64,000 nucleotides of DNA, from contig JBDSSF010000001.1 of NCBI GenBank assembly GCA_039928925.1, positions 186,001 to 250,000 of the forward strand, in the 5' to 3' direction. The translations under genes were made by a program, and so were the position numbers. The notes beneath the pieces are model-generated. The model was not told the DNA's origin. It saw only the letters and a list, made by a program, of their open reading frames with translations, and did no database searches. Shown here piece after piece: positions 1-64,000 of the stretch (position 1 is the first letter of the stretch; the number at the start of each line of letters is the position of its first letter). This DNA is from Candidatus Saccharimonadales bacterium. GTDB lineage: Bacteria; Patescibacteriota; Saccharimonadia; Saccharimonadales; Saccharimonadaceae.

Positions 1-1049
1 TCATTACAATTGGCTACGCGCTTGCAAGTGACTCAAATGTCGTTAAACAGTACATAGATCTTGTACTAAACTATCCAGACGTGTGGCTTGCGTCTATAGC
101 TGAGATTTTATTTATTATTGTCGCTGGAACATCAATCTATATTGTTCGCACTAAGCTAAAATTTGAGAGCTGGTATTATGTCCACCTACTCGTATATATC
201 GCTATCGTTGTCGCATTTTTCCATCAGGTTATGATTGGTGGTAGCTTTACAGATCAGGCACTGGCACGTGCATACTGGGTCGTTCTTTATGCCTTTGTAG
301 GCGTGAATTTACTCATCTGGCGATTTGGGTTGCCAGTTTTAAATATGTATCGATATGACTTTCGCATCGACCGAATCGTGAGAGAGACACCTACGACCGT
401 ATCAGTATATATAAAAGGCAAGAACCTTCTTCATCTTAATGCCATAGCGGGCCAATTTATTTTTCTCCGTATACTCGATAAGAACTATTGGCGCCAGGAG
501 CATCCATTCTCACTGTCGGCAATTGTTAGTGATGACCAGCTAAGGATAACGGTGCGAGAAGTCGGGGACTACACCCAAACGCTAAAAGATATCCGTGCTG
601 GCAAAAGAGTTATTATATCTGGTCCATTTGGCCGGTTTACAAAAGATGTTTCAAAGACATTTAAAACACTCTATATAGCTGGTGGAGTTGGCATTACACC
701 AATTCGTAGCATGATAGAAGAGTCTTCGAATGAGCGAACTCCAAGCATACTTATTTATGCAAACCGTACGCCAGATGATGTTGTCTTTGACAAAGAGATT
801 ATGGGCTTCGAAACGACATTCCTATCTGCGTATCGTATCTTTGCTGATGTACCATCGACGTATAAAGGCTCAGGTAGGGTAGGCCGTGTTGACGTTAATA
901 TGCTTTTAGAATTAGTACCTAATCTCATGAACTATGATATTTATCTCTGTGGCCCCCCTCCCATGATGGCTGCAATTATTGATGGTCTCAAGACAATTAA
1001 TTTTGATGAGAGTCAGTTACACTATGAAATCTTTAGTCTTCAGAAATAG
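1..1049 (+). CDS. Ferric-reductase-like flavocytochrome / FAD-NAD(P)H oxidoreductase (5' end missing)
   Basis: The frame is open from base 3, so the gene begins upstream; 348 residues are visible. The N-terminal part has hydrophobic helices with histidines (HLLVY, FFHQV) typical of the ferric reductase transmembrane domain. It is followed by an FNR-type FAD domain (motif HPFSLSA) and an NAD(P) domain (AGGVGITPIRSM, then CGPPPMM near the C-terminus). Family members pass electrons from NAD(P)H through FAD to membrane hemes and on to iron or oxygen. The substrate cannot be told. A soluble FNR-like protein at 5851-6540 has the same C-terminal fold. It ends just before a bidirectional terminator. 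Confidence 0.85.
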   Translation, partial: ITIGYALASDSNVVKQYIDLVLNYPDVWLASIAEILFIIVAGTSIYIVRTKLKFESWYYVHLLVYIAIVVAFFHQVMIGGSFTDQALARAYWVVLYAFVGVNLLIWRFGLPVLNMYRYDFRIDRIVRETPTTVSVYIKGKNLLHLNAIAGQFIFLRILDKNYWRQEHPFSLSAIVSDDQLRITVREVGDYTQTLKDIRAGKRVIISGPFGRFTKDVSKTFKTLYIAGGVGITPIRSMIEESSNERTPSILIYANRTPDDVVFDKEIMGFETTFLSAYRIFADVPSTYKGSGRVGRVDVNMLLELVPNLMNYDIYLCGPPPMMAAIIDGLKTINFDESQLHYEIFSLQK

Positions 1050-1075
1050 AACAGTTAGTAAAAACTGATAAATTA

Positions 1076-1105
1076 AAAAGTAAGCCTCAAAAGAGGCTTA
1101 CTTTT
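1076..1105. terminator. Bidirectional intrinsic terminator
   Basis: A perfect 13-bp stem (AAAAGTAAGCCTC and its complement) with an AAAA loop, A-rich on the left and T-rich on the right. It sits between two convergent genes and can serve both. Confidence 0.85.
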
Positions 1106-1118
1106 ATTAAGAATAAAA

Positions 1119-1313
1119 TTAGCTTAGCTTGTCGCGAACTTCTGAAGTTTTGATCTTTGCTTCACCTTTAAGGTTATCACCTTTGGCTTTGTCGATCTCA
1201 CCTTCAACTCGTTGCTTCGCAATGTCTGTCTTTTGAGAAATTTTATCTGCAGTGTCTTTTGCAGTGTCTTTCGCTTCATCAAGCTTTGCTTTAGCATCTT
1301 CCATTAATCCCAT
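1119..1313 (-). CDS. Small CsbD-like / LEA-like stress protein
   Basis: A 64-residue protein made almost only of Lys, Asp, Ala, Glu and Thr in heptad-like amphipathic repeats (DEAKDTAKDTADK), with a later segment DKAKGDNLKGEAK that resembles CsbD-family stress proteins. No signal peptide or membrane segment. An AAAGGA ribosome site lies about 7 nt before the ATG. Such proteins are general stress proteins of unknown mechanism; the family call is by composition and could be wrong. Confidence 0.6.
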   Translation of the reverse strand: MGLMEDAKAKLDEAKDTAKDTADKISQKTDIAKQRVEGEIDKAKGDNLKGEAKIKTSEVRDKLS

Positions 1314-1410
1314 GTAGATATCCTTTCGTACTAATTGTTTACCTTGTTAATTATATCAAGGCTTTTAAAAGATGTCTAGATTCATAGATAATAAATGTCT
1401 AACTACGTAT

Positions 1411-1941
1411 CTATGATAATCGTTCGCGTAATCCTGCAGCAAGCCCCGCAACCGTCAGTATATCTGCTAAACCACCAACTGAAACCACAAGCCATTTTTG
1501 ACGAACAGGTGATATACGAAGTCGTAGCTGCACACGAGTCGAGCCATCTTTAGCAGGCTCTAAAATAATAGCCCAGCTTAAATATGTATTCCCACGTTTT
1601 GATATATGCACGAGTGTAAAAGGTGGATCGAGAACCGCCACCTCGAAGGTCGCATGACGGCCACCCCAATCGTCTATAACTGTGCCAACTCGTAGATTTT
1701 GGAGACGTGGATCGATTGTTCGTAGTGCACGTTTTTTTGGAAGTATAAAATACTCTACAGAACGAGGGAAGTACCAGCCTGATCTATTCTTACCTAGCTG
1801 CATAAACCACTTCCAGACTTCTTCTGGGCTACCAGCTAATGTAAATGCTCGGTCCATAATCACATCGGCATTTTCAACGATTTCATCACCCGGTAGCGGC
1901 CTTGCTACCTCCTGTTCTGTTGGTCGAATCTTTGAAAACAT
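1411..1941 (-). CDS. SRPBCC (START-like) domain protein
   Basis: 176 residues. The pattern MDRAFTLAGSPEEVWKWFMQLG is the first strand and helix of the SRPBCC/polyketide-cyclase-like fold, followed by alternating strands and a long C-terminal helix. These proteins bind hydrophobic ligands; no ligand can be inferred. The -10 box (TATACT on the minus strand, 1948-1953) lies 6 nt before the ATG, so the mRNA is probably leaderless. Confidence 0.65.
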   Translation of the reverse strand: MFSKIRPTEQEVARPLPGDEIVENADVIMDRAFTLAGSPEEVWKWFMQLGKNRSGWYFPRSVEYFILPKKRALRTIDPRLQNLRVGTVIDDWGGRHATFEVAVLDPPFTLVHISKRGNTYLSWAIILEPAKDGSTRVQLRLRISPVRQKWLVVSVGGLADILTVAGLAAGLRERLS

Positions 1942-1969
1942 ATGTTAAGTATACCAAGGTACGCATTAT

Positions 1970-2227
1970 TTAGTTCTGATCTTTCCAGTACCACCATTTT
2001 AGTTTCTCACTTTCTGGGTGAGAGGTCTCTGCATAATAGACTGCACATCGAAATACATAGAGCATGCATCTATCAACATGTTCTCCTGCTTTATCTATAA
2101 GTGATGAATACATTTGCTCTGCATCTTGTCCTACAAGATCACTGACCTGCATATATCCTAGACTCTGAAGATCTTTTGCAATAGATTTACCAACACCAGG
2201 GATATTTAAAAGATTACTACCATTCAT
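1970..2227 (-). CDS. Cdd1-like helix-hairpin-helix protein
   Basis: 85 residues. The N-terminus has a helix-hairpin-helix (IPGVGKSIAKDLQSLG), and the C-terminal half carries the DRCMLYVFRCAVYYA and LKWWYWKD signatures of the Cdd1 (pathogenicity locus) family. A DNA-binding role is likely from the HhH motif but the family is not functionally defined. TATACT at 2234-2239 is 6 nt before the ATG (leaderless). Confidence 0.75.
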   Translation of the reverse strand: MNGSNLLNIPGVGKSIAKDLQSLGYMQVSDLVGQDAEQMYSSLIDKAGEHVDRCMLYVFRCAVYYAETSHPESEKLKWWYWKDQN

Positions 2228-2305
2228 TCCATGAGTATATCAAACCGCGCAGCCAGTTGTAGAGGTGTACAATAAAATCATAACTATGTAATGAGGAGAT
2301 AAGTA

Positions 2306-2638
2306 ATGACTCAAAAAGTAACACTCATGGTGTATCCAGTAAAAGATTTAGAAGCAGCTAAAACGGTATATGGTAAATTCTTAGGAGTTGAGGCATATGT
2401 AGATGGCCCATACTATGTTGGATATAAAACTGATGAACTTGAAATCGGGCTTGATCCAAATGGACAAGAGATCATCAGTTATGTCGAAGTACAAAATGTT
2501 AAAGAGTATATGCAAACATTACTCGAAGCTGGGGCAACGATGCATCAGGATGCCACTGACGTGGGCGGCGGGATGCTTATCGCAAAGGTAAAAGACGGAA
2601 ATGGAAATGTTCTTGGTCTTCGTCAATCTTCAAATTAA
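2306..2638 (+). CDS. VOC (glyoxalase/bleomycin-resistance) family protein
   Basis: 110 residues, one vicinal-oxygen-chelate unit: two beta-alpha-beta-beta-beta halves (TLMVYPVKDLEAAKTVYGKF near the N-terminus, DGNGNVLGLRQ at the end). Some VOC proteins are metal enzymes, others bind drugs. The metal ligand set is not clear here, so no reaction is assigned. A strong GAGGAG ribosome site precedes the ATG. Confidence 0.75.
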   Translation: MTQKVTLMVYPVKDLEAAKTVYGKFLGVEAYVDGPYYVGYKTDELEIGLDPNGQEIISYVEVQNVKEYMQTLLEAGATMHQDATDVGGGMLIAKVKDGNGNVLGLRQSSN

Positions 2639-2655
2639 CCATTAGTATTTATAGT

Positions 2656-4884
2656 TTACAGGTAGCTTGCTATCAAAGCCTTCTTGTTTTTGACAAGTTC
2701 CGCTGGAGTACCTTCAAACATGATAGTACCTCCAGCGTTACCACCCTCTGGTCCTAGATCAATAATCCAATCAGCTTGCCGTATAATTTCGAGGTTATGC
2801 TCAATAGTAATGACGGTGTTTTTAGCATCCACAAGACGATTAATGATTGCGTGCAGACGTGATATGTCAGACATGTGAAGTCCTGTCGTCGGTTCATCGA
2901 GAACATAAATGCTACCTTTTTTGTGAAGTTCGCTCGCAAGTTTGAGGCGTTGGCATTCTCCGCCAGAAAGAGAGCTGAGCGGCTGCCCAAGTGTTAAGTA
3001 GTCGAGTCCCACATCATTTAACGCTGCAAGTTTTTGGGCTATCTCTTTTAGATCAAAAAAATCTATGGACTGTGCAACAGTGAGATTCAATACTTCTGAA
3101 ATGTTTTTGCCACTAAGCGTATACTCTAAAACTTCAGGTTTGAAGCGTTTGCCTTCACAAATTTCGCAGGGCAGTTTTGCATCATCAAGAAATGCAAGGT
3201 CAGTAGTAACAAACCCAGCTCCCTTGCAATTATCACAGGCACCCTTAGAGTTGAAGCTGAAAAGAGCAATGTCAACTTTATTTGCTACTGAAAAAGCTTT
3301 ACGAATAACATCCATAATACCGGTATATGTCGCAGGGTTTGATCTGTTTGATGTGCCAATAGGCGACTGGTCAACAATGATCGCCTCTGGGTGTTGACGG
3401 AGAAATACTTGGTTAATCAGTGAACTTTTGCCAGAGCCAGCGACGCCAGTTACAACGGTAAAGATCCCGGTTGGAATATCAACATTCACATGATGTAGGT
3501 TATTAACATGCGCGTCACGAATTTCAAGTATGCCAGTTGCTTTTCGGAACTCATTTTTAATTGGCGATGTATCTTTTAAATGACGACCAGTCAGTGTATC
3601 CGTCTTAAGTAGGTTCTGATATGTTCCTTCAAATGCGATTTCACCACCCTTACTTCCAGCCCCTGGACCAACATCAACAATATAATCAGCTCCCATAATA
3701 ACATCAGGATCATGTTCAACTACGATGACAGTATTACCATTATCGCGTAGTCTCTGGAGTAGCTCGTTCAGTCGGTGGACATCACGGGGATGAAGACCAA
3801 CACTTGGTTCATCGAATATATACATAACATCGACAAGACTACCGTTTAGGTGCTTCACCATTTTGACACGCTGAGATTCACCACCGGACAGAGTATCCGT
3901 GACGCGGTCAAGGCTGAGGTAGCCAAGGCCAATATCTACAAGATTAGATATACGGTCATGAAGAGATGTGACAATAGCCGCTGCCTCAGGTGTTTGTATT
4001 GATTTGATTACTTCGAGGAGTGCATCAACTTGCATCGATGATAGCTCTGCAATGGTATGACCACCGACCTTAACAGATAGAGCTTTTTGACTAAGACGTG
4101 CGCCATGACATAAGGTACAGGCGCCCATTGTGATAAATGGTGCGTATGTTTTTTGAGTACGTTCTGACATTGTCTTTAGATCGCGTAGAATATATTTCTT
4201 TATAAAGACACTTTCAATACCCTCGAACGTGAGGTTAATACCATTGACCTTTACTTTTCGTGGCTGACCATGGAGAAGTTCATGCATCTCATCTTCAGTA
4301 AAACTCTCAAGTTTCTTGGTCATATCAATATTTGCAGCTTCAAGAACACTATATCCCCAAAGATTCCCTGGCTCATAGCCGGGAAGTCTAATTGCTCCAA
4401 TATTGATGGATTTAGCAAGATCAAGAACGAGCTCACGGTCCATTGTCATTTTACGGCCCATACCATTACATTCTGGACACATACCGTTAGGGTCATTAAA
4501 CGAAAAAAGGTTAGCGTAGCCGATAGATGGTACGCCGACGCGTGAAAACATGAGCCGCAGGGCAGTAGCAATATCTGTGACAGTTCCTACGGTTGAGTGC
4601 GAGCCACCTCCAAGTCGTTTTTGATCGACAATAACAGCCATGCTTAGGTTTTTAATTTCATCAACATGTGGCTGTGTCATATGTGGCAAAAAATTACGGA
4701 CAAACATACTGAAATTTTCATTAAGGAGACGCTGGGCTTCGGCTGCGACCGTATCAAATACGAGAGATGATTTACCTGAACCTGATATGCCCGTAAAAAC
4801 TGTAATTTTGCGTTTAGGAATACGTATTGATACGTTCTTTAGATTATTCTCACGAGCACCCTTAATTTCAATATATTCTTGCAT
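2656..4884 (-). CDS. UvrA-like ABC ATPase (short, UvrB-binding region missing)
   Basis: 742 residues against about 940 for housekeeping UvrA. Two ABC modules are present: Walker A GISGSGKSSL near residue 35 and GVAGSGKSSL in the second half, signature LSGGESQRVK and LSGGECQRLK, Walker B YIFDEPSVGLH and YVLDEPTTGLH. Zinc-finger pairs CPECNGMG and CDNCKGAG are visible. The shortened first half resembles the UvrA2/DrrC-type class linked to drug resistance rather than excision repair. UvrB is in this window (60040-62013) but far away. The true UvrA is probably elsewhere. Confidence 0.85.
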   Translation of the reverse strand: MQEYIEIKGARENNLKNVSIRIPKRKITVFTGISGSGKSSLVFDTVAAEAQRLLNENFSMFVRNFLPHMTQPHVDEIKNLSMAVIVDQKRLGGGSHSTVGTVTDIATALRLMFSRVGVPSIGYANLFSFNDPNGMCPECNGMGRKMTMDRELVLDLAKSINIGAIRLPGYEPGNLWGYSVLEAANIDMTKKLESFTEDEMHELLHGQPRKVKVNGINLTFEGIESVFIKKYILRDLKTMSERTQKTYAPFITMGACTLCHGARLSQKALSVKVGGHTIAELSSMQVDALLEVIKSIQTPEAAAIVTSLHDRISNLVDIGLGYLSLDRVTDTLSGGESQRVKMVKHLNGSLVDVMYIFDEPSVGLHPRDVHRLNELLQRLRDNGNTVIVVEHDPDVIMGADYIVDVGPGAGSKGGEIAFEGTYQNLLKTDTLTGRHLKDTSPIKNEFRKATGILEIRDAHVNNLHHVNVDIPTGIFTVVTGVAGSGKSSLINQVFLRQHPEAIIVDQSPIGTSNRSNPATYTGIMDVIRKAFSVANKVDIALFSFNSKGACDNCKGAGFVTTDLAFLDDAKLPCEICEGKRFKPEVLEYTLSGKNISEVLNLTVAQSIDFFDLKEIAQKLAALNDVGLDYLTLGQPLSSLSGGECQRLKLASELHKKGSIYVLDEPTTGLHMSDISRLHAIINRLVDAKNTVITIEHNLEIIRQADWIIDLGPEGGNAGGTIMFEGTPAELVKNKKALIASYL

Positions 4885-4988
4885 AGTAAACCTATTATTT
4901 CACATAGGATCATATTACGTTGCTATTTCCCATAAACGACATTGAGAGAAAAAAATGTGCCGCCATAACCTACATAATATTTGATACT

Positions 4989-5477
4989 ATGGTAAGTATG
5001 GTTTTAGATGTTCTAAAAGATTTTCTTATCGCAACGACTGGTGCATCGGCATCTTTCATTGGACTGCTATTTGTGGCACTAAGTCTCGAATCTAGTGAAA
5101 AGCTTTCAATAGTTAACCAAACTACCAAACGTATACTCGCGGAAAGTTCTTATACTGCACTTCTAAATATATTTTTCATTTCGCTCGTTGCACTCATCCC
5201 AAATACTTCACTGGGATACGTAATGGTAACAATGGCAGCTGTTGGCATACTAAATACAATTCATTTCTTTAGAGTTGGTCCACAGCTTCGTCACAATGTT
5301 TCAATTCTTATCGTAGGTGGATTATTCTATGTTGCAGAGTTACTATATGGTATATTTATTATCTTTCGTCCTGAAGGCTACATTATTAGTAACAATATTA
5401 TAATGGGCATGTTCATCTTCTTATTTGGTGCTGCACTTGCCAGAGCCTGGGAATTAACAGGTATTCGTAAGCGCTAG
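4989..5477 (+). CDS. Small integral membrane protein, unknown function
   Basis: About 162 residues from the chosen ATG at 4989; an upstream ATG at 4920 would add 23 polar residues. Four or five hydrophobic helices (FLIATTGASASFIGLLFVALSL first), a conserved-looking small-residue pattern, and a basic C-terminus. No family is recognised. It stands alone between the uvrA-like gene and a decayed GC-rich gene. Confidence 0.6.
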   Translation: MVSMVLDVLKDFLIATTGASASFIGLLFVALSLESSEKLSIVNQTTKRILAESSYTALLNIFFISLVALIPNTSLGYVMVTMAAVGILNTIHFFRVGPQLRHNVSILIVGGLFYVAELLYGIFIIFRPEGYIISNNIIMGMFIFLFGAALARAWELTGIRKR

Positions 5478-5580
5478 ATGTATATATAAAATCTACTAGT
5501 ACGAATTAAAAACAAGTGATATAGTATTTTTAGGAACAGCAAGTTACTGACTCGAGTTCGTTGAAATGTCGGCCTTCGGG

Positions 5581-5748
5581 CTAGAACAAAAAAACATCGA
5601 GAACTCCGTCCTGTGTGACTAGTGCAATGCGCACGACCCCATGCGCCTCGAGCGTAAGAAACGCAAAGCCGAGTGCTTGTCTGTCCTCCCGGTCACCGAT
5701 GCGCAAACCAGCGTACTCGGTGGCCGGGCCTCTAACTTTCTCGCACAC
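5581..5748 (-). pseudogene. GC-rich orphan gene remnant (C-terminal 55 codons)
   Basis: A 55-codon frame (GTG at 5748 to TAG at 5581) in a GC-rich patch inside AT-rich DNA. It reads like a real protein tail: GLRIGDREDRQALGFAFL, then VVRIALVTQDGVLDVFLF. No ribosome site or N-terminal part is present, so it is probably the surviving 3' end of a longer gene. It is compositionally like the GC-rich genes at 18183, 20764, 48237 and 48822. Confidence 0.45.
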
Positions 5749-5757
5749 TAAATTTAT

Positions 5758-5785
5758 AAAAAGACTTCAAAACTGAAGTCTTTTT
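5758..5785. terminator. Intrinsic terminator
   Basis: A 12-bp stem AAAAAGACTTCA with loop AAAC and a complementary arm ending in TTTTT. On the minus strand it follows the FNR-like gene that ends at 5851. Confidence 0.8.
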
Positions 5786-5850
5786 ATTTACAAGTTTGCT
5801 GAACGCGAGCTAGGTGGAATATTTGAACGGGCATCTATTATTGTGAAATA

Positions 5851-6540
5851 TTAATATCCACCAAAGCTATCGATTCGTATCTTACGAATCGGGACCCCCA
5901 TATCAATAAGTAGATGCTCGTTTGACTCAACCATTGTCGGTGGACCAGATACGTAAAAGTTCTGTGATGTATCTTTAACTAAAGATCGTATGATATTTTC
6001 TCTCTTTTTTCTATTTATATCTATCGTATTTATATATGTCACACGAATATTTGGAAGTTTAGCAGAACAGTTATTGATCTCATCTTCAAATAGAAATGTT
6101 TCGTTTTGGTTCAAATAAATCAATGAGACATCATTCCTACTATTATTATCGTACATTTCTTTAAGCATGCTTCGAAACGGTGCAATACCCACGCCGCCTG
6201 CAATTAGTACGTTGGAACGGTTATTTTTGAGCTGGAAATCATAGTCATTACCATACTGCGAAATATAAATTTCATCACCGGGTTTAATTTTTTGTAATGC
6301 ACGTTTCAGCTCACTTAAGCCTTCACGAAATGTAATGACTATATCAAGCTCAGTTGGTGATGAAGAGATTGAATATGTCTTGCCACCTTTTAAAGGACCA
6401 TTGATAAAATTTAGATCAATCCAGTCTCCCGCTTCAAAAAGAAACCCAGGAGGTCTCAGGAAAACAATACTCCAATAATCGAGAACTTCACATTGAAGAT
6501 TTTTAACGACTAGTTTTATGTGTTGATTATTCGTGATCAT
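5851..6540 (-). CDS. FNR-family FAD/NAD(P)H oxidoreductase
   Basis: 229 residues, soluble. The FAD domain has the TYSISSSP motif (RxYS variant) and the NAD(P) domain has AGGVGIAPFRSM plus a C-terminal SGPPTMVES; the protein ends in an aromatic residue (FGGY), as ferredoxin-NADP reductases do. No iron-sulfur or heme domain is attached, so the electron acceptor is another protein. It lies 13 nt after the 6554-6913 gene and is probably co-transcribed with it. Related in fold to the flavocytochrome at the window start. Confidence 0.8.
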   Translation of the reverse strand: MITNNQHIKLVVKNLQCEVLDYWSIVFLRPPGFLFEAGDWIDLNFINGPLKGGKTYSISSSPTELDIVITFREGLSELKRALQKIKPGDEIYISQYGNDYDFQLKNNRSNVLIAGGVGIAPFRSMLKEMYDNNSRNDVSLIYLNQNETFLFEDEINNCSAKLPNIRVTYINTIDINRKKRENIIRSLVKDTSQNFYVSGPPTMVESNEHLLIDMGVPIRKIRIDSFGGY

Positions 6541-6553
6541 TTAAATGTTACTT

Positions 6554-6913
6554 TTAAGAAGATTTAATGAGGTCACTATCAGTAGGATCATCAAGGATCA
6601 CTTGTTTGTCATTATCCTCATCCTGGTAGCCGAGTGTATTCGTGCGGTTGACGATAACTTGATGTTCAAAAGCCTTTTTGATGACACAGTGAAACCAATC
6701 TTTTTCTTCTTTATCATAATATTGCCAGATACCTTTTAGATATGTTAAACCAACTTTGTATAAAGCCTGCTCTGCTTCTTTGAGGGTATTTGTTCGAGCA
6801 ATTAAGTAACCAAAGATTGTCTGAACTTGCCACGTATCTCCATCGCTAGCTATAAAGCCCAAGAATTCATTGGTGTCTTCATCGTAAAAAGGGGTCTTAT
6901 CGTTGATGATCAT
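6554..6913 (-). CDS. Hypothetical protein, 119 aa
   Basis: No family recognised. Acidic, soluble, with a beta-rich first half (EFLGFIASDGDTWQVQTIFG) and a helical middle (TLKEAEQALYKVG), ending in an Asp-rich tail. It begins an operon with the FNR-like gene. TATAAT on the minus strand (6922-6927) is 8 nt before the ATG, so it is probably leaderless. Confidence 0.55.
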   Translation of the reverse strand: MIINDKTPFYDEDTNEFLGFIASDGDTWQVQTIFGYLIARTNTLKEAEQALYKVGLTYLKGIWQYYDKEEKDWFHCVIKKAFEHQVIVNRTNTLGYQDEDNDKQVILDDPTDSDLIKSS

Positions 6914-6975
6914 TACTAATCATTATATCAAACATAGTACAGCGCGGTCTTTAAGATACTTAATTACTGCATGCT

Positions 6976-8181
6976 CTATGATGTAGCTACTACAGGAGCT
7001 GCTTTGAGCTTTATGAATAATATTAGTCCAATGATCATAAATAACGACGCGAGGCCGAACACAGTACTATGGCTATAGGTATATATAGCGGCAGCACCAA
7101 GTGGAACGATGACGTGATACAGGGCCTGCAAGCTTTGATTCGTACCCTGAAGTAGTCCTTGCTTTGCTTCACTGACAGATAGTGATAAGCGAGCGTTATA
7201 TGATGGATCAAATAAACCTTCTCCCAGAACAATAAACGCAATAGCCGCAATGATTATAAATAGCGAAGGCAGGAACGCACTTAAGAATATCAGTCCCAGC
7301 CCTATGATCAGACCGCATAAGCCAACTATCCCAATTTTTCGTTCACTCCATATCTTTAAGAGCAGTGGAAGGACTATAACTCGCGATAGTACATCGCAAA
7401 TACCCACCAGTACGAAAACTCCACCAATAAATGATGGACCCCACGTAAAAACATCTTTGAAGAAAATGCTTGCATTGAATTGCCATATATTTAAACCAAC
7501 GTAGAAGAATGCACCCATGATAAGGAGTGATTGGGCATCTTTCATTGAGAAGACTTCTTTGAAATGTAAAAAGGTATTAAAACTATGAACCGTTAAGTTC
7601 TTCGCTCGCTTTTCGGGCAAGAGTGATTCTTTTAAAAATACCGAAATAATAATCATTGAAAGAACAGTGATGCCAGCAGTCGCAAAGAAGGGAAGAGTTA
7701 TTGAGATAGATCCCAAAATTCCTCCGATTGCAGGGCCTATCATAAAACCAATTCCAATTGCACCGCCTAGATATCCAAACCATTTACCACGTTCATGGGG
7801 CTCAGTACTGTCGGTTACATAGGCGAATAAAGAGCCTTGATCACCAGCCGTTAGTCCATCGATTATTCGTCCAAGAAATAGAACCCACAGCGCGCCACCG
7901 ATACCTAGTAGTACAAACCCAACAGCCGATCCAAGCAGGCTAAAAAGTAGAACTGGCTTTCGCCCAAATCTGTCGCTTAACGCACCAAAGATGGGCGCAG
8001 CAAAGAACTGCGCGATAGCAAATACCGCAACAAGTGCCCCCATTACGACTGCTATGTTCTTAGACTCTACATATTCACCCAGTAAAAATGGAAAAAGAGG
8101 AAGAACAATCGTCATTCCAATCGAGTATAGAATTGTGATCCCAATAATAATCCAAAGATTTCTTTTTTTATTTATAGACAT
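6976..8181 (-). CDS. MFS transporter (TetA-like drug:proton antiporter class)
   Basis: 401 residues with 12 predicted membrane helices. The loop between helices 2 and 3 has the MFS signature GALSDRFGRKPVLLFSL, and helix 5 has GPAIGGILG (antiporter motif C). These place it with TetA-like exporters; the substrate is unknown. A GAAGGA ribosome site precedes the ATG. It is divergent from the carotenoid operon, sharing a 272-bp intergenic region in which no clear operator was seen. Confidence 0.85.
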   Translation of the reverse strand: MSINKKRNLWIIIGITILYSIGMTIVLPLFPFLLGEYVESKNIAVVMGALVAVFAIAQFFAAPIFGALSDRFGRKPVLLFSLLGSAVGFVLLGIGGALWVLFLGRIIDGLTAGDQGSLFAYVTDSTEPHERGKWFGYLGGAIGIGFMIGPAIGGILGSISITLPFFATAGITVLSMIIISVFLKESLLPEKRAKNLTVHSFNTFLHFKEVFSMKDAQSLLIMGAFFYVGLNIWQFNASIFFKDVFTWGPSFIGGVFVLVGICDVLSRVIVLPLLLKIWSERKIGIVGLCGLIIGLGLIFLSAFLPSLFIIIAAIAFIVLGEGLFDPSYNARLSLSVSEAKQGLLQGTNQSLQALYHVIVPLGAAAIYTYSHSTVFGLASLFMIIGLILFIKLKAAPVVATS

Positions 8182-8439
8182 AGATAGTCCTTCTTTATGA
8201 AGTAACGGTGCATTATGCAGTCCGTTTATGTGCGCATACTAAGGCGTGTTTTTATATAGTGCCGAAGGTTGACGTTTTTACCTCTTATGCGCTCATAATA
8301 TCAATTTGTATAATTGCGGTCAAGTTCACGCAACCTTGAATATATTGTAAATTAAAAGTCTCCATACTTGACTATGCCTAGTTGGTGCATGTTAGTTAAT
8401 ATTTTAAGAAATGTATGGTATATATAATTTCAGATACTA

Positions 8440-8453
8440 TATAATTACCTTAA
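8440..8453 (+). promoter_or_regulatory. Probable -10 box of the carotenoid operon
   Basis: TATAAT at 8440-8445 ends 8 nt before the GTG of crtE. No convincing -35 hexamer stands 16-18 nt upstream. The geometry matches the other leaderless promoters in this window. Confidence 0.5.
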
Positions 8454-9521
8454 GTGAAAAAAATATCGATAGAGATGAGTCAAAATATCTTACTTGATCA
8501 GACTATTAATAGTTTTTTCGAAAGATCGATTGAATATGCGACACGCCTTGACCCTTCTTATCGCCAACTTTGGGAAGTTCTGTATGGTTTAATTCGTTCC
8601 GGTGGTAAAAGGCTTCGTCCAAAAATGACTCTAATGGCATATGATGCATTCGGAGGCACTGAAACAAACAAAATAGTTCCAATCGCGGCTGCACAGGAAC
8701 TTTTGCATTTTTCGCTACTGATTCACGATGATGTTATTGACCGTGATTATGTACGTTATGGCGTATCCAACATTGCTGGCCGCTATAAAATCGCATATTC
8801 ACAGTATATTACTTTAGCCGAAGATCAGACGCATTACGCACACAGCGCTGCAATATTAGCTGGAGATTTAATGTTGTCTGGTGCTCACCAATTGATTGCT
8901 TCTAGTGAGTTGAATGATCAACAGAAGATGGTAGCACAAAGGTATTTATCAACAAGTGTGTTTGAGGTTGCCTGCGGTGAGTTACTGGATACTGAACTTA
9001 GCTTTACTCCATATACCAGCGGAGACGCGCTTAAGGTCGCGAAATACAAAACAGCAAGTTACTCATTCGTATCTCCATTATTGACGGGCGCTTCTCTCGC
9101 GGGTATCGACCATCACAAGGCAGAAGCGCTGCGATCATTTGGTGAGTCACTCGGTATTGCTTATCAATTAGTAGATGATTTGCTTGGTGTATTTGGTAGC
9201 GAAAGTGAAATTGGAAAATCAACTTCAAGCGATATTATAGAGGGCAAGCGTACGTATATGGTCGAGTTTGCGCTCACATCACTCACAGAGAATGAAAAGT
9301 CTGTTTTCATGCATGCATTCGGCAATTCAAATGTAACCGCACTTGAAGTTGAGAACATTAGACAGTTACTCGAGAAATCTGGCGCAAGATCCGCTACTGA
9401 GCAAAAAATTGACGAATATGTGAAAAGTGCCTTAGACTCTCTTGCTCAACTTGAACTTGAGCAGCATCACTACGATAAATTCGCAAGCTTTGTAAATAAA
9501 GTTATTGAGAGGTCATCATAA
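8454..9521 (+). CDS. crtE: Polyprenyl diphosphate synthase (GGPP synthase, CrtE/IdsA type)
   Basis: 355 residues. First Asp-rich motif HDDVID at residues 91-96; second region YQLVDDLLGVFG near 241, where the last Asp of the classic motif is Gly, as in several actinobacterial GGPP synthases; GGKRLRP near residue 50. It elongates IPP/DMAPP-derived units to geranylgeranyl diphosphate for CrtB. The start is GTG at 8454; an ATG seven codons later (8475) is an alternative. First gene of a six-gene operon with overlapping junctions; the stop overlaps crtB by 1 nt. Where the cell gets IPP is not shown in this window. Confidence 0.88.
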   Translation: MKKISIEMSQNILLDQTINSFFERSIEYATRLDPSYRQLWEVLYGLIRSGGKRLRPKMTLMAYDAFGGTETNKIVPIAAAQELLHFSLLIHDDVIDRDYVRYGVSNIAGRYKIAYSQYITLAEDQTHYAHSAAILAGDLMLSGAHQLIASSELNDQQKMVAQRYLSTSVFEVACGELLDTELSFTPYTSGDALKVAKYKTASYSFVSPLLTGASLAGIDHHKAEALRSFGESLGIAYQLVDDLLGVFGSESEIGKSTSSDIIEGKRTYMVEFALTSLTENEKSVFMHAFGNSNVTALEVENIRQLLEKSGARSATEQKIDEYVKSALDSLAQLELEQHHYDKFASFVNKVIERSS

Positions 9522-10351
9522 TGGATTTGTACGACCAAGTCGCCTATGAAAATAGTCGCCATTTAACACTAAGATATTCAACATCATTCGGTATAAGTAG
9601 CCGTTTTTTTAGTAAATCTATAAAAGATCATATCTATGCAATCTATGCGCTTGTCCGTATTGCTGACGAAATCGTTGATACATATGCAGGTATTCATGGG
9701 CCAAAACTCTTGAATGAGCTTGAAGAGCGAATATATGAAACACTGCAGACTGGATATGACACCAATCTTGTTATTCACGCATTTTGCAAGACTGCAACAG
9801 TATATGGCATTGATAGAACCCTAATTAAACCTTTTTTTGACAGCATGCGTATGGATTTAACACCTCAGTTGTATAAAAGTGTGAATTACACTAAATATAT
9901 TCATGGATCTGCTGAAGTTATTGGGCTGATGTGTCTCAGGGTATTTTTAGATGGTAATAGCATTAGTTATAATGAACTTATGCCGGGAGCTACTGCACTT
10001 GGTTCAGCATATCAAAAAGTCAATTTTCTTCGTGACCTCTCTACTGACTATAAAGAACTTGGACGTATTTATTTTCCACAGGTGACTTATGATACCTTTA
10101 ATGAAAAGCAAAAGCAGATTATTATTCTTGATATTAAAAATGATTTTTCAAAAGCAATTTTAGCTATTAATAAACTGCCTAACTCAAGTAAAAGGGCAAC
10201 ATTAATCAGCTATGTATATTACTCTGAACTTCTTAAAAAACTTGAACGTACTTCTGCTGAAACGATCAAGCACAACAGAGTCCGTATTACTTCCATACGT
10301 AAATTGATACTAATGATTAAAACAGTATTGTTTGGAGTATTTAAAAAATGA
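9521..10351 (+). CDS. crtB: Phytoene synthase
   Basis: 276 residues, squalene/phytoene synthase fold. First substrate-binding motif ADEIVD at 48-53 and second motif RDLSTDYKELGR at 171-182, both with the Asp residues that bind Mg-diphosphate. It condenses two geranylgeranyl diphosphates to 15-cis-phytoene. Translationally coupled to crtE (TAATG) and to crtI (ATGA). Confidence 0.9.
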   Translation: MDLYDQVAYENSRHLTLRYSTSFGISSRFFSKSIKDHIYAIYALVRIADEIVDTYAGIHGPKLLNELEERIYETLQTGYDTNLVIHAFCKTATVYGIDRTLIKPFFDSMRMDLTPQLYKSVNYTKYIHGSAEVIGLMCLRVFLDGNSISYNELMPGATALGSAYQKVNFLRDLSTDYKELGRIYFPQVTYDTFNEKQKQIIILDIKNDFSKAILAINKLPNSSKRATLISYVYYSELLKKLERTSAETIKHNRVRITSIRKLILMIKTVLFGVFKK

Positions 10352-11877
10352 GTCAAAAAGTTATTATTATAGGCGCCGGTATTGGAGGTATTGCAACGGC
10401 TAATTTATTAGCAAAGGCAGGCTACGACGTAGCTATTTATGAAAAAAACTCTCAGCCTGGTGGCAGAGCTGGAAAAATGATTGTAGACGGTTTTACGTTT
10501 GACACCGGACCATCCTGGTATTTAATGCCAGAGGTTTTTGCGCATTATTTTTCACTATTTGAAAAGTCAATTGAAGAGGAATTAGACTTAGTACGGCTTT
10601 CTCCCGCATATAAAGTTTTTTTTGAAAACAATACACCGATCACTATTACAGGTGATAGTAAAACAGATACTGAAACGTTTGAAACAATTGAGGCTGGAGC
10701 TGGTGCTAAACTAAGCACCTATATTGATAAAAGTAATGACATTTATCAACTTTCGCTAAAACATTTTTTGTATACTAACTTTTCATCATATCGAGATTTT
10801 ATGAAACCAGATATTTTACAAAAAAGTCACGTGATGGCAGGACTTGCTATTACTCCAATCGATAAATATGTTAGTAGATTTGTGAGTGATCAACGACTTA
10901 GGCAGATATTAGAATACCCAATGGTTTTTTTGGGTTCGTCACCATTTTCAGCACCGGCTATCTATAGTCTTATGAGCGCACTTGATTTTCGCGAGGGAGT
11001 ATTTTATCCACGTGGCGGGCTATACACTATAATCGAGCATCTTGTTTCAATCGGTAAAAAGCTTGATGTTACATATCATTATGATTCACCAGTAAAACAG
11101 ATTAAAGTAAGTCATCAAGCAGCAGCTGGTGTTATTCTGAGCGATGGAACACATGTAGATGCAGACATTGTTATATCTAATGCTGATTTACACTTTACGG
11201 AAACACAGCTCCTTCAGCCAAAGTATCAGTCTTATCCAGCCCGATATTGGAATAAAAAAGAATCAGCACCGAGTGCTTTATTGATGTATCTTGGTTTGAA
11301 GGGTGAGCTATCTGAACTTGAACATCATAATTTGTTTTTTGTTGATGATTGGAAACAAAATTTTGAAGATATTTTTGGGAATAAAAAATTGCCTTATCCA
11401 GCTTCTCTATATATTTGTAAGCCAAGTGCAACCGATACATCGGTTGCACCAAAAGGTTATGAAAATGTATTTGTATTAGTGCCACTTCCTTCAGGAGTAT
11501 CTGTCGCAAAAAAAGATATGGATGGACTCGCTGATAAATACTTATCGCTGATTGAAAAAATTACTGGTGTCTCGGATTTACGCAGTCGTATAGTAGTTAA
11601 AAAATTATTTGGTCCAAATGATTTTGTTAATAAGTTTAATGCATGGCAGGGTACTGCGCTCGGTCCATCGCACATACTGCGTCAAAGTGCAATGTTCCGT
11701 ACACCAAATAAAAGTCGCAAGCTCAAAAACCTGTATTATGTAGGCGGCTCAACGGCACCTGGTATAGGCTTACCGATGTGCCTCATTGGTGCGGAGCTAA
11801 TTTATAAAAGACTGGCGGGTGATAAAATCGGTGGTCCAATCAAAAGTGTCATAAATTTTGTTGGAAAAGTTAAATGA
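10348..11877 (+). CDS. crtI: Phytoene desaturase
   Basis: 509 residues. The N-terminal dinucleotide fold has GAGIGG at residues 9-14 followed by YEKNSQPGGRAG; the C-terminal CrtI signature YYVGGSTAPGIGLPMCLIGA is intact. CrtI-type enzymes use FAD to desaturate phytoene to lycopene. Full family length, no frameshift. It overlaps crtB by 4 nt and crtYe by 4 nt. The number of desaturation steps cannot be read from sequence, but the following cyclase and elongase genes imply lycopene. Confidence 0.9.
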   Translation: MSQKVIIIGAGIGGIATANLLAKAGYDVAIYEKNSQPGGRAGKMIVDGFTFDTGPSWYLMPEVFAHYFSLFEKSIEEELDLVRLSPAYKVFFENNTPITITGDSKTDTETFETIEAGAGAKLSTYIDKSNDIYQLSLKHFLYTNFSSYRDFMKPDILQKSHVMAGLAITPIDKYVSRFVSDQRLRQILEYPMVFLGSSPFSAPAIYSLMSALDFREGVFYPRGGLYTIIEHLVSIGKKLDVTYHYDSPVKQIKVSHQAAAGVILSDGTHVDADIVISNADLHFTETQLLQPKYQSYPARYWNKKESAPSALLMYLGLKGELSELEHHNLFFVDDWKQNFEDIFGNKKLPYPASLYICKPSATDTSVAPKGYENVFVLVPLPSGVSVAKKDMDGLADKYLSLIEKITGVSDLRSRIVVKKLFGPNDFVNKFNAWQGTALGPSHILRQSAMFRTPNKSRKLKNLYYVGGSTAPGIGLPMCLIGAELIYKRLAGDKIGGPIKSVINFVGKVK

Positions 11878-12182
11878 TAGGATTTACTTATTTAACTTTT
11901 TTAGTGTTTGGAATAGTTGGCGTCAGCTTTATTGATCGCCGTTATAAATTAGCATATTGGTGCGATCGTGCGCAGACACTCAGAACATTAGCGATTTGCA
12001 TAGGTGTTTTTATTGTCTGGGATGTTCTAGGCATTGCACTTGGTATATTTTTTCATGGAAATAGTAATCTAAGCTTACCGGTCCGCTTGTTGCCGGAATT
12101 TCCAATTGAAGAGTTGTTTTTCTTAACGCTTCTTTGTTACAGTACATTAGTAATTTATCAGGGAATATCAAGAAAATGGTAA
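11874..12182 (+). CDS. crtYe: Heterodimeric lycopene cyclase subunit (CrtYc/CrtYe type)
   Basis: 102 residues with three hydrophobic helices and the lycopene-cyclase-domain motif FPIEELFFL near residue 76 (PxEE). Split cyclases of actinobacteria consist of two about 100-residue membrane proteins; this is the first half. Ring type (beta, gamma or epsilon) cannot be predicted. The symbol follows the C50-pathway gene order. Its stop overlaps the next start by 7 nt. Confidence 0.8.
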   Translation: MIGFTYLTFLVFGIVGVSFIDRRYKLAYWCDRAQTLRTLAICIGVFIVWDVLGIALGIFFHGNSNLSLPVRLLPEFPIEELFFLTLLCYSTLVIYQGISRKW

Positions 12183-12466
12183 CATACTTAGTTCTCAACA
12201 TAGTATTTATACTAGTCATTTGTATTTTGGCTCGAGTCAAAATACGCCGCCCATTTAAAGCAATAATATTCACGATGATTGCATTGCTGATTTTGACGGC
12301 TTTATTTGACAATTTAATCGTGGGCTTTTCAATTGTTAATTATGATAATAACAAGATACTTGGCATTCGGATCGGAGAAGCACCTATAGAAGACTTTGCT
12401 TATGCATTCCTAGCTGTCATACTCGTGCCATTCATATGGTTACGGCTTGGTAAAAAGAATGTTTAG
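12176..12466 (+). CDS. crtYf: Heterodimeric lycopene cyclase subunit (CrtYd/CrtYf type)
   Basis: 96 residues from ATG 12176, chosen because it lies in the overlap with crtYe. Three membrane helices; the motif FDNLIVG and then IGEAPIEDFAYA are characteristic of the second half of split lycopene cyclases. It probably forms the active cyclase with the preceding protein. In C50 pathways this pair cyclises the elongated C50 intermediate. Confidence 0.8.
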   Translation: MVTYLVLNIVFILVICILARVKIRRPFKAIIFTMIALLILTALFDNLIVGFSIVNYDNNKILGIRIGEAPIEDFAYAFLAVILVPFIWLRLGKKNV

Positions 12467-13313
12467 TAATATAAAGAAATTATTTTTTATCGCACGACCA
12501 GTTTCATGGCCGAATACAGCATACCCATTTGCGGCAGCCTACTTAGTCACAGGCGGTACAATTAGTCCAGTATTTTGGATCGCAACATTGTATTTCTTAA
12601 TACCATATAACTTACTTATGTACGGAGTGAATGATGTATTCGACTATGAATCAGATATTCTTAACCCACGTAAGGGTGGCATAGAGGGCGCCGTCGAGCA
12701 AAAAGCGTTCCATCCAATTATATTGTGGGCGACAATAATCACTAATGTACCTTTTATCATCTATCTGCTCTTCATCGGAGCGCTTTTGTCGAATGTCGTT
12801 ATTTTGCTACTCATATTCTTTGTACTTGCGTACTCTATTGCTGGTTTACGATTCAAAGAAATTCCCATTTTAGATTCTGTCACTAGTAGTATTCACTTTG
12901 TAGGTCCTATGATTTATGCCATGGTCTTAACTGGTTTTATGACAAATTATATCGCTTACGTAGTGGCATTCTTTTTATGGGGGATGGCTAGTCACGCGTT
13001 TGGAGCTGTACAGGATATTATCCCTGATCGCGCAGGTAAGCTTGCATCAATCGCAACTGTCTTCGGAGCCAAGGCAACCACGCTCATCGTGCTAGCTCTC
13101 TACATGTCTGCAAGCTTGATTATTATCATGCAACCTTGGCCATCCCCAATTATTGGATTAATAGGACTTATCTATGTGTTTAATATTTTACCTTACATCA
13201 ACATAACTGACAAAACATCAAACCGTGCGAATAAAGCTTGGCGTCGCTTTATCTGGTTAAATCTATTTTCAGGGTTTGTAATTACATTGTTTTTCATAGT
13301 AGAGTTCATTTAG
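12459..13313 (+). CDS. crtEb: Lycopene elongase (UbiA-family prenyltransferase, CrtEb type)
   Basis: 284 residues, about eight membrane helices. First prenyl-diphosphate motif NDVFDYESD at 58-66, directly followed by NPRKGGIEGA, which is the pattern of lycopene elongases rather than of ubiquinone or heme prenyltransferases; second Asp motif QDIIPDRAGK near residue 185. It would add two C5 units to lycopene, giving flavuxanthin-type C50 products. Start ATG 12459 overlaps crtYf by 8 nt. Last gene of the operon; no strong terminator was seen before the sigma gene. Confidence 0.82.
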   Translation: MFSNIKKLFFIARPVSWPNTAYPFAAAYLVTGGTISPVFWIATLYFLIPYNLLMYGVNDVFDYESDILNPRKGGIEGAVEQKAFHPIILWATIITNVPFIIYLLFIGALLSNVVILLLIFFVLAYSIAGLRFKEIPILDSVTSSIHFVGPMIYAMVLTGFMTNYIAYVVAFFLWGMASHAFGAVQDIIPDRAGKLASIATVFGAKATTLIVLALYMSASLIIIMQPWPSPIIGLIGLIYVFNILPYINITDKTSNRANKAWRRFIWLNLFSGFVITLFFIVEFI

Positions 13314-13577
13314 TCACTAGTAACTTTGATATATGAACATCTATTATGAGATTCATAATGGTGAGTCGATTATTCAAAGATCACGGCATAACAAGTAACG
13401 AGCGAGCGCACTTAGAACTTATGCAAGTTATATTCTTCGATAAGGAAGTATTAATGAGCAGGACACCTTCATGCGAGGTTTAAATATACCGCTTTTTGTA
13501 AAAAATAAACTTATATATCGGACAATAATGTATGATCATTGAGATATTTGAATGCGGAGTTACGTATAATGAGCATG

Positions 13578-14096
13578 ATGGAAGAAAAAGATTGCATAGC
13601 TCAAATACTATTAGGTGATACCGAACGATATCGTGAACTTGTAGAGCGATACCAAACAGGTCTCATTATTCATTGTGAGAATATTCTCAAAGATCGCCAA
13701 GACGGCGAAGATATAGCTCAAGAAGCATTTATTAAAGCGTATAAGAAATTGTATGGATTTGAAGCAAATAAAGCGAGCTTTTCTACATGGCTGTACCGCA
13801 TAGCTACAAACCTATGCATCGACTCGCTCCGAAAGAACAAACGAAAAGTACACGTTAAAGACATAGAGTTTCACCTTGAAGCTATGCTTCCAAAGCATAT
13901 TGAGCAAGAAGAAATTGATCACATACGTAAAATTGTTACAGAACTCGAACCACCAAAATATGCGGAAATTGTCAAAGCTTACTTCTGGGAAGGCAAAAGC
14001 TATCGAGAACTTGCAGAGTCATACGATACGAACACCAGTACAATTAGTACGTGGATGAGCCGTGCAAAATTGCAGTTGAAGGAGAAGCTTGTATGA
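13578..14096 (+). CDS. ECF-type RNA polymerase sigma factor (copy 1)
   Basis: 172 residues. Region 2 (RYRELVERYQTGLI through DGEDIAQEAFIKAY and FSTWLYRIATNLCID) and region 4 (YAEIVKAYFWEGKSYRELAE with a helix-turn-helix) are complete; region 3 is absent, as in ECF sigmas. The start is set at ATG 13578 by alignment with the paralogue at 15588; ATG 13569 is an alternative. TATAAT at 13565-13570 lies 7 nt upstream. It overlaps its partner by 4 nt (ATGA). Confidence 0.85.
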   Translation: MEEKDCIAQILLGDTERYRELVERYQTGLIIHCENILKDRQDGEDIAQEAFIKAYKKLYGFEANKASFSTWLYRIATNLCIDSLRKNKRKVHVKDIEFHLEAMLPKHIEQEEIDHIRKIVTELEPPKYAEIVKAYFWEGKSYRELAESYDTNTSTISTWMSRAKLQLKEKLV

Positions 14097-15316
14097 AAGA
14101 TCTAAACTTCGATGCGCTTTTACTCGCTGCTAAGCCGGGTAGCTATTCAAGGAACCTTAAATTTACGGATACAGTAATGCAAAAAGTGCAGCATTATGAG
14201 ATATTATCGTCTGCCGTTCGTAAAATGGATGTCAATAAAAAGGAGACATTCATTATGAAGCTTAAACATTTACCTCGAATTGCTATTGTGGCAATTGCGA
14301 TAGGAGCCTTAGCGCTTTTAACGGGCACGACATATGCGGTTGTGCAAACAATTCAAGAACATGCCAATATCAAAATTGAAAATTCAAAAACGAACGAGTT
14401 TGGTCGCCAGCAACTTGATGTATCATTTCAAGGATGTAGCCTTCCCAACGACAAGAACACTACCTATGAGCTAAAAGAAGGTGGTGGTTTGAGTGCTGAA
14501 GATGGCGTTAAGGCATTGCAAGCGAGTTGCGACATGGTTCACGTAGGTGATTGGATGAAGAATAACGTATTATCACCTGATCAGCCGCCGGCGTTCCTCC
14601 TTGATCAAGTGGATACAGTAACTGCCATCAGCGATACTTCGATCACTCTCGCTAAATTTGGAGAGAAACCATTTCCTCAATCTTCAAAAGTTCTGCTTGT
14701 GGACTCAATTATCGAACGCAAGGATTTGAAAGTAGGTGATACAGTATTTTACTATCCAGACACACGCAGCCGTACTTACGCGGAGCACGGTTCAAAGGAA
14801 GTGGCAGTGTTCAAAGTCTCTCAGACTGCAAAATACTACGGATCGGATATTCAGTCGTATGTGAGCCCTAGAGGTCCTTGTCACCTTAATCCAGAGCGCA
14901 CATGTCTACAGAGTAATCATATTAATCAAACTACTTTGATTATCGCTTCTGGGGGAGGAAAGCCAAGTATTAATCAAACCGAGGTGCCGAAAGAAGTACA
15001 AGGTAAGCTTATTAGTTACGACGCTTCACAGTTCAAACTGGACGTCGGAAAAGGTGTTATATATACCTTCTCTACTACTTCAAACATTTTTGATTATTTC
15101 AATTGCGTGAAGGTCTACAACCTAGCATCTTTTGATGGCATCTATGCAAAGACAGACCCGGAAGCCCTCAAGATTATTGTTGGTGACAACATTGATTTAT
15201 TTTATCTTGAAGCAGAAGACACCGCTAGCCACGATATTGCCTGGTCGCAAATGACAGGAATAACTTTGCAGGTTGAGCGAATCCCAAATAATCTAGATGT
15301 ACTGAGGAAATATTAA
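14093..15316 (+). CDS. Probable membrane anti-sigma factor with extracellular sensor domain (copy 1)
   Basis: 407 residues. A cytoplasmic N-terminus of about 60 residues is followed by one membrane helix (AIVAIAIGALALLTGTTYAVV) and a large outside domain with paired cysteines and beta-rich repeats (TITLAKFG, KVGDTVFYYPD). Position and 4-nt overlap with the sigma gene suggest that the N-terminus holds the sigma factor, but no known anti-sigma domain was recognised. AAGGAG precedes the ATG. An internal ATG at 14255 has its own AGGAG site and would skip the cytoplasmic part. Confidence 0.65.
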   Translation: MKDLNFDALLLAAKPGSYSRNLKFTDTVMQKVQHYEILSSAVRKMDVNKKETFIMKLKHLPRIAIVAIAIGALALLTGTTYAVVQTIQEHANIKIENSKTNEFGRQQLDVSFQGCSLPNDKNTTYELKEGGGLSAEDGVKALQASCDMVHVGDWMKNNVLSPDQPPAFLLDQVDTVTAISDTSITLAKFGEKPFPQSSKVLLVDSIIERKDLKVGDTVFYYPDTRSRTYAEHGSKEVAVFKVSQTAKYYGSDIQSYVSPRGPCHLNPERTCLQSNHINQTTLIIASGGGKPSINQTEVPKEVQGKLISYDASQFKLDVGKGVIYTFSTTSNIFDYFNCVKVYNLASFDGIYAKTDPEALKIIVGDNIDLFYLEAEDTASHDIAWSQMTGITLQVERIPNNLDVLRKY

Positions 15317-15402
15317 ATATACAGATTAGAATACCCATTTAGGGACGTAAACACGAAATAACAATTAGATAGCATGCATATCTCTGGGATCAAACTAATA
15401 AA

Positions 15403-15428
15403 AATAGAATCGCGAAAGCGATTCTATT
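15403..15428. terminator. Intrinsic terminator after sigma module 1
   Basis: An 11-bp stem AATAGAATCGC with a GAAA tetraloop, flanked by A-run and T-run. Almost the same hairpin recurs at 17364-17389 after module 2. Confidence 0.85.
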
Positions 15429-15436
15429 TAAGGTCT

Positions 15437-15493
15437 ATGCAAAAGCACGATTAGGGACATGGGTCGCATTTTGTGATATTACATCTGGCTGAG
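15437..15493. repeat. Boundary repeat, class B, copy 1 (decayed)
   Basis: Begins ATGCAAAAGCACGATTAGGG and ends ACATCTGGCTGAG. It matches the left two thirds of the repeat at 17398-17477; the TGGCTGGGG core is interrupted here. It lies between the two sigma modules, directly after the terminator, as the copy at 17398 does. Confidence 0.6.
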
Positions 15494-15549
15494 AATACAA
15501 ATTATAAATTTGCCTGCAATATTATAGCCATTATTTGCGTATAAGGAAA

Positions 15550-15578
15550 GGAACACACGAAAGAGAGTTGCGTATACT
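15550..15578 (+). promoter_or_regulatory. Candidate ECF-type autoregulated promoter
   Basis: GGAAC at 15550-15554, a 16-nt spacer, and CGTATACT at 15571-15578. GGAAC with CGT-type -10 is the general form of ECF promoters. The -10 part (GAGTT-CGTATA-T) is shared with copy 1 upstream of 13578, but the GGAAC is not. Confidence 0.45.
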
Positions 15579-15587
15579 ATGAACATA

Positions 15588-16106
15588 GTGAAAGAAAAAT
15601 TAATTATTACAAGAGTGCTCGAAGGCGAAACTGATTCATATCGGGAGCTTGTTGAGCGCTACCAAACCGGCCTAATTATTCATTGCGAAAATATACTCAA
15701 CGATAGGCAGGATGGTGAGGACATGGCGCAAGAAGCATTCATCAAGGCATTTAAAAGTTTGAAAACATTTTCGAGTGAAAAAGCGCGATTTTCTACATGG
15801 CTCTACAGAATTGCTAGCAATCTTTGTGTCGACTTTTTACGAAAAAATAAGAAAGTTTTTAACGTAGAAGATATTGAGCGATACACCCAAGCAATCGACC
15901 CGGCTTATATTGAGATGGATGAAATCGAGAAAGTTCGTATGCTTGTCGAACAACTTGAGCCTCCTAAATACGCCGAGGTTATTAAAGCTTATTTCTGGGA
16001 AGGTAAAAGCTACCAGGAGATAGCAGCCATTTTCAATACAACGACAAACACAATCGGCTCTTGGATTAATCGAGCAAAATCACAGCTCAGGAAGGAACTA
16101 TCATGA
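15588..16106 (+). CDS. ECF-type RNA polymerase sigma factor (copy 2)
   Basis: 172 residues from GTG 15588, chosen because TATACT (15573-15578) would overlap the upstream ATG at 15579 and because it aligns with copy 1. Same domain layout: region 2 (ELVERYQTGLIIHCENIL, FSTWLYRIASNLCVDFL) and region 4 (YFWEGKSYQEIAAIF). About two thirds identical to copy 1 by eye. Overlaps its membrane partner by 4 nt. Likely regulates its own operon and unknown target genes. Confidence 0.85.
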   Translation: MKEKLIITRVLEGETDSYRELVERYQTGLIIHCENILNDRQDGEDMAQEAFIKAFKSLKTFSSEKARFSTWLYRIASNLCVDFLRKNKKVFNVEDIERYTQAIDPAYIEMDEIEKVRMLVEQLEPPKYAEVIKAYFWEGKSYQEIAAIFNTTTNTIGSWINRAKSQLRKELS

Positions 16107-17338
16107 AAGATATGCGACTTAGCGGCATGCTTATAGCGGCAAAATCGAAAAAATATGAATTAAACCACATTTTTACAGATAAGGTCATGGATTCACTCCA
16201 CCCATCTGCAATATTTACAAAGCAAATACGTAGTATGAATGTCAATAAAAAGGAGACATTCGTAATGAAATTAAAACACTTACCAAGAATGACGGCTATA
16301 TTACTCGCTTTCGGAGCATTGTTCTTGCTGACCGGTACAACGTACGCTGTTGTTAAAACCGTTGAAAGCCTCGCGCAAGTCAAAGTGAACCAAACAGGTA
16401 CAAATACTTTCGGTCGAGAAGAGTTAAATGTTAATTTAGAGAACTGTGGAGGAAAGACTACCGACGGAACGAAGTATGAACTTACTAAAGGAAGCGGGCT
16501 CAGTAATGATGATGCAGCCAGAACTCTCCAAGCAAGATGCGATGTTGATGCCATTAACAACTGGATACTCGCTCATCCTCAATGGTCTTCATCACTGCCA
16601 TTTTTAGCTTACAGCAGTAAAGCAGATACTATCAGTTCTATAAATAGTGACTCTATTACACTAAAGGAGGGTGGTGTCAAAAAACTCACGAACGACATGG
16701 TGGTGGTATATGATAATAATGAAGTATCAAAAGATACGCTCAAAGTAGGTGATTCGGTTATTGTTTTCCCCGATGCTTCGAGTCAATTAATGACCAAAAC
16801 TCCTCTCCCTTTGAGTATCTTCGTCGTGTCTCAACCAACTAAATATTACAGTCACGACTACCAATCCTATGTAAACGAACGTGGACACTGCCCTAACAAT
16901 CCTACTCGTGAATGTTTACTTAACGGCAGTAGGGATTACACGGCACTAATGGTTGCACATGGTGGAGCTTATTACGGCCACGTAATCCAGAAGCCAGGAA
17001 ATACCAAGAACGTTCAAGGTAAAGTCCTCTCATACGATGCCAACGAAATAAAACTCGACGTAGGAGGTGGCGTTGTGTATACAGTCCATACCCAGTCAAA
17101 TGTGATCGATACTTATAACACAATCACTGTTTATACGCTTAAATCATTGGACGATATATATGCCTACACTAAGCCTGAAGATATAAAGATCTATAAGGGT
17201 GATAGCCTTGATATAGCCTACGATGAAGATCCTAGCCAGTCCTCAAGCAATATTCTATATTCAAATCTACTTGGCATACAGCTGGTAGTGGAGCATGTGC
17301 CAAACAATACAAATACAGTTCAGTTGAGAAAATATTAG
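16103..17338 (+). CDS. Probable membrane anti-sigma factor with extracellular sensor domain (copy 2)
   Basis: 411 residues, paralogue of 14093-15316 with the same plan: cytoplasmic N-terminus, one helix (AILLAFGALFLLTGTTYAVV), and an outer domain with conserved Cys pairs (ENCGGKT, QARCDVD, RGHCPNNPTRECL). The best conserved stretch spans the membrane entry (VNKKETFVMKLKHLPRM), including an internal AGGAG and ATG (16265). The outer domain differs more than the inner part, suggesting the two modules sense different things. Confidence 0.65.
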   Translation: MKDMRLSGMLIAAKSKKYELNHIFTDKVMDSLHPSAIFTKQIRSMNVNKKETFVMKLKHLPRMTAILLAFGALFLLTGTTYAVVKTVESLAQVKVNQTGTNTFGREELNVNLENCGGKTTDGTKYELTKGSGLSNDDAARTLQARCDVDAINNWILAHPQWSSSLPFLAYSSKADTISSINSDSITLKEGGVKKLTNDMVVVYDNNEVSKDTLKVGDSVIVFPDASSQLMTKTPLPLSIFVVSQPTKYYSHDYQSYVNERGHCPNNPTRECLLNGSRDYTALMVAHGGAYYGHVIQKPGNTKNVQGKVLSYDANEIKLDVGGGVVYTVHTQSNVIDTYNTITVYTLKSLDDIYAYTKPEDIKIYKGDSLDIAYDEDPSQSSSNILYSNLLGIQLVVEHVPNNTNTVQLRKY

Positions 17339-17363
17339 ACTATAGTGAGAGGTATACAATAAA

Positions 17364-17389
17364 AATAGAATCGCTAATGCGATTCTATT
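17364..17389. terminator. Intrinsic terminator after sigma module 2
   Basis: An 11-bp stem AATAGAATCGC with loop TAAT, followed by a T run at 17388-17393. Near copy of 15403-15428. Confidence 0.85.
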
Positions 17390-17397
17390 TTTTGCTC

Positions 17398-17477
17398 ATG
17401 CAAAAGCACGATTAGGGATATGGGTCGCATTTCGCGCCGTCGCATCTGGCTGGGGCTAGTGGAAGTGTTTCGAACTG
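17398..17477. repeat. Boundary repeat, class B, copy 2 (full)
   Basis: 80 bp: ATGCAAAAGCACGATTAGGG, then GGGTCGCATT and GTCGCATCTGGCTGGGG, ending AGTGTTTCGAACTG. On the minus strand it reads GTTCGAAAC and later CCCCAGCCA, similar to a tRNA-Gln 3' end. It ends 9 nt from the stop of the YbaK-like gene. Confidence 0.7.
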
Positions 17478-17486
17478 AAGATATTA

Positions 17487-17978
17487 CTATACAACCGGCT
17501 TAGCTAGACCTTCGACCCTTCTTACATTTGATAGTTTTAGTAGTTCATTTGGGTTGAGCAATATCTTGCTACTACGATTTCCGCCGCCCATGACTACTTT
17601 TAGCTGACCAAACACTGCACCATCAACGTATATCGGAATGTTATCTATTCCTACTGCTGTCACCCCACCAATTTCCATTTCTGAAAGCTGTCGCGTAACT
17701 TCAGCATCAGCAAAGGACGCCTTCTTAACTTCCATCAGTTTTGTAACTGCTTTATTTACGTCTAATCGAGTTGAGGCTAGCACTACACATACTGCATATC
17801 GAGTGGGCTCTATTTTTCTCGATGCAACGATTATTGTGTTGGCACCTTGCTCGATGGTGAAGCCATATTTTTCCGAGAATACAGCCGTATCAGCAAAGTC
17901 AGGATCGCAAGCAATTTCCTCAACCTCAAGATTATTGAGAGTCACAGTATTAGCAACTTTTTCATGTAGTATCGTCAT
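17487..17978 (-). CDS. YbaK/aminoacyl-tRNA deacylase-like protein
   Basis: 163 residues from ATG 17978; a longer frame to 18032 lacks support because TATAGT (minus strand, 17985-17990) sits 6 nt before this ATG. YbaK/ProX-fold features: CDPDFADTAVFSEKYG, RLDVNKAVTKLMEVKKASFA (Lys-bearing helix), and MEIGGVTAVGIDNIPIYVD (GGVxPxG-like). Family members hydrolyse mischarged tRNAs such as Cys-tRNA(Pro). It is a one-gene cassette bounded by a class B repeat downstream and a class A repeat upstream. Confidence 0.75.
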   Translation of the reverse strand: MTILHEKVANTVTLNNLEVEEIACDPDFADTAVFSEKYGFTIEQGANTIIVASRKIEPTRYAVCVVLASTRLDVNKAVTKLMEVKKASFADAEVTRQLSEMEIGGVTAVGIDNIPIYVDGAVFGQLKVVMGGGNRSSKILLNPNELLKLSNVRRVEGLAKPVV

Positions 17979-17998
17979 TACTTTACTATAACAAATAT

Positions 17999-18063
17999 AA
18001 CTCCGTAACAGGAGTTGTTTAAGCATAATCATCTTGGCTGGGGTTAGTGGATGTGTTTAGAAC
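17999..18063. repeat. Hairpin plus boundary repeat, class A, copy 1
   Basis: A 6-bp hairpin AACTCC/GGAGTT (17999-18016) followed by TTTAAGCATAATCATCTTGG, then CTGGGGTTAGTGGATGTG and TTTAGAAC. The right half is the same core as in class B repeats; the left half is shared only with the copies at 22381 and 23826. Confidence 0.7.
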
Positions 18064-18114
18064 TTATAGCGTAAATACTATAAAGATCTAAATATTAAAT
18101 CACTATAGTTTTTA

Positions 18115-18136
18115 CCCGAGATTGAACGCTCTCGGG
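18115..18136 (-). terminator. Hairpin terminator of the 18183-18626 gene
   Basis: CCCGAGA/TCTCGGG 7-bp stem with an 8-nt loop; on the minus strand it is followed by TAAAAACT, so the U-run is poor. Confidence 0.5.
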
Positions 18137-18182
18137 CGGCGTATTTGACAACAACGTTGATCGACAATGGGACCCAGTAGAA

Positions 18183-18626
18183 TCAGATCTCAGATCTACT
18201 AGACCCGATACCAAAACCCTCAAATCCCGTGCCGTCTAACCAGTGGCTTCCATCTTCACCCTTTCTGACGATGTAATATGGCACGTCAAGTTCAGTCGCA
18301 TCATCAATGCATCCCCAGAAGTCAAGGTTAGAATGTGTTGCATCAGGCTCTTCTTGAACTATTGCATCAATGCCAGCAAGACCTTGATCTCCGAACAAGG
18401 TGATCAGCAAGTCCTGCTTGATCTGGTCATAACGAGCATCCCATTTCAACTCATCGACTGGTGTGCCTTTCATATCAGCATCGACTTGACGCATGACATC
18501 TTCAATCGAAGGGATCGGACCCTTAATCCGCAACACTTGCGGCTTCATACCAGCCAACTGCATTGCTTGACGCATTCTAGAATACTGCCGAGCCCTTACG
18601 CTGCCAAGGACTAAAAGAATTCCCAT
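18183..18626 (-). CDS. GC-rich orphan gene, 147 aa hypothetical
   Basis: No family recognised. The N-terminus is beta-like (MGILLVLGSVRARQYSRM), followed by helices and an acidic tail. Composition is clearly more GC-rich than the flanks, as in the genes at 20764, 48237 and 48822. AAGGA precedes the ATG by 8 nt. An unusual nested inverted repeat lies just upstream (18650-18714). Possible late transfer or a CPR-specific mobile family. Confidence 0.6.
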   Translation of the reverse strand: MGILLVLGSVRARQYSRMRQAMQLAGMKPQVLRIKGPIPSIEDVMRQVDADMKGTPVDELKWDARYDQIKQDLLITLFGDQGLAGIDAIVQEEPDATHSNLDFWGCIDDATELDVPYYIVRKGEDGSHWLDGTGFEGFGIGSSRSEI

Positions 18627-18649
18627 GGTAGGTTCCTTCGTTCAGTGCC

Positions 18650-18714
18650 GCTAGACTGTCTAGCTTAGCAAAGATGAGTCGAATTAGTGACAACTATTCT
18701 TTGCTAAGTTAGAC
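18650..18714. promoter_or_regulatory. Palindrome plus 17-bp inverted repeat upstream of the GC-rich gene
   Basis: GCTAGACTGTCTAGC (18650-18664) is a 15-bp palindrome. GTCTAGCTTAGCAAAGA (18658-18674) is repeated inverted at 18698-18714 with one mismatch across a 23-nt spacer. It could be an operator or a structured leader; it lies in the 5' region of the 18183-18626 gene. Confidence 0.6.
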
Positions 18715-18976
18715 TATTATTGTCAAATATACGTAAACAAATTTTTAAATAAGTTTACTACTGATATATTATCACATTATGAAGATTTTGCAACTTCGTG
18801 TACAACACTGAACACATAGAAGTACATATACTATTATTGATGATAACTTCAATCATTATAATCGATATTAGAGAAAACTAATGACTTCCCGAAGAAAGTC
18901 GCACATGTGTTTGCTGATCAAATTGCAGTTATTTCTCAATGATTTTTGTAATCGTAAGTTTTTTGTTTATTATAAT

Positions 18977-19302
18977 ATTATCACTAAAGAAATGTATGAG
19001 AACAAGCTCAATGACCTACGATCTACACAACTTGATATTGAGAGAAGAATTGCCAATCTTGGTACAGCATCAAAAGAGTTCTATGAAAATACTCAGAGTG
19101 TTATGGAGATCGCTCGTGATGCACCATTAACGCTTCTCAGTTCGAAGATTGATAAAAGACGAGCACTCATGACTTTGGTACTTTTGAACTTAACTATATA
19201 CGATGAACAACTGAGGTGGGAATATAAAAAGCCATTCAGTTTAATGGCTTTTTATACAGATAATGACTCGTGGCTGGGGAAACGGGATTCGAACGACTAC
19301 TG
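18977..19302 (+). pseudogene. Relic of a large serine recombinase (C-terminal coiled coil and tail)
   Basis: About 108 codons align with the last part of the recombinase at 26899: KEMYENKLNDLRSTQLDIE, EFYENTQSVM, LRWEYKKPFSLMAFY and then SWLGKRDSN against SWLGWRDSN. The N-terminal catalytic domain and zinc ribbon are missing. As in the intact gene, the reading frame runs into a tRNA 3' end on the opposite strand, showing an older insertion of a related element. Confidence 0.75.
19268..19300 (-). repeat. Displaced tRNA-Gln 3' end (old attachment site)
   Basis: The minus strand reads GTTCGAATCCCGT, TTCCCCA, G, CCA, which is the exact 3' T-arm, acceptor, discriminator G and CCA layout of tRNA-Gln. 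The 5' half of the T-stem does not pair, so only the 3' portion is left. It closes the recombinase relic. Confidence 0.7.
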
Positions 19303-19373
19303 TAAACTACCTCCTGATCTAAAGGTTCGTCGTATGGTAGCTTGGGTGAGAACTGTTTGCAAGTTCAATATCG

Positions 19374-20468
19374 TTATTCAGTAATTTCATTATTCCAAGC
19401 AATATTCTTCACTACCTGCGACAGCCGATATCCATTCGTGTGTAAACAAATCCCTAAGTACGAGCTGAGATTATTTTCACTAATTCGTAGAAGCACCCGC
19501 CGTTTCGTCTTCGTCCGGAGAGTAATCGCATATGGTCGCAAGACATGTCCCAAGAAATCAATTCCCTGATGCCATGAACGAATAGACACTTTATCTGGAT
19601 GCAACCCTAGCATTAAATTATCTCTCAGGAATATTCCGATCGGTTCGATAAGCGATTCTAAATACGCTTTGTCTGTTGAAACGATGACAAAATCATCACA
19701 GTACCTAAGGTAGTGTTTGATACCGAGGGTTTGTTTCATAAACCAGTCGAGTTCGTGCAGATAAATGTTAGCGAATAGCTGGCTTGTGACATTGCCAAGT
19801 GGAATGCCTTTTCCGTTCTCATGTCCGTGACTGAGAATAATCGTCCGTAGTAATTCTATGGTTTGTTTGTCATCAACCCTTAACTCAATAAGACGCATAA
19901 GAATTTCGTGATCGATCGAGGCGAAGAATTGTCGTACATCACACTTAAGCGCATATACCTTCTGAGTATTATTACGGCTTGCCTGACGAAGGAACAACCC
20001 CAGTCGTGCCACACCAGCATGCGTACCTTTACCGACTCGACATGAATAGCTGTCGTGAATAAATCGTTTTTCAAATAATGGCTCAGTCGCCGAAACAATC
20101 GCTTGATGAACAAGCCTGTCCCTTACCTTTGCTTTGTGGATCTTTCGAGTTTTTGGGTCGCAAATCGTGAATGGTTGGTAACTTCCGTGTATGTAACTAT
20201 GCGTTTCGAGGTCTCTGCTCAAAATGTGGATGCTTTCAGTAATGTGCTTTTGATACTCGCCAACATCAAAACGTGATTTCTTGCCTGTAGAAAACTTTTT
20301 CCATGCTTGCCACAGTGCTTTTTCTGAACTGATTGTAGTAAAATCGAAAGAATGAACAGACTTTCTGCTAATCCGACCCCCCCCGACAGCTTTGACCACA
20401 AGATCAAGGTCCAGCTCAAGTTGCCTGGGCAGTTTCAAAACATTCCCGTCATTGTCAGTTTGTATCAA
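19374..20468 (-). CDS. Reverse transcriptase, diversity-generating-retroelement type
   Basis: About 364 residues. RT motifs in order: PKTRKIHKAKVRDRLVHQA, YSCRVGKGTHAG, LKCDVRQFFASIDHEIL, GIPLGNVTSQLFANIYL, LRYCDDFVIV, GLHPDKVSI and DFLGHVL. The LGNVTSQ form, with SQ in place of the QG of retron and group II RTs, is typical of DGR RTs. Start uncertain: TTG 20468 has AAAGGAG upstream; GTG 20486 and GTG 20399 are alternatives. The N-terminal part overlaps the divergent Avd-like gene and crosses an eight-base G run. Confidence 0.82.
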   Translation of the reverse strand: MIQTDNDGNVLKLPRQLELDLDLVVKAVGGGRISRKSVHSFDFTTISSEKALWQAWKKFSTGKKSRFDVGEYQKHITESIHILSRDLETHSYIHGSYQPFTICDPKTRKIHKAKVRDRLVHQAIVSATEPLFEKRFIHDSYSCRVGKGTHAGVARLGLFLRQASRNNTQKVYALKCDVRQFFASIDHEILMRLIELRVDDKQTIELLRTIILSHGHENGKGIPLGNVTSQLFANIYLHELDWFMKQTLGIKHYLRYCDDFVIVSTDKAYLESLIEPIGIFLRDNLMLGLHPDKVSIRSWHQGIDFLGHVLRPYAITLRTKTKRRVLLRISENNLSSYLGICLHTNGYRLSQVVKNIAWNNEITE

Positions 20469-20783
20469 CTTTACAGCTCCTTTCACGACGAATTAATAAA
20501 TTTTCCTAAGTCAGAACGCTATAATCTAGGCGCAACTTGCCAAAACGAAATACTAGAGATTATGAAGCAATGTTTACGAGCAGCAGGCTCAAGCAAGATT
20601 GAATACAAAGCTACAAATCTAAAAAATGCCTCAGCAAATCTCGACACCCTAAGACTGCTCTTGAGTCTCTGCAAAGATTGCAGATGTATCTCCAACCAAT
20701 CCTACCAGCAGCTCGATTCCAAGTTATCTGGAATCGGTCGCATGCTGGGAGGCTGGTTAAGATCTATTTCGAGTAGTCCCTAA
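20352..20783 (+). CDS. Avd-like four-helix-bundle DGR accessory protein
   Basis: 143 residues. The core from about residue 29 matches Avd/S23-type helical bundles: NIPVIVSLYQLYSSFHDE, FPKSERYNLG, ANLDTLRLLLSLCKD and a C-terminal IGRMLGGWLRS. In DGRs a pentameric Avd binds the RT and template RNA. Unusually it is divergent from the RT, with overlapping 5' ends, and its 3' end overlaps the GC-rich gene by 20 nt on the other strand. The first 25 residues include the C8 tract and may not be translated. Confidence 0.75.
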   Translation: MNRLSANPTPPDSFDHKIKVQLKLPGQFQNIPVIVSLYQLYSSFHDELINFPKSERYNLGATCQNEILEIMKQCLRAAGSSKIEYKATNLKNASANLDTLRLLLSLCKDCRCISNQSYQQLDSKLSGIGRMLGGWLRSISSSP

Positions 20784-21525
20784 CGACAGGCGAAGACCAG
20801 TTGTCATTGGCATTGTCAGCGTCGTTGGCGTTCAGGTTCACCCCGAGGTCGAGGACCCACCGGTTGACGTACGGAACGTTCGACCAGTCGGAACCGTACT
20901 TCGCCTGAAGGCCAGAGAGTTTCGGATAGGGCGAGCCCTTTCCGTCCCAGCTCATGGCCCAGTCAGGGTCAAGGACGAGCTTCTCGAGCACCTCGATGCT
21001 CGCGAGTCGCACCTTGTCCTTCTTGGCCAGCGAGAGCGCATCCTTGGGGGATTTGCCCTGATAGCCGTTCGGATCGAAGTGGACGAGACGCAGGACACCA
21101 GTCGGCTTCATACCAGCCGCGTACTTGAGCGGCGTTTCCGCCGTCGGATAGCGATACTTGGTGTATCCAGCGGGAGGCACGAATGCATCCCACAGGCGAC
21201 CGAAGCAGCTCGAAAGCGTGTAGCCGAAGCCACCGCTGACGAGAGGTGTGTCCGTGTCGGTGAAGGGCTTGAAGACATCCGCCTGCTGGAGGATGCGCTC
21301 GCGCGTTTCCTCGTCGATGACGACGCCGAGTTCTTCCCAGCGGGCAAGCTGACGCTCGACCCACTGCACGATGGAATCGGTGGTCTTCTTTGTGGGATAA
21401 ATCCCGTCGAGAATGCCCTGAGTTGCGTCGAGGACATCTTCGACAGTGAGACTACCCGCCTTGAGACGCCGCGAGATTTCATTCTGGCGAGCCTGAAGGC
21501 TGAACAGCTGATCGGTGGTGGTCAC
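20764..21525 (-). CDS. GC-rich gene; possible DGR target protein with Asn/Asp-rich tail
   Basis: 253 residues from GTG 21525, chosen because AAAGGG lies 7 nt upstream; in-frame starts at 21561 and 21567 exist. The N-terminus is helical (TDQLFSLQARQNEISRRL), and the C-terminus reads NVPYVNRWVLDLGVNLN then ANDADNANDNWSSPVV. The last part looks like the end of an FGE/C-type-lectin fold used by DGR targets. Codons across NANDADNANDN all end in C or T and could arise from AAY by adenine changes. Much more GC-rich than its surroundings. No template repeat was found. Confidence 0.6.
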   Translation of the reverse strand: MTTTDQLFSLQARQNEISRRLKAGSLTVEDVLDATQGILDGIYPTKKTTDSIVQWVERQLARWEELGVVIDEETRERILQQADVFKPFTDTDTPLVSGGFGYTLSSCFGRLWDAFVPPAGYTKYRYPTAETPLKYAAGMKPTGVLRLVHFDPNGYQGKSPKDALSLAKKDKVRLASIEVLEKLVLDPDWAMSWDGKGSPYPKLSGLQAKYGSDWSNVPYVNRWVLDLGVNLNANDADNANDNWSSPVVRDYSK

Positions 21526-21586
21526 GAGAGACCCTTTCTTTGGATTGCCGTAGAGGCTCATCGACACACATAATGTGCATCAACGA

Positions 21587-21648
21587 TCTCAACTTATCAT
21601 TGAGAACGGCGTGGTATATTCAGTGCTGATATCAATACACAACGCCGT
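21587..21648. repeat. Two adjacent hairpins upstream of the GC-rich gene
   Basis: TCTCAA/TTGAGA (21587-21605) followed at once by a 15-bp imperfect inverted repeat, ACGGCGTGGTATATT at 21606-21620 and AATACACAACGCCGT at 21634-21648 (13 of 15 pair). They lie in the 5' region of the gene ending at 20764 and may be regulatory or structural RNA. Confidence 0.6.
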
Positions 21649-21740
21649 CCTCAGGGGAATGCTAGATTATTAAGGTTCGGGTACATTATAGCATAAATGA
21701 GTGTATTTTGCAATATACACAAGCGTTTTGCAAATAAAAA

Positions 21741-21777
21741 GCTCCGCCAAAGGAAGTACCTGGGATTCGAACCAACT
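21741..21777 (-). repeat. tRNA 3'-end-like remnant
   Basis: The minus strand contains GTTGGTTCGAATCCCAGG, a T-arm-like sequence, followed by degraded acceptor-like bases. No full tRNA can be folded. With the tRNA-Gln end at 19268 it brackets the RT/Avd/GC-rich gene block. Confidence 0.45.
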
Positions 21778-21810
21778 TATCTCTGTTAGTTATTTTTAAC
21801 TCAAAATTAA

Positions 21811-21832
21811 ACAAGCACCCGAAAGTGCTTGT
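21811..21832. terminator. Intrinsic terminator
   Basis: 8-bp stem ACAAGCAC/GTGCTTGT with loop CCGAAA and trailing TTTTG. It precedes a class B repeat, in the same position as the hairpins at 15403 and 17364. Confidence 0.75.
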
Positions 21833-21863
21833 TTTTGTTCATCAGAGACCTTTCCAACAGATT

Positions 21864-21926
21864 GAAGGATGTGGGTCTCATTTTGTTGTGTCGCATCTGG
21901 CTGGGGCTAATGGATATGTTTAGAAC
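21864..21926. repeat. Boundary repeat, class B, copy 3
   Basis: GAAGGATGTGGGTCTCATTT, then GTGTCGCATCTGGCTGGGG, then CTAATGGATATGTTTAGAAC. Same order of elements as 17398-17477. It ends 2 nt before the Nudix stop codon. Confidence 0.7.
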
Positions 21927-21928
21927 TT

Positions 21929-22339
21929 TTAATTTATGTAGCCAAGTTTTTCAAATAGAATTCGAGACGGGGGAACAATATCATAGGATGAAAGATCTTC
22001 AGGCTTAACCCACTCAATCTTTTCTATTCCTTCAGCGACTTGAATATCTCCGCTTACGTACTCACATTCGACATCGAGATAGATGAAAAACTTTTTGATG
22101 CCATCGAGATCGTGTTTAACTTCCGTATCCCAAGATATTTTGTTCTTTACGGTTACTGTTACGCCGGCTTTAGTGCGTACTTCGGCGATGATTGCATCAT
22201 CGGGGTCAACGTTTGACGTGGCCTCAGCACCAAATATGTACCACGTTTCTTTATAAGGAGGTGAGCCATCTGGTTTTTTACGCATTAAAATTGCACCATC
22301 TTTTTTCACGACACCAACGATAAGGACTTTTGTTTGCAT
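21929..22339 (-). CDS. Nudix-fold protein with degenerate catalytic box
   Basis: 136 residues from ATG 22339, with TATAAT (minus strand, 22347-22352) 7 nt upstream. Nudix fold is clear: VLIVGVVKKDGAILMRKK, ETWYIFGAEA and FIYLDVECEYVSGD, EKIEWVKPEDL. The catalytic box GX5EX7REUXEEXGU is replaced by GAEATSNVDPDDAIIAEVRTKAG, which lacks the metal-binding EE pair. It may bind nucleotides without hydrolysis. One-gene cassette between class B and class A repeats. Confidence 0.7.
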   Translation of the reverse strand: MQTKVLIVGVVKKDGAILMRKKPDGSPPYKETWYIFGAEATSNVDPDDAIIAEVRTKAGVTVTVKNKISWDTEVKHDLDGIKKFFIYLDVECEYVSGDIQVAEGIEKIEWVKPEDLSSYDIVPPSRILFEKLGYIN

Positions 22340-22361
22340 AAAAGCTATTATAACAGACAAA

Positions 22362-22424
22362 AAATGACGATTTCTCGTCATTTAAGCATAATCATCTTGG
22401 CTGGGGCTAGTGGATATGTTGAGA
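22362..22424. repeat. Hairpin plus boundary repeat, class A, copy 2
   Basis: A 9-bp hairpin AAATGACGA/TCGTCATTT (22362-22383) runs into TTTAAGCATAATCATCTTGG, CTGGGGCTAGTGGATATG and TTGAGAAA. On the minus strand the hairpin is followed by TTTTTTG, so CCCCAGCCA, a conserved 16-nt flank and a terminator follow each other as they would after a tRNA gene. Confidence 0.7.
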
Positions 22425-22511
22425 AATTTTTAGTATCTAACTCCTATGCCTTGTATTTTACTGAGCTTATTATGTTACTATGATTACTATAAACATACCT
22501 AGGAGAAGTAA

Positions 22512-23039
22512 ATGACAGATGTACCCGTAGATGTTAAGCCAGTGAAGGTAAAGGCATCTGATCATGACACCTATGGAGTAGCTACAATTATCTCGCTCCT
22601 TCTTCCAATTGTCGGAATTATCATGGGAGTAGTATATCTGACAAAGGACAAGGCAGAAGATAAAAAGCTAGGCGAGCATCTAATCGCAATCAGTATACTT
22701 GCTAGCATTGTTATTAGTTTCATTTGGTTCTCTTTTGTATCATCTAGAACACCATCTGTTATACCGATTAGTACTTTAGATTCACCTTCTGTTAACTTGA
22801 CACCGACTAGTCCCCCTTGGGATATTGAAGCTGCGTATGTAAAGATTAGCAAAGGAATGACACGAGCGGCAGTGGAAGCAGTGATCAAAAAACCTGCAGC
22901 AAATTGTGCAAGAAGTGAACAATCCGGATCAGCAGATCAGTACGCTTCATGCTCATACGGGGGAGCAGGGGATCATGGTATAATCGTGATAAATTACGTT
23001 AACGACATTGTAACATCTACAGAAAAATCCACTTATTAG
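22512..23039 (+). CDS. Membrane protein with DUF4190-like helices and a small outer domain
   Basis: 175 residues. Two membrane helices (VATIISLLLPIVGIIMGVVY and the IAISILASIVISFIWF segment) precede a Thr/Ser/Pro linker and a C-terminal domain of about 70 residues with two Cys (ANCARS, ASCSYG) and a SmpA/BamE-like start (YVKISKGMTRAAVEAVI). AGGAG precedes the ATG. Function unknown. Cargo of the accessory island. Confidence 0.6.
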   Translation: MTDVPVDVKPVKVKASDHDTYGVATIISLLLPIVGIIMGVVYLTKDKAEDKKLGEHLIAISILASIVISFIWFSFVSSRTPSVIPISTLDSPSVNLTPTSPPWDIEAAYVKISKGMTRAAVEAVIKKPAANCARSEQSGSADQYASCSYGGAGDHGIIVINYVNDIVTSTEKSTY

Positions 23040-23282
23040 CCTACACTAGTGATTAATCATCATGTACTTAATTGACTCTGAATTCCTCTGAAATTTGTAA
23101 ACTCAAGAAAAATGTGGATACCTAATATATAACTTCAGAAGTATAAGTTTACTAGAAGTGACTAGAGAATAAAAATACAATAACATAATCCATATTTCGG
23201 ATGCTTATAGAACTAGTTACTATTAGAAAGCACTGTTGAATGTTTTTTTGCTCCAGTTAAGCTATGTTCTAGAAAAAAATTA

Positions 23283-23789
23283 CTAGCTAAATTTAGAATT
23301 TGCGCTTACGAGTGCTTGAATAATCTCTTCATTCGACACATTTTTATTTGCGAATCGCACTAAAGGTAAGTGAGCCTGTTTAAATATTCTTTCAACTTCA
23401 GTATCACGCTCAATACGGTCTTTACTTTCGTGTGTATAATCATCTAGTTCTATGGCATACATTGGCTGGAGTGTAGTCTTATCGCAAAGCACGTAATCAA
23501 CTGACTTACCGTTAATGTGTTTGAATGCATAGCTCCAATCCTGACCTTTAACTCGGTGTTCAAGGATTGCCGATAGGTGCACTTGAGGGAAGACATAATA
23601 TCGCTCGCTCACAGCATCCTCTATTTTTGTAAAAAACTCCGACTCAGCCCTCGACATTAATAAGTTTTTAGCTGTGTATGTATAAGTATCTTTTTTACGA
23701 ATCTTTCGCTCAACTTGAGAATTTCGTCGTACTAGATTAACAAATGCAGCAGCAACGATAAGAAATCCAGCTAAGAATAATACTTCCAT
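23283..23789 (-). CDS. DUF2726 protein with N-terminal membrane anchor
   Basis: 168 residues. One N-terminal helix (FLAGFLIVAAAFVNLV) and a DUF2726 domain: LLMSRAESEFFTKIEDAV, VDYVLCDKTTLQPMYAIELD and LPLVRFANK. The D-x(n)-ELD arrangement recalls restriction-endonuclease-like folds, which the family resembles; no substrate is known. TATGAT (minus strand, 23796-23801) is 6 nt before the ATG. About 240 bp of AT-rich DNA before its 3' end hold no feature I can name. Confidence 0.7.
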   Translation of the reverse strand: MEVLFLAGFLIVAAAFVNLVRRNSQVERKIRKKDTYTYTAKNLLMSRAESEFFTKIEDAVSERYYVFPQVHLSAILEHRVKGQDWSYAFKHINGKSVDYVLCDKTTLQPMYAIELDDYTHESKDRIERDTEVERIFKQAHLPLVRFANKNVSNEEIIQALVSANSKFS

Positions 23790-23825
23790 GATTTCATCAT
23801 AACAAAAATTCTCTCGAAGGAGTAG

Positions 23826-23865
23826 TTAAGCATAATCATCTTGGCTGGGGCAAGTCAATATGCTC
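23826..23865. repeat. Boundary repeat, class A, copy 3
   Basis: TTAAGCATAATCATCTTGG then CTGGGGCAAGTCAATATG. The left half is identical to the copies at 18017 and 22381; the right half has drifted. Confidence 0.65.
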
Positions 23866-23990
23866 AAAGCTGGCAAACAAATTTTGATCTGCATGCTGGC
23901 ATCTGTACTATATAAGACATATAGATAGCCGTATTAACTAATACTAACGAAATTACGAATAAAATTTTACATTTGACATATAATGTGGAC

Positions 23991-25343
23991 ATGAATATAT
24001 CATCGTCAGCTATAATCAGATACCTAAATGAATTGGGAATTAATGATACTGTTTCCGCAAAGAACGTTTTATCTGTTGCACCAAGAGAAAGACTTTTCGA
24101 AATCTCCAATGATTTAGCCGAACTTACTAAAAGATACAAATCTAATACTGGTATCGGTGATAAAAATATATTTAATTTCACAGCAAGTGGTTCAATATCG
24201 GGCAGTGGTCAAAGTTGTTCAGGCATAAGTTGTAGAATTAGCGAAGCGCGAGAATTAGGTCAATTCGCAGCACTATATGGAGATCGAATAACAATACCAA
24301 ATTTCTTAGAGACTCATGGCAACATAGGCAAATCAGAATCAATGAAAGTAGATTTAGATCACTTCATAAATGTATTGCATGGAGACATAGCTGTATTGAT
24401 GGTATATGGAGATTTATTAGAAACCGGTTTAATTAAATTCAGTGCAAATCAGGTAATGCACTGCACGAGATGCATGCAAAGAATGGTGGTAGGTAACGAA
24501 CAGAAAACCATTATTAAAAGATATGATGAGCTGAATAAGATGACACTTAGCATGGTTCGTAAAAATGTTGTGTTTGAGCACAGTTTGAACAACAGAATCG
24601 ATATCTACGACCCAAATGGATATACTGATTCGGATGGACATTCACTTACGCTTATTGATCAACCATTAATGAAAAACCTACCTCTCGGAATTATTAAAGA
24701 ATCCGATGTCATAGACCTAAAATTAGCGGAGTATGTTTCCAACGGAATAGTGGATGATGTATTACAGCAAAATGTAGGACAAATGCAAAGCCGATCGACG
24801 TATCTTACGCCTAGATTAGTGGATGCATTTTTAATTGATACGCTCAATAACAAAAGTCTATCATTCGAAAACAACTCTGATTTAATGAAAAATATTACAC
24901 ATAACCTGCCACTTGCTAACGGAAATGATTTTATTGCTCTGGTAAACGTAAGGAGTTCCCAAATCGAGTATTTTGAAAGATATAAACACTCGCTCTCCTT
25001 GGTTTTGAAACAACTAGGCACTAATCCTAAATCTGAAGATGTAAAAGAAGCACTGGATCAGGAAGTGTTGCCGCATCTACTTAAACTTGATCAGATACTT
25101 AAGGCACATTCTGAAACAAGTATGAGTGATTTAAAAGCTATGGGGAAAATAACAGCAGTAACAGTAACCCTAGGGATAGCTGCCACTACAACATACCATC
25201 TAGATCCTAGTGCAGTAATTGGACTAGGTGCAATTGCTTCTCCTTCAGCACTTAGCGGCATAAAACATATTCTAAGGAGAAAGGAACAGCCAACCGAAGT
25301 TAAAGAAAATCAATATTATTTTTTATGGAATCAGAAACATTAA
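23991..25343 (+). CDS. Unknown 450-aa protein in the accessory island
   Basis: 450 residues from ATG 23991; TATAAT at 23979-23984 lies 6 nt before it. No family recognised. Early Cys-containing segment (GQSCSGISCRISEARELG), a middle CTRCMQ pair, long helical stretches, and one short hydrophobic stretch near the end (GKITAVTVTLGIAATTTYHL). Not membrane-rich overall. Its place among recombinase-linked cargo suggests an accessory or defence role, but this is only context. Confidence 0.6.
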   Translation: MNISSSAIIRYLNELGINDTVSAKNVLSVAPRERLFEISNDLAELTKRYKSNTGIGDKNIFNFTASGSISGSGQSCSGISCRISEARELGQFAALYGDRITIPNFLETHGNIGKSESMKVDLDHFINVLHGDIAVLMVYGDLLETGLIKFSANQVMHCTRCMQRMVVGNEQKTIIKRYDELNKMTLSMVRKNVVFEHSLNNRIDIYDPNGYTDSDGHSLTLIDQPLMKNLPLGIIKESDVIDLKLAEYVSNGIVDDVLQQNVGQMQSRSTYLTPRLVDAFLIDTLNNKSLSFENNSDLMKNITHNLPLANGNDFIALVNVRSSQIEYFERYKHSLSLVLKQLGTNPKSEDVKEALDQEVLPHLLKLDQILKAHSETSMSDLKAMGKITAVTVTLGIAATTTYHLDPSAVIGLGAIASPSALSGIKHILRRKEQPTEVKENQYYFLWNQKH

Positions 25344-25630
25344 TTACTTATTATTCATTGCTAACACCAAGTAATTAGTAATAGTCAGCATGACATTCGC
25401 ATCCTTACTATCTTCACACTTCTCAAATTTGGCGTCATAATCTTTATGCTTGCAACAATAAGACATAATCTTATAATTAGTCATAGCTACGTAATCAAAT
25501 ACGAGTGTGGTCATAGAAAACGGTCCAAAAACAGGGTTTAATCCAGTAACTTCCGAATAAGTTATGCAAAGGATACACTCCCGGGGTCTACCGCGTAAAG
25601 AAACTAGCTTAATCTTTACCTGTAGTTTGC

Positions 25631-25690
25631 TATAATCACACACCTTTTTAGATGAACTACAAGGTATTGATGAAAAATCAATACTATTTT
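25631..25690 (+). promoter_or_regulatory. Promoter-like TATAAT and attenuator hairpin before the rep region
   Basis: TATAAT at 25631-25636, then an 8-bp hairpin GTATTGAT/ATCAATAC (25664-25684) followed by TATTTTT, then a GGAG ribosome site and ATG at 25708. It may end most transcripts early and limit rep expression. The 364 bp between 25343 and 25708 hold no other feature I trust. Confidence 0.45.
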
Positions 25691-25707
25691 TAATTGGAGA
25701 AATCTAT

Positions 25708-25881
25708 ATGAATCGACATATAGGGTTATTACTTTTGACCAAAAATCAAACAAACAGTGGATTAAACTACAACCAAAAAACGTGCTTCGTTGGCGCAGAG
25801 CACTCAGTGCTGCGCCCTCGAGAGGGTGTCCTGTATAACTTGATTAATAGGACACATAAGGGGTTTTATCATGAACAATGA
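25708..25881 (+). CDS. 57-aa ORF overlapping the rep start
   Basis: ATG with GGAG 8 nt upstream, 57 codons, ending 11 nt inside rep. The product is not recognisable (MNRHIGLLLLTKNQTNSG at the start). It may be a leader ORF coupling translation to rep, or chance. The two hairpins at 25792-25855 are inside it. Confidence 0.35.
   Translation: MNRHIGLLLLTKNQTNSGLNYNQKTCFVGAEHSVLRPREGVLYNLINRTHKGFYHEQ
25792..25855. repeat. Strong hairpins upstream of rep (candidate replication origin or control element)
   Basis: First hairpin 25792-25816: GGCGC and AGCAC pair with GTGCT and GCGCC around a TCA loop, with a two-base bulge. Second hairpin 25826-25855: GTGTCCT/AGGACAC. Palindromes next to an HUH rep gene often mark the nicking origin; here this is inference. 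Confidence 0.5.
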
Positions 25882-26665
25882 ACTCTATAAACCAAAAGCA
25901 ATAAAGGAAATTTCATACTTCGTTAATGCTCGTCAAAAAACATACAAATACTCAACCGAAATATATCTGCCAAGGCACCCATACGAAAAACTTGAAGATG
26001 GCTATGAACTATCGAATAGGCGTTCTTCGTCCGGCATACCCGTTCCGACGAGTGCCGAAGATAAAGAAGAGCGGTCGAAGCGTCGCACATACACAGCCGT
26101 AAAAGACATCGCACTTAGTAACGTATTTGAACTATTTGCCACATTGACTTTTAAAGAGGGGAGGGACAATCCAGATCTCTGCAAGCAAAAAATGAACGGT
26201 TGGCTCAAGCGACAGCGTAAACAGGATAAGTTGTTCCAGTACGTCATCGTATCAGAGTTTCATAAAGATGGAGTTTCACTACACTTTCACGCATTAATCA
26301 GTGGCTACACTGGCAAACTCGTTCGAGCTATCAATCCTAAGACCGATAGACCGCTAGTGAAAGGCCGTCGTGAAGTATATGACGTCCCAAACTACACGCT
26401 TGGACATAGTGAAGTATATGAAATAGGTGAAACCGAGGAAGACCGTATTAAAAGTGGTTTTTATCTTCTCAAGTACATCAAAAAAGATATGCCCAGCTTC
26501 AAGAATAAGAAACGTTACTGGTCGTCACGTGGACTCGATAAGCCAGTTACGATAGAAAACCCAGAGGAATGGTACTTTGCTTTCACACCAGATCACATGA
26601 TTGAGAGTGAGTATGGGAAATTCCTCTTTTTCGATAATAAACGAATCGAGATATTCATACCATGA
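25871..26665 (+). CDS. HUH-type rolling-circle replication initiator (Rep)
   Basis: 264 residues. Motif 1 FATLTF at 89-94, motif 2 LHFHALISG with the metal-binding HxH at 138-140, and motif 3 FYLLKYIKKD near 197-206 with two candidate catalytic tyrosines (Y198, Y202). This is the layout of plasmid and phage rolling-circle initiators that nick DNA and form a 5' phosphotyrosine. No helicase domain. AAGGGG precedes the ATG. With the serine recombinase downstream it suggests an integrated plasmid-like element. Confidence 0.75.
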   Translation: MNNELYKPKAIKEISYFVNARQKTYKYSTEIYLPRHPYEKLEDGYELSNRRSSSGIPVPTSAEDKEERSKRRTYTAVKDIALSNVFELFATLTFKEGRDNPDLCKQKMNGWLKRQRKQDKLFQYVIVSEFHKDGVSLHFHALISGYTGKLVRAINPKTDRPLVKGRREVYDVPNYTLGHSEVYEIGETEEDRIKSGFYLLKYIKKDMPSFKNKKRYWSSRGLDKPVTIENPEEWYFAFTPDHMIESEYGKFLFFDNKRIEIFIP

Positions 26666-26754
26666 GTATGAGCCGTGAGGAGCTAGATGCTTTTAGAGAG
26701 TATGTAGAAATACTTGCGGCTATTATTGGTGATAAAAAAGACGAAGATGTATAA
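26662..26754 (+). CDS. 30-aa ORF translationally coupled to rep
   Basis: Starts in an ATGA overlap with rep and encodes 30 residues: an amphipathic helix (REELDAFREYVEILAAII) and an acidic tail (GDKKDEDV). Too short to place. Coupling argues that it is translated; it could be a partner of Rep or of the recombinase. Confidence 0.45.
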   Translation: MSMSREELDAFREYVEILAAIIGDKKDEDV

Positions 26755-26760
26755 TAAAAA

Positions 26761-26880
26761 GGCTCTCCAATTCAACAGACGACTATACCTAAGGAATTTT
26801 GTATTTCTGCTCTTAATGGGCGGTCGTGCCAGAAAAGTTTCCTTAGGGATGTCTGATTTGGAGAGCCATGACCGTCCATT
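26761..26880 (+). ncRNA. Structured element with three crossing stems (pseudoknot-like), 5' of the recombinase
   Basis: Three complementary pairs: GGCTCTCCAA (26761-26770) with TTGGAGAGCC (26858-26867), CCTAAGGAA (26788-26796) with TTCCTTAGG (26839-26847), and AATGGGCGGTCGTG (26815-26828) with CATGACCGTCCATT (26867-26880; 12 Watson-Crick plus two G-U). The third pair crosses the first two. Its last arm runs into TTTTTAG and the GGGAG ribosome site of the recombinase. Could be a regulatory RNA, an attenuator, or a DNA recombination site. Confidence 0.6.
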
Positions 26881-26898
26881 TTTAGTTGGGAGAATTCA

Positions 26899-28434
26899 AT
26901 GAAAGCCATCATCTTAGCAAGGGTTTCCAGTAGGGAACAGGAAGAAAATAATTCCATCCCCGCGCAAACACGCCGTCTTAATGAATACGCAGGTCGTGTT
27001 GGACTTGAAATCATCGAAACTTATCAATTAGTTGAATCTTCAACCAAAGCTAATCGAACCAAATATAATGAACTAATTGGCTATATAAAACTTTCGTCAG
27101 AAATTATCGTACTTATTGTCGATACTGTTGATCGTCAACAACGAGACTTTAAAGAATCAGTCGTGCTTGATGAATTACGAAAAAGCGGCAAGCTTGAACT
27201 CCATTTCATGCGCGAAGGTCTTGTTATCAGCCAAACATCAAACAGCTCTGAAATTATGCGATGGGATATGAGTGTAATGTTTGCAAAAAATTACGTTCAG
27301 CAGTTGAGTGATAATGTGAAACGTAGTAATGAGCAAAAGAGGCAAAATGGCGAGTGGTCTGGCAAGGCTCCATTCGGATATAAGAATATTGATCTATCAG
27401 ATGGCAAAAAATGGATAGAACCACATGAAACAAATGCCGATGCAGTCCGAGATATTTATCATTGGTATGCGTCTGGGTCTTACTCGATGCAACAAGTTCG
27501 CATTAAGCTTGCCGAAGAACGTCAGGTAACACTTGCACTAAGCTCGGTAGACAGAATATTAAAAAACCCTTTCTATTACGGCATCATGCGTGTTAAAGGT
27601 GAGATGTACGCTCATCGCTACACTCCTCTCATTACAGGGAAAACATTCGACTCCGCTCAGCAGTTTTCTTCCAGGTTCAAAATAAAGCCTATTAAATATG
27701 CAGGACTGCCATATTTTTATCGAGGTTTGATTACGTGTGGCACTTGTGGATGTAGTATCACGCCGGAAAAGACAAAGAAATACATCTACTATCACTGCAC
27801 CCAGTACAAAGGCAAACATGGTGCGAAGTCTACTCGTGAAGAAGTTATTACCAGACAGCTTACCGATGCCTTTAAAGCGATCCAACCAACTGAGAAGCAA
27901 TACGATGAGGTAATGACTGCCTTGAAGCTCTCGAACCACGATAAGATCAATTATAAAGCCAACCAAACAGCTCATTTCCATGCCGAACTATCAAAGATAG
28001 ATATACGAATGAGTAAACTTTATGATTCATACCTAGATGGAGATATTGAGAAGGATTTCTATAAGTCAAAACGCGAAGATATGAAATCACAACTCCGTTC
28101 AATAAATGACAAACTTCAGTCAATTGATAGTGCAAATGAAAACTTCTACGAAAATGCGCAAATGATCATGAATCTCGTTCGTAACGGGGGCGACTTATTT
28201 GAAAGTTCTAAACTAGAGGAAAAAAGACGTTTAGTAAACTTGGTACTTCAGAACCTCGAACTTTTAGATGGTCAATTGAGGTGGAAATATAAAAAGCCAT
28301 TCAATACGATGGCTTCTTATAACAATCATACCTCTTGGCTGGGATGGAGGGATTCGAACCCCCGGATGCTGGTACCAGAAACCAGTGCCTTACCACTTGG
28401 CGACATCCCATTAGCAATACAAATTGTACACTAG
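26899..28434 (+). CDS. Large serine recombinase (integrase)
   Basis: 511 residues. N-terminal resolvase domain with catalytic Ser in ILARVSSREQ (Ser10) and IPAQTRRLNEY; recombinase domain near 165-260 (GEWSGKAPFGYKN, ALSSVDRILKNPFYYGIM); zinc ribbon near 280-300 (CGTCGCSITPEK, YHCTQYKGKHG); coiled coil near 340-410. GGGAG precedes the ATG. The last 33 codons (from SWLGWRDSNPRM) are the antisense of tRNA-Gln, so the natural C-terminus is set by the integration site. It probably moved the neighbouring element into tRNA-Gln. Confidence 0.88.
   Translation: MKAIILARVSSREQEENNSIPAQTRRLNEYAGRVGLEIIETYQLVESSTKANRTKYNELIGYIKLSSEIIVLIVDTVDRQQRDFKESVVLDELRKSGKLELHFMREGLVISQTSNSSEIMRWDMSVMFAKNYVQQLSDNVKRSNEQKRQNGEWSGKAPFGYKNIDLSDGKKWIEPHETNADAVRDIYHWYASGSYSMQQVRIKLAEERQVTLALSSVDRILKNPFYYGIMRVKGEMYAHRYTPLITGKTFDSAQQFSSRFKIKPIKYAGLPYFYRGLITCGTCGCSITPEKTKKYIYYHCTQYKGKHGAKSTREEVITRQLTDAFKAIQPTEKQYDEVMTALKLSNHDKINYKANQTAHFHAELSKIDIRMSKLYDSYLDGDIEKDFYKSKREDMKSQLRSINDKLQSIDSANENFYENAQMIMNLVRNGGDLFESSKLEEKRRLVNLVLQNLELLDGQLRWKYKKPFNTMASYNNHTSWLGWRDSNPRMLVPETSALPLGDIPLAIQIVH
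28336..28410 (-). tRNA. tRNA-Gln (anticodon CUG), CCA encoded
   Basis: 75 nt including CCA. Acceptor TGGGATG/CATCCCA, D-arm GCCAAGTGGTAAGGC, anticodon stem CTGGT/ACCAG with loop TTCTGGT giving anticodon CTG, T-arm GGGGGTTCGAATCCC, discriminator G73 as expected for Gln, then CCA. It is complete and foldable, and its 3' half overlaps the recombinase gene on the other strand. Confidence 0.93.
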
Positions 28435-28538
28435 TCAGACATAAGTCTCAACTTGTTGTCAAAATAACTTTATTTTCACATATTTTCACGTCATATACTA
28501 AAGCGTAAGCAATAACTTATGAACATAGGAGGCTTGCA

Positions 28539-28904
28539 ATGCACTTATCAACGAAAACTCTCACATCGCTTTTACTGGTTACAGCAGTAGCTGCTGCCAT
28601 ACCGGGTATTAGTACAGTTTCTGGCAGTAAGCGACGACGTGAATCACAGTATGATCGCCTATTGCAACGCCATGATCGTAAAGGTTGTATTAGAGCTGAT
28701 GTGCTTGGTTTAACTCCTGAAGTGTTTCACGCTCTACAAAAGAAAAAAACATTCAAAGAAATTATCCAGAGGCAAGGTTTTAAAAACGTGAGAGCATTTA
28801 GATTAGCTCTACTTGGTAAGCTTCGATTAGAGTTACGCGCCAGAGGCTGGACTAGGCAAAAGATTGATAACTTCGTTGTTATGCGTAGTAGTCGCATTGG
28901 CTAG
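28539..28904 (+). CDS. Small secreted basic protein
   Basis: 121 residues. A signal-peptide-like N-terminus (SLLLVTAVAAAIPGIS) is followed by a very basic, helical mature part (SGSKRRRESQYDRLLQRH, RLELRARGWTRQK). No family recognised. AGGAGG lies before the ATG. A basic exported protein of this size might bind nucleic acid or envelope polymers; not shown. Confidence 0.6.
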   Translation: MHLSTKTLTSLLLVTAVAAAIPGISTVSGSKRRRESQYDRLLQRHDRKGCIRADVLGLTPEVFHALQKKKTFKEIIQRQGFKNVRAFRLALLGKLRLELRARGWTRQKIDNFVVMRSSRIG

Positions 28905-28932
28905 GTAAGCATAGGCGAGTATACTAATAATC

Positions 28933-29445
28933 ATGACAGCACAAACTCTTATTAAATTTCTTGCAGACGGTGCCATTATCCCCGCAGTTCTCATCGGAGT
29001 ATACGCGCTTGTCTGGCGTATACCTAAGGGCCAAAGATTCGAAGCGTATTGTCGTATCTTAATGGCTGGCCTCACTTCTTACCTCATTGCTAAGTTACTC
29101 GCGTCTGTTTACCAGCCAAGTAACGAACGTCCGTTTGAGATACTTGGTGTTGCACCCGGGGCATCTTATCTCAACAATCCTGGTTTTCCATCCGATCACG
29201 TCTTATTCTTGAGTGCTCTCACACTTGCAGTCTGGTTTGAAACTAAAGCACGAAAACTCGCAGTCATTATGGTAATACTAACGGTGCTCGTTGCTATTGG
29301 TCGCGTGCTTGCGCTTGTTCATACCCCTCTTGATGTCATAGGTGCGGTGGTTGTCGCAAGCGTTGGTGCATTATGGTATTTTGAACGGGACAAAATACTA
29401 GTCAAAGCAAACACTCGCAAAATACACAAAAAACTAGTACAATAA
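28933..29445 (+). CDS. PAP2-family membrane phosphatase
   Basis: 170 residues with five hydrophobic helices. PAP2 signature in order: ERPFEILG (RP), GFPSDHVLF (PSxH variant), and GRVLALVHTPLDVIG (xRx5HxxxD). These residues form the phosphate site that acts on lipid phosphates such as undecaprenyl diphosphate. TATACT at 28920-28925 is 7 nt before the ATG. Confidence 0.8.
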   Translation: MTAQTLIKFLADGAIIPAVLIGVYALVWRIPKGQRFEAYCRILMAGLTSYLIAKLLASVYQPSNERPFEILGVAPGASYLNNPGFPSDHVLFLSALTLAVWFETKARKLAVIMVILTVLVAIGRVLALVHTPLDVIGAVVVASVGALWYFERDKILVKANTRKIHKKLVQ

Positions 29446-29472
29446 TCTCCATATTGAACGAGGGAGAGTGTT

Positions 29473-29958
29473 ATGTCAAAAGTAGTTGAGCAAAAGCGAG
29501 AAGTTGTACCGTATATAGATATGGAGGTTCGCCAATTTGCGAGTATTTTGATTACCGGACTTGGTGTCGGGATTGTTATATGGGCACTTGAAGCTGTTCT
29601 TGCAACATATGTCTTTGGACCAATCATGTGTCATGATGCAGGTCAGGCGAGCTGCCGCTCAGTTGACACATATTCAGAAATTGTATCATCTGTATTCGGT
29701 ACATTAGCTGGACTCGTCGCGCTCGTGCGACTACGTGTCTATAGACCACTTCTCGTTGTCCTCAGCGCTCTTATTGCACTCTGGGGACTATTTGTTGTCA
29801 CGCGTGACATGACGTGGGCACTTAGTCTTACTTCATCCGCAGTATTATACGCTTTCGTGTATGGTTTATTTAGCTGGGTTGCACGAATTCGATCGTTTCT
29901 AATTTGTGTCGTTTTCATCATTATTGCGCTCGTGTTTATTCGTTTCGCAATCAATTAG
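29473..29958 (+). CDS. Membrane protein, unknown
   Basis: 161 residues with about four membrane helices and an outward loop holding two cysteines (GPIMCHDAGQASC). A matched AGGGAG site precedes the ATG. No family recognised. It lies in line with the PAP2 gene and ends 19 nt before rmuC. Confidence 0.6.
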   Translation: MSKVVEQKREVVPYIDMEVRQFASILITGLGVGIVIWALEAVLATYVFGPIMCHDAGQASCRSVDTYSEIVSSVFGTLAGLVALVRLRVYRPLLVVLSALIALWGLFVVTRDMTWALSLTSSAVLYAFVYGLFSWVARIRSFLICVVFIIIALVFIRFAIN

Positions 29959-29977
29959 CGATGGTATACTGATAAGT

Positions 29978-31048
29978 ATGGAATTACTTATCTCGATCGT
30001 ACTTATTGTTGTTATTGTAGGCTTTGGAGTATCTGTTTTTATATTACAGAGCCGCCTTCGTGAACTGAAAAATACTGGGGCTGTTGAACTAATGAAAGCC
30101 GACGTTACTGAACTATCTCGCAGCATTGCACTGCTTCAGCAGGCCATGGGCGATAAGTTAGAACGAAACCAACTCGCCGTTCAATCATCTGTCCAGAGAC
30201 AGCTTGGTGAAAGCTCAAAACTTGTTGCTGAAGTGACGCAGAGGCTTGCAAAACTAGATGAAACAAATCGCCGAGTTGTCGATGTTGCTGATGAATTAAA
30301 AACCTTACAAAACGTACTTCAAAATCCTAAGCAGCGTGGAGTATTTGGAGAATACTATTTAGAGTCAGTTCTTGATAATATTTTGCCACCAAAAAACTTT
30401 AAGATGCAGTATAAGTTTAAGGATGGTGAAATAGTTGATGCAGTCATATTTCTAGAAAAAGGCCAGATGCTATCAATAGACAGTAAGTTTAGTCTCGAAA
30501 ACTATAACCGAATGGTCGGTGAGTCAAGCAGGCCTGAGAGAGAAAAACTGCTCGCAAAAGTAAGGAATGATCTAAAGCAGAGAATTGATGAAACAAGTAA
30601 ATATATTCGCCCTGATGAAAATACAATGGATTTTGCATTTATGTTCATCCCAAGTGAGTCACTTTACTACGACCTACTTATTGGTGATGTAGGTACTGGA
30701 AGCAGCGCACGTGATTTGATTGAGTATGCATTTCGCGATAAAAAGGTTATCATTGTCAGTCCTACAAGTTTCATGGCGTATCTTCAAACGGTACTCCAAG
30801 GCCTTCGAAGTCTTCAAATCGAAGAACAAGCTAAAGATATTCAAATTCGTGTAGGTAAACTTGGCCAGCATATTGGAAAGTTTGAAGAGTACATGCAAAA
30901 ACTTGGCTCTAGTCTTGGAACGACAGTCAATCATTTTAACTCAGCGCATAAAGAACTTGGTAAGGTTGATAAAGACGTGATTAAAATCGCTGGTACTGCT
31001 GCGGGCGTCGACCCCGTTATAATTAGTCGACCACAGCAAGATGAATAG
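29978..31048 (+). CDS. rmuC: RmuC-family protein
   Basis: 356 residues from ATG 29978; TATACT at 29965-29970 is 7 nt upstream. An N-terminal membrane helix (SIVLIVVIVGFGVSVFIL), a coiled coil, and the RmuC domain: NPKQRGVFGEYYLESVLDNI, SIDSKFSLENYNRM and FMFIPSESLYYDL. The RmuC fold resembles PD-(D/E)XK nucleases and limits DNA inversions in E. coli. It ends at a 54-bp palindrome. Confidence 0.85.
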   Translation: MELLISIVLIVVIVGFGVSVFILQSRLRELKNTGAVELMKADVTELSRSIALLQQAMGDKLERNQLAVQSSVQRQLGESSKLVAEVTQRLAKLDETNRRVVDVADELKTLQNVLQNPKQRGVFGEYYLESVLDNILPPKNFKMQYKFKDGEIVDAVIFLEKGQMLSIDSKFSLENYNRMVGESSRPEREKLLAKVRNDLKQRIDETSKYIRPDENTMDFAFMFIPSESLYYDLLIGDVGTGSSARDLIEYAFRDKKVIIVSPTSFMAYLQTVLQGLRSLQIEEQAKDIQIRVGKLGQHIGKFEEYMQKLGSSLGTTVNHFNSAHKELGKVDKDVIKIAGTAAGVDPVIISRPQQDE

Positions 31049-31049
31049 A

Positions 31050-31103
31050 TTTAAGTCATATAAAATATCCTCCCGATCGGGAGGATATTTTATATGACTT
31101 AAA
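31050..31103. terminator. Perfect 54-bp palindrome, bidirectional terminator
   Basis: Each 27-nt arm is fully complementary, centred on CCCGATCGGG with AT-rich ends (ATAAAATATCC). It separates the convergent rmuC and aquaporin genes. A second short hairpin, AAAGTAGC/GCTACTTT, adjoins at 31101-31120. Confidence 0.85.
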
Positions 31104-31108
31104 GTAGC

Positions 31109-31951
31109 TTAGGCTACTTTTTCGTCGTTGTTCTTTAGTAGGTCAAAGATAATGAAACCGATGACTGCACCAAGAATTGGTCCAAGTACGTAGATTGCAA
31201 TTGGCCACACTTTGAATGATAGGGCTTGAAGAGCGATTGCTACGGCTGGGTTTAGGATAGCTGTAGCCTGGATCACACCAGCTGCTGAGCTAGCGATAAG
31301 TAGGGCAGCAAAAAGTCCGAAGCCCATAGTGAAGGCAACAGAAACACGTTCTTTTGCACGAATGATACTTGCAACTGTAAATCCGAAGATGAATGTTCCA
31401 AGAACTTCTGCGGCAAATACATACCATTCTTTACCACTAGGGATTGCTGCAGCTGCAAATAGCTGAAGTGCACCAGTTGTGGCTTGACCTGTTGTAGGGT
31501 CGGTGACTGTACTGGCATTGCTAGCATGCGCAAACCAGTTCAGGATCACGAGCGCAAGCATCGAACCAAGTACTTGAGCTACAGCATATGCGAGTGCTCT
31601 CTTGCCACTAATGCGGCGAGTAAGCCAAGCAGCAATAGATAGTGCTGGGTTAAAATGTGCATTTGAAAGTGTGCTTATTGCTAGAACGAGTCCAATAAGT
31701 GTGAACCCAACAATAACTGGGCTGCCTTGTGATGCAATGATCGCTGCGGTAAAAATAAACGTACCGACAAACTCTGCGAGTACTGCGCTTATTGATACTT
31801 GGCTAAGCATAAATCGAGAATTCGATTTAGTCACAGCTGTCGTAACGGTATGTGCACGTGGTTCAGTCGCCTTGATCGTTGTTACTTTAGTAATTGATTG
31901 TTTTTTTGCTGCCGACTTCTTCGTCGCTACAGCGGCTTTTTTCGTTGCCAT
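31109..31951 (-). CDS. Aquaporin / MIP-family channel with basic N-terminal tail
   Basis: 280 residues, six helices. Both NPA boxes are intact (HFNPALSIA and ILNPAVAIA), so a pore for water or small solutes is expected. The first 50 residues are Lys/Ala/Thr-rich and histone-like (MATKKAAVATKKSAAKK), unusual for the family and perhaps membrane- or DNA-contacting. AAGGAGG precedes the ATG. Terminated by the 54-bp palindrome. Confidence 0.85.
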   Translation of the reverse strand: MATKKAAVATKKSAAKKQSITKVTTIKATEPRAHTVTTAVTKSNSRFMLSQVSISAVLAEFVGTFIFTAAIIASQGSPVIVGFTLIGLVLAISTLSNAHFNPALSIAAWLTRRISGKRALAYAVAQVLGSMLALVILNWFAHASNASTVTDPTTGQATTGALQLFAAAAIPSGKEWYVFAAEVLGTFIFGFTVASIIRAKERVSVAFTMGFGLFAALLIASSAAGVIQATAILNPAVAIALQALSFKVWPIAIYVLGPILGAVIGFIIFDLLKNNDEKVA

Positions 31952-32031
31952 TGATTTCCCTCCTTACAGTGAAATATGACGATAGTATACCATATCATAA
32001 AAGTAATAAACATGAGTGCTATACTATGATC

Positions 32032-32274
32032 ATGGCATTATTCGTTAATCAGAACTCAAATCGAACAAAACTTCAAGAACAACTTGCGGCCGAACTACAA
32101 GCAAAGGCTAAGAAGCGTGCAGAGCTAGATACGACCATTCATGATGGCGTAAATGACTCCGCGTATTTGAATGGTACTAAAAAAACAACATCACTTGCAT
32201 GGATATGGGTTGTCATTGTTCTTATCGCGATCGCAGCGCTAATCTTTTTGACTATCAAGGCATCGATGCGCTAA
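32032..32274 (+). CDS. Small single-pass membrane protein
   Basis: 80 residues from ATG 32032; TATACT at 32020-32025 is 6 nt upstream, so an apparent longer frame is rejected. Polar, Lys/Glu/Ala-rich helix (EQLAAELQAKAKKRAEL) then one C-terminal membrane helix (WIWVVIVLIAIAALIFL). Tail-anchored topology. Unknown function. Confidence 0.6.
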   Translation: MALFVNQNSNRTKLQEQLAAELQAKAKKRAELDTTIHDGVNDSAYLNGTKKTTSLAWIWVVIVLIAIAALIFLTIKASMR

Positions 32275-32312
32275 GATAAACATAAGTAAATATAATAGGA
32301 ATTTCACCTCAC

Positions 32313-33356
32313 ATGGATGAACAGAAGAACATAACGCCAACCCCAGCACAGTTTCCTGAACCAACGCCAGTATCACCTCCCGAAACTATAAATGCTAGCC
32401 CCTCTATTGAACCAGCTGCGTATCAACCACAACCCATAGCGCCGGCTCAAGAGTTTAACGCATCCTCTACTCCAGCTAATTCAGTTACGACGGTATCAGC
32501 GCCAGTAATATCTTCATTTACTCAACCATCCCCAGCTCCAAGCCAGCCTATTGCTGCTCCGGAAAGCTTTCCGCCAGTCGAATCACCTAAGAAAAAATCA
32601 AACCTCCTATGGCTATGGATCACTATTGGTGTTGTCTTCCTACTCGCAGTTATCACTGCAGTTCTTTTCTTTGTCTCAAAGCAAAATGCTGACAAAGTTG
32701 CTGACGACTATACAAAATCTGTTTCAAGCTACGTTGATAAGATTCATACAGATGTCGGCGCATCTGCCAGTGCTTCAGATGCTAAAAAAGATCTCGATAA
32801 TGATCTTTCTAAAAAGCCAGTTCTTAAAACTGCATTTTTAAGTAGCTTTAGTGATAAGTACAAAAAAGCAACTGAACTACAAAAGACAGTTGAAACTCAG
32901 CTAGGTACCTTTGATGCTGGTATCAATGACCTTGCTGGTGTTGATAGCTATATCAACCATAATAAAGAAAATTACACAAAGATCACTACAGCGATAAGTA
33001 CAATTCAATCATCATCTAACGAAACAACTGTGCTAAGTGCTATGAACGATGCGCTTAGCGTCATGAAAGATGCACAAACTTCAACAGAATCAGCAGTGTT
33101 TCCAACCGAACTTGCGACAACAAAGACAAGTTTGATCAATGCATACAAAGATGAGACTAAATACTGGCAAGCACTGATTGATGCTCGCAAGGCAAAAGAT
33201 TCAACAGCTTACGAAGCAGCTCTAAAAGATTTTACAACCGCTAGTGATGATGAATCAACAGCACTTGATACTGTAAACACTTACTACTACAGTCTTTCAA
33301 CGAAACGTAACGATCTCTTAGATAAGCTTGATTCGTTTCATAAAGACCTCGTCTAG
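32313..33356 (+). CDS. Membrane-anchored protein with Pro-rich tail and helical outer domain
   Basis: 347 residues. The first 95 are Pro/Ala/Ser-rich (PTPAQFPEPTPVSPP) and probably cytoplasmic and disordered; a single helix follows (LLWLWITIGVVFLLAVI), then about 230 residues of long helices rich in Lys, Asp, Thr and Ala. No catalytic motif. AGGAA lies 10 nt before the ATG. Possibly a cell-envelope spacer; not recognised. Confidence 0.6.
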   Translation: MDEQKNITPTPAQFPEPTPVSPPETINASPSIEPAAYQPQPIAPAQEFNASSTPANSVTTVSAPVISSFTQPSPAPSQPIAAPESFPPVESPKKKSNLLWLWITIGVVFLLAVITAVLFFVSKQNADKVADDYTKSVSSYVDKIHTDVGASASASDAKKDLDNDLSKKPVLKTAFLSSFSDKYKKATELQKTVETQLGTFDAGINDLAGVDSYINHNKENYTKITTAISTIQSSSNETTVLSAMNDALSVMKDAQTSTESAVFPTELATTKTSLINAYKDETKYWQALIDARKAKDSTAYEAALKDFTTASDDESTALDTVNTYYYSLSTKRNDLLDKLDSFHKDLV

Positions 33357-33435
33357 TATTTAAATAGACATATGACACATCTGTCTCGTGAAAGGTGTGT
33401 CTATAAGACGCGACATTATGTATAATGGAACTACT

Positions 33436-34446
33436 ATGAATGAAAGCGTCCGAAACGTCCTTGACGAACTACTTGCCCGTGTAAAATCGAGTGATCAACC
33501 GACGGACATTCTAAAAGCGAGTGAACTAAAACAGTTATACTCACGTATCGCAACTCTTGATCCAAGTGAACGAAGTCAGTATGGACAGTCTGTTAATAAA
33601 GCTAAAAAGATACTTGAAGATGCTGTTGGTGAACGGGTTGCAGAGATTGATACTATATCTATCGTGCCAATTGATGTAACTGCTCCTTGGGATATTAACG
33701 GTACTGCGCAGTCACTACTGCCAACTGAGTTTGGGACAAAACACCCATTAACACGCGAACTTGAGAATGTTGTCGATATTTTTACCCGAATGGGATTTGA
33801 GGCTGTTGAGTCTCGTCAGATCGATGATGATCACCACATGTTCGGAACGTTAAATTTTCCAGAAAATCACCCAGCACGGGATGGTTATGATACATTTCGA
33901 ACAGAGGAAGGATTTATTCCACCCGCTCACACTTCAACAATGCAGCACCGTATTCTTAAATTAGGTAAGGCAAAGCTTGAAGCGGGTGGCCAAATCGCTG
34001 CTGTGAGCTATGGGCGTGTATTTCGTAATGAAGATGTCGACGCCACTCACGAACACACATTTTACCAATGTGAAGGAGTTTTTGTCAGTAAGGATGCAAC
34101 CCTTGGTGATATGCTCGGAACACTTCGTTCATTCTTTGAAACATATTATGGTCAAAAGCTAAAAATTAAAACTCAGCCAGCCTACTTTCCATTTGTTGAA
34201 CCCGGCCTTGAGTTTGCCATTGAAAAACCAGCCGCGCTTGGTGGTAAGCCGGGTGATTGGCTGGAGATGCTTGGGTGCGGTATGATTCATCCTAATGTAC
34301 TAACAGCAGCGGGTATTGATACGACGCAGTATCGTGGATTTGCATGGGGTGGCGGTATAGAGCGTCTTGTCATGCTGAAGTATGGTATAGAAGATTTGCG
34401 TCATTTTGAATCAGGTAAACTATCATTTTTGAGAAAGTTTTTATGA
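33436..34446 (+). CDS. pheS: Phenylalanyl-tRNA synthetase alpha subunit
   Basis: 336 residues from ATG 33436; TATAAT at 33421-33426 is 9 nt upstream. Class II synthetase motif 2 is visible (YGRVFRNEDVDATHEHTFYQ) and motif 3 (GFAWGGGIERLVMLKYG). An N-terminal coiled coil binds tRNA. Forms an alpha2beta2 enzyme with PheT, but a small oxidase-like gene intervenes, coupled by 4-nt overlaps on both sides. Confidence 0.93.
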   Translation: MNESVRNVLDELLARVKSSDQPTDILKASELKQLYSRIATLDPSERSQYGQSVNKAKKILEDAVGERVAEIDTISIVPIDVTAPWDINGTAQSLLPTEFGTKHPLTRELENVVDIFTRMGFEAVESRQIDDDHHMFGTLNFPENHPARDGYDTFRTEEGFIPPAHTSTMQHRILKLGKAKLEAGGQIAAVSYGRVFRNEDVDATHEHTFYQCEGVFVSKDATLGDMLGTLRSFFETYYGQKLKIKTQPAYFPFVEPGLEFAIEKPAALGGKPGDWLEMLGCGMIHPNVLTAAGIDTTQYRGFAWGGGIERLVMLKYGIEDLRHFESGKLSFLRKFL

Positions 34447-34880
34447 ACGATATAGCCAAAAGCATCTTAAGCACTAATACACTTATGACACTATCAACCG
34501 TAAGTGAAGATGGGTCACCACTTGGGACACCTGTTCATTTTGCTTATGACGACAAGAATATTTATTGGTTCTCGTTTGATGCTTCTTCACATTCTGTCAA
34601 TATTGCTCATGAACCTCGAATTTTTATTACTATCTTCAACTCAGGGCAAAACATCGGTAGCCTCGATGAGCGTGCTGCACTTTACATTGCAACTACTGCA
34701 CATAGTGTCGAAGGCGACGAAGAACGTTACGCACAGGATGTTTTCGCAGATCGAGTTCAAGATGACCGACCACTAGGTGAGGGTGCTCATTTTTACAGCG
34801 CACCTTTTGGTGAGCTCGATGAGGATAGGTCAAATGCACAGAGAATATACTACTGTTTTAATCAAGGATACGTCGCGTGA
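34443..34880 (+). CDS. Pyridoxamine-5'-phosphate-oxidase-like flavin-binding protein
   Basis: 145 residues, split-barrel FMN-binding fold: MTLSTVSEDGSPLGTPVHFA and NIYWFSFDASSHSVNIAHEP. The usual PNPOx C-terminal substrate residues are not evident, so it may bind another flavin or cofactor. Located inside pheST with ATGA and GTGA junctions, which forces co-translation with the synthetase. Such an insertion is not a normal pheST arrangement. Confidence 0.7.
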   Translation: MNDIAKSILSTNTLMTLSTVSEDGSPLGTPVHFAYDDKNIYWFSFDASSHSVNIAHEPRIFITIFNSGQNIGSLDERAALYIATTAHSVEGDEERYAQDVFADRVQDDRPLGEGAHFYSAPFGELDEDRSNAQRIYYCFNQGYVA

Positions 34881-37369
34881 TTATTTCGCTTAACTGGTTA
34901 AAGAAATTTACTTCTGTTGACATACCTGTCGATCAACTCGCAAATCTTATTGGTGCACGATTAGTTGAAATTGAAGAGACCGTTTCTTTAATTGGAAAAT
35001 ATGACGGTGCTCTTATTGTTAAGGTTGTTGAGTGTGCAAAACTTGAAGGCAGTGACCATTTGAATGTTACAAAAATTGACGATGGTGGTATTACTCAAAA
35101 TATAGAACGGGATGAAAATGGGTACATTCAAGTTGTATGTGGTGCTCCAAACGTGCGAGCAGACATCTTAGCTGTATGGTTGACACCTGGTAGCACTGTT
35201 CCGTCAACTGTTACTGATAAAGAACCATTTGTCCTTGGAGCTCGAAAGTTAAGAGGAGTTATAAGTAATGGGATGCTTGCAAGTGCGCATGAACTTGATT
35301 TATTCGAGGACCATAGTGGTATTCTCGAGGTAACTAGTGATAACCATCCAGGCACAAAGTTTGCGGATGCATTTGAACTTGATGATTGCTTACTTGATAT
35401 TGAGAACAAATCACTCACGCACCGTCCTGATACTTTTGGGATTATCGGTTTTGCGCGTGAAGTAGCTGCAATTCAAGAAAAACAGTTTACAACTCCAAGC
35501 TGGCTTGAAACATTGAATCCAGATTTTGGAGACAAAAGTGGTGATCTGCCAGCACCGATCGTTTCGATTGATTCGCCTGAGCTATCTGCTCGATATCAAG
35601 CAGTTGTGCTTAGCGGAGCAGATGCTTCACGTCAATCACCGCTGATGATTCAAACGTATCTTTCAAGGGTAGGCGTACGTCCTATTAATGCAGTAGTCGA
35701 CGTTACTAATTATTTAATGATGCTGACTGGTCAACCTCTTCATGCTTTTGATTACGATAAGGTCCTAGCTGTTGGTGGTGAAGATCCGACAATTCACGTT
35801 CGTGGTGGATATGAAGGTGAGACACTTGAGCTACTCGATGGACGCAGTGTTGAACTCGATTCAGGCGATATCGTTATTGCTAGTGGGAAAACTGCAATTG
35901 GACTTGCTGGTGCGCTGGGTGGTTCGAATACAGAAATTGATGAGAATACAAAAAATATTATTATCGAGAGTGCGACGTTCAATCTCTATAATCTTCGATC
36001 TACTCAGATGCGTCATGGTATCTTTAGCGAGGCTATCACAAGGTTTACAAAAGGGCAGCCAGCTGAGCTCACGGCACCAGTACTTGCAGAAGCGGTTCGA
36101 CTAATGGATGAATGGGCCGGTGCGAAGCGAGTAAGTGATATTGCTGATTGCTACGTAGTAAAGCACGAGCCCCTAATGCTAGGTGTTCATAGTCTTACGA
36201 TTAACAATGTACTTGGAAGTTATCTTACTGGCGACGATATTCGCAGTATATTAGGACACGTCGAATTTCACATTAAGAAGATAGATGATGAAATGAGTGA
36301 AGTCACCGCCCCATATTGGCGCTCCGACATACATATCATCGAAGACATTATTGAAGAAGTCGGTAGGTTACATGGGTTTGATTCTATAACACCAACTCTA
36401 CCGACCCGGGACTTCACAGCCGTACGGCCTGATACATTTGATCAACTTCGTTCTCGGATTCGCGATGTGCTTGTCCGTGCTGGTACAAATGAAGTTCTCA
36501 CGTATAGTTTCATCCACGGTGATGTATTAAAAAAAGCCAATCAAAATCCTCAAGATTCATATCGAATCACAAACAGCCTAAGTCCTGATCTCCAGTACTA
36601 TCGTCAAAGTTTAACACCGAGCCTGCTTGGCCTTATTCATCCAAATATTAAAAGTGGGTACGAGAGTTTTTCACTATTTGAAATGAATAAAACGCATACT
36701 AAAAAAGCAGATTTGGTAGAAGATAACGTTCCTGCTGAACAGCACCGCCTCGCACTCATTATAGCGAGTAAGGTAAGTGGTAACGGTGCTCCGTACTATA
36801 AGGCAAAGAAAATTGTAGAGTATCTTGGTGCCTCGCTCGGTTTAAAGCTTGCATACAAATCATTTCCAGATGAAACAGACCTAGCATTTACGAAGCCGTT
36901 CGAACTTCGTCGTAGTGCCCGAGTTGTCGATGTCGCTACAGGCCAATCAATTGGTATTGTTGGTGAATACAAACGATCTGTCATAAAAAACTTTAAATTA
37001 CCAGAATATACTGCTGGATTTGAACTTCTACCTGCGGCTATTTCGCTCGCTCTTCTAAATGTTGAACCTGCCTATAGTCCATTAAGCCGTTTTCCTGCCA
37101 GTGAGCGTGATGTATGCTTCAAAGTTGATACGAATACTTCGTACAGTAGTGTCATCGATGCAATCAATATAACTCCTGTTGAAGAAAGTATAGCTATTGC
37201 GGTTAGCCCGGTTGATATTTATCAGGCTGAAGATCTTCAATCTAAAAATATTACAGTTCGTTTTAGACTCACTCCTCGTGATAAAACACTGACAAGCGAT
37301 GACGTACATGAAGTGGTAAATAACCTGACTGATGCAGTTATAAGCGCCACAAACGCAATCGTTATCTAG
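34877..37369 (+). CDS. pheT: Phenylalanyl-tRNA synthetase beta subunit
   Basis: 830 residues. Domain order: OB-fold tRNA-binding domain (about 40-170, with VVCGAPNVRADILAVWL), B3/B4 editing region (about 240-400, TRFTKGQPAEL), B5 (about 435-500), catalytic-like core (SYRITNSLSPDLQYYRQSL) and C-terminal anticodon-binding FDX-ACB domain (SRFPASERDVCFKVD). GTG start overlaps the previous stop. Full length and intact. Confidence 0.93.
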   Translation: MIISLNWLKKFTSVDIPVDQLANLIGARLVEIEETVSLIGKYDGALIVKVVECAKLEGSDHLNVTKIDDGGITQNIERDENGYIQVVCGAPNVRADILAVWLTPGSTVPSTVTDKEPFVLGARKLRGVISNGMLASAHELDLFEDHSGILEVTSDNHPGTKFADAFELDDCLLDIENKSLTHRPDTFGIIGFAREVAAIQEKQFTTPSWLETLNPDFGDKSGDLPAPIVSIDSPELSARYQAVVLSGADASRQSPLMIQTYLSRVGVRPINAVVDVTNYLMMLTGQPLHAFDYDKVLAVGGEDPTIHVRGGYEGETLELLDGRSVELDSGDIVIASGKTAIGLAGALGGSNTEIDENTKNIIIESATFNLYNLRSTQMRHGIFSEAITRFTKGQPAELTAPVLAEAVRLMDEWAGAKRVSDIADCYVVKHEPLMLGVHSLTINNVLGSYLTGDDIRSILGHVEFHIKKIDDEMSEVTAPYWRSDIHIIEDIIEEVGRLHGFDSITPTLPTRDFTAVRPDTFDQLRSRIRDVLVRAGTNEVLTYSFIHGDVLKKANQNPQDSYRITNSLSPDLQYYRQSLTPSLLGLIHPNIKSGYESFSLFEMNKTHTKKADLVEDNVPAEQHRLALIIASKVSGNGAPYYKAKKIVEYLGASLGLKLAYKSFPDETDLAFTKPFELRRSARVVDVATGQSIGIVGEYKRSVIKNFKLPEYTAGFELLPAAISLALLNVEPAYSPLSRFPASERDVCFKVDTNTSYSSVIDAINITPVEESIAIAVSPVDIYQAEDLQSKNITVRFRLTPRDKTLTSDDVHEVVNNLTDAVISATNAIVI

Positions 37370-37410
37370 AGTACCATTTATGCTTATACCAGTGTATGAT
37401 GGAGGGAGAT

Positions 37411-38346
37411 ATGCCTAAGCTTAAACGTCGTGCGGTGAAGAGATTTGCGAAAGTTCTCGCTCTTCTTGTAGTAATTGGTGCACTATTTTTTGGTGTCCGC
37501 ATGCTCCTAAATGGCTTAAATATTGATGTATTAAATCCACAAGGTGAAGTTGCAATGAAAGAACGTAACTTAATTATGTTCACACTACTTTTAAGTCTTG
37601 TGGTTGTCGTCCCAGTCTTTACGATGCTTATTGTTTTCTCCCTGCGCTACAATGCTAACAATATAAAAAAAGCTAGATACACTCCTGATTGGGATGGAAG
37701 TAGAACACTTGAAACAATTTGGTGGGGCATACCATGTATTATCATCCTAGTGTTAAGCGTTGTAACCTGGCAATCAAGCCATGATCTTGATCCGTTTAAA
37801 AAACTTGATTCTCCAGTAAAAGCGATCGATGTGCAGGTTGTTTCACTTCAGTGGAAGTGGTTATTCATTTATCCAGATCAGCATATTGCTAGTGTGAATC
37901 TTTTACAAATCCCTGAAAATACACCAGTTAATTTTACTCTGACATCTGATGCACCAATGAATTCATTCTGGATTCCTAGTCTTGGGGGTCAGGTTTATGC
38001 CATGAGCGGCATGTCGACAAAACTGAGCCTAATCGCAAATAGTAAGGGTGACTTCAGAGGCTCTTCGTCAAATATTAGCGGTACAGGATTTGCGGACATG
38101 AATTTTATTGCACGTTCAAGTTCAAGATCTGACTTTGACGATTGGGTTAAAAATAGTAAAAAGTCTTCTATGACTCTTGATGATGTAAGCTATGGTGACC
38201 TGGTTAAGCCTGGAACACTTGATAATCCACGCACATATTTACTCGCTGATAATAGCCTCTATGATAAGATAGTGATGAAATATATGGCACCAGTCATTGA
38301 CGATAGTCATGATAGTATGTCGCGCATGCAAATGGAGGGAATGTAA
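37411..38346 (+). CDS. cyoA: Cytochrome bo-type quinol oxidase subunit II
   Basis: 311 residues from ATG 37411 (GGAGG just upstream). Two N-terminal helices, ETIWWGIPCIIILVLSVVTW as the second, then a cupredoxin domain (VSLQWKWLFIYPDQHIA, APMNSFWIPSLGGQVYAM). The CuA ligand set (CxxxC) is absent, so it takes electrons from quinol, not cytochrome c. No lipobox Cys is seen. First gene of cyoABCDE. Confidence 0.9.
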   Translation: MPKLKRRAVKRFAKVLALLVVIGALFFGVRMLLNGLNIDVLNPQGEVAMKERNLIMFTLLLSLVVVVPVFTMLIVFSLRYNANNIKKARYTPDWDGSRTLETIWWGIPCIIILVLSVVTWQSSHDLDPFKKLDSPVKAIDVQVVSLQWKWLFIYPDQHIASVNLLQIPENTPVNFTLTSDAPMNSFWIPSLGGQVYAMSGMSTKLSLIANSKGDFRGSSSNISGTGFADMNFIARSSSRSDFDDWVKNSKKSSMTLDDVSYGDLVKPGTLDNPRTYLLADNSLYDKIVMKYMAPVIDDSHDSMSRMQMEGM

Positions 38347-40337
38347 TGAGTTTTATTGACGATGTGTTTGGCAGACTCAGTTTCGATTCCTTTCCAAAAG
38401 AACTCGTAACACAAGTTGGAGCGGTAAGCATTGTTGTTATGGGAATTCTTGCCGTATCAGCTATGTTCTACTTTAAAAAATGGACATGGCTCTGGAATAA
38501 TTGGCTAACAACACTTGATGCAAAGAAAATTGGTGTTATGTACATCATCGTTGCCGTTATCATGGGGCTTCGAGGAGTTGCAGATGCAATGATGATCCGT
38601 GCTCAGCAAGTAATAGGAAGTGGCGGAACTGAGCACCTTGTAAGTTCTGATACATTCCAACAAGTCTTCTCAGCGCACGGTACGATTATGATTTTCTTCG
38701 TTGCAATGGGCCTCATGTTTGGACTCATCAATCTTGTACTACCGTTACTTATAGGTGCTCGTGATGTTGCGTTTCCATTTCTAAACTCGGTTAGCTTTTG
38801 GCTATTTACAGCTGGGATGATCCTCATAAACACATCTCTTCTTGTCGGCGGTTTTTCACCTGGTGGTTGGCTTGGATATCCACCTCTTACAGAACTTGCT
38901 TATAATCCAGGAGCAGGAGTTGATTTTTGGATCTGGTCACTCCAAATAGCAGGTGTTGGAAGTTTACTATCAGGCATAAACTTTCTCGTAACGATTCTTC
39001 GTAAACGAGCTAAAGGCATGACACTTATGAAAATGCCAATTTTTGCGTGGAGCGTCCTTGTCACGACAATTTTAATTATATTTGCTTTCCCGATCCTTAC
39101 GGCTACACTCGGTATGTTAGGGCTAGACCGTCTGATGGGCATGCACTTCTTTACGTCTGATTTTGGCGGTAATCCGATGATGTATATCAACCTCATCTGG
39201 GCATGGGGACATCCAGAGGTCTACATTCTTATTTTGCCAGCATTTGGCATATTCTCAGAAATAGTCGCAACATATTCTCAAAAGCGTTTATTCGGTTACA
39301 AGACAATGGTAGTTGCACTCTTTGCTATTACATTTCTTTCATTTGTTGTTTGGTTGCACCACTTTTTCACGATGGGCGCGGGTGCAAACGTAAATGCATT
39401 CTTTGGTATAACTACAATGATTATTGCAATTCCTACAGGCGTTAAAATATTCAACTGGCTATTTACGATGTATCGCGGCCGTATTCATTTTAAATCACCA
39501 ATGTTTTGGTTCTTTAGCTTTGTTATGACTTTTACACTCGGTGGTGTGACCGGTGTGCTCATGGCGGTACCAGCAATCGACTTCCAGGTGCACAACAGTT
39601 TGTTCCTGGTCGCCCATTTCCACAACGTAATTATTGGTGGAGTTGTGTTCGGCTACTTTGCGGGACTTTCGTACTGGTTCCCGAAGATATTTGGCTTTAC
39701 TCTTAACGAACGCCTTGGAAAATACGCATCATATTGCTGGACAGTTGGATTTTTAGCAGCTTTCTTGCCGCTTTATATTCTAGGGCTTATGGGCGCAACG
39801 AGACGACTTGATCACTACGAAGCATCAACTGGTTGGCAAGGTCTATTCATTGTCGCAGGAGTAGGTGTTGTGATCATTTGCTTTGGTATATTCTTGCAAC
39901 TGCTTCAAATAGGCGTGAGCGTGTGGCAACGTAAAAAGAATCTTGATACAACAGGCGACCCATGGAATGGCCGAACTCTTGAGTGGTCAGTACCTTCGCC
40001 TGCTCCTTTTTATAATTTTGCAATTAGCCCTGTAGTCACATCCCGAGATGAATTCTGGGAACAAAAACAAGCTATAAAAAATGGATCAAAACCAGCAAAA
40101 CGCGTATACGAAGCTATCGAATTACCAAAGAGTAGTGGTATTGGAGTAATTATTGCTGGGTTTGCTTATATTCTAGGTTTTGGACTTATCTGGCATATGT
40201 GGTGGCTTGCCATTGCTGGTTTACTGGGCATTATTATTACAATAATTATTCGCACAAGTAATGACGATACCGAGTATACAATTTCAGCTGCAGAGATTGA
40301 GCGACTTGACCGAGCAGCTCATGGAGGTACTATCTAA
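38346..40337 (+). CDS. cyoB: Cytochrome bo-type quinol oxidase subunit I
   Basis: 663 residues, about 15 helices. Heme-copper oxidase landmarks: HGTIMIFF (heme ligand), WGHPEVYILILPAFG (CuB His and cross-linked Tyr), WLHHFFTMG (two CuB His), and HFHNVIIGG (heme ligands). Conserved proton-channel positions appear present but were not checked residue by residue. Start overlaps cyoA by 1 nt. It reduces oxygen to water and pumps protons. Confidence 0.95.
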   Translation: MSFIDDVFGRLSFDSFPKELVTQVGAVSIVVMGILAVSAMFYFKKWTWLWNNWLTTLDAKKIGVMYIIVAVIMGLRGVADAMMIRAQQVIGSGGTEHLVSSDTFQQVFSAHGTIMIFFVAMGLMFGLINLVLPLLIGARDVAFPFLNSVSFWLFTAGMILINTSLLVGGFSPGGWLGYPPLTELAYNPGAGVDFWIWSLQIAGVGSLLSGINFLVTILRKRAKGMTLMKMPIFAWSVLVTTILIIFAFPILTATLGMLGLDRLMGMHFFTSDFGGNPMMYINLIWAWGHPEVYILILPAFGIFSEIVATYSQKRLFGYKTMVVALFAITFLSFVVWLHHFFTMGAGANVNAFFGITTMIIAIPTGVKIFNWLFTMYRGRIHFKSPMFWFFSFVMTFTLGGVTGVLMAVPAIDFQVHNSLFLVAHFHNVIIGGVVFGYFAGLSYWFPKIFGFTLNERLGKYASYCWTVGFLAAFLPLYILGLMGATRRLDHYEASTGWQGLFIVAGVGVVIICFGIFLQLLQIGVSVWQRKKNLDTTGDPWNGRTLEWSVPSPAPFYNFAISPVVTSRDEFWEQKQAIKNGSKPAKRVYEAIELPKSSGIGVIIAGFAYILGFGLIWHMWWLAIAGLLGIIITIIIRTSNDDTEYTISAAEIERLDRAAHGGTI

Positions 40338-40942
40338 TGAATGTAAAACATAGTGAAGATGTAAAGATGGACATGGTCGATAAAGCCAGGCAGGGTACCT
40401 CAGCACTCGGCTTCTGGATTTACCTTATGACTGACTGTCTACTATTTGGCGCTCTCTTCGCCACTTATGCTGTCCTCCGCGACAGTACATTCGGTGGTCC
40501 ATCCGGTAAAGAACTGTTTGACATGCCATTTGTGCTTGTTGAAACACTCATACTACTTACGAGTAGTTTTATATGTGGCTTACTGATGCTTGCTGCAAAA
40601 GCAAACCGTAAAAAACTTGTTATCACTGGCCTCGTCATGACATTCTTACTTGGTGCAGCTTTTCTAACGCTTGAGTTGACTGAGTTTACAAAACTTGCGA
40701 CAGAAGGTCATAGTTGGCAAGCGAGTGCGTTTCTTTCAGCGTTTTTCACGCTGGTTGGAACCCATGGACTGCACATAACAGCTGGATTACTTTGGATCGG
40801 TGTGATGATATGGCAAATATCTCGGATTGGGCTTACGGAGGGCGTAGTACGCCGATTGACACTCTTTAGCTTATTCTGGCATTTTCTTGATGTAATTTGG
40901 ATATTCATATTCACATTTGTCTATTTATTGGGGGTTATATAA
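40337..40942 (+). CDS. cyoC: Cytochrome bo-type quinol oxidase subunit III
   Basis: 201 residues, five helices: LGFWIYLMTDCLLFGALFA at the N-terminus, SWQASAFLSAFFTLVGTHGLH and the C-terminal FWHFLDVIWIFIFTFVYL typical of subunit III. Supports assembly and proton uptake. Overlaps cyoB by 1 nt. Confidence 0.92.
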   Translation: MNVKHSEDVKMDMVDKARQGTSALGFWIYLMTDCLLFGALFATYAVLRDSTFGGPSGKELFDMPFVLVETLILLTSSFICGLLMLAAKANRKKLVITGLVMTFLLGAAFLTLELTEFTKLATEGHSWQASAFLSAFFTLVGTHGLHITAGLLWIGVMIWQISRIGLTEGVVRRLTLFSLFWHFLDVIWIFIFTFVYLLGVI

Positions 40943-40943
40943 T

Positions 40944-41327
40944 ATGAATCACGATACTAAGCTAGTTCGATCACCTCAATTTGTTGCATTTTGGAGTCTT
41001 ACGGCTGGATTCGTTCTGTCTGTCAGTTTGACGCTTTGTGCTTACTTTGTTGCAGTTGGTAATATTAAAGATAGCGTTACGGCAACAGTAGTGCTTGTTA
41101 TCCTAGCATTAGTTCAGCTCATGGTTCAGCTGGTATTTTTCTTGCACTTTGGTCACGAGAAAAGGCCACGTTGGAACATGCTCGCGTTTTGTTTCATGGG
41201 CATTATGTTGTTTGTCGTTGTGGCCGGTTCGATATGGATTATGTATAACTTAAATTACAATATGATGACAATGACACCTGATCAAAAAAATACCTACATG
41301 CAAACACAGAGCAATAAAGGGTTTTAA
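40944..41327 (+). CDS. cyoD: Cytochrome bo-type quinol oxidase subunit IV
   Basis: 127 residues from ATG 40944, one nt after cyoC. Three helices (FWSLTAGFVLSVSLTLCAYF, LVILALVQLMVQLVFFLHFG, FMGIMLFVVVAGSIWIMYNL) with the LVQLxFFLH pattern of CyoD. A Met-rich tail (NYNMMTMTPDQ) is unusual but not interpretable. Confidence 0.88.
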   Translation: MNHDTKLVRSPQFVAFWSLTAGFVLSVSLTLCAYFVAVGNIKDSVTATVVLVILALVQLMVQLVFFLHFGHEKRPRWNMLAFCFMGIMLFVVVAGSIWIMYNLNYNMMTMTPDQKNTYMQTQSNKGF

Positions 41328-41332
41328 TTTAT

Positions 41333-42202
41333 ATGGCAAGTTTTAAGGACTATTATTCTCTGACCAAACCTGGTGTTTTGTATGGAAACGCACTGACTGC
41401 TGCTGCTGGATTTTTATTAGCAAGTAGGGGTCACATTGATGTATGGCTATTCATTGCGCTGTGTGTCGGAACGACACTTATTATTGCATCGGCCTGTGCA
41501 CTTAATAACTTTCTTGATCAAGATATTGATAGCAAGATGGCCCGTACGAAAAAAAGGGTCATCGTTGCAGGTATTGTTCCTGGATCACACGCAGTCGTAC
41601 TATCAATCGTGCTCGGTATTGTTGGACTTGCTATACTCCTTCTTTATACGAATCTTCTCGTTGTATATATCGGTATTATTGGCTTTATCGTGTATGTTTT
41701 ATTCTATGGCATGCTATCAAAACGTCTTTCGTATCACGGAACACTTGTTGGGAGTATTTCTGGAGCAACGCCAATTCTTGCTGGATACTGTGCCGTTGGT
41801 GGAGTCATTGATCCAGGAGCCATAATCGTTTTTGCAATTTTATTCTTGTGGCAGATGCCAGAATTTTATTCCATTTCTGTGTATCGACGTAAGGAGTATG
41901 AAGCCGCTGGGGTTCCAGTCATCTCAGTTATAAAAGGCGCTAAGAAAACACGAACACAAATTTATTTTTACACGGCGGCGTTTGTTATAGCAACGGCAAT
42001 GTTAACCGCATTTGGCTATACGGGATATATCTATTTAGTAATTATGATGATTCTTGGTGGGTACTGGCTATACCTAGGCGCAAAAGGGCTTCGTGTTGAA
42101 GAAAAAGATAGCGATGATTGGGCACGAAAAATGTTTAGATTTTCACTTATAATTCTACTCGTATTTTGTGCATTAATAAGTGCTAGTAGTCTATTACCGT
42201 AA
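41333..42202 (+). CDS. cyoE: Protoheme IX farnesyltransferase (heme O synthase)
   Basis: 289 residues, UbiA-type membrane prenyltransferase. First Asp motif NNFLDQDIDSKMARTKKR, which is the heme O synthase form; second region YRRKEYEAAGVPV. It adds a farnesyl group to heme B for the bo-type oxidase. A different UbiA member from the lycopene elongase at 12459. No heme synthesis genes are in the window. Confidence 0.92.
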   Translation: MASFKDYYSLTKPGVLYGNALTAAAGFLLASRGHIDVWLFIALCVGTTLIIASACALNNFLDQDIDSKMARTKKRVIVAGIVPGSHAVVLSIVLGIVGLAILLLYTNLLVVYIGIIGFIVYVLFYGMLSKRLSYHGTLVGSISGATPILAGYCAVGGVIDPGAIIVFAILFLWQMPEFYSISVYRRKEYEAAGVPVISVIKGAKKTRTQIYFYTAAFVIATAMLTAFGYTGYIYLVIMMILGGYWLYLGAKGLRVEEKDSDDWARKMFRFSLIILLVFCALISASSLLP

Positions 42203-42218
42203 GTGTTATACTGATCCT

Positions 42219-42491
42219 ATGATTGTTTTTCTCCATGTTTTAATTGCACTTTCAAGTATCATTTTGACAACTTATGCGTTCTTTCGACCATCACGTAAAC
42301 TGCTTAATGCAAGTTATGCGTTTATTGGACTAACGTTAGCAAGTGGTATCTATATGGTAGTGCAATCACCATCTCATATGCTTGAGGCATGTAGTATCGG
42401 TGTATTTTATCTAGTCGTTGTAGCAAGTGGCACAGTTGCTGTGAGAGCGAAACTAAGTAAGCTTGATCACAGTAATGTGACTTCTAACTAA
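42219..42491 (+). CDS. Small membrane protein, unknown
   Basis: 90 residues from ATG 42219; TATACT at 42207-42212 is 6 nt upstream. Three short hydrophobic helices (IVFLHVLIALSSIILTTYAF first). No family recognised. It lies between cyoE and ndh, and may be part of the respiratory locus. Confidence 0.55.
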   Translation: MIVFLHVLIALSSIILTTYAFFRPSRKLLNASYAFIGLTLASGIYMVVQSPSHMLEACSIGVFYLVVVASGTVAVRAKLSKLDHSNVTSN

Positions 42492-42529
42492 GTGGTCCGT
42501 GTAATAAACGAAATTAAAAAGGATTTATA

Positions 42530-43723
42530 ATGAATATTACTGTTGTTGGTGGCGGCTTTGGTGGTGTGAAGGCAACACTCGAACTTGCAAAAAATCGTAA
42601 AAATCATGTGACACTTATCAGTGATAAAGCAGATTTCCAATATTACCCAGCACTCTACGGAACAGCTACTGGCCAAAGCCATCTTCAATCATGGGTTCCA
42701 CTTGGAAAAATATTTGCAAATCGACCAAATATCGATGTTATTATTGATGAAATGGTTAAGATTGATCCAAGCACAAAAATGCTTATTGGTAACTCTGGAA
42801 GAACATATAAATACAATCTACTGATCCTTGCTCTTGGTGGAATTACAAGCTACTTTGGTATAAAGGGAATTGAAACATATTCATACGGTATAAAGTCTGC
42901 AGAAGAAATCCGCGAACTAAAACAGCATCTTTACAAGTCCATGTTCGAAGAGCATAAGATGGAAAAGGACTACGTTATTATTGGCGCTGGTGCAACAGGC
43001 GTTGAACTTGCATCGGCTATGAATGAGTATATAGAGCGCCTTCGAGTTGACTATAGACTTCCTAAAAAGAGGGTTCGCATTAATCTTATCGAAGCATCTC
43101 CACGAGTACTTCCTCGTATGTCTGAAGCATCGAGTAAGAAGGTGGCAAAGCGTCTTCAGCAACTTGGTGTTCATGTGATGACAAATCAAAAAGTTGAAGA
43201 GCAGACTGCAGACTCGCTTATCGTAAACGGAAAGACTATTAAGAGCCATACGGTAATTTGGACAGCGGGTGTTGCTAACTCACCTTTCTATCAGGCTAAT
43301 GCAGAGCATTTTGTTTTTGCAAAAAATGGTAAGGTTGTCGTTGACGAACACATGAGGGCATTTAAGGATGTCCATGTAATAGGTGATAACGCATTTACTG
43401 CCTATAGCGGACTTGCTCAAACTGCCCTTCATGATGCTATTTTTGTCGCACGGAATCTTGAAAGAAAACAGATTGGTAAAAAGCGTAAACTATACAAAGC
43501 AAAACTACCTCCAGTTGTCGTTCCTGTGGGTGATATGTGGGCAGTCTTCGAATGGAGAAAGATTCGTCTTAGCGGATGGATGGCTTCACTAATTCGTAAT
43601 GCAGCTGACATGGTTGGCTATTCAGATATATTGCCATTTGGCCAAGCACTTGGTGCATGGCGCGCGCATAAAGTACTTGAGGATGATTATTTTCCTGCAA
43701 GCGAAAAACCTGACGCCAAATAG
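42530..43723 (+). CDS. ndh: Type II NADH dehydrogenase (NDH-2)
   Basis: 397 residues. Two dinucleotide folds: VVGGGFGGVKATLEL (FAD) at the N-terminus and VIIGAGATGVELASAM (NADH) near 150; VHVIGDNAFTAYSG contributes to the FAD site; the C-terminal region carries the amphipathic membrane-binding part. It passes electrons from NADH to quinone without pumping. Next to cyoABCDE it would supply quinol to the oxidase. AAGGA precedes the ATG. Confidence 0.85.
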   Translation: MNITVVGGGFGGVKATLELAKNRKNHVTLISDKADFQYYPALYGTATGQSHLQSWVPLGKIFANRPNIDVIIDEMVKIDPSTKMLIGNSGRTYKYNLLILALGGITSYFGIKGIETYSYGIKSAEEIRELKQHLYKSMFEEHKMEKDYVIIGAGATGVELASAMNEYIERLRVDYRLPKKRVRINLIEASPRVLPRMSEASSKKVAKRLQQLGVHVMTNQKVEEQTADSLIVNGKTIKSHTVIWTAGVANSPFYQANAEHFVFAKNGKVVVDEHMRAFKDVHVIGDNAFTAYSGLAQTALHDAIFVARNLERKQIGKKRKLYKAKLPPVVVPVGDMWAVFEWRKIRLSGWMASLIRNAADMVGYSDILPFGQALGAWRAHKVLEDDYFPASEKPDAK

Positions 43724-43771
43724 TAAAAATTTGCTATACTTAAGAGAGTTAAATTTCAGGGGGATATAGAT

Positions 43772-44338
43772 ATGGCCACACCAAAAGGTCAAAGAATTGG
43801 AATATGGATTATTGCCATCGCATTATGCGTCGGTACGTTAGGTGGCTTTGCAGTCATGATACTTGGAACAGGTAATGCAAAAATAGATCAAGCAGCGCAG
43901 CAGAAGGCAGTTGCAGATCAAACTGCGCAGCAAGAGGCAGCATCAATTGCACACGCGGCATCTAGTAAGCCGCTTGACGGTTATAGTGCGGCAGCATTTG
44001 ATAAAGCAAGTGTCACGGCGCTTGGCGTTGAAGTAGTCAAAGAAGGTGATGGGGCAGCGGTTGCGGCTGATTCGACAATCGTCGCTGACTACTTTGGCTG
44101 GACAAGTGACGGTAAGATTTTTGATAGTACGAACCAGGACGGCACAAATACTTCTGCCACGTTTAGCCTCGCACAGGTTATTCAAGGATGGACCAAAGGA
44201 CTTAATGGAGTCAGGGTTGGTTCAACAGTGAAACTAACTATCCCAGCTGATCTTGCATATGGCACAGCTGGAAGTCCTCCAACAATCGGCGCGAGTGAGC
44301 CACTTCAGTTCATCGTTACTGTGAAATCTATTAAATAG
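43772..44338 (+). CDS. FKBP-type peptidyl-prolyl isomerase, membrane-anchored
   Basis: 188 residues. One N-terminal helix (IWIIAIALCVGTLGGFAVMI), an Ala/Gln-rich linker, and an FKBP domain: VADYFGWTSDGKIFDST, VIQGWTKGLNGVRVGS and LTIPADLAYGTAG. The main active-site aromatic residues are in place. Acts outside the membrane on protein folding. GGGGG ribosome site. Confidence 0.88.
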   Translation: MATPKGQRIGIWIIAIALCVGTLGGFAVMILGTGNAKIDQAAQQKAVADQTAQQEAASIAHAASSKPLDGYSAAAFDKASVTALGVEVVKEGDGAAVAADSTIVADYFGWTSDGKIFDSTNQDGTNTSATFSLAQVIQGWTKGLNGVRVGSTVKLTIPADLAYGTAGSPPTIGASEPLQFIVTVKSIK

Positions 44339-44370
44339 TGCTATACTAAGTATAGTAATAAGGAGACACT

Positions 44371-45312
44371 ATGGACGAAAAAATTCGTGACGTTATCATG
44401 ATTGGCGCAGGTCCAAGTGCACTTGCAGCTGCTGTTTACACAACTCGTGAAGCTATTGATACAGTATTATATGAAAAAGGTGTAATTGGTGGCCTTGCTG
44501 CAATCACTGACTGGGTAGATAACTACCCAGGCTTTGTTGACGGTATTGCTGGTCTAAAACTTGCCGAACAACTTCAAGGTCAGGCAGAAAGATTCGGTGC
44601 TCAAATAGAATTTGGTGATGTATCTGAAATTCGTGACGAAGGTGATTTAAAAGTTGTTGTTGTCGATGGTCAGGATATTCGTGCACGATCCGTTCTTATT
44701 GCTACAGGTAGTGACTACAATAAGCTTGGTATTCCAGGTGAAGCAGAATATTATGGCCGTGGTGTGCATTACTGTGCAACATGTGACGGTGCTTTTTACC
44801 GTGATAAAAACCTAGTCGTTGTTGGTGGCGGCAACTCTGCCGTCCAAGAAGCAATCTTTCTTACAAGGTTTACAACACACATCGATTTACTTGTTCGCAG
44901 TGTCGTAACGGCGAGTGAAGTACTACAAGAGGAACTTCAAAAGTTTGTTGATGAAGGTAAAATCACTGTTCATCTTGGAACGACAACTGATGAAATTATT
45001 GCTATTGATGGAAAAGTCAAAGAAGTGAAGGGCACTTTCGAAGGTAATGAAGTTCATTTCCCGACTGATGGAGTTTTCATATTTGTTGGGCTGAAGCCAA
45101 ACACCGATTTTCTAAAAAACAGTATCATTCAGCTTGATGAGCGCGGTCTTATTAAAACCGATGCAAAGCTTCTTACTGATATGCCTGGTGTTTTCGCGAG
45201 CGGTGATGCTCGAAGTGGAGCAACGATGCAAATTGCTAGTGCTGTCGGTGAAGGTGCTGCAGCTGCATTAGCAATTCGTGAATATCTCGATAAGCACAAA
45301 TTAGCTGTCTAG
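44371..45312 (+). CDS. trxB: Thioredoxin-disulfide reductase
   Basis: 313 residues. FAD motif IGAGPSALAAAVYT, redox pair CATCDG (CxxC) near residue 135, NADPH motif VVGGGNSAVQEAIFLTRF, and C-terminal GVFASGDARSGA. Complete TrxB. AAGGAG before the ATG. Its 3' end overlaps the GDPD gene on the other strand by 12 nt. No thioredoxin gene in the window. Confidence 0.92.
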   Translation: MDEKIRDVIMIGAGPSALAAAVYTTREAIDTVLYEKGVIGGLAAITDWVDNYPGFVDGIAGLKLAEQLQGQAERFGAQIEFGDVSEIRDEGDLKVVVVDGQDIRARSVLIATGSDYNKLGIPGEAEYYGRGVHYCATCDGAFYRDKNLVVVGGGNSAVQEAIFLTRFTTHIDLLVRSVVTASEVLQEELQKFVDEGKITVHLGTTTDEIIAIDGKVKEVKGTFEGNEVHFPTDGVFIFVGLKPNTDFLKNSIIQLDERGLIKTDAKLLTDMPGVFASGDARSGATMQIASAVGEGAAAALAIREYLDKHKLAV

Positions 45313-45993
45313 CTTATCGACTTCCTTTAGTATTGCGAGTGGATTGTCCGTTACGATGCCATCGATACCTTGCTCGGCAAGTATTGCAGCAGTGTGAGGA
45401 CGGTTCACTGTATATGCGTAAGTAAAGATGCCAGACCTTTTTGCAATCTCGAGTGCAAATGGGTTTACATAGAGGCGATGAAAGCCAACTGCGGTTAGTC
45501 GGAGGCGGCGATGATACGCGATAAATAAAAATGGATTTTGATTATGTAGCAGTGCTAGATTGGCTCTTTTTGATTGTCTTCGTACAACTGATAGCTCAGC
45601 ACCTTTAAAAGATGAAAATATGACATTATCCCAATCGTTGGGCTTCTTTATGTATTCTTTAACGAGATCAACAACAACACTTCCCGTACTACGACCCTTG
45701 AGCTCAATATTCAGGAGGATTCTTCCAAAGAAAGTATCGAGTACGTCAGATAGTAGAACAAGTGGCATATCAGAACTGCGCTCGGAGAGTTCGTCGAAGG
45801 TGAGCTGGCTAATAATCGATGTCCCGTGACTGGTTCGCATCGTTGCATCGTGAATTAAGACGGGGATTCTATCCTTGGTTAATCGGATATCAAACTCGAG
45901 CATGTCAGCGTCTGCATCGAGCCCAGCCTGCAGCGCTTCCATGCTATTTTCGCGCGCTAATCCAGCCGCCCCACGATGTCCGATTATTAACAT
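45301..45993 (-). CDS. Glycerophosphodiester phosphodiesterase-family protein
   Basis: 230 residues from ATG 45993; TATACT (minus strand, 45904+100 i.e. 46004-46009) is 10 nt upstream. GDPD signature IGHRGAAGLARENSMEAL with catalytic His and Glu, then LEFDIRLTKDRIPVLIHDATM. It hydrolyses glycerophosphodiesters, probably from scavenged phospholipids. Cytoplasmic (no signal peptide). Confidence 0.88.
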   Translation of the reverse strand: MLIIGHRGAAGLARENSMEALQAGLDADADMLEFDIRLTKDRIPVLIHDATMRTSHGTSIISQLTFDELSERSSDMPLVLLSDVLDTFFGRILLNIELKGRSTGSVVVDLVKEYIKKPNDWDNVIFSSFKGAELSVVRRQSKRANLALLHNQNPFLFIAYHRRLRLTAVGFHRLYVNPFALEIAKRSGIFTYAYTVNRPHTAAILAEQGIDGIVTDNPLAILKEVDKLDS

Positions 45994-46064
45994 AATTGCT
46001 ACGAGTATAGCAAATTTGCTACAATAGCGACAGTAACTATACGGATACATGAGGAGAGATTTAT

Positions 46065-46595
46065 ATGGCAGATTTTAATAAAGTAGTAAGTACTGGTGAT
46101 ATTGATAATGGTTTAGTGAATGTAGTCATTGAGATTCCAATGGGTAGTGGTCACAAAATTGAATGGAACCGTGAACTTGCTATCATGCAGCTTGATCGTG
46201 TTGAGCCTGCAATCTTTGCAAAGCCAACAAACTACGGTTTTATCCCACAAACACTTGATGAGGATGGCGATGAACTAGATGCTCTTGTTATTACAGATCA
46301 GCCACTACCAACAGGAGTTACTCTTGAGGGAAAAATTATCGGCGTACTTATGTTTGAGGATGATGGTGAGGTTGATGATAAAGTTGTCGTAGTTCCATCT
46401 GACGATCGATCTATAGGAAATGCGATTCAATCTCTTTCAGATATCCCACAGCAAAAACTAGACCAAATAGCTCATCACTTCACTCACTACAAAGATCTTA
46501 AAAAGCCAGGCAGTACAATCGTTAAAGGCTGGGGTGACATCGAAAAAGCAAAACAGATCATTCATGAATCGGTAGAGCGCTGGAATAACAGTTAG
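46065..46595 (+). CDS. ppa: Inorganic pyrophosphatase
   Basis: 176 residues, family I soluble PPase: IPMGSGHKIEWNRE, NYGFIPQTLDEDGDELDALV (metal-binding Asp cluster DEDGDELD), and DDKVVVVPSDD. Hydrolyses pyrophosphate from tRNA charging and isoprenoid or nucleotide synthesis. GAGGAG before the ATG; ends one nt before the rel stop on the opposite strand. Confidence 0.93.
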   Translation: MADFNKVVSTGDIDNGLVNVVIEIPMGSGHKIEWNRELAIMQLDRVEPAIFAKPTNYGFIPQTLDEDGDELDALVITDQPLPTGVTLEGKIIGVLMFEDDGEVDDKVVVVPSDDRSIGNAIQSLSDIPQQKLDQIAHHFTHYKDLKKPGSTIVKGWGDIEKAKQIIHESVERWNNS

Positions 46596-48134
46596 TTATT
46601 TCTTTTTTCGAGTAGCTTTGCTGCGAATGATTGCCGCAGCTCCTGTAATTGTTTCAATTATTCCAAGACCTCGTAATTGAGAACGTAGCTTGTTACGCGC
46701 ATGAGTTGTCGTAACAAGTTCTTGCCAGGCCTGCTTTGGCGTTGATAATTTGCGAGTTATAACTTCAACGACATCACCATTTTGAAGTGGCTTGTCGAAT
46801 GCATGAATATTACCATTCACACGAACGCTATAGGTATGTTTACCGATGTCACTGTGTACCAAGTATGCAAAATCAAGTGGTAGCGCACCTTCTGGGAGAT
46901 TATAAATATCACCATTTGGCGAGTAAACAAAGATCCTATCACCAAATAGGTCAATGTTGAGTTGGTCCTGAGAGATATCTTCATTGTCGCGAAGGCGAGT
47001 TGCAATTTCTTGAAGCTGAGATATCCACTGAAGTTGCGTTGGGAGTGTACTTGATTTCGAACGACGTTTCAGGTAGTCGTTACTATTTTTTTGGTCGTGG
47101 TAGTGAAATCCAGCTGCAAGCCCACGCTCCGCATACTCATGCATCTCGTATGTTCGTATTTGAAACTCAACGATTTGCTTACTTGGAGTGATCACAGTCG
47201 TGTGAAGGCTTTGATAGCCGTTTGGTTTTGGAACAGCAATATAATCTTTAATGCGGCTTATCATCGGCTGGTACATACCATGTAAGATACCAAGTACTTT
47301 ATAGCAATCATCTTTATTTTTTACGATGACACGTAACGCCATTAAGTCATAGATATCATCAATGTTACCATCAACCTTTTTTAGTTTCTTGTAAAGGCTA
47401 TAGATACTCTTGACGCGGCCATTTATTTCGACGGCAATGCTATGCTTTTTTAGTTCTGCTTCAACTTCCTGTCTGACAGCACCGAGCTTACGGGTACTTT
47501 TACCAAGCCGTTTTTTCATTTGTGATGATAAGTGCTTAAACTGAGTGGGATCAAGGTAGCTAAAGGCTAGTTCCTCAATCTGCATACGAACACGACCCAT
47601 ACCAAGCCGGTCTGCCATTGGTGCGAATACCTCAAGACTTTCACGTGCGATTTTTATCTGCTTATCCGGTTTCATGTGTTGTAATGTCGATAAGTTATGT
47701 AGACGATCAGCTAATTTAATGATAATAACCCTGACATCTTGACCAACAGCAATAAGTAATTTAGACAAGTTATCTTTCGTTTGAGGACGATAGCTTTCGA
47801 GATCTCGCATTCCTGCACGCGCCTGTGAGACCTTCGTCACGCCGTCAACTAAGAATGCAACATCATGCCCGAAAAGAGATTCGATCTCCTCAAGAGTTGC
47901 ATCAGTATCTTCGACGGTATCATGCAAGATACCTGCGAGAACACTATCAATATCCATACCCCATTCAATAAGTACATCGGCGACATTAAGGGGGTGTATG
48001 ATATACGGTTCACCACTTTTGCGTTTCTGGCCAAAGTGTTTTTTTGTTGCAAAATCGATTGCATGTTCAAGTTCGAGTAGTTGATTCTCCTCGTAGTACG
48101 GCGTAGCATGTTCAATCAGCGCACGTTTTTTCAT
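46596..48134 (-). CDS. rel: RelA/SpoT-family (p)ppGpp synthetase/hydrolase, ACT domain absent
   Basis: 512 residues from ATG 48134; TATACT on the minus strand (48144-48149) is 9 nt upstream. HD hydrolase domain (GILHDTVEDTD), synthetase domain (ALRVIVKNKDDCYKVLG, GYQSLHTTVI), and a TGS domain (DRIFVYSPNGDIYNLPEGA). The C-terminal helical and ACT regions of long Rel proteins are missing, which is about 200 residues short. Likely the sole ppGpp enzyme of a reduced genome. Confidence 0.9.
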   Translation of the reverse strand: MKKRALIEHATPYYEENQLLELEHAIDFATKKHFGQKRKSGEPYIIHPLNVADVLIEWGMDIDSVLAGILHDTVEDTDATLEEIESLFGHDVAFLVDGVTKVSQARAGMRDLESYRPQTKDNLSKLLIAVGQDVRVIIIKLADRLHNLSTLQHMKPDKQIKIARESLEVFAPMADRLGMGRVRMQIEELAFSYLDPTQFKHLSSQMKKRLGKSTRKLGAVRQEVEAELKKHSIAVEINGRVKSIYSLYKKLKKVDGNIDDIYDLMALRVIVKNKDDCYKVLGILHGMYQPMISRIKDYIAVPKPNGYQSLHTTVITPSKQIVEFQIRTYEMHEYAERGLAAGFHYHDQKNSNDYLKRRSKSSTLPTQLQWISQLQEIATRLRDNEDISQDQLNIDLFGDRIFVYSPNGDIYNLPEGALPLDFAYLVHSDIGKHTYSVRVNGNIHAFDKPLQNGDVVEVITRKLSTPKQAWQELVTTTHARNKLRSQLRGLGIIETITGAAAIIRSKATRKKK

Positions 48135-48169
48135 CGTCTTTCTAGTATAGGGTAGTAGAAAATAAAAGA

Positions 48170-48229
48170 CCACCTCTATGGGTGGGGTAGTGCAGGTCGA
48201 CTGGGGCGCATTCGCGCCTCCAGCCGGCC
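48170..48229 (-). terminator. Double hairpin terminator of the 48237 gene
   Basis: GGTCGACTGG + GGCGC, loop ATTC, GCGCC + CCAGCCGGCC (48195-48229), then CCACC/GGTGG (48170-48185) followed on the minus strand by TCTTTTATTTT. The same two-part design follows the paralogue at 48822. Confidence 0.75.
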
Positions 48230-48236
48230 TTGATGA

Positions 48237-48641
48237 TCAGATCTCCAGAAGCTTCAGCTGTTGCCACCTCGGCAGATTACCGAATTCGTTGAGATCGCTA
48301 TCGGATACAACGACGTCATCTCCGATTACCCACTGGGGTTCGTGACCTCGCTTAAGACCGAAGATATAGATTGCCTTTCCGTTGTCGATCCATGCGACGG
48401 CTGTATCCTCATCGAGATACAGCCACAGCTCGAGTATGAGCTCCGTGCCCGCGGAGATTGTGGCACGCGGAGCTCTGACCCCGTTTTTATCCCATATCTC
48501 CGCTTCTCCGAATCTGCCGGCGTGGAAGGACTCCACTTGGCAGGCTCGACTAAGCCAATCGTCGATAGTGCGTGTACTGCTGGTCAGCTGGATATCCGTA
48601 CGGGATGATCCCGTCGAGTTACTCAATACTGACAGCGACAT
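48237..48641 (-). CDS. GC-rich orphan protein, paralogue A (134 aa)
   Basis: 134 residues, the same length as the next gene. MSLSVLSNSTGS start, a central ELILELWLYLDED, then YIFGLKRG and VVVSDSDLNEFGNLP. No family recognised. Far more GC-rich than its flanks. Its leader (AGTCAGATACCTCTAG) and two-hairpin terminator are shared with the 48822 gene, so the whole expression unit was duplicated. Confidence 0.65.
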   Translation of the reverse strand: MSLSVLSNSTGSSRTDIQLTSSTRTIDDWLSRACQVESFHAGRFGEAEIWDKNGVRAPRATISAGTELILELWLYLDEDTAVAWIDNGKAIYIFGLKRGHEPQWVIGDDVVVSDSDLNEFGNLPRWQQLKLLEI

Positions 48642-48776
48642 GATGCATGTCCATTCTCTAGAGGTATCTGACTATATGTTTGTATCACTTTTACATAAAT
48701 TAGTCAAGCAATTAAATCTTAGTGGTATTGAGCGGTAGAAAAATAAAAACCACCTGTGAGTATGTGGGTAGTAACC

Positions 48777-48813
48777 GGTGGACTGGGGCGCGAAGTGCGC
48801 CACCAAGTCCACC
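48777..48813 (-). terminator. Hairpin terminator of the 48822 gene
   Basis: GGTGGACT and GGGGCGC, loop GAAGT, then GCGCC-ACC and AGTCCACC. A second small hairpin with AAATAAAAACCACC follows at 48740-48755, giving a U-run on the minus strand. Confidence 0.75.
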
Positions 48814-48821
48814 GATTTGTG

Positions 48822-49226
48822 TCAGAGGCCGAGAGCTCCGAATTGGCTGGCGAGTGGCATTCGATCGAATTCTTCGAAGTCCGGCTCGCCGCCATCTTCA
48901 GCGGTGATCACCACGATGAACTCACCAATCGTGTAGTTCGCGCCGTCGTAGTGCAACACGGCGAACACGTAGTGTTTTTGCAGCTCGTCATAGCCGAAGA
49001 CGACCATTCTGATCCGATCGAGATACTGCCACATCCTTACGATTAGCGCAGCATTGTCAATTTGCAGACTTGGTTCGTACTGTTCTCTGTGAGCCAGTAT
49101 TTCACTGCCTGCAACGGAGAGCACCTCCTGGAGGTGGTAGTTCACGAGCCACTGCTCGAAGTCATCGACGTCAAAGCCAACTTCAACATCAATCCCCTCG
49201 TGATTTTTCAAAACTGTCAGCGACAT
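48822..49226 (-). CDS. GC-rich orphan protein, paralogue B (134 aa)
   Basis: MSLTVLKNHEGIDVEV start, an acidic helix (FDVDDFEQWLVNYHLQ), ALIVRMWQYLDRIRMVV, YVFAVLHYDG and an EEFDRMPLASQF tail. Aligns end to end with paralogue A. AAGGGA lies 7 nt before the ATG; a TTGACT box lies further upstream in both copies. Function unknown, soluble. Confidence 0.65.
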   Translation of the reverse strand: MSLTVLKNHEGIDVEVGFDVDDFEQWLVNYHLQEVLSVAGSEILAHREQYEPSLQIDNAALIVRMWQYLDRIRMVVFGYDELQKHYVFAVLHYDGANYTIGEFIVVITAEDGGEPDFEEFDRMPLASQFGALGL

Positions 49227-49367
49227 GGTTATGTCCCTTCACTAGATAATCTGACTACTTTAATATGACATAAATATATCATATAGTCAATGATTTACAC
49301 CTTAGACGAAAGCAGTTATACTAAACACAATAATGCTAAAGGTTAATGAACCAGGAGTGGGTATTTC

Positions 49368-50384
49368 ATGAGTCAAGTAAACGTTGCGATTAACGGGTTT
49401 GGCCGCATTGGCCGTAATGCATTCAAGATTGCATTTGAGCGTAGTGACATCATTATTGTTGCTATTAACGACCTAACTGATACAAAAACACTGGCATATT
49501 TACTAAAACACGATAGTAACTTCGGTGACTACCAACATGATGTTACGAGTGATGAGACTGGAATTATTGTAAACGGCCACCACGTCAAAGTGCTTGCTGA
49601 ACGCGATCCATCAGCTCTTCCGTGGGGTGATCTAAACGTTGATCTCGTTATCGAATCAACTGGTCGCTTTACTCTAAAAGAAGATGCAGAGCTGCATATT
49701 AAAGCTGGTGCAAAACGTGTTGTTATTTCCGGACCTACAAAAAGCGAAGGTGTGGACACAATCGTGCTTGGCGCAAACGAAGATAAGATAGAAGGTTCTA
49801 GCCAGATCGTTAGTAACGCGAGCTGTACGACAAACTCACTTGGTATGGTAATGGCAATTCTAGACGCAGAATTTGGTGTTGAAAAATCACTTCTTACGAC
49901 TGTTCATAGCTACACAGCTAGCCAGGCGCTACAAGATGCACCAAGTAAGGATCTTCGTGAAGGTCGTAATGCGGCAGAAAATATCGTTCCAACAACGACA
50001 GGAGCTGCAATTGCAGTCACAAAGACGCTTCCTCAACTTGAAGGAAAGTTCGATGGCCTGAGCATCCGCGTCCCAACCCCAGTTGTATCAATTAGTGATA
50101 TTACAGTCCTTCTTGGCCGCGACACAACAGTCGAAGAAATTAATAATGTTTTCAAAAAAGCTGCTGAAGAGCCATTTTACCAAGGTATTCTCGGTGTAAG
50201 TGAAGAACCACTTGTCAGCCGTGACTACATTGGCAACAGCCACTCTGGTGTCGTTGACCTTCTTCTTACAAAAGTTGTTGGTGGTAACTTAGCAAAAATC
50301 ATGGTTTGGTATGACAACGAATGGGGCTACAGCAACCGTCTTGTTGAACTCGTTGCTGATATTGGCAAAACACTTAAGTCATAG
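49368..50384 (+). CDS. gap: Glyceraldehyde-3-phosphate dehydrogenase
   Basis: 338 residues. Rossmann start VAINGFGRIGRNAFKIA, catalytic Cys in SNASCTTNSLG near 150, and WYDNEWGYSNRLVEL at the C-terminus. Converts glyceraldehyde-3-P to 1,3-bisphosphoglycerate with NAD(P). Own promoter region and an AGGAG site; head of a central-carbon cluster. Cofactor preference was not determined. Confidence 0.95.
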   Translation: MSQVNVAINGFGRIGRNAFKIAFERSDIIIVAINDLTDTKTLAYLLKHDSNFGDYQHDVTSDETGIIVNGHHVKVLAERDPSALPWGDLNVDLVIESTGRFTLKEDAELHIKAGAKRVVISGPTKSEGVDTIVLGANEDKIEGSSQIVSNASCTTNSLGMVMAILDAEFGVEKSLLTTVHSYTASQALQDAPSKDLREGRNAAENIVPTTTGAAIAVTKTLPQLEGKFDGLSIRVPTPVVSISDITVLLGRDTTVEEINNVFKKAAEEPFYQGILGVSEEPLVSRDYIGNSHSGVVDLLLTKVVGGNLAKIMVWYDNEWGYSNRLVELVADIGKTLKS

Positions 50385-50422
50385 ATCTATCGTATTATAT
50401 CGAAAATGCTTATACTTATATC

Positions 50423-50872
50423 ATGAATATTTACCTAGGTTCTGATCACAATGGCTTCGCGATGAAGGAAAAGATATTCGCGTATCTTGTTAAACATGGC
50501 TACCATGTTGAAGATGTTGGCGATAAAGCGCTTGATCCAGATGATGACTTTCCAGAGTTCGCTCAAATGGCGGCACTTAAAGTGATTGGCGATACGGATA
50601 AAGACCCACGTGCAATCCTTCTTTGTGGAGGTGCACAGGGAATGGCGATGGCGTCAAATCGTTTTCGTGGTATTCGGGCTAGTGTCATTTGGGACGCATA
50701 TGAAGCGCGCATGACACGTAATGACAATGATAGCAATGTTCTTTGTCTACCAGCTCGTGTCCTCGAAGATGATCCTGCTGCATGGAAAGGCATCATTGAA
50801 ACATGGCTCAGTACTCCGTTTGCTGCAGCACCTAGGTATAACCGCCGCAACGCGCAGATTGACGAGATGTAA
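50423..50872 (+). CDS. rpiB: Ribose-5-phosphate isomerase B-type (RpiB/LacA family)
   Basis: 149 residues. MNIYLGSDHNGFAMKEK (SDH motif), VEDVGDKALDPDDDFPEFA, and LLCGGAQGMAMASNRFRGIRA. The family's catalytic Cys/Ser loop GGxGxGM is present as GGAQGMAM. Interconverts ribose-5-P and ribulose-5-P. TATACT at 50411-50416 is 6 nt before the ATG. Followed by rpe after 2 nt. Confidence 0.85.
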   Translation: MNIYLGSDHNGFAMKEKIFAYLVKHGYHVEDVGDKALDPDDDFPEFAQMAALKVIGDTDKDPRAILLCGGAQGMAMASNRFRGIRASVIWDAYEARMTRNDNDSNVLCLPARVLEDDPAAWKGIIETWLSTPFAAAPRYNRRNAQIDEM

Positions 50873-50874
50873 GA

Positions 50875-51519
50875 ATGAGTGTGATTGCTCCAGCTATACT
50901 TGCTGAAACAGCAGACGATTATAAGACGTGCGTCGATCGCATGCACAGCTTTACTGAGCGTGCCCATGTTGATATTAGTGATGGCGAATTTGCTCCAAGT
51001 TTTACCGTTGGAGAAGCCCAGGTATGGTGGCCACAAGAATGGACAGTTGATATCCACGCTATGGTTGCTCGTCCATCTGAACATCTTCAAACCCTTCTTA
51101 GTCTAAAACCTCACATGATTATTTTCCATGCAGAAGTCCAAGAAGATCTTTTGCCAATTCTAAAACAGTTACAGCAAGCAGGGATAAAAGCAGGCGTCGC
51201 ACTACTTAGATCAACGGTACCTTCAACTGTTGATGCATTAATACGTGCAGCAGATCATGTGATGATTTTTAGCGGTGAACTTGGTAAGTATGGTGGAACA
51301 GCTAGTTTGATGCAGCTTGAAAAGATTCGACTGATAAAAGCAATTAATGCAACGGCTGAGATTGGATGGGACGGTGGAGTGACGGTTGAGAATGCATTCA
51401 GTTTGGCACAGGGTGGGATTGACGTACTTAATGTTGGTTCAACACTTGCTAAAAATGATGATCCAGCCAGTACCTACCGGATACTAGTAAACGAAATTAA
51501 TAAACACGGAGTGATTTAA
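50875..51519 (+). CDS. rpe: Ribulose-phosphate 3-epimerase family protein
   Basis: 214 residues, TIM barrel. APAILAETADDYKTCVDRM at the N-terminus, RAHVDISDGEFAPSF with a catalytic Asp, and EIGWDGGVTVENAFSLAQGG with the second catalytic Asp. Divergent from classic Rpe (the HFDVMD loop reads HVDISD) but between rpiB and tkt the role is clear. Confidence 0.8.
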   Translation: MSVIAPAILAETADDYKTCVDRMHSFTERAHVDISDGEFAPSFTVGEAQVWWPQEWTVDIHAMVARPSEHLQTLLSLKPHMIIFHAEVQEDLLPILKQLQQAGIKAGVALLRSTVPSTVDALIRAADHVMIFSGELGKYGGTASLMQLEKIRLIKAINATAEIGWDGGVTVENAFSLAQGGIDVLNVGSTLAKNDDPASTYRILVNEINKHGVI

Positions 51520-51521
51520 AG

Positions 51522-52388
51522 ATGGACGGAAAATTAACGATCACTGGTCTAGAGGCGAAAGCAGTTGATATTCGTCGTGACATCATTACAATGCTCGAGC
51601 ATGCCGGTAGTGGACATAGTGCAGGTCCACTTGATCTTGCTGACATATTTACAGCCCTATATTTCAATATCTTAAATATTGATCCTAAAAATCCAGACTG
51701 GGCTGACAGAGATATTATGCTACTTAGCAATGGGCACTGTGTTCCTGTTCAGTACGCTGCAATGGCAGAACGTGGTTTCTTTGAAGTAAATGAGTTACAG
51801 ACTCTTCGAAAATTAGGCTCTCGTCTTCAGGGTCATCCTGAACGAACAAAACTACCTGGACTTGAAAACACAAGTGGCCCACTCGGTAGTGGTCTTAGTC
51901 AAGGTGCTGGGTATGCGTATACACTTCAGTACATTGATGAAATTAAGCACAGGTGGGTATATGTCGTCACCGGTGATGGTGAGCTTGATGAAGGTAATAT
52001 CTGGGAAGCAGCTATGTTTGCTGGTAAAAATAAGTTGAGTCAGCTTATTGTCTTTATTGATCGAAACAATATTCAAATCGATGGTAGTACTGAAGATGTC
52101 ATGCCTCTTGAAGATCTTCGAGGTAAATGGGAGTCATTTGGTTGGCACGTTCAAGAAATTGATGGTCACAATATTGAGAGCGTTATTGATGCTGCGAGCA
52201 TGGCTCGTGCTATCACTAATAAACCAAGTGTTGTCATTTGTCACACAATTCCTGGCAAGGGTGTAGATTTCATGGAGTATGACTACAAATGGCATGGTAT
52301 TGCACCAAACAGTGATCAGGCTAAAAAAGCACTTGAAAAACTAAGGACGCTTGACGGTAAAATTACTCATGAAGGAGCATCTGTATGA
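51522..52388 (+). CDS. Transketolase, N-terminal (TPP-binding) subunit
   Basis: 288 residues: DIITMLEHAGSGHSAGPLDL, GPLGSGLSQGAGYAYTL, and the TPP motif GDGELDEGNIWEAAMFAG. Equivalent to residues 1-300 of full transketolase. Split N/C subunits occur in archaea and CPR. GGAG before the ATG; 4-nt overlap with the C-terminal subunit gene. Confidence 0.92.
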   Translation: MDGKLTITGLEAKAVDIRRDIITMLEHAGSGHSAGPLDLADIFTALYFNILNIDPKNPDWADRDIMLLSNGHCVPVQYAAMAERGFFEVNELQTLRKLGSRLQGHPERTKLPGLENTSGPLGSGLSQGAGYAYTLQYIDEIKHRWVYVVTGDGELDEGNIWEAAMFAGKNKLSQLIVFIDRNNIQIDGSTEDVMPLEDLRGKWESFGWHVQEIDGHNIESVIDAASMARAITNKPSVVICHTIPGKGVDFMEYDYKWHGIAPNSDQAKKALEKLRTLDGKITHEGASV

Positions 52389-53380
52389 GCTATCCATTAA
52401 ATCCAGATGTATTTGCAGATGATGTGAAACAAGAACCAATTCGGGCAGGATTTGGCCGTGGCTTAAAAGCGGCTGGTGAGGCGAACGATCAGATTGTTGC
52501 ACTTTGCGCAGACCTCACAGACAGTACGCAGATGTCTTTATTTAAAGAAGCATTTCCTAAAAGATTTGTTGAAATCGGTGTTGCTGAACAAAATCTCGTA
52601 ACTGTCGCAAGTGGTATGGCTCGTGCTGGAAAAATTCCATTTACAAGTAGTTATGCTGCATTTAGTCCTGGACGAAACTGGGAGCAGATTCGGACAACAA
52701 TTGCACTCAATGATCAGCCGGTAAAAATTGTTGGCTCTCACGCAGGTGTCAGTGTCGGACCAGATGGCGCAACTCATCAAATGCTTGAAGATATTGCGTT
52801 AATGAGAGTACTACCAAATATGGTAGTCGTTGCCCCCGGAGATAGTATTGAGGCAGAGAAAGCGACGCGTGCAATAGCAGAAAATGGTAAACCAAGCTAT
52901 CTTCGCCTCGCTCGTGAGAAAACACCAATTTTTAGTACTGACGATTCTCCTTTTGAAATCGGTAAAGCATACCTACTTCGCGAAGGCCATGACATAACAT
53001 TACTTGGAACAGGCGCGATGTCGTACGAGCTTCTCGTTACTGCCCGCGAGCTTGAACAGCATGGTATTTCGGCTGAAGTCATTCACGTACCAACTATTAA
53101 GCCGCTTGATGAGCACACGATTCTTTCGAGTATCAAGAAAACAGGCCGTGTGCTCACTGCTGAAGAGGCACAGGTAAATGGTGGTTTTGGTGGCGCGATT
53201 GCTGAGCTTATAGGAGAAAAACTCCCAACACCTCTAAAGCGTGTTGGGATGTATGATCGTTTCGGCGAGTCAGGTGCACCACGTGAACTATTTAAATATT
53301 TTGGCCTGGATGGTGCATCAATGGCTAAAACCGCTAAACAATTTATTGACGATGTACCACGTTATCATCAAGGATTTTAA
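52385..53380 (+). CDS. Transketolase, C-terminal subunit
   Basis: 331 residues: AGFGRGLKAAGEANDQIVAL, FVEIGVAEQNLVTVASGMA (catalytic Glu of the pyrimidine domain), and a C-terminal domain with HVPTIKPLDEHTI. Pairs with the preceding gene to give active transketolase for non-oxidative pentose interconversion. Confidence 0.92.
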   Translation: MSYPLNPDVFADDVKQEPIRAGFGRGLKAAGEANDQIVALCADLTDSTQMSLFKEAFPKRFVEIGVAEQNLVTVASGMARAGKIPFTSSYAAFSPGRNWEQIRTTIALNDQPVKIVGSHAGVSVGPDGATHQMLEDIALMRVLPNMVVVAPGDSIEAEKATRAIAENGKPSYLRLAREKTPIFSTDDSPFEIGKAYLLREGHDITLLGTGAMSYELLVTARELEQHGISAEVIHVPTIKPLDEHTILSSIKKTGRVLTAEEAQVNGGFGGAIAELIGEKLPTPLKRVGMYDRFGESGAPRELFKYFGLDGASMAKTAKQFIDDVPRYHQGF

Positions 53381-53389
53381 GGAGAAAAT

Positions 53390-54301
53390 ATGGGACTAAC
53401 AATAAAACAAATTCGTGACAATACAGTAAGAGCACGCCACCTATACCAACGAACACGTCAGCAACATTTTGCTGTCGGTGCCTTCAACATTGATAATCAG
53501 GAAACGCTTATCGCTGTTGCACAAGCTGCACAAAAACTAAATGCCCCCGTACTTGTTGAAGTGAGTGACGGCGAAGTTAAAGCAATGGGCATTGAGAACA
53601 TTCGTGACCTTGTTGATAACTACAAAGTTGAGTACGGCGTCGAGATGTATATTAATCTTGACCACAGTCCATCAGTCGAGGCGTGTAAGCGTGCGATAGA
53701 TGCTGGCTACGAGTTCATTCATATTGATATTTCCCAGGCAAATCACGATGCAACAGAAGAAGAAATTATTGAAAAAACCAAAGAGGTCGTTGAATACGCT
53801 AAGTTTACTGGTGCACTTGTTGAAAGTGAACCTCATTATTTTGGTGGTAGTAGTAATGTCCATAAAGAAGATATTGATTACGAAGAAATCAGGAAAACAT
53901 TTTCAACACCAGAACATTCTAAGCAGTTTACAGAAGTAACAGGTGTTGATACATTTGCAGCTGCTGTTGGTAACCTCCACGGGCTTTATCCTGTGCCAAA
54001 ACAGCTAGATCTTGAGCTACTCCAGCAAATTCGTGATGCAATTGACTGCCAGATTAGCCTTCATGGTGGTAGTGGTACACCTCTTCATTTCTTTGAGGAA
54101 GCAGCAAAAATCGGAGTTAGCAAAATTAATATCAATAGCGATATGCGCTATGCGTTCCGTAAAACACTCGAAAAAGTACTTGCTGAAAATCCAGACGAAT
54201 ATGCAATCGTCAAACTTATGCCTCAGGTGTACGGTGCTGTTCAGGCAGTTGTCGAAGAAAAAATTCAAGCATTCGGTAGCGTCGGTAAGGCTGTCGTTTA
54301 G
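53390..54301 (+). CDS. fba: Class II fructose-bisphosphate aldolase family protein
   Basis: 303 residues. FAVGAFNIDNQETLIAVAQA, the metal His in MYINLDHSPSVEACKRAID, then EPHYFGGS and LHGGSGTPLHFFEEAAKIGVSKININ. AAGGAG before the ATG. Cleaves or forms fructose-1,6-bisphosphate, or a related ketose; sequence spacing differs a little from E. coli Fba. Follows tkt after 9 nt. Confidence 0.9.
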   Translation: MGLTIKQIRDNTVRARHLYQRTRQQHFAVGAFNIDNQETLIAVAQAAQKLNAPVLVEVSDGEVKAMGIENIRDLVDNYKVEYGVEMYINLDHSPSVEACKRAIDAGYEFIHIDISQANHDATEEEIIEKTKEVVEYAKFTGALVESEPHYFGGSSNVHKEDIDYEEIRKTFSTPEHSKQFTEVTGVDTFAAAVGNLHGLYPVPKQLDLELLQQIRDAIDCQISLHGGSGTPLHFFEEAAKIGVSKININSDMRYAFRKTLEKVLAENPDEYAIVKLMPQVYGAVQAVVEEKIQAFGSVGKAVV

Positions 54302-54327
54302 TTTTAGAGTAACTGCGTCATATCCCG

Positions 54328-55227
54328 CTACGTATTTATGTGGTGAAGTACTTGTTTGCCAGTTTTTAACTGTCTATCAATTCGTGAACGCTCGGTACAG
54401 TATACATCCCAAAATGCTTTCATATGTTTTGGCATGAAAGTAAGTGGACAGCCGACAATTGGCGAGTCAGTGGGGAGCTCGATATCTTCAATTGTAACCA
54501 TAGGCTCTGTTGATGGGTCGGAGACTGCCATGTCACTGGCAAATATTATCGGTTTACCCTGGAAATCGACAAACCTACGTAGTACCGGTGCTTTTCCTGG
54601 GTAATCTGGCCTGAAAGCAAGCCAGTGTGATACTTCATCGCTACTGATAGTGAGTAAATCTTTTAAGTCCAAAATAGGTCCAACTGAAGCAGATTGCCAT
54701 TGAAGATATGTATCACGAAAGGCAACGAATTGGCGGTTATGCATTAACGCGATATGACGTGCAATTCCACTTGTTTTAGGATGGCACAGCTGATCGGCCG
54801 GAGCCAGAGGCGCTAGCGTATCATAGATATTTTCAGTAGCATTGAGTGCAGTCTGGATACCTGCAATAAATGTATCGTCAAATGAAGACCAGCGGTTCTC
54901 ATTTTGTCGGTGACGACATTGTTGGGATTCTTCTAAATATTCAATCGTGTCATAAAATTTTGGGTTAGACTGGATGAGCATATACGCACGTTCAAGTTCT
55001 GATGCGATTGTCCTACTCAGTGAACGCTGTGTTTGAGTCTGTCTTATATCACTATCACTGTCGCTATAAGCAAGAAGGAATTTATTCATCGCCGCATCGA
55101 TGACTTTAGCTGACTCACCATAGTGGGGAGGCTTTAGCTCGCTTTCTGGCGCGCTCTTGCCAGGAAATGGGCATGACTCTTCACTGCTAAATTGACGAGC
55201 CGCTTGAGAACGAGGGGTTGATGGCAT
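54328..55227 (-). CDS. Hypothetical protein, 299 aa
   Basis: Mostly helical and soluble. A low-complexity N-terminus (SSEESCPFPGKSAPESEL), a central SRTIASELERAYMLIQSN, and a C-terminal part with VSDPSTEPMVTIEDIELP and CPLTFMPKHMKAFWDVYC. No family recognised. It lies alone between fba and a PfkB gene on the opposite strand. Confidence 0.55.
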   Translation of the reverse strand: MPSTPRSQAARQFSSEESCPFPGKSAPESELKPPHYGESAKVIDAAMNKFLLAYSDSDSDIRQTQTQRSLSRTIASELERAYMLIQSNPKFYDTIEYLEESQQCRHRQNENRWSSFDDTFIAGIQTALNATENIYDTLAPLAPADQLCHPKTSGIARHIALMHNRQFVAFRDTYLQWQSASVGPILDLKDLLTISSDEVSHWLAFRPDYPGKAPVLRRFVDFQGKPIIFASDMAVSDPSTEPMVTIEDIELPTDSPIVGCPLTFMPKHMKAFWDVYCTERSRIDRQLKTGKQVLHHINT

Positions 55228-55287
55228 ATGTCCATTTGTACCCTATACTAGATTAAAAACCAAGCGTAAGTGGTATACTATTTTCAT

Positions 55288-56265
55288 ATGACTACAAAAA
55301 AATTGAAGATACTTTCCATAGGAGCTGCAGTACAAGATGTATTCCTCAGCCACAGTGATGAATTTAAACCTGTAAGCGAAAAATCTGTTCACGAACAGTT
55401 CATGAAACTCGAACTTGGTGCTAAAGCAGATGTGAACAATATTGATTTTAGTACAGGTGGTGGAGCGACAAATGCTGCTGTTACATTTGCACGTCAAGGC
55501 ATTCACAGTCAATTTATGGGAACGATTGGTCATGATCCAGCTGGGCTCGCGGTACTCGATGATCTCGATCGTGAAGGCGTTGATACTGCCGGAGTAAGCT
55601 ATTCACCGAAATACAACACCGGCTATTCAGTCCTCCTCCTTGCACCAACTGGCGAACGAACTATCCTTACGTACCGCGGTGCCAGTACTCACTATGATGC
55701 TAATAATTTTGACTTAAAAGACTCAGATGCAGATTGGCTATACGTATCGAGTATGGCAGGTAGTATGGATGCGCTTCATACTATTTTTGAACAAGCTAAG
55801 AATCTGGGCATAAAGGTATTTTTTAATCCTGGAAAGGGTGAGCTTGCACATACGACAAAGCTAAAATCACTTCTTGAGGATGTTGATGTTCTCTCTCTTA
55901 ATAAAGAAGAGATTCAGACGATCGTTGAAGGTACTGATCTTGAGAGCCTCGTACGTCATGCACATCACTACGTACCAACAGTTGTCATTAGCGATGGCCC
56001 AAATGGGGTTATGGCAAGCGATGGCAAAACGATTGTTCGTGCTGGTATGTATGAAGATGTAAAAGTAATTGACCGAACGGGTGCTGGTGATGCGTTTGGA
56101 TCTGGCTTCCTGAGCCAATGGGCAGCAGGAGAGTCGTTAAAACAGTCAGTGCTATTTGCTAGCGCAAACTCGACATCTGTCGTAAATAAAATTGGTGCTA
56201 AAAAAGGCATTCTACATAAAGATACTCATCTTCATGAAATGCCACTGCACGAAAAACCCTTCTAG
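55288..56265 (+). CDS. PfkB-family carbohydrate or nucleoside kinase
   Basis: 325 residues from ATG 55288; TATACT at 55274-55279 is 8 nt upstream. STGGGATNAAVTFARQG (substrate site), GERTILTYRGAS, and the anion-hole motif RTGAGDAFGSGFLSQW with catalytic Asp. Could be a ribokinase, adenosine kinase or sugar-phosphate kinase. CPR genomes often lack classic phosphofructokinase, but no evidence assigns that role here. Confidence 0.85.
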   Translation: MTTKKLKILSIGAAVQDVFLSHSDEFKPVSEKSVHEQFMKLELGAKADVNNIDFSTGGGATNAAVTFARQGIHSQFMGTIGHDPAGLAVLDDLDREGVDTAGVSYSPKYNTGYSVLLLAPTGERTILTYRGASTHYDANNFDLKDSDADWLYVSSMAGSMDALHTIFEQAKNLGIKVFFNPGKGELAHTTKLKSLLEDVDVLSLNKEEIQTIVEGTDLESLVRHAHHYVPTVVISDGPNGVMASDGKTIVRAGMYEDVKVIDRTGAGDAFGSGFLSQWAAGESLKQSVLFASANSTSVVNKIGAKKGILHKDTHLHEMPLHEKPF

Positions 56266-56912
56266 TCTTCTCGTTGCTCTACAGGTAGACTATTTAAATA
56301 GTTGGTCTTTTCGTTCAGTAGATTTTTAATGTTAATAGCACCAGACGTTACGATTGCTGCAGTTGCAAGATGTTGATGTAGTGTTCTGGGTGCAAAACGC
56401 TCAAGAGTTGTATCTGTTGATACGAGCGATGCTCCGCGAATAGCAGTGGTTGTTTTTCCTTGCCAGCCGGCACTAATATCTACAGCACCGTCTGTCGCGC
56501 CTTTAACATGTGACCGCACAAGTGTGACGGCAATATCTCGGCCAAGACGTGTTATTAGGTGATGTATCGTTAAGTTACCGCGCTGATACTGAGCAAATTC
56601 CCAAATAAAGAAATCAAATTTATCCATCAGTGGATCAAACTCTTTGCCAAATTCTGTCTGTCCATCAAAAGTTTTTGCGATAACACCATCAGCTTTATCG
56701 CTCAGCATAATAGCGAGACTTGCAATGATATCGGCTGAAGAAGGCTTTCCTTTTCGATGAAGCTCGTGAATCAGACGTGCTGCAGGTCGAGCAGCTGAAG
56801 TCATGTTTGCAAGTATAGCCGCCGTTTTTTCACTTGGACGCATCTCAGGCCATGACTCGATAGTGTTTTCGAGTGAGGCAAGAAGAGGGAGTTCCTTTGA
56901 TGAGAATGACAT
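56262..56912 (-). CDS. CDP-alcohol phosphatidyltransferase-like membrane protein
   Basis: 216 residues. The signature DKADGVIAK...GKEFDPLMDKFD follows the D-x2-D-G-x2-A-x8-G-x3-D-x3-D pattern of the family (with K for R), followed by membrane-like segments. Such enzymes make phospholipids from CDP-diacylglycerol. The N-terminal 60 residues are longer and more polar than usual, so the assignment is moderate. Overlaps the PfkB stop by 4 nt, convergent. Confidence 0.65.
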   Translation of the reverse strand: MSFSSKELPLLASLENTIESWPEMRPSEKTAAILANMTSAARPAARLIHELHRKGKPSSADIIASLAIMLSDKADGVIAKTFDGQTEFGKEFDPLMDKFDFFIWEFAQYQRGNLTIHHLITRLGRDIAVTLVRSHVKGATDGAVDISAGWQGKTTTAIRGASLVSTDTTLERFAPRTLHQHLATAAIVTSGAINIKNLLNEKTNYLNSLPVEQRED

Positions 56913-57010
56913 ATCTTATAATAGTATGGTTTTGACGGATAGATATGGCAAGCATAAGCATGCTATAATATGGCCAGTATAAAATGAGTTTAGGGATATG
57001 AGGTGATTAC

Positions 57011-58510
57011 GTGGCCAAAGCGTTACAAGATTTACTGAGCAATAACCATCCATTGTTCACTACAACAATCCATCAGCTTGAGCAAGCTTCGGGAAGTAGT
57101 AATATCGATGTGCGTTTAATTGCGGACATCACACATGCTGCACACAATGTCATGCGTCAACTTGGGCTTGATACAGCCGACACGACAAGTGTCGAGCTAT
57201 ATAAAGCGCTTACAGCAACTGCAGTATCCGGACAAGCCGAGAACCTACTCATCAATACAAGTTACGTCCTCATAAACCTTGGAGACGGTCCAATATCATT
57301 TAATATTCAGGACGTTATAGATAATCATCATCACGAACTTGATTTTGAACATCGTGTTTCGACACATGGTCAATTACATCTTCGGAGTGAAATTGTTAAA
57401 CGTTATGCTGACAGTGATCGATCAGATAATAAAATAATTACCGCACTCGCCGCGGAGATTGGCCTACATTACATGAATCCAACCGACACAGACCATACAG
57501 AAAATTCGATTAATAAAACACCACATATTTTGGCGATTGGTGATATTTTCACAGACGCATTTATTACGCTTGGTGATGATACCGCAAAGATCTTTAAAGA
57601 AGGTGATACAGAATGGTTGGCAGTACCGTTTGGACGTAAGCCACCATACGAACGTGTTGATATTGTTAAATCGGTTGGACCATCGCCAAACGTTGCTGTC
57701 TCGATCGCACGACTTGGTTATTCAGCTGGCCTCATGGCATGGATTGGTGGTGATGCGACTGGCGAGGAAGCGATTGATCATCTAAAAGCCGAACATGTTG
57801 CGACTGATTCGATGATCGTAGAATCTGATAAGGCAACAAGCTACTGGTATGTTCTTTGCTACAAAGCCGATCGTACGATGTTGGTGAAGAGTGAAAAGTA
57901 TCGATACGAATGGCGTGACCCTGCAACAGCTCCAGACTGGATCTACCTTGCATATCTTGGAGAGGACTCATGGCCACTTCACGAAGGTTTACTTGACTAT
58001 CTTGAACGTAACCCAAGCGTTAACTTTGCGCTCCAGCCAGGAACATTCCAATTCGAATGGGGCCTTGAGAAGATGAGAAGCTTCTACAAGCGAAGTAGAA
58101 TTGTCCTCATGAACCGCGAGGAAGCTATGGATGTCACTGGACTTCCTCATGATTCTGTAAGAAACCTTGCAAATGGTCTTCATGATCTTGGACCAGAAAT
58201 CGTTGTTATCACTGATGGACCAAATGGATCATTTGTATCACAGAACGGTCGACTTCTTACTATTCCAAACTATCCTGATCCAGTTCCGCCAGTTGAACGT
58301 ACCGGTGCAGGTGATGCTTTCTCTTCAACATTCGTCGCCGCAGTTGCTGCAGGTGAATCTGTAGAAACTGCACTATCTTGGGCTCCAATTAACTCAATGA
58401 ATGTCGTACAGCATGTCGGCGCTCAGGCTGGGCTACTTACGAAAGAGAAGCTTCTTGAATATTTACAAAATGCACCAGAGGATTACCGAGTGACAGAGGT
58501 ACAGGAATAA
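57011..58510 (+). CDS. PfkB-family kinase with a 170-aa N-terminal extension
   Basis: 499 residues from GTG 57011 (GAGGTGA before it). Residues about 1-170 are helical with no match (ALTATAVSGQAENLL, LHLRSEIVKRYADSD). The kinase starts near 175 (ILAIGDIFTDAFITLGDD) and has SVGPSPNVAVSIARLGY and the catalytic ERTGAGDAFSSTFVAA. Related to but longer than the kinase at 55288. Fusion partner unknown; followed 1 nt later by a LOG-like gene. Confidence 0.75.
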   Translation: MAKALQDLLSNNHPLFTTTIHQLEQASGSSNIDVRLIADITHAAHNVMRQLGLDTADTTSVELYKALTATAVSGQAENLLINTSYVLINLGDGPISFNIQDVIDNHHHELDFEHRVSTHGQLHLRSEIVKRYADSDRSDNKIITALAAEIGLHYMNPTDTDHTENSINKTPHILAIGDIFTDAFITLGDDTAKIFKEGDTEWLAVPFGRKPPYERVDIVKSVGPSPNVAVSIARLGYSAGLMAWIGGDATGEEAIDHLKAEHVATDSMIVESDKATSYWYVLCYKADRTMLVKSEKYRYEWRDPATAPDWIYLAYLGEDSWPLHEGLLDYLERNPSVNFALQPGTFQFEWGLEKMRSFYKRSRIVLMNREEAMDVTGLPHDSVRNLANGLHDLGPEIVVITDGPNGSFVSQNGRLLTIPNYPDPVPPVERTGAGDAFSSTFVAAVAAGESVETALSWAPINSMNVVQHVGAQAGLLTKEKLLEYLQNAPEDYRVTEVQE

Positions 58511-58511
58511 A

Positions 58512-59120
58512 ATGCGCTATCAAATTTGTGTGTCGGGCGCTGCAAGCGGCGACACAGTCCAGTCATCGCACCAACTAGCATTTGATATAGGTCATGCAAT
58601 TTCTTCACGCGGTAAGACGCTACTTACAGGAGCGACCGTGGGACTGCCGCATTATGCGGCAATGGGTGCAACGAGCGTAAAAGGTAAGAGAGGAATCTCT
58701 ATTGGTTTTTCACCTGCTAGTTCGTTTCGCGAGCATGTTGCCACGTACCGTCTTCCAACTAAAGAGTTTGACTACATTAACTTCACTGGTATGGAGTATG
58801 TTGGACGTGACGTCCACCTGGTGCGTAGTTGCGATGCTATCATTACTGTAGGTGGCCGCATGGGTAGTTTACACGAACTCTCAACTGCGCTTGAAAGTCG
58901 TAAAGTCTGCGGTGTATTAATCGGAAGTGGCGGTCTTGCGGATTTCACAAAAACACTGCTTGAAAATATCGAAGCACCTGGTGCAAAAGATATTATTTAC
59001 GATACCGATCCAGAAAGAATTGTTGACCGTATTATTGATGCACTTGATAAAAAGTATGCAGATTTTCAAGATGACGGTACCGACAGTCAAATTAGTTCAA
59101 AGCGCGCTGGTCGTGGATAA
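58512..59120 (+). CDS. LOG-like (lysine decarboxylase superfamily) nucleotide-binding protein
   Basis: 202 residues, Rossmann-like fold: YQICVSGAASGDTVQSS, TLLTGATVGLPHYAAMGA, and GGRMGSLHELSTALES, which takes the place of PGGxGTxxE. These proteins cleave nucleotide 5'-monophosphates to give free bases, or act as nucleotide sensors; the active-site Glu is kept (HELS). Role unsettled. Co-transcribed with the PfkB fusion. Confidence 0.65.
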   Translation: MRYQICVSGAASGDTVQSSHQLAFDIGHAISSRGKTLLTGATVGLPHYAAMGATSVKGKRGISIGFSPASSFREHVATYRLPTKEFDYINFTGMEYVGRDVHLVRSCDAIITVGGRMGSLHELSTALESRKVCGVLIGSGGLADFTKTLLENIEAPGAKDIIYDTDPERIVDRIIDALDKKYADFQDDGTDSQISSKRAGRG

Positions 59121-59136
59121 ATTGCTTGTGATTAGC

Positions 59137-59170
59137 TTAATCTAATGCTTAAATGAAAGCATTAGATTAA
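59137..59170. terminator. Intrinsic terminator
   Basis: A 14-bp stem TTAATCTAATGCTT with loop AAATGA after the LOG-like gene. The poly-T part is short (TGGAGTTTTT). Confidence 0.7.
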
Positions 59171-59181
59171 TGGAGTTTTTC

Positions 59182-60027
59182 ATGAGTAGGCAACGTAACC
59201 AATCCGGCAGTGCTCTAACCATTATTGTCATCTTAGTTGTAATTGCAGTTCTTAGTACTCTCGGTATTGTTTTTTGGCAAAAGTATATGAGTGCAAAGCC
59301 AACAGTATCCTCCATTGACACTTTTTCAGATTGTAAAAAGGACACTGCGAGCAAGATGCTTATCACATTGCCAGAGCAGTGCGTTACCGCTGACGGTAAA
59401 ACGTTTACAGATGTCTCTCAAAAAATTAATCCAAACGCAGATCTTACAGAAGTCGTAGCTAGTTCGCTAGTTGACCGTGAGCTGACACTTCATTACCCGA
59501 AAAGTTGGACAATTGTAACTGACGAACAGGGTAATAAAAATAGCATCCAGGAGCCTTATCTAAAGAATGTAAAAATAACGAGTCCAAGTGGGAAGTTCTC
59601 GATTAGGTTTAATATTATGAAAAATGGAGGACTTGGTGGTGCATGTGACCCAGAAACCGTTAAGGTCACAAAACTTGAAACAACGCTTTTATCCAGTCTA
59701 CCGAATCTTCGATTCGCCGAGTCAATCCTACACTTTACTGATCAAAATTCAGATACATACACATATAGATCGGAGATACAGCGTCTATCACCCGAAATCT
59801 TAGCAACGAAAGTTGGTGGCACAGGTTGCAATTTCATGTACGCTGGTTTGTTCAGTAAGGGTAGTGTGGATATGGGTGAAAATGGCAGCCTAGCAAGTGT
59901 TTCTATTGTTGCAAATGCACTAGAAAGTGATACACAAATCACTGATAAACAAAAAATAATCGATGCGCTGAGCGGCGCGGAGTATAACACTGCAAAACGC
60001 ATCCTACTGACCCTGACAGATACGTAG
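59182..60027 (+). CDS. Membrane-anchored outer protein, unknown
   Basis: 281 residues from ATG 59182, with GGAG 7 nt upstream (an ATG at 59170 lies inside the terminator stem). An N-terminal helix (LTIIVILVVIAVLSTLGIV) is followed by an outer domain with Cys at FSDCKKD, EQCVTAD, GGACDP and GTGCNF. No family recognised. Not obviously linked to uvrB, which has its own -10 box. Confidence 0.6.
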   Translation: MSRQRNQSGSALTIIVILVVIAVLSTLGIVFWQKYMSAKPTVSSIDTFSDCKKDTASKMLITLPEQCVTADGKTFTDVSQKINPNADLTEVVASSLVDRELTLHYPKSWTIVTDEQGNKNSIQEPYLKNVKITSPSGKFSIRFNIMKNGGLGGACDPETVKVTKLETTLLSSLPNLRFAESILHFTDQNSDTYTYRSEIQRLSPEILATKVGGTGCNFMYAGLFSKGSVDMGENGSLASVSIVANALESDTQITDKQKIIDALSGAEYNTAKRILLTLTDT

Positions 60028-60039
60028 TATAATAGTTGG

Positions 60040-62013
60040 GTGGATCACAAATTTCGTCTTGAAACTAACTACCAACCAACCGGTGACCAGCCGAGTGCTA
60101 TTAGGCAGCTAATAGATGGTCTTGATAGTGGTGTCCGGGAGCAAACACTTCTTGGAGTTACTGGCTCCGGTAAGACATTTACAATGGCAAATATTATTGC
60201 TGATCGTCAAGTTCCAACGCTTGTTATGGCACATAACAAGACGCTAGCTGCACAGTTATTTTCCGAATTTAAACAGTTTTTTCCTGATAGTGAAGTCCAT
60301 TATTTTGTTAGCTACTTCGACTACTATCAGCCAGAAGCTTACATGGCTAGCAGTGATACTTATATTGAAAAAGACAGTAAGATTAACGACGAGATAGACC
60401 GCCTTCGTCATTCAGCTACCGCAGCCCTCCTCACAAGACGAGACACAATCATTGTTGCCAGTGTTAGCTGTATTTACGGTATTGGCTCACCTGATGATTA
60501 TTCTGAGATGTCTATCACAGTAAAGACAGGTGAGAGCCGACAGCAAGATAAATTTGTGCGTTTACTTACTGACATTCAATACCAGCGTAATGATATCGAT
60601 TTTCATCGTGGAACATTCCGCGTAAAAGGTGATGTCGTTGATGTTTTTCCAGCTGGTAGCGATGTTGCATACCGTATTGAATTTTTTGGCGACGAAGTTG
60701 ATCGTATTACACGCATTGATCCTCTAACAGGTGAGATTCTTGGTGAACCAAAAGAAACAACGATCTTCCCAAGTAGTCACTATGTTACGCCAAAGCAAAA
60801 GCTTGAGCGAGCAATTGAGAATATCAAAATAGAATTTGATCAGCGAATGGAATGGTTCGAGAAAAATGATAAATTACTTGAAGCTCAACGGCTTGGCCAA
60901 CGGACAAAGTATGACATTGAAATGCTTGAAGAGACAGGCTTTGTAAAAGGTATTGAGAATTATAGCCGGTACCTCACTAACCGCGAACCAGGCGAACAAC
61001 CAGCAACACTCATGGACTATTTTCCTGATGACTTCCTTTTATTAGTCGACGAAAGTCACCAAACTCTCCCGCAAATCAGGGGTATGTTCAATGGTGATAG
61101 GGCTCGAAAAGAAGTGCTAGTTGATTATGGTTTCCGACTCCCCTCAGCTCTCGATAATCGTCCACTCACATTTACGGAGTTTGATCGACATATTAACAAA
61201 GCAATTTATGTTTCAGCTACACCAGGTGATTATGAACTTGCACATAGTCCTGAACCTGCACAGCAAATTATTCGTCCAACAGGACTATTAGATCCTGAGA
61301 TCTCAATTCGTCCAACAAAAGGGCAGATAGATGATTTAATTGCTGAGATTCGTGAACGAACCGCAAAAAATCAACGTGTTCTCGTAACAACACTTACAAA
61401 ACGTATGGCTGAAGATTTATCTGCGTACTTGCTTGAGATCGGCATGAAGACTGCATACATTCACAGTGATGTAGATACACTTGAAAGAGGTGATATCCTT
61501 AATGATCTTCGAAGCGGTGTGTACGATGTACTTATAGGCATTAACTTACTCCGAGAGGGACTTGATCTTCCTGAGGTAAGTATGGTTGCGATCATGGATG
61601 CCGATAAAGAAGGTTTTCTCCGTTCTGAAAGCGCACTCATCCAAACAATTGGCCGCGCAGCTCGTCATCAAGAGGGTAAAGTACTTATGTACGCAGATAA
61701 GATTACCCGCTCAATGCAGGCTGCGATTGACGAAACTAATAGGCGACATACAATTCAGGAAGCATATAACACTGAACATGGCATCACGCCGACGAGCATC
61801 GCGAAGAGTATTGACGAGGGTCTTCGAGCAATTATTCCAGATAAAGATAAGAACAAGAAACCAACACTTGATCTTAAGAAAATTCCAAAAGATGAATATA
61901 AGTCACTTATGAAAGATCTTACAGGACAAATGGAACTCGCCAGTGCCAATCTTGAATTTGAAAAGGCCGCAGAACTACGAGATATGATTGCTAGTATTAA
62001 AGAAAAACTTTAG
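60040..62013 (+). CDS. uvrB: Excinuclease ABC subunit B
   Basis: 657 residues from GTG 60040; TATAAT at 60028-60033 is 6 nt upstream, so the mRNA is probably leaderless. Helicase Walker A GVTGSGKT at 39-46, damage-binding hairpin region [11 protein letters not shown], motifs [26 protein letters not shown] and [10 protein letters not shown], and a C-terminal UVR domain ([13 protein letters not shown]). Complete. The UvrA-like protein at 2656 probably does not pair with it. Confidence 0.95.
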
Positions 62014-62064
62014 CTTTAGTAACCGTCGTTATTCAATCAGAAGCTTGATATACTCATATTTAGC

Positions 62065-64000
62065 ATGACTGATAAAATACATTCTTCCGCTCATCACCAT
62101 CGTTCAAAAAAGATTATTAAACACACGTACGTTGTCATTGCGACTGGTGCTGCAATTCTTATTGGACTCCTCGTCACGTATTTTATTGCCATACACATTC
62201 TCAATGCTAAAAAAACGGATACAGCAAAAAATGAGATCGTAGGGGTTGGGCAACAAGTCAAAAAAGTCCGAACAGTTTCATCACAGCTTGGTTTTGCTGT
62301 TACATATAGTCCAGATGATTTATCAGCGACAGGCCAAGTAACAGACGGAAGCTCAACACCTTCACGTGTTACGGGTCAAGAGTTTGACGGGGCTGATCTT
62401 GAAACTTCACGGCCGTACGGTTTGATTCATATAGATTATCCGAAATCAGACACGAGCACTCTTGCGTCGAATCAATCGCTAACACTACTGACAAGTATAA
62501 GAAAAGATTATTTTACGAGTCGACTTTCTTTGCCAGAAAATAAAATGAAGAGTGAGATTGATCTCTGGGTAGATGATATTATTTCGCAAAAAAGTGCAGA
62601 TGGTGAAACTCCAGGTCAACCATCCGACGTGAATATTAATAATGTTGCATACAAAAAAATTACTTTCACACATGCGAATGATTCGTATGGTATTAAAGTA
62701 ATCCACACGACGACAATGTATGTCACCGTTCAGAATCATCGTCCATACTATGCAGAAATTAGTAATCAAACGGATGCTAACAAGAACCAAACTGCCGAAC
62801 TCGAGTCAGTCATTAAAACGGTTACATTTACATCATTTGATCAAACTAAACTAAGTAAAGCGAGCCTTGATATGACGCTTGCAAAGACAGCTAGTGCGCA
62901 GCAGTCATCATCTGATCTTTCACTACCAAGTGATGGTGCCAATGTACCGACACCACTTGATCCTAAAACAGTCGCTCAGGTTGTCGTAAAAAATCAAATT
63001 GCCGTCGTGAGGGTTGCGACGTTATATTGTAATGATCTGACACTTAGGTCAGGTGCGGCGACGCTTGCGCTCAAAGATGCATGTAGTGGTGGCATCGGAA
63101 GTGGCTCTATCGTATCTCGTGATGGTTATATCGCAACGAATGGCCACGTAGCTGTCGTGACGCCAAAAGACACCATTCAGGGCTATATTAATTTAGTATC
63201 AGATACAGATATACAGCAACAGCACATCGAAGACGTTGTGAGGTTTCTTGTTACCAGTGGAAAGATGAGTCAAACTCAAGGCAACGCTCTTATTCGAGAT
63301 GTTTCAGTTGGTAGTAGTGATGCAGTCGCCGCAGTACAGCAACTCCCATCTCTTATTGCTAATTCAGAAGTGACATCAGCTAATCAGGCTACTCGCTATG
63401 CTATCCAGCTAGGCAATACGCCAATCGAGATGAAGGCAAATGGCGCTAATCGGGTAGGTCTTAACTATTCGAGTACGGTTGTGCCAGCAAAATTTATTGG
63501 TGCTGATTATAACGCAGAAACTGCAGATCAAGATCTTGCAACTGGTAACTTTACGACGTCAGATGTTGCTATTCTCAAGATTGATGGCAACTATCCGAGT
63601 GTGCAGCTCGGTAGTATGGACAATGTAGCAGATGGTGATGAGTTGACTGCAATTGGCTTTCCGGCATTTGTTGATAACGGTCTTAATACTACTAAGTTAC
63701 GAACTGTTCCTAGTGTCACTCAGGGCATTGTATTATCCATTAGCACCGATAATGGGCAAGTGAGTGGCCGAAAGATTTTGCAAACGAATGTTCCAATAGG
63801 ACATGGAAATAGTGGAGGTCCGGCATTCTCAACTGACGGTAAGCAAATTGGACTGAATACATACAGTGCAATTACGTGCCCTGATCAGAAATGTTTTGGG
63901 GATGGAACAATTAGAGACATTGCTGATTATAAATCCCTGTTAAGTGAAAAGAATATTTCACTAAATACTGATAGCGATATTACGAAGCAATGGGATACTG
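62065..64000 (+). CDS. Membrane-anchored trypsin-like (HtrA-type) serine protease, 3' end cut by window
   Basis: 645 codons visible, open to the window edge. One N-terminal helix (YVVIATGAAILIGLLVTYFI) after a His-rich start, then a long extracellular region (about 280 residues), then a trypsin fold: IATNGHVAVV (His), TSDVAILKIDG (Asp), and GHGNSGGPAFSTDG (catalytic Ser). A PDZ domain may lie beyond the window. TATACT at 62049-62054 is 10 nt before the ATG. Likely protein quality control at the cell surface. Confidence 0.82.
   Translation, partial: MTDKIHSSAHHHRSKKIIKHTYVVIATGAAILIGLLVTYFIAIHILNAKKTDTAKNEIVGVGQQVKKVRTVSSQLGFAVTYSPDDLSATGQVTDGSSTPSRVTGQEFDGADLETSRPYGLIHIDYPKSDTSTLASNQSLTLLTSIRKDYFTSRLSLPENKMKSEIDLWVDDIISQKSADGETPGQPSDVNINNVAYKKITFTHANDSYGIKVIHTTTMYVTVQNHRPYYAEISNQTDANKNQTAELESVIKTVTFTSFDQTKLSKASLDMTLAKTASAQQSSSDLSLPSDGANVPTPLDPKTVAQVVVKNQIAVVRVATLYCNDLTLRSGAATLALKDACSGGIGSGSIVSRDGYIATNGHVAVVTPKDTIQGYINLVSDTDIQQQHIEDVVRFLVTSGKMSQTQGNALIRDVSVGSSDAVAAVQQLPSLIANSEVTSANQATRYAIQLGNTPIEMKANGANRVGLNYSSTVVPAKFIGADYNAETADQDLATGNFTTSDVAILKIDGNYPSVQLGSMDNVADGDELTAIGFPAFVDNGLNTTKLRTVPSVTQGIVLSISTDNGQVSGRKILQTNVPIGHGNSGGPAFSTDGKQIGLNTYSAITCPDQKCFGDGTIRDIADYKSLLSEKNISLNTDSDITKQWDT

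Follow-up and report, generated by a model that had tools for sequence, protein, structure and literature searches.

In C. glutamicum, the C50 carotenoid decaprenoxanthin is encoded by the operon crtE-cg0722-crtBIYeYfEb, and the steps of the pathway were proven by deletion (PMC3598387). Operons with the order crtE-B-I-Ye-Yf-Eb and with overlapping genes are present in many Micrococcales (Arthrobacter, Herbiconiux and Naasia among them). Another C50 system, that of bacterioruberin, has already been reported in CPR bacteria: its genes lyeJ, crtD and cruF were found in Lake Baikal Patescibacteria, including one Saccharibacterial genome, and they also occur in haloarchaea and some Actinobacteria (PMC9948471).

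The stretch of DNA analysed here (64,000 nucleotides, hereafter the window) comes from a genome whose GTDB family includes named Candidatus Saccharibacteria, namely UBA2112 (G371), GW2011_GWC2_48_9 (G373) and UBA6175 (G279). The CPR context assumed in the original prediction, which had been made from the letters of the window, is thus supported. The crt operon of the window resembles that of C. glutamicum in gene order and enzyme families. It differs, however, in the absence of the membrane protein cg0722 between crtE and crtB. C. glutamicum, moreover, makes its own IPP, whereas searches of the window's genome revealed neither an MEP nor a mevalonate route. The operon shares its gene order and overlapping genes with the Micrococcales operons, and its CrtEb is approximately 49-55% identical to the Micrococcales homologues among the matches listed. 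The bacterioruberin system likewise yields a C50 carotenoid from lycopene and two C5 units, but the operon in the window has a heterodimeric cyclase, and its elongase is of the type matched by NF009608 rather than by the haloarchaeal NF009516. No cruF was found among the six crt genes or their scanned neighbours. None of the papers listed by full-text searches of the open-access literature reported a decaprenoxanthin-type operon in Saccharibacteria, and its presence in this lineage appears unreported.

The six overlapping genes, crtE-crtB-crtI-crtYe-crtYf-crtEb, occupy positions 8454-13313 on the plus strand. The order, strand and place had been predicted correctly, as confirmed by open reading frames, protein families and motifs, but the predicted start at 8440 was about 14 bases too early. 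crtE (8454..9521, 355 aa, starting at GTG 8454 or alternatively at ATG 8475) encodes a trans-prenyl (GGPP) synthase (PF00348, 6.4e-47; motifs DDVID and DDLLG). It is followed by crtB for phytoene synthase (9521..10351, 276 aa; PF00494, 2.8e-35; motifs DEIVD and DLSTD) and crtI for phytoene desaturase (10348..11877, 509 aa), which was assigned by TIGR02734 (532 bits against a cut-off of 238, 1.3e-159) and by its tree. The small subunit of a heterodimeric C50 carotenoid cyclase, CrtYe (11874..12182, 102 aa; motif PIEEL), and the second subunit, CrtYf (12176..12466; PF18916, 47 bits; motif PIEDF), are two separate proteins, each matching TIGR03462 (49 bits, 5e-13, and 59 bits, 5e-16, respectively) above its cut-off of 39.4 bits. 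The last gene, crtEb (12459..13313), encodes a lycopene elongase of the UbiA superfamily. Successive genes overlap by 1, 4, 4, 7 and 8 bases, the last two overlaps being those of the crtYf ATG (12176) with the crtYe stop and of the crtEb ATG (12459) with the crtYf stop. Such short overlaps would fit a translationally coupled operon. The catalytic motifs are intact and common to Actinobacteria, and chance open reading frames were ruled out by the family scores and motifs. The promoter scan found no plus-strand promoter-like site upstream of crtE, and the terminator scan found no terminator downstream of crtEb; it gave one terminator-like hairpin, at 8230-8249.

The last gene had been predicted to be a lycopene elongase, not a generic UbiA protein. 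CrtEb carries the motif NDVFDYESDxxNPRKGG and scores 395 bits against NF009608 (cut-off 217), which is also the best model for the operon-borne actinobacterial elongases. CrtEb groups with these elongases in the tree as well, and the prediction is therefore upheld. Families, motifs and gene order likewise match a C50-type operon, as was originally claimed, with the carotenoid as its predicted product.

We infer the enzyme activities, the exact product, the precursor uptake and the physiological role as follows. CrtE would make GGPP, two molecules of which would be coupled by CrtB to phytoene, and CrtI would desaturate phytoene to lycopene. CrtEb would then add one C5 unit to each end of lycopene, giving a flavuxanthin-like compound, and CrtYe/CrtYf would close the end rings, with epsilon, gamma and beta rings being indistinguishable from the sequence here. 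Host or neighbouring cells would probably supply the C5 units, in the form of IPP and DMAPP or of short allylic diphosphates. It is likely, in our judgement, that the locus is a complete operon maintained by selection, that its product is a cyclic C50 carotenoid of the decaprenoxanthin or sarcinaxanthin kind, and that it is fed by such scavenged units.

It is worth considering whether the product is a cyclic C50 carotenoid at all. CarR-domain cyclases accept C40 substrates too, and the CarR-type pair might cyclise lycopene to a C40 carotene; alternatively, an inactive elongase might result in lycopene or in a mixture of C45 and C50 compounds. The specificity of elongases and cyclases indeed varies between organisms (PMC6393565). 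CrtEb, however, is conserved in the operon with its motifs intact, groups with the operon-borne elongases, and is encoded by a gene under purifying selection in the single measurable pair (see below). Taken jointly, these two outcomes seem improbable to us. Still less credible is a role in providing beta-carotene as a source of retinal for a rhodopsin, a possibility that the original prediction had raised. Type-1 rhodopsins and retinal scavenging are known in some freshwater Saccharibacteria (PMC9296517), but PF01036 matched nothing in the window's genome and nothing above cut-off in 198 family genomes; as no control genome matched either, this falls short of proving absence. Since the operon, ending in a C5 elongase, also goes past C40 lycopene to C50, retinal supply is unlikely, and we regard it as a very faint prospect.

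The cyclic C50 pigment would most likely reside in the membrane of a respiring cell as an antioxidant, photoprotectant or fluidity modifier. The window contains a cytochrome bo3-like operon at 37396-42202 (by translation, with a CyoE family match), so an antioxidant or membrane role would seem plausible. With the heme O synthase and an NDH-2-like pyridine-nucleotide oxidoreductase, the bo3-like oxidase operon extends over 37396-43723.

Cyclase-domain (TIGR03462) matches were found in 20 of 287 genomes of the phylum and in 31 of 198 sampled genomes of the family (30 above cut-off), the latter in 16 of 61 genera. The operon or its cyclase genes, present in about 30 of the 198, are thus not confined to the window's genome. 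Among 30 family loci fetched around cyclase domains, 24 have the complete set of six with the order unchanged. Five family loci (L031, L085, L093, L094 and L100) extend to some 150 bases or less from the end of a contig, and absence of a gene there therefore proves nothing. One of them (L094) has a stop inside the crtYf match, and L076, a second locus of G406, has the cyclase pair only. The crt genes are differently arranged in G067, a genome of the same order outside the family. L115, recorded as Chloroflexi bacterium PMG_070 but assigned by GTDB to the family of the window's genome, has an internal stop in its second cyclase gene. Further Patescibacteria have crtI and crtB adjoining CarR-type cyclase domains (L040, L043 and L045 in G028, G136 and G005; L036 and L037 in G156 and G019), and no CrtEb was found in the fetched stretches of these five loci. 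In the last two of these genomes, G156 and G019, GHMP kinases and IDI1 are present as well. Carriage by phages was considered and rejected, CrtEb having no match in the phage collection.

The window's genome comprises 984,634 bases in 5 contigs and is 98.6% complete; being a draft, it could lack a gene. Contamination was rejected on two grounds: the operon is part of a contig of 388 kb, and it recurs in independent assemblies, including the single-contig genomes G335, G377 and G389. Recurrence of the gene order in most family loci and in Micrococcales likewise argues against chance or a binning error.

The original prediction had invoked transfer from an actinobacterial host, and trees of the Crt proteins against actinobacterial homologues bear on this. 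In the CrtI tree, the family forms one clade (100/98), which takes in one unlabelled genome (L116) and is sister to the sampled Actinobacteria (100/99). The CrtEb tree divides in the same way, with the family clade less well supported (93/82), and a CrtB tree made by a quick method agrees with CrtI in setting the family clade against Actinobacteria. In a CrtE tree, also by the quick method, the family is interrupted only by one long-branched relative. The actinobacterial sample consisted of Micrococcales and some Propionibacteriales, without Corynebacteriales. Unlike in gene order, the Micrococcales operons stand apart in the CrtI, CrtEb and CrtB trees. If the whole operon had been a recent horizontal gift from an actinobacterial host, the identical gene order, the position of the closest non-CPR relatives in Micrococcales among the matches listed, and the patchy distribution, with four further genomes of the window's genus (67-93% complete) lacking a cyclase-domain match, would all be explained. 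The family clade, however, is sister to the sampled Actinobacteria and not nested among them, which contradicts recent transfer from these groups; CrtEb identity to Actinobacteria is only about 49-55%; and operon GC tracks that of each genome (0.376-0.614), being 0.376 in the window. We therefore consider such a recent gift very unlikely, and in this respect the original prediction did not hold. An old transfer between Saccharibacteria and Actinobacteria, in either direction, is possible from these trees.

The surroundings of the operon were compared as well. Homologues of the window's operon neighbours are scarce beside the other family operons, and an all-against-all comparison of flanks gave only small recurrent families. 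Since the flanks mostly differ between loci, the operon sits in many different genomic contexts. In the window, its GC is lower than that of all the remaining sequence, and in G253, G449 and G350 operon GC is above that of the flanks; overall it follows the local genome. Between G449 and G332, the one close pair used (most other pairs being saturated at synonymous sites), dN/dS is 0.036/0.471 (about 0.076) for crtI and 0.044/0.692 (about 0.064) for crtEb; both genes are under purifying selection between these two genomes. The differing flanks, the GC that tracks the genomes and the low dN/dS of this one pair suggest that the operon is selected and long resident.

Downstream of the operon, at 13539-17338, two genes for ECF sigma factors lie in tandem, and behind each of them is a gene for a protein of about 410-420 aa; this is apparently a duplicated pair. 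These proteins are anti-sigma-like by position, and the first has no Pfam match. A part for the ECF sigma factors in the system was not supported, as no homologue of them was found in the loci fetched around other copies of the operon. Farther on, 18881-28434 is a probable mobile region, with a rolling-circle replication protein (25871-26665), a serine recombinase (26899-28434) that overlaps a tRNA-Gln gene, and a 167-aa reading frame (18881-19384) resembling, by eye, the C-terminal part of this recombinase. A reverse transcriptase on the minus strand (19374-20486; PF00078; best PADLOC RT model 169 bits) adjoins an unknown 267-aa gene. A diversity-generating retroelement was rejected here, as no template/variable repeat was found.

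The supply of C5 units was analysed in a set of genomes including that of the window. IspH was found in none of 32 genomes, with controls matching. The GHMP kinase family includes IspE of the MEP route and the mevalonate-pathway kinases, and both routes to IPP need one. No GHMP kinase matched in the window's genome, again with matching controls. Matches occurred in 4 of 29 genomes: G156 and G019 outside the family, and G373 and G449 within it, where the neighbouring genes are, by inspection, unlike those of a mevalonate pathway. The kinases were not found in 19 of the 21 other family carriers searched. Of the two IPP isomerases, IDI2 had no match in any family genome searched; IDI1 was above cut-off within the family only in G334; its other matches were weaker, and the window's genome had none (controls matched for both). 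These results agree with the original view that CPR cells have little isoprenoid synthesis, and absence of C5 synthesis from most freshwater CPR classes has been reported in a survey (PMC9166423). Since IspH, GHMP kinases and both isomerases were not detected, the C5 units are probably scavenged. The pathway would then probably run on prenyl diphosphates taken from another cell. Isoprenoid scavenging without an upstream pathway has a precedent in Rickettsia parkeri (PMC6854040).

UppS matches were present in every family genome searched, so these cells require prenyl diphosphates in any case. The other family carriers searched have a single PF00348 gene, almost always the crtE of the operon; in G123, whose operon is truncated by the end of a contig, this gene is on a different contig. 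The window's genome has a second PF00348 gene, on contig C3 (L202, 7272-9102), convergent with an adjoining diverged UppS-like cis-prenyl transferase gene (104.5 bits against the TIGR00055 cut-off of 109.55) and near dnaG-, rpoD- and polA-like genes.

A fuller account would be that a host-dependent CPR bacterium builds a C50 membrane pigment wholly from the isoprene diphosphates of another cell, ten C5 units per molecule. Its operon would have diverged from that of Actinobacteria in the distant past and then have been both retained and relocated within one Saccharibacterial family; we give this account about an even chance of being right. A reduced, probably host-dependent bacterium would thus keep a long and costly pathway, the starting material of which it apparently does not make itself. 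If this is true, the pigment would serve to trace the passage of isoprenoids from a host into its epibiont. The operon also points to some importance of C50 carotenoids for part of one Saccharibacterial family.
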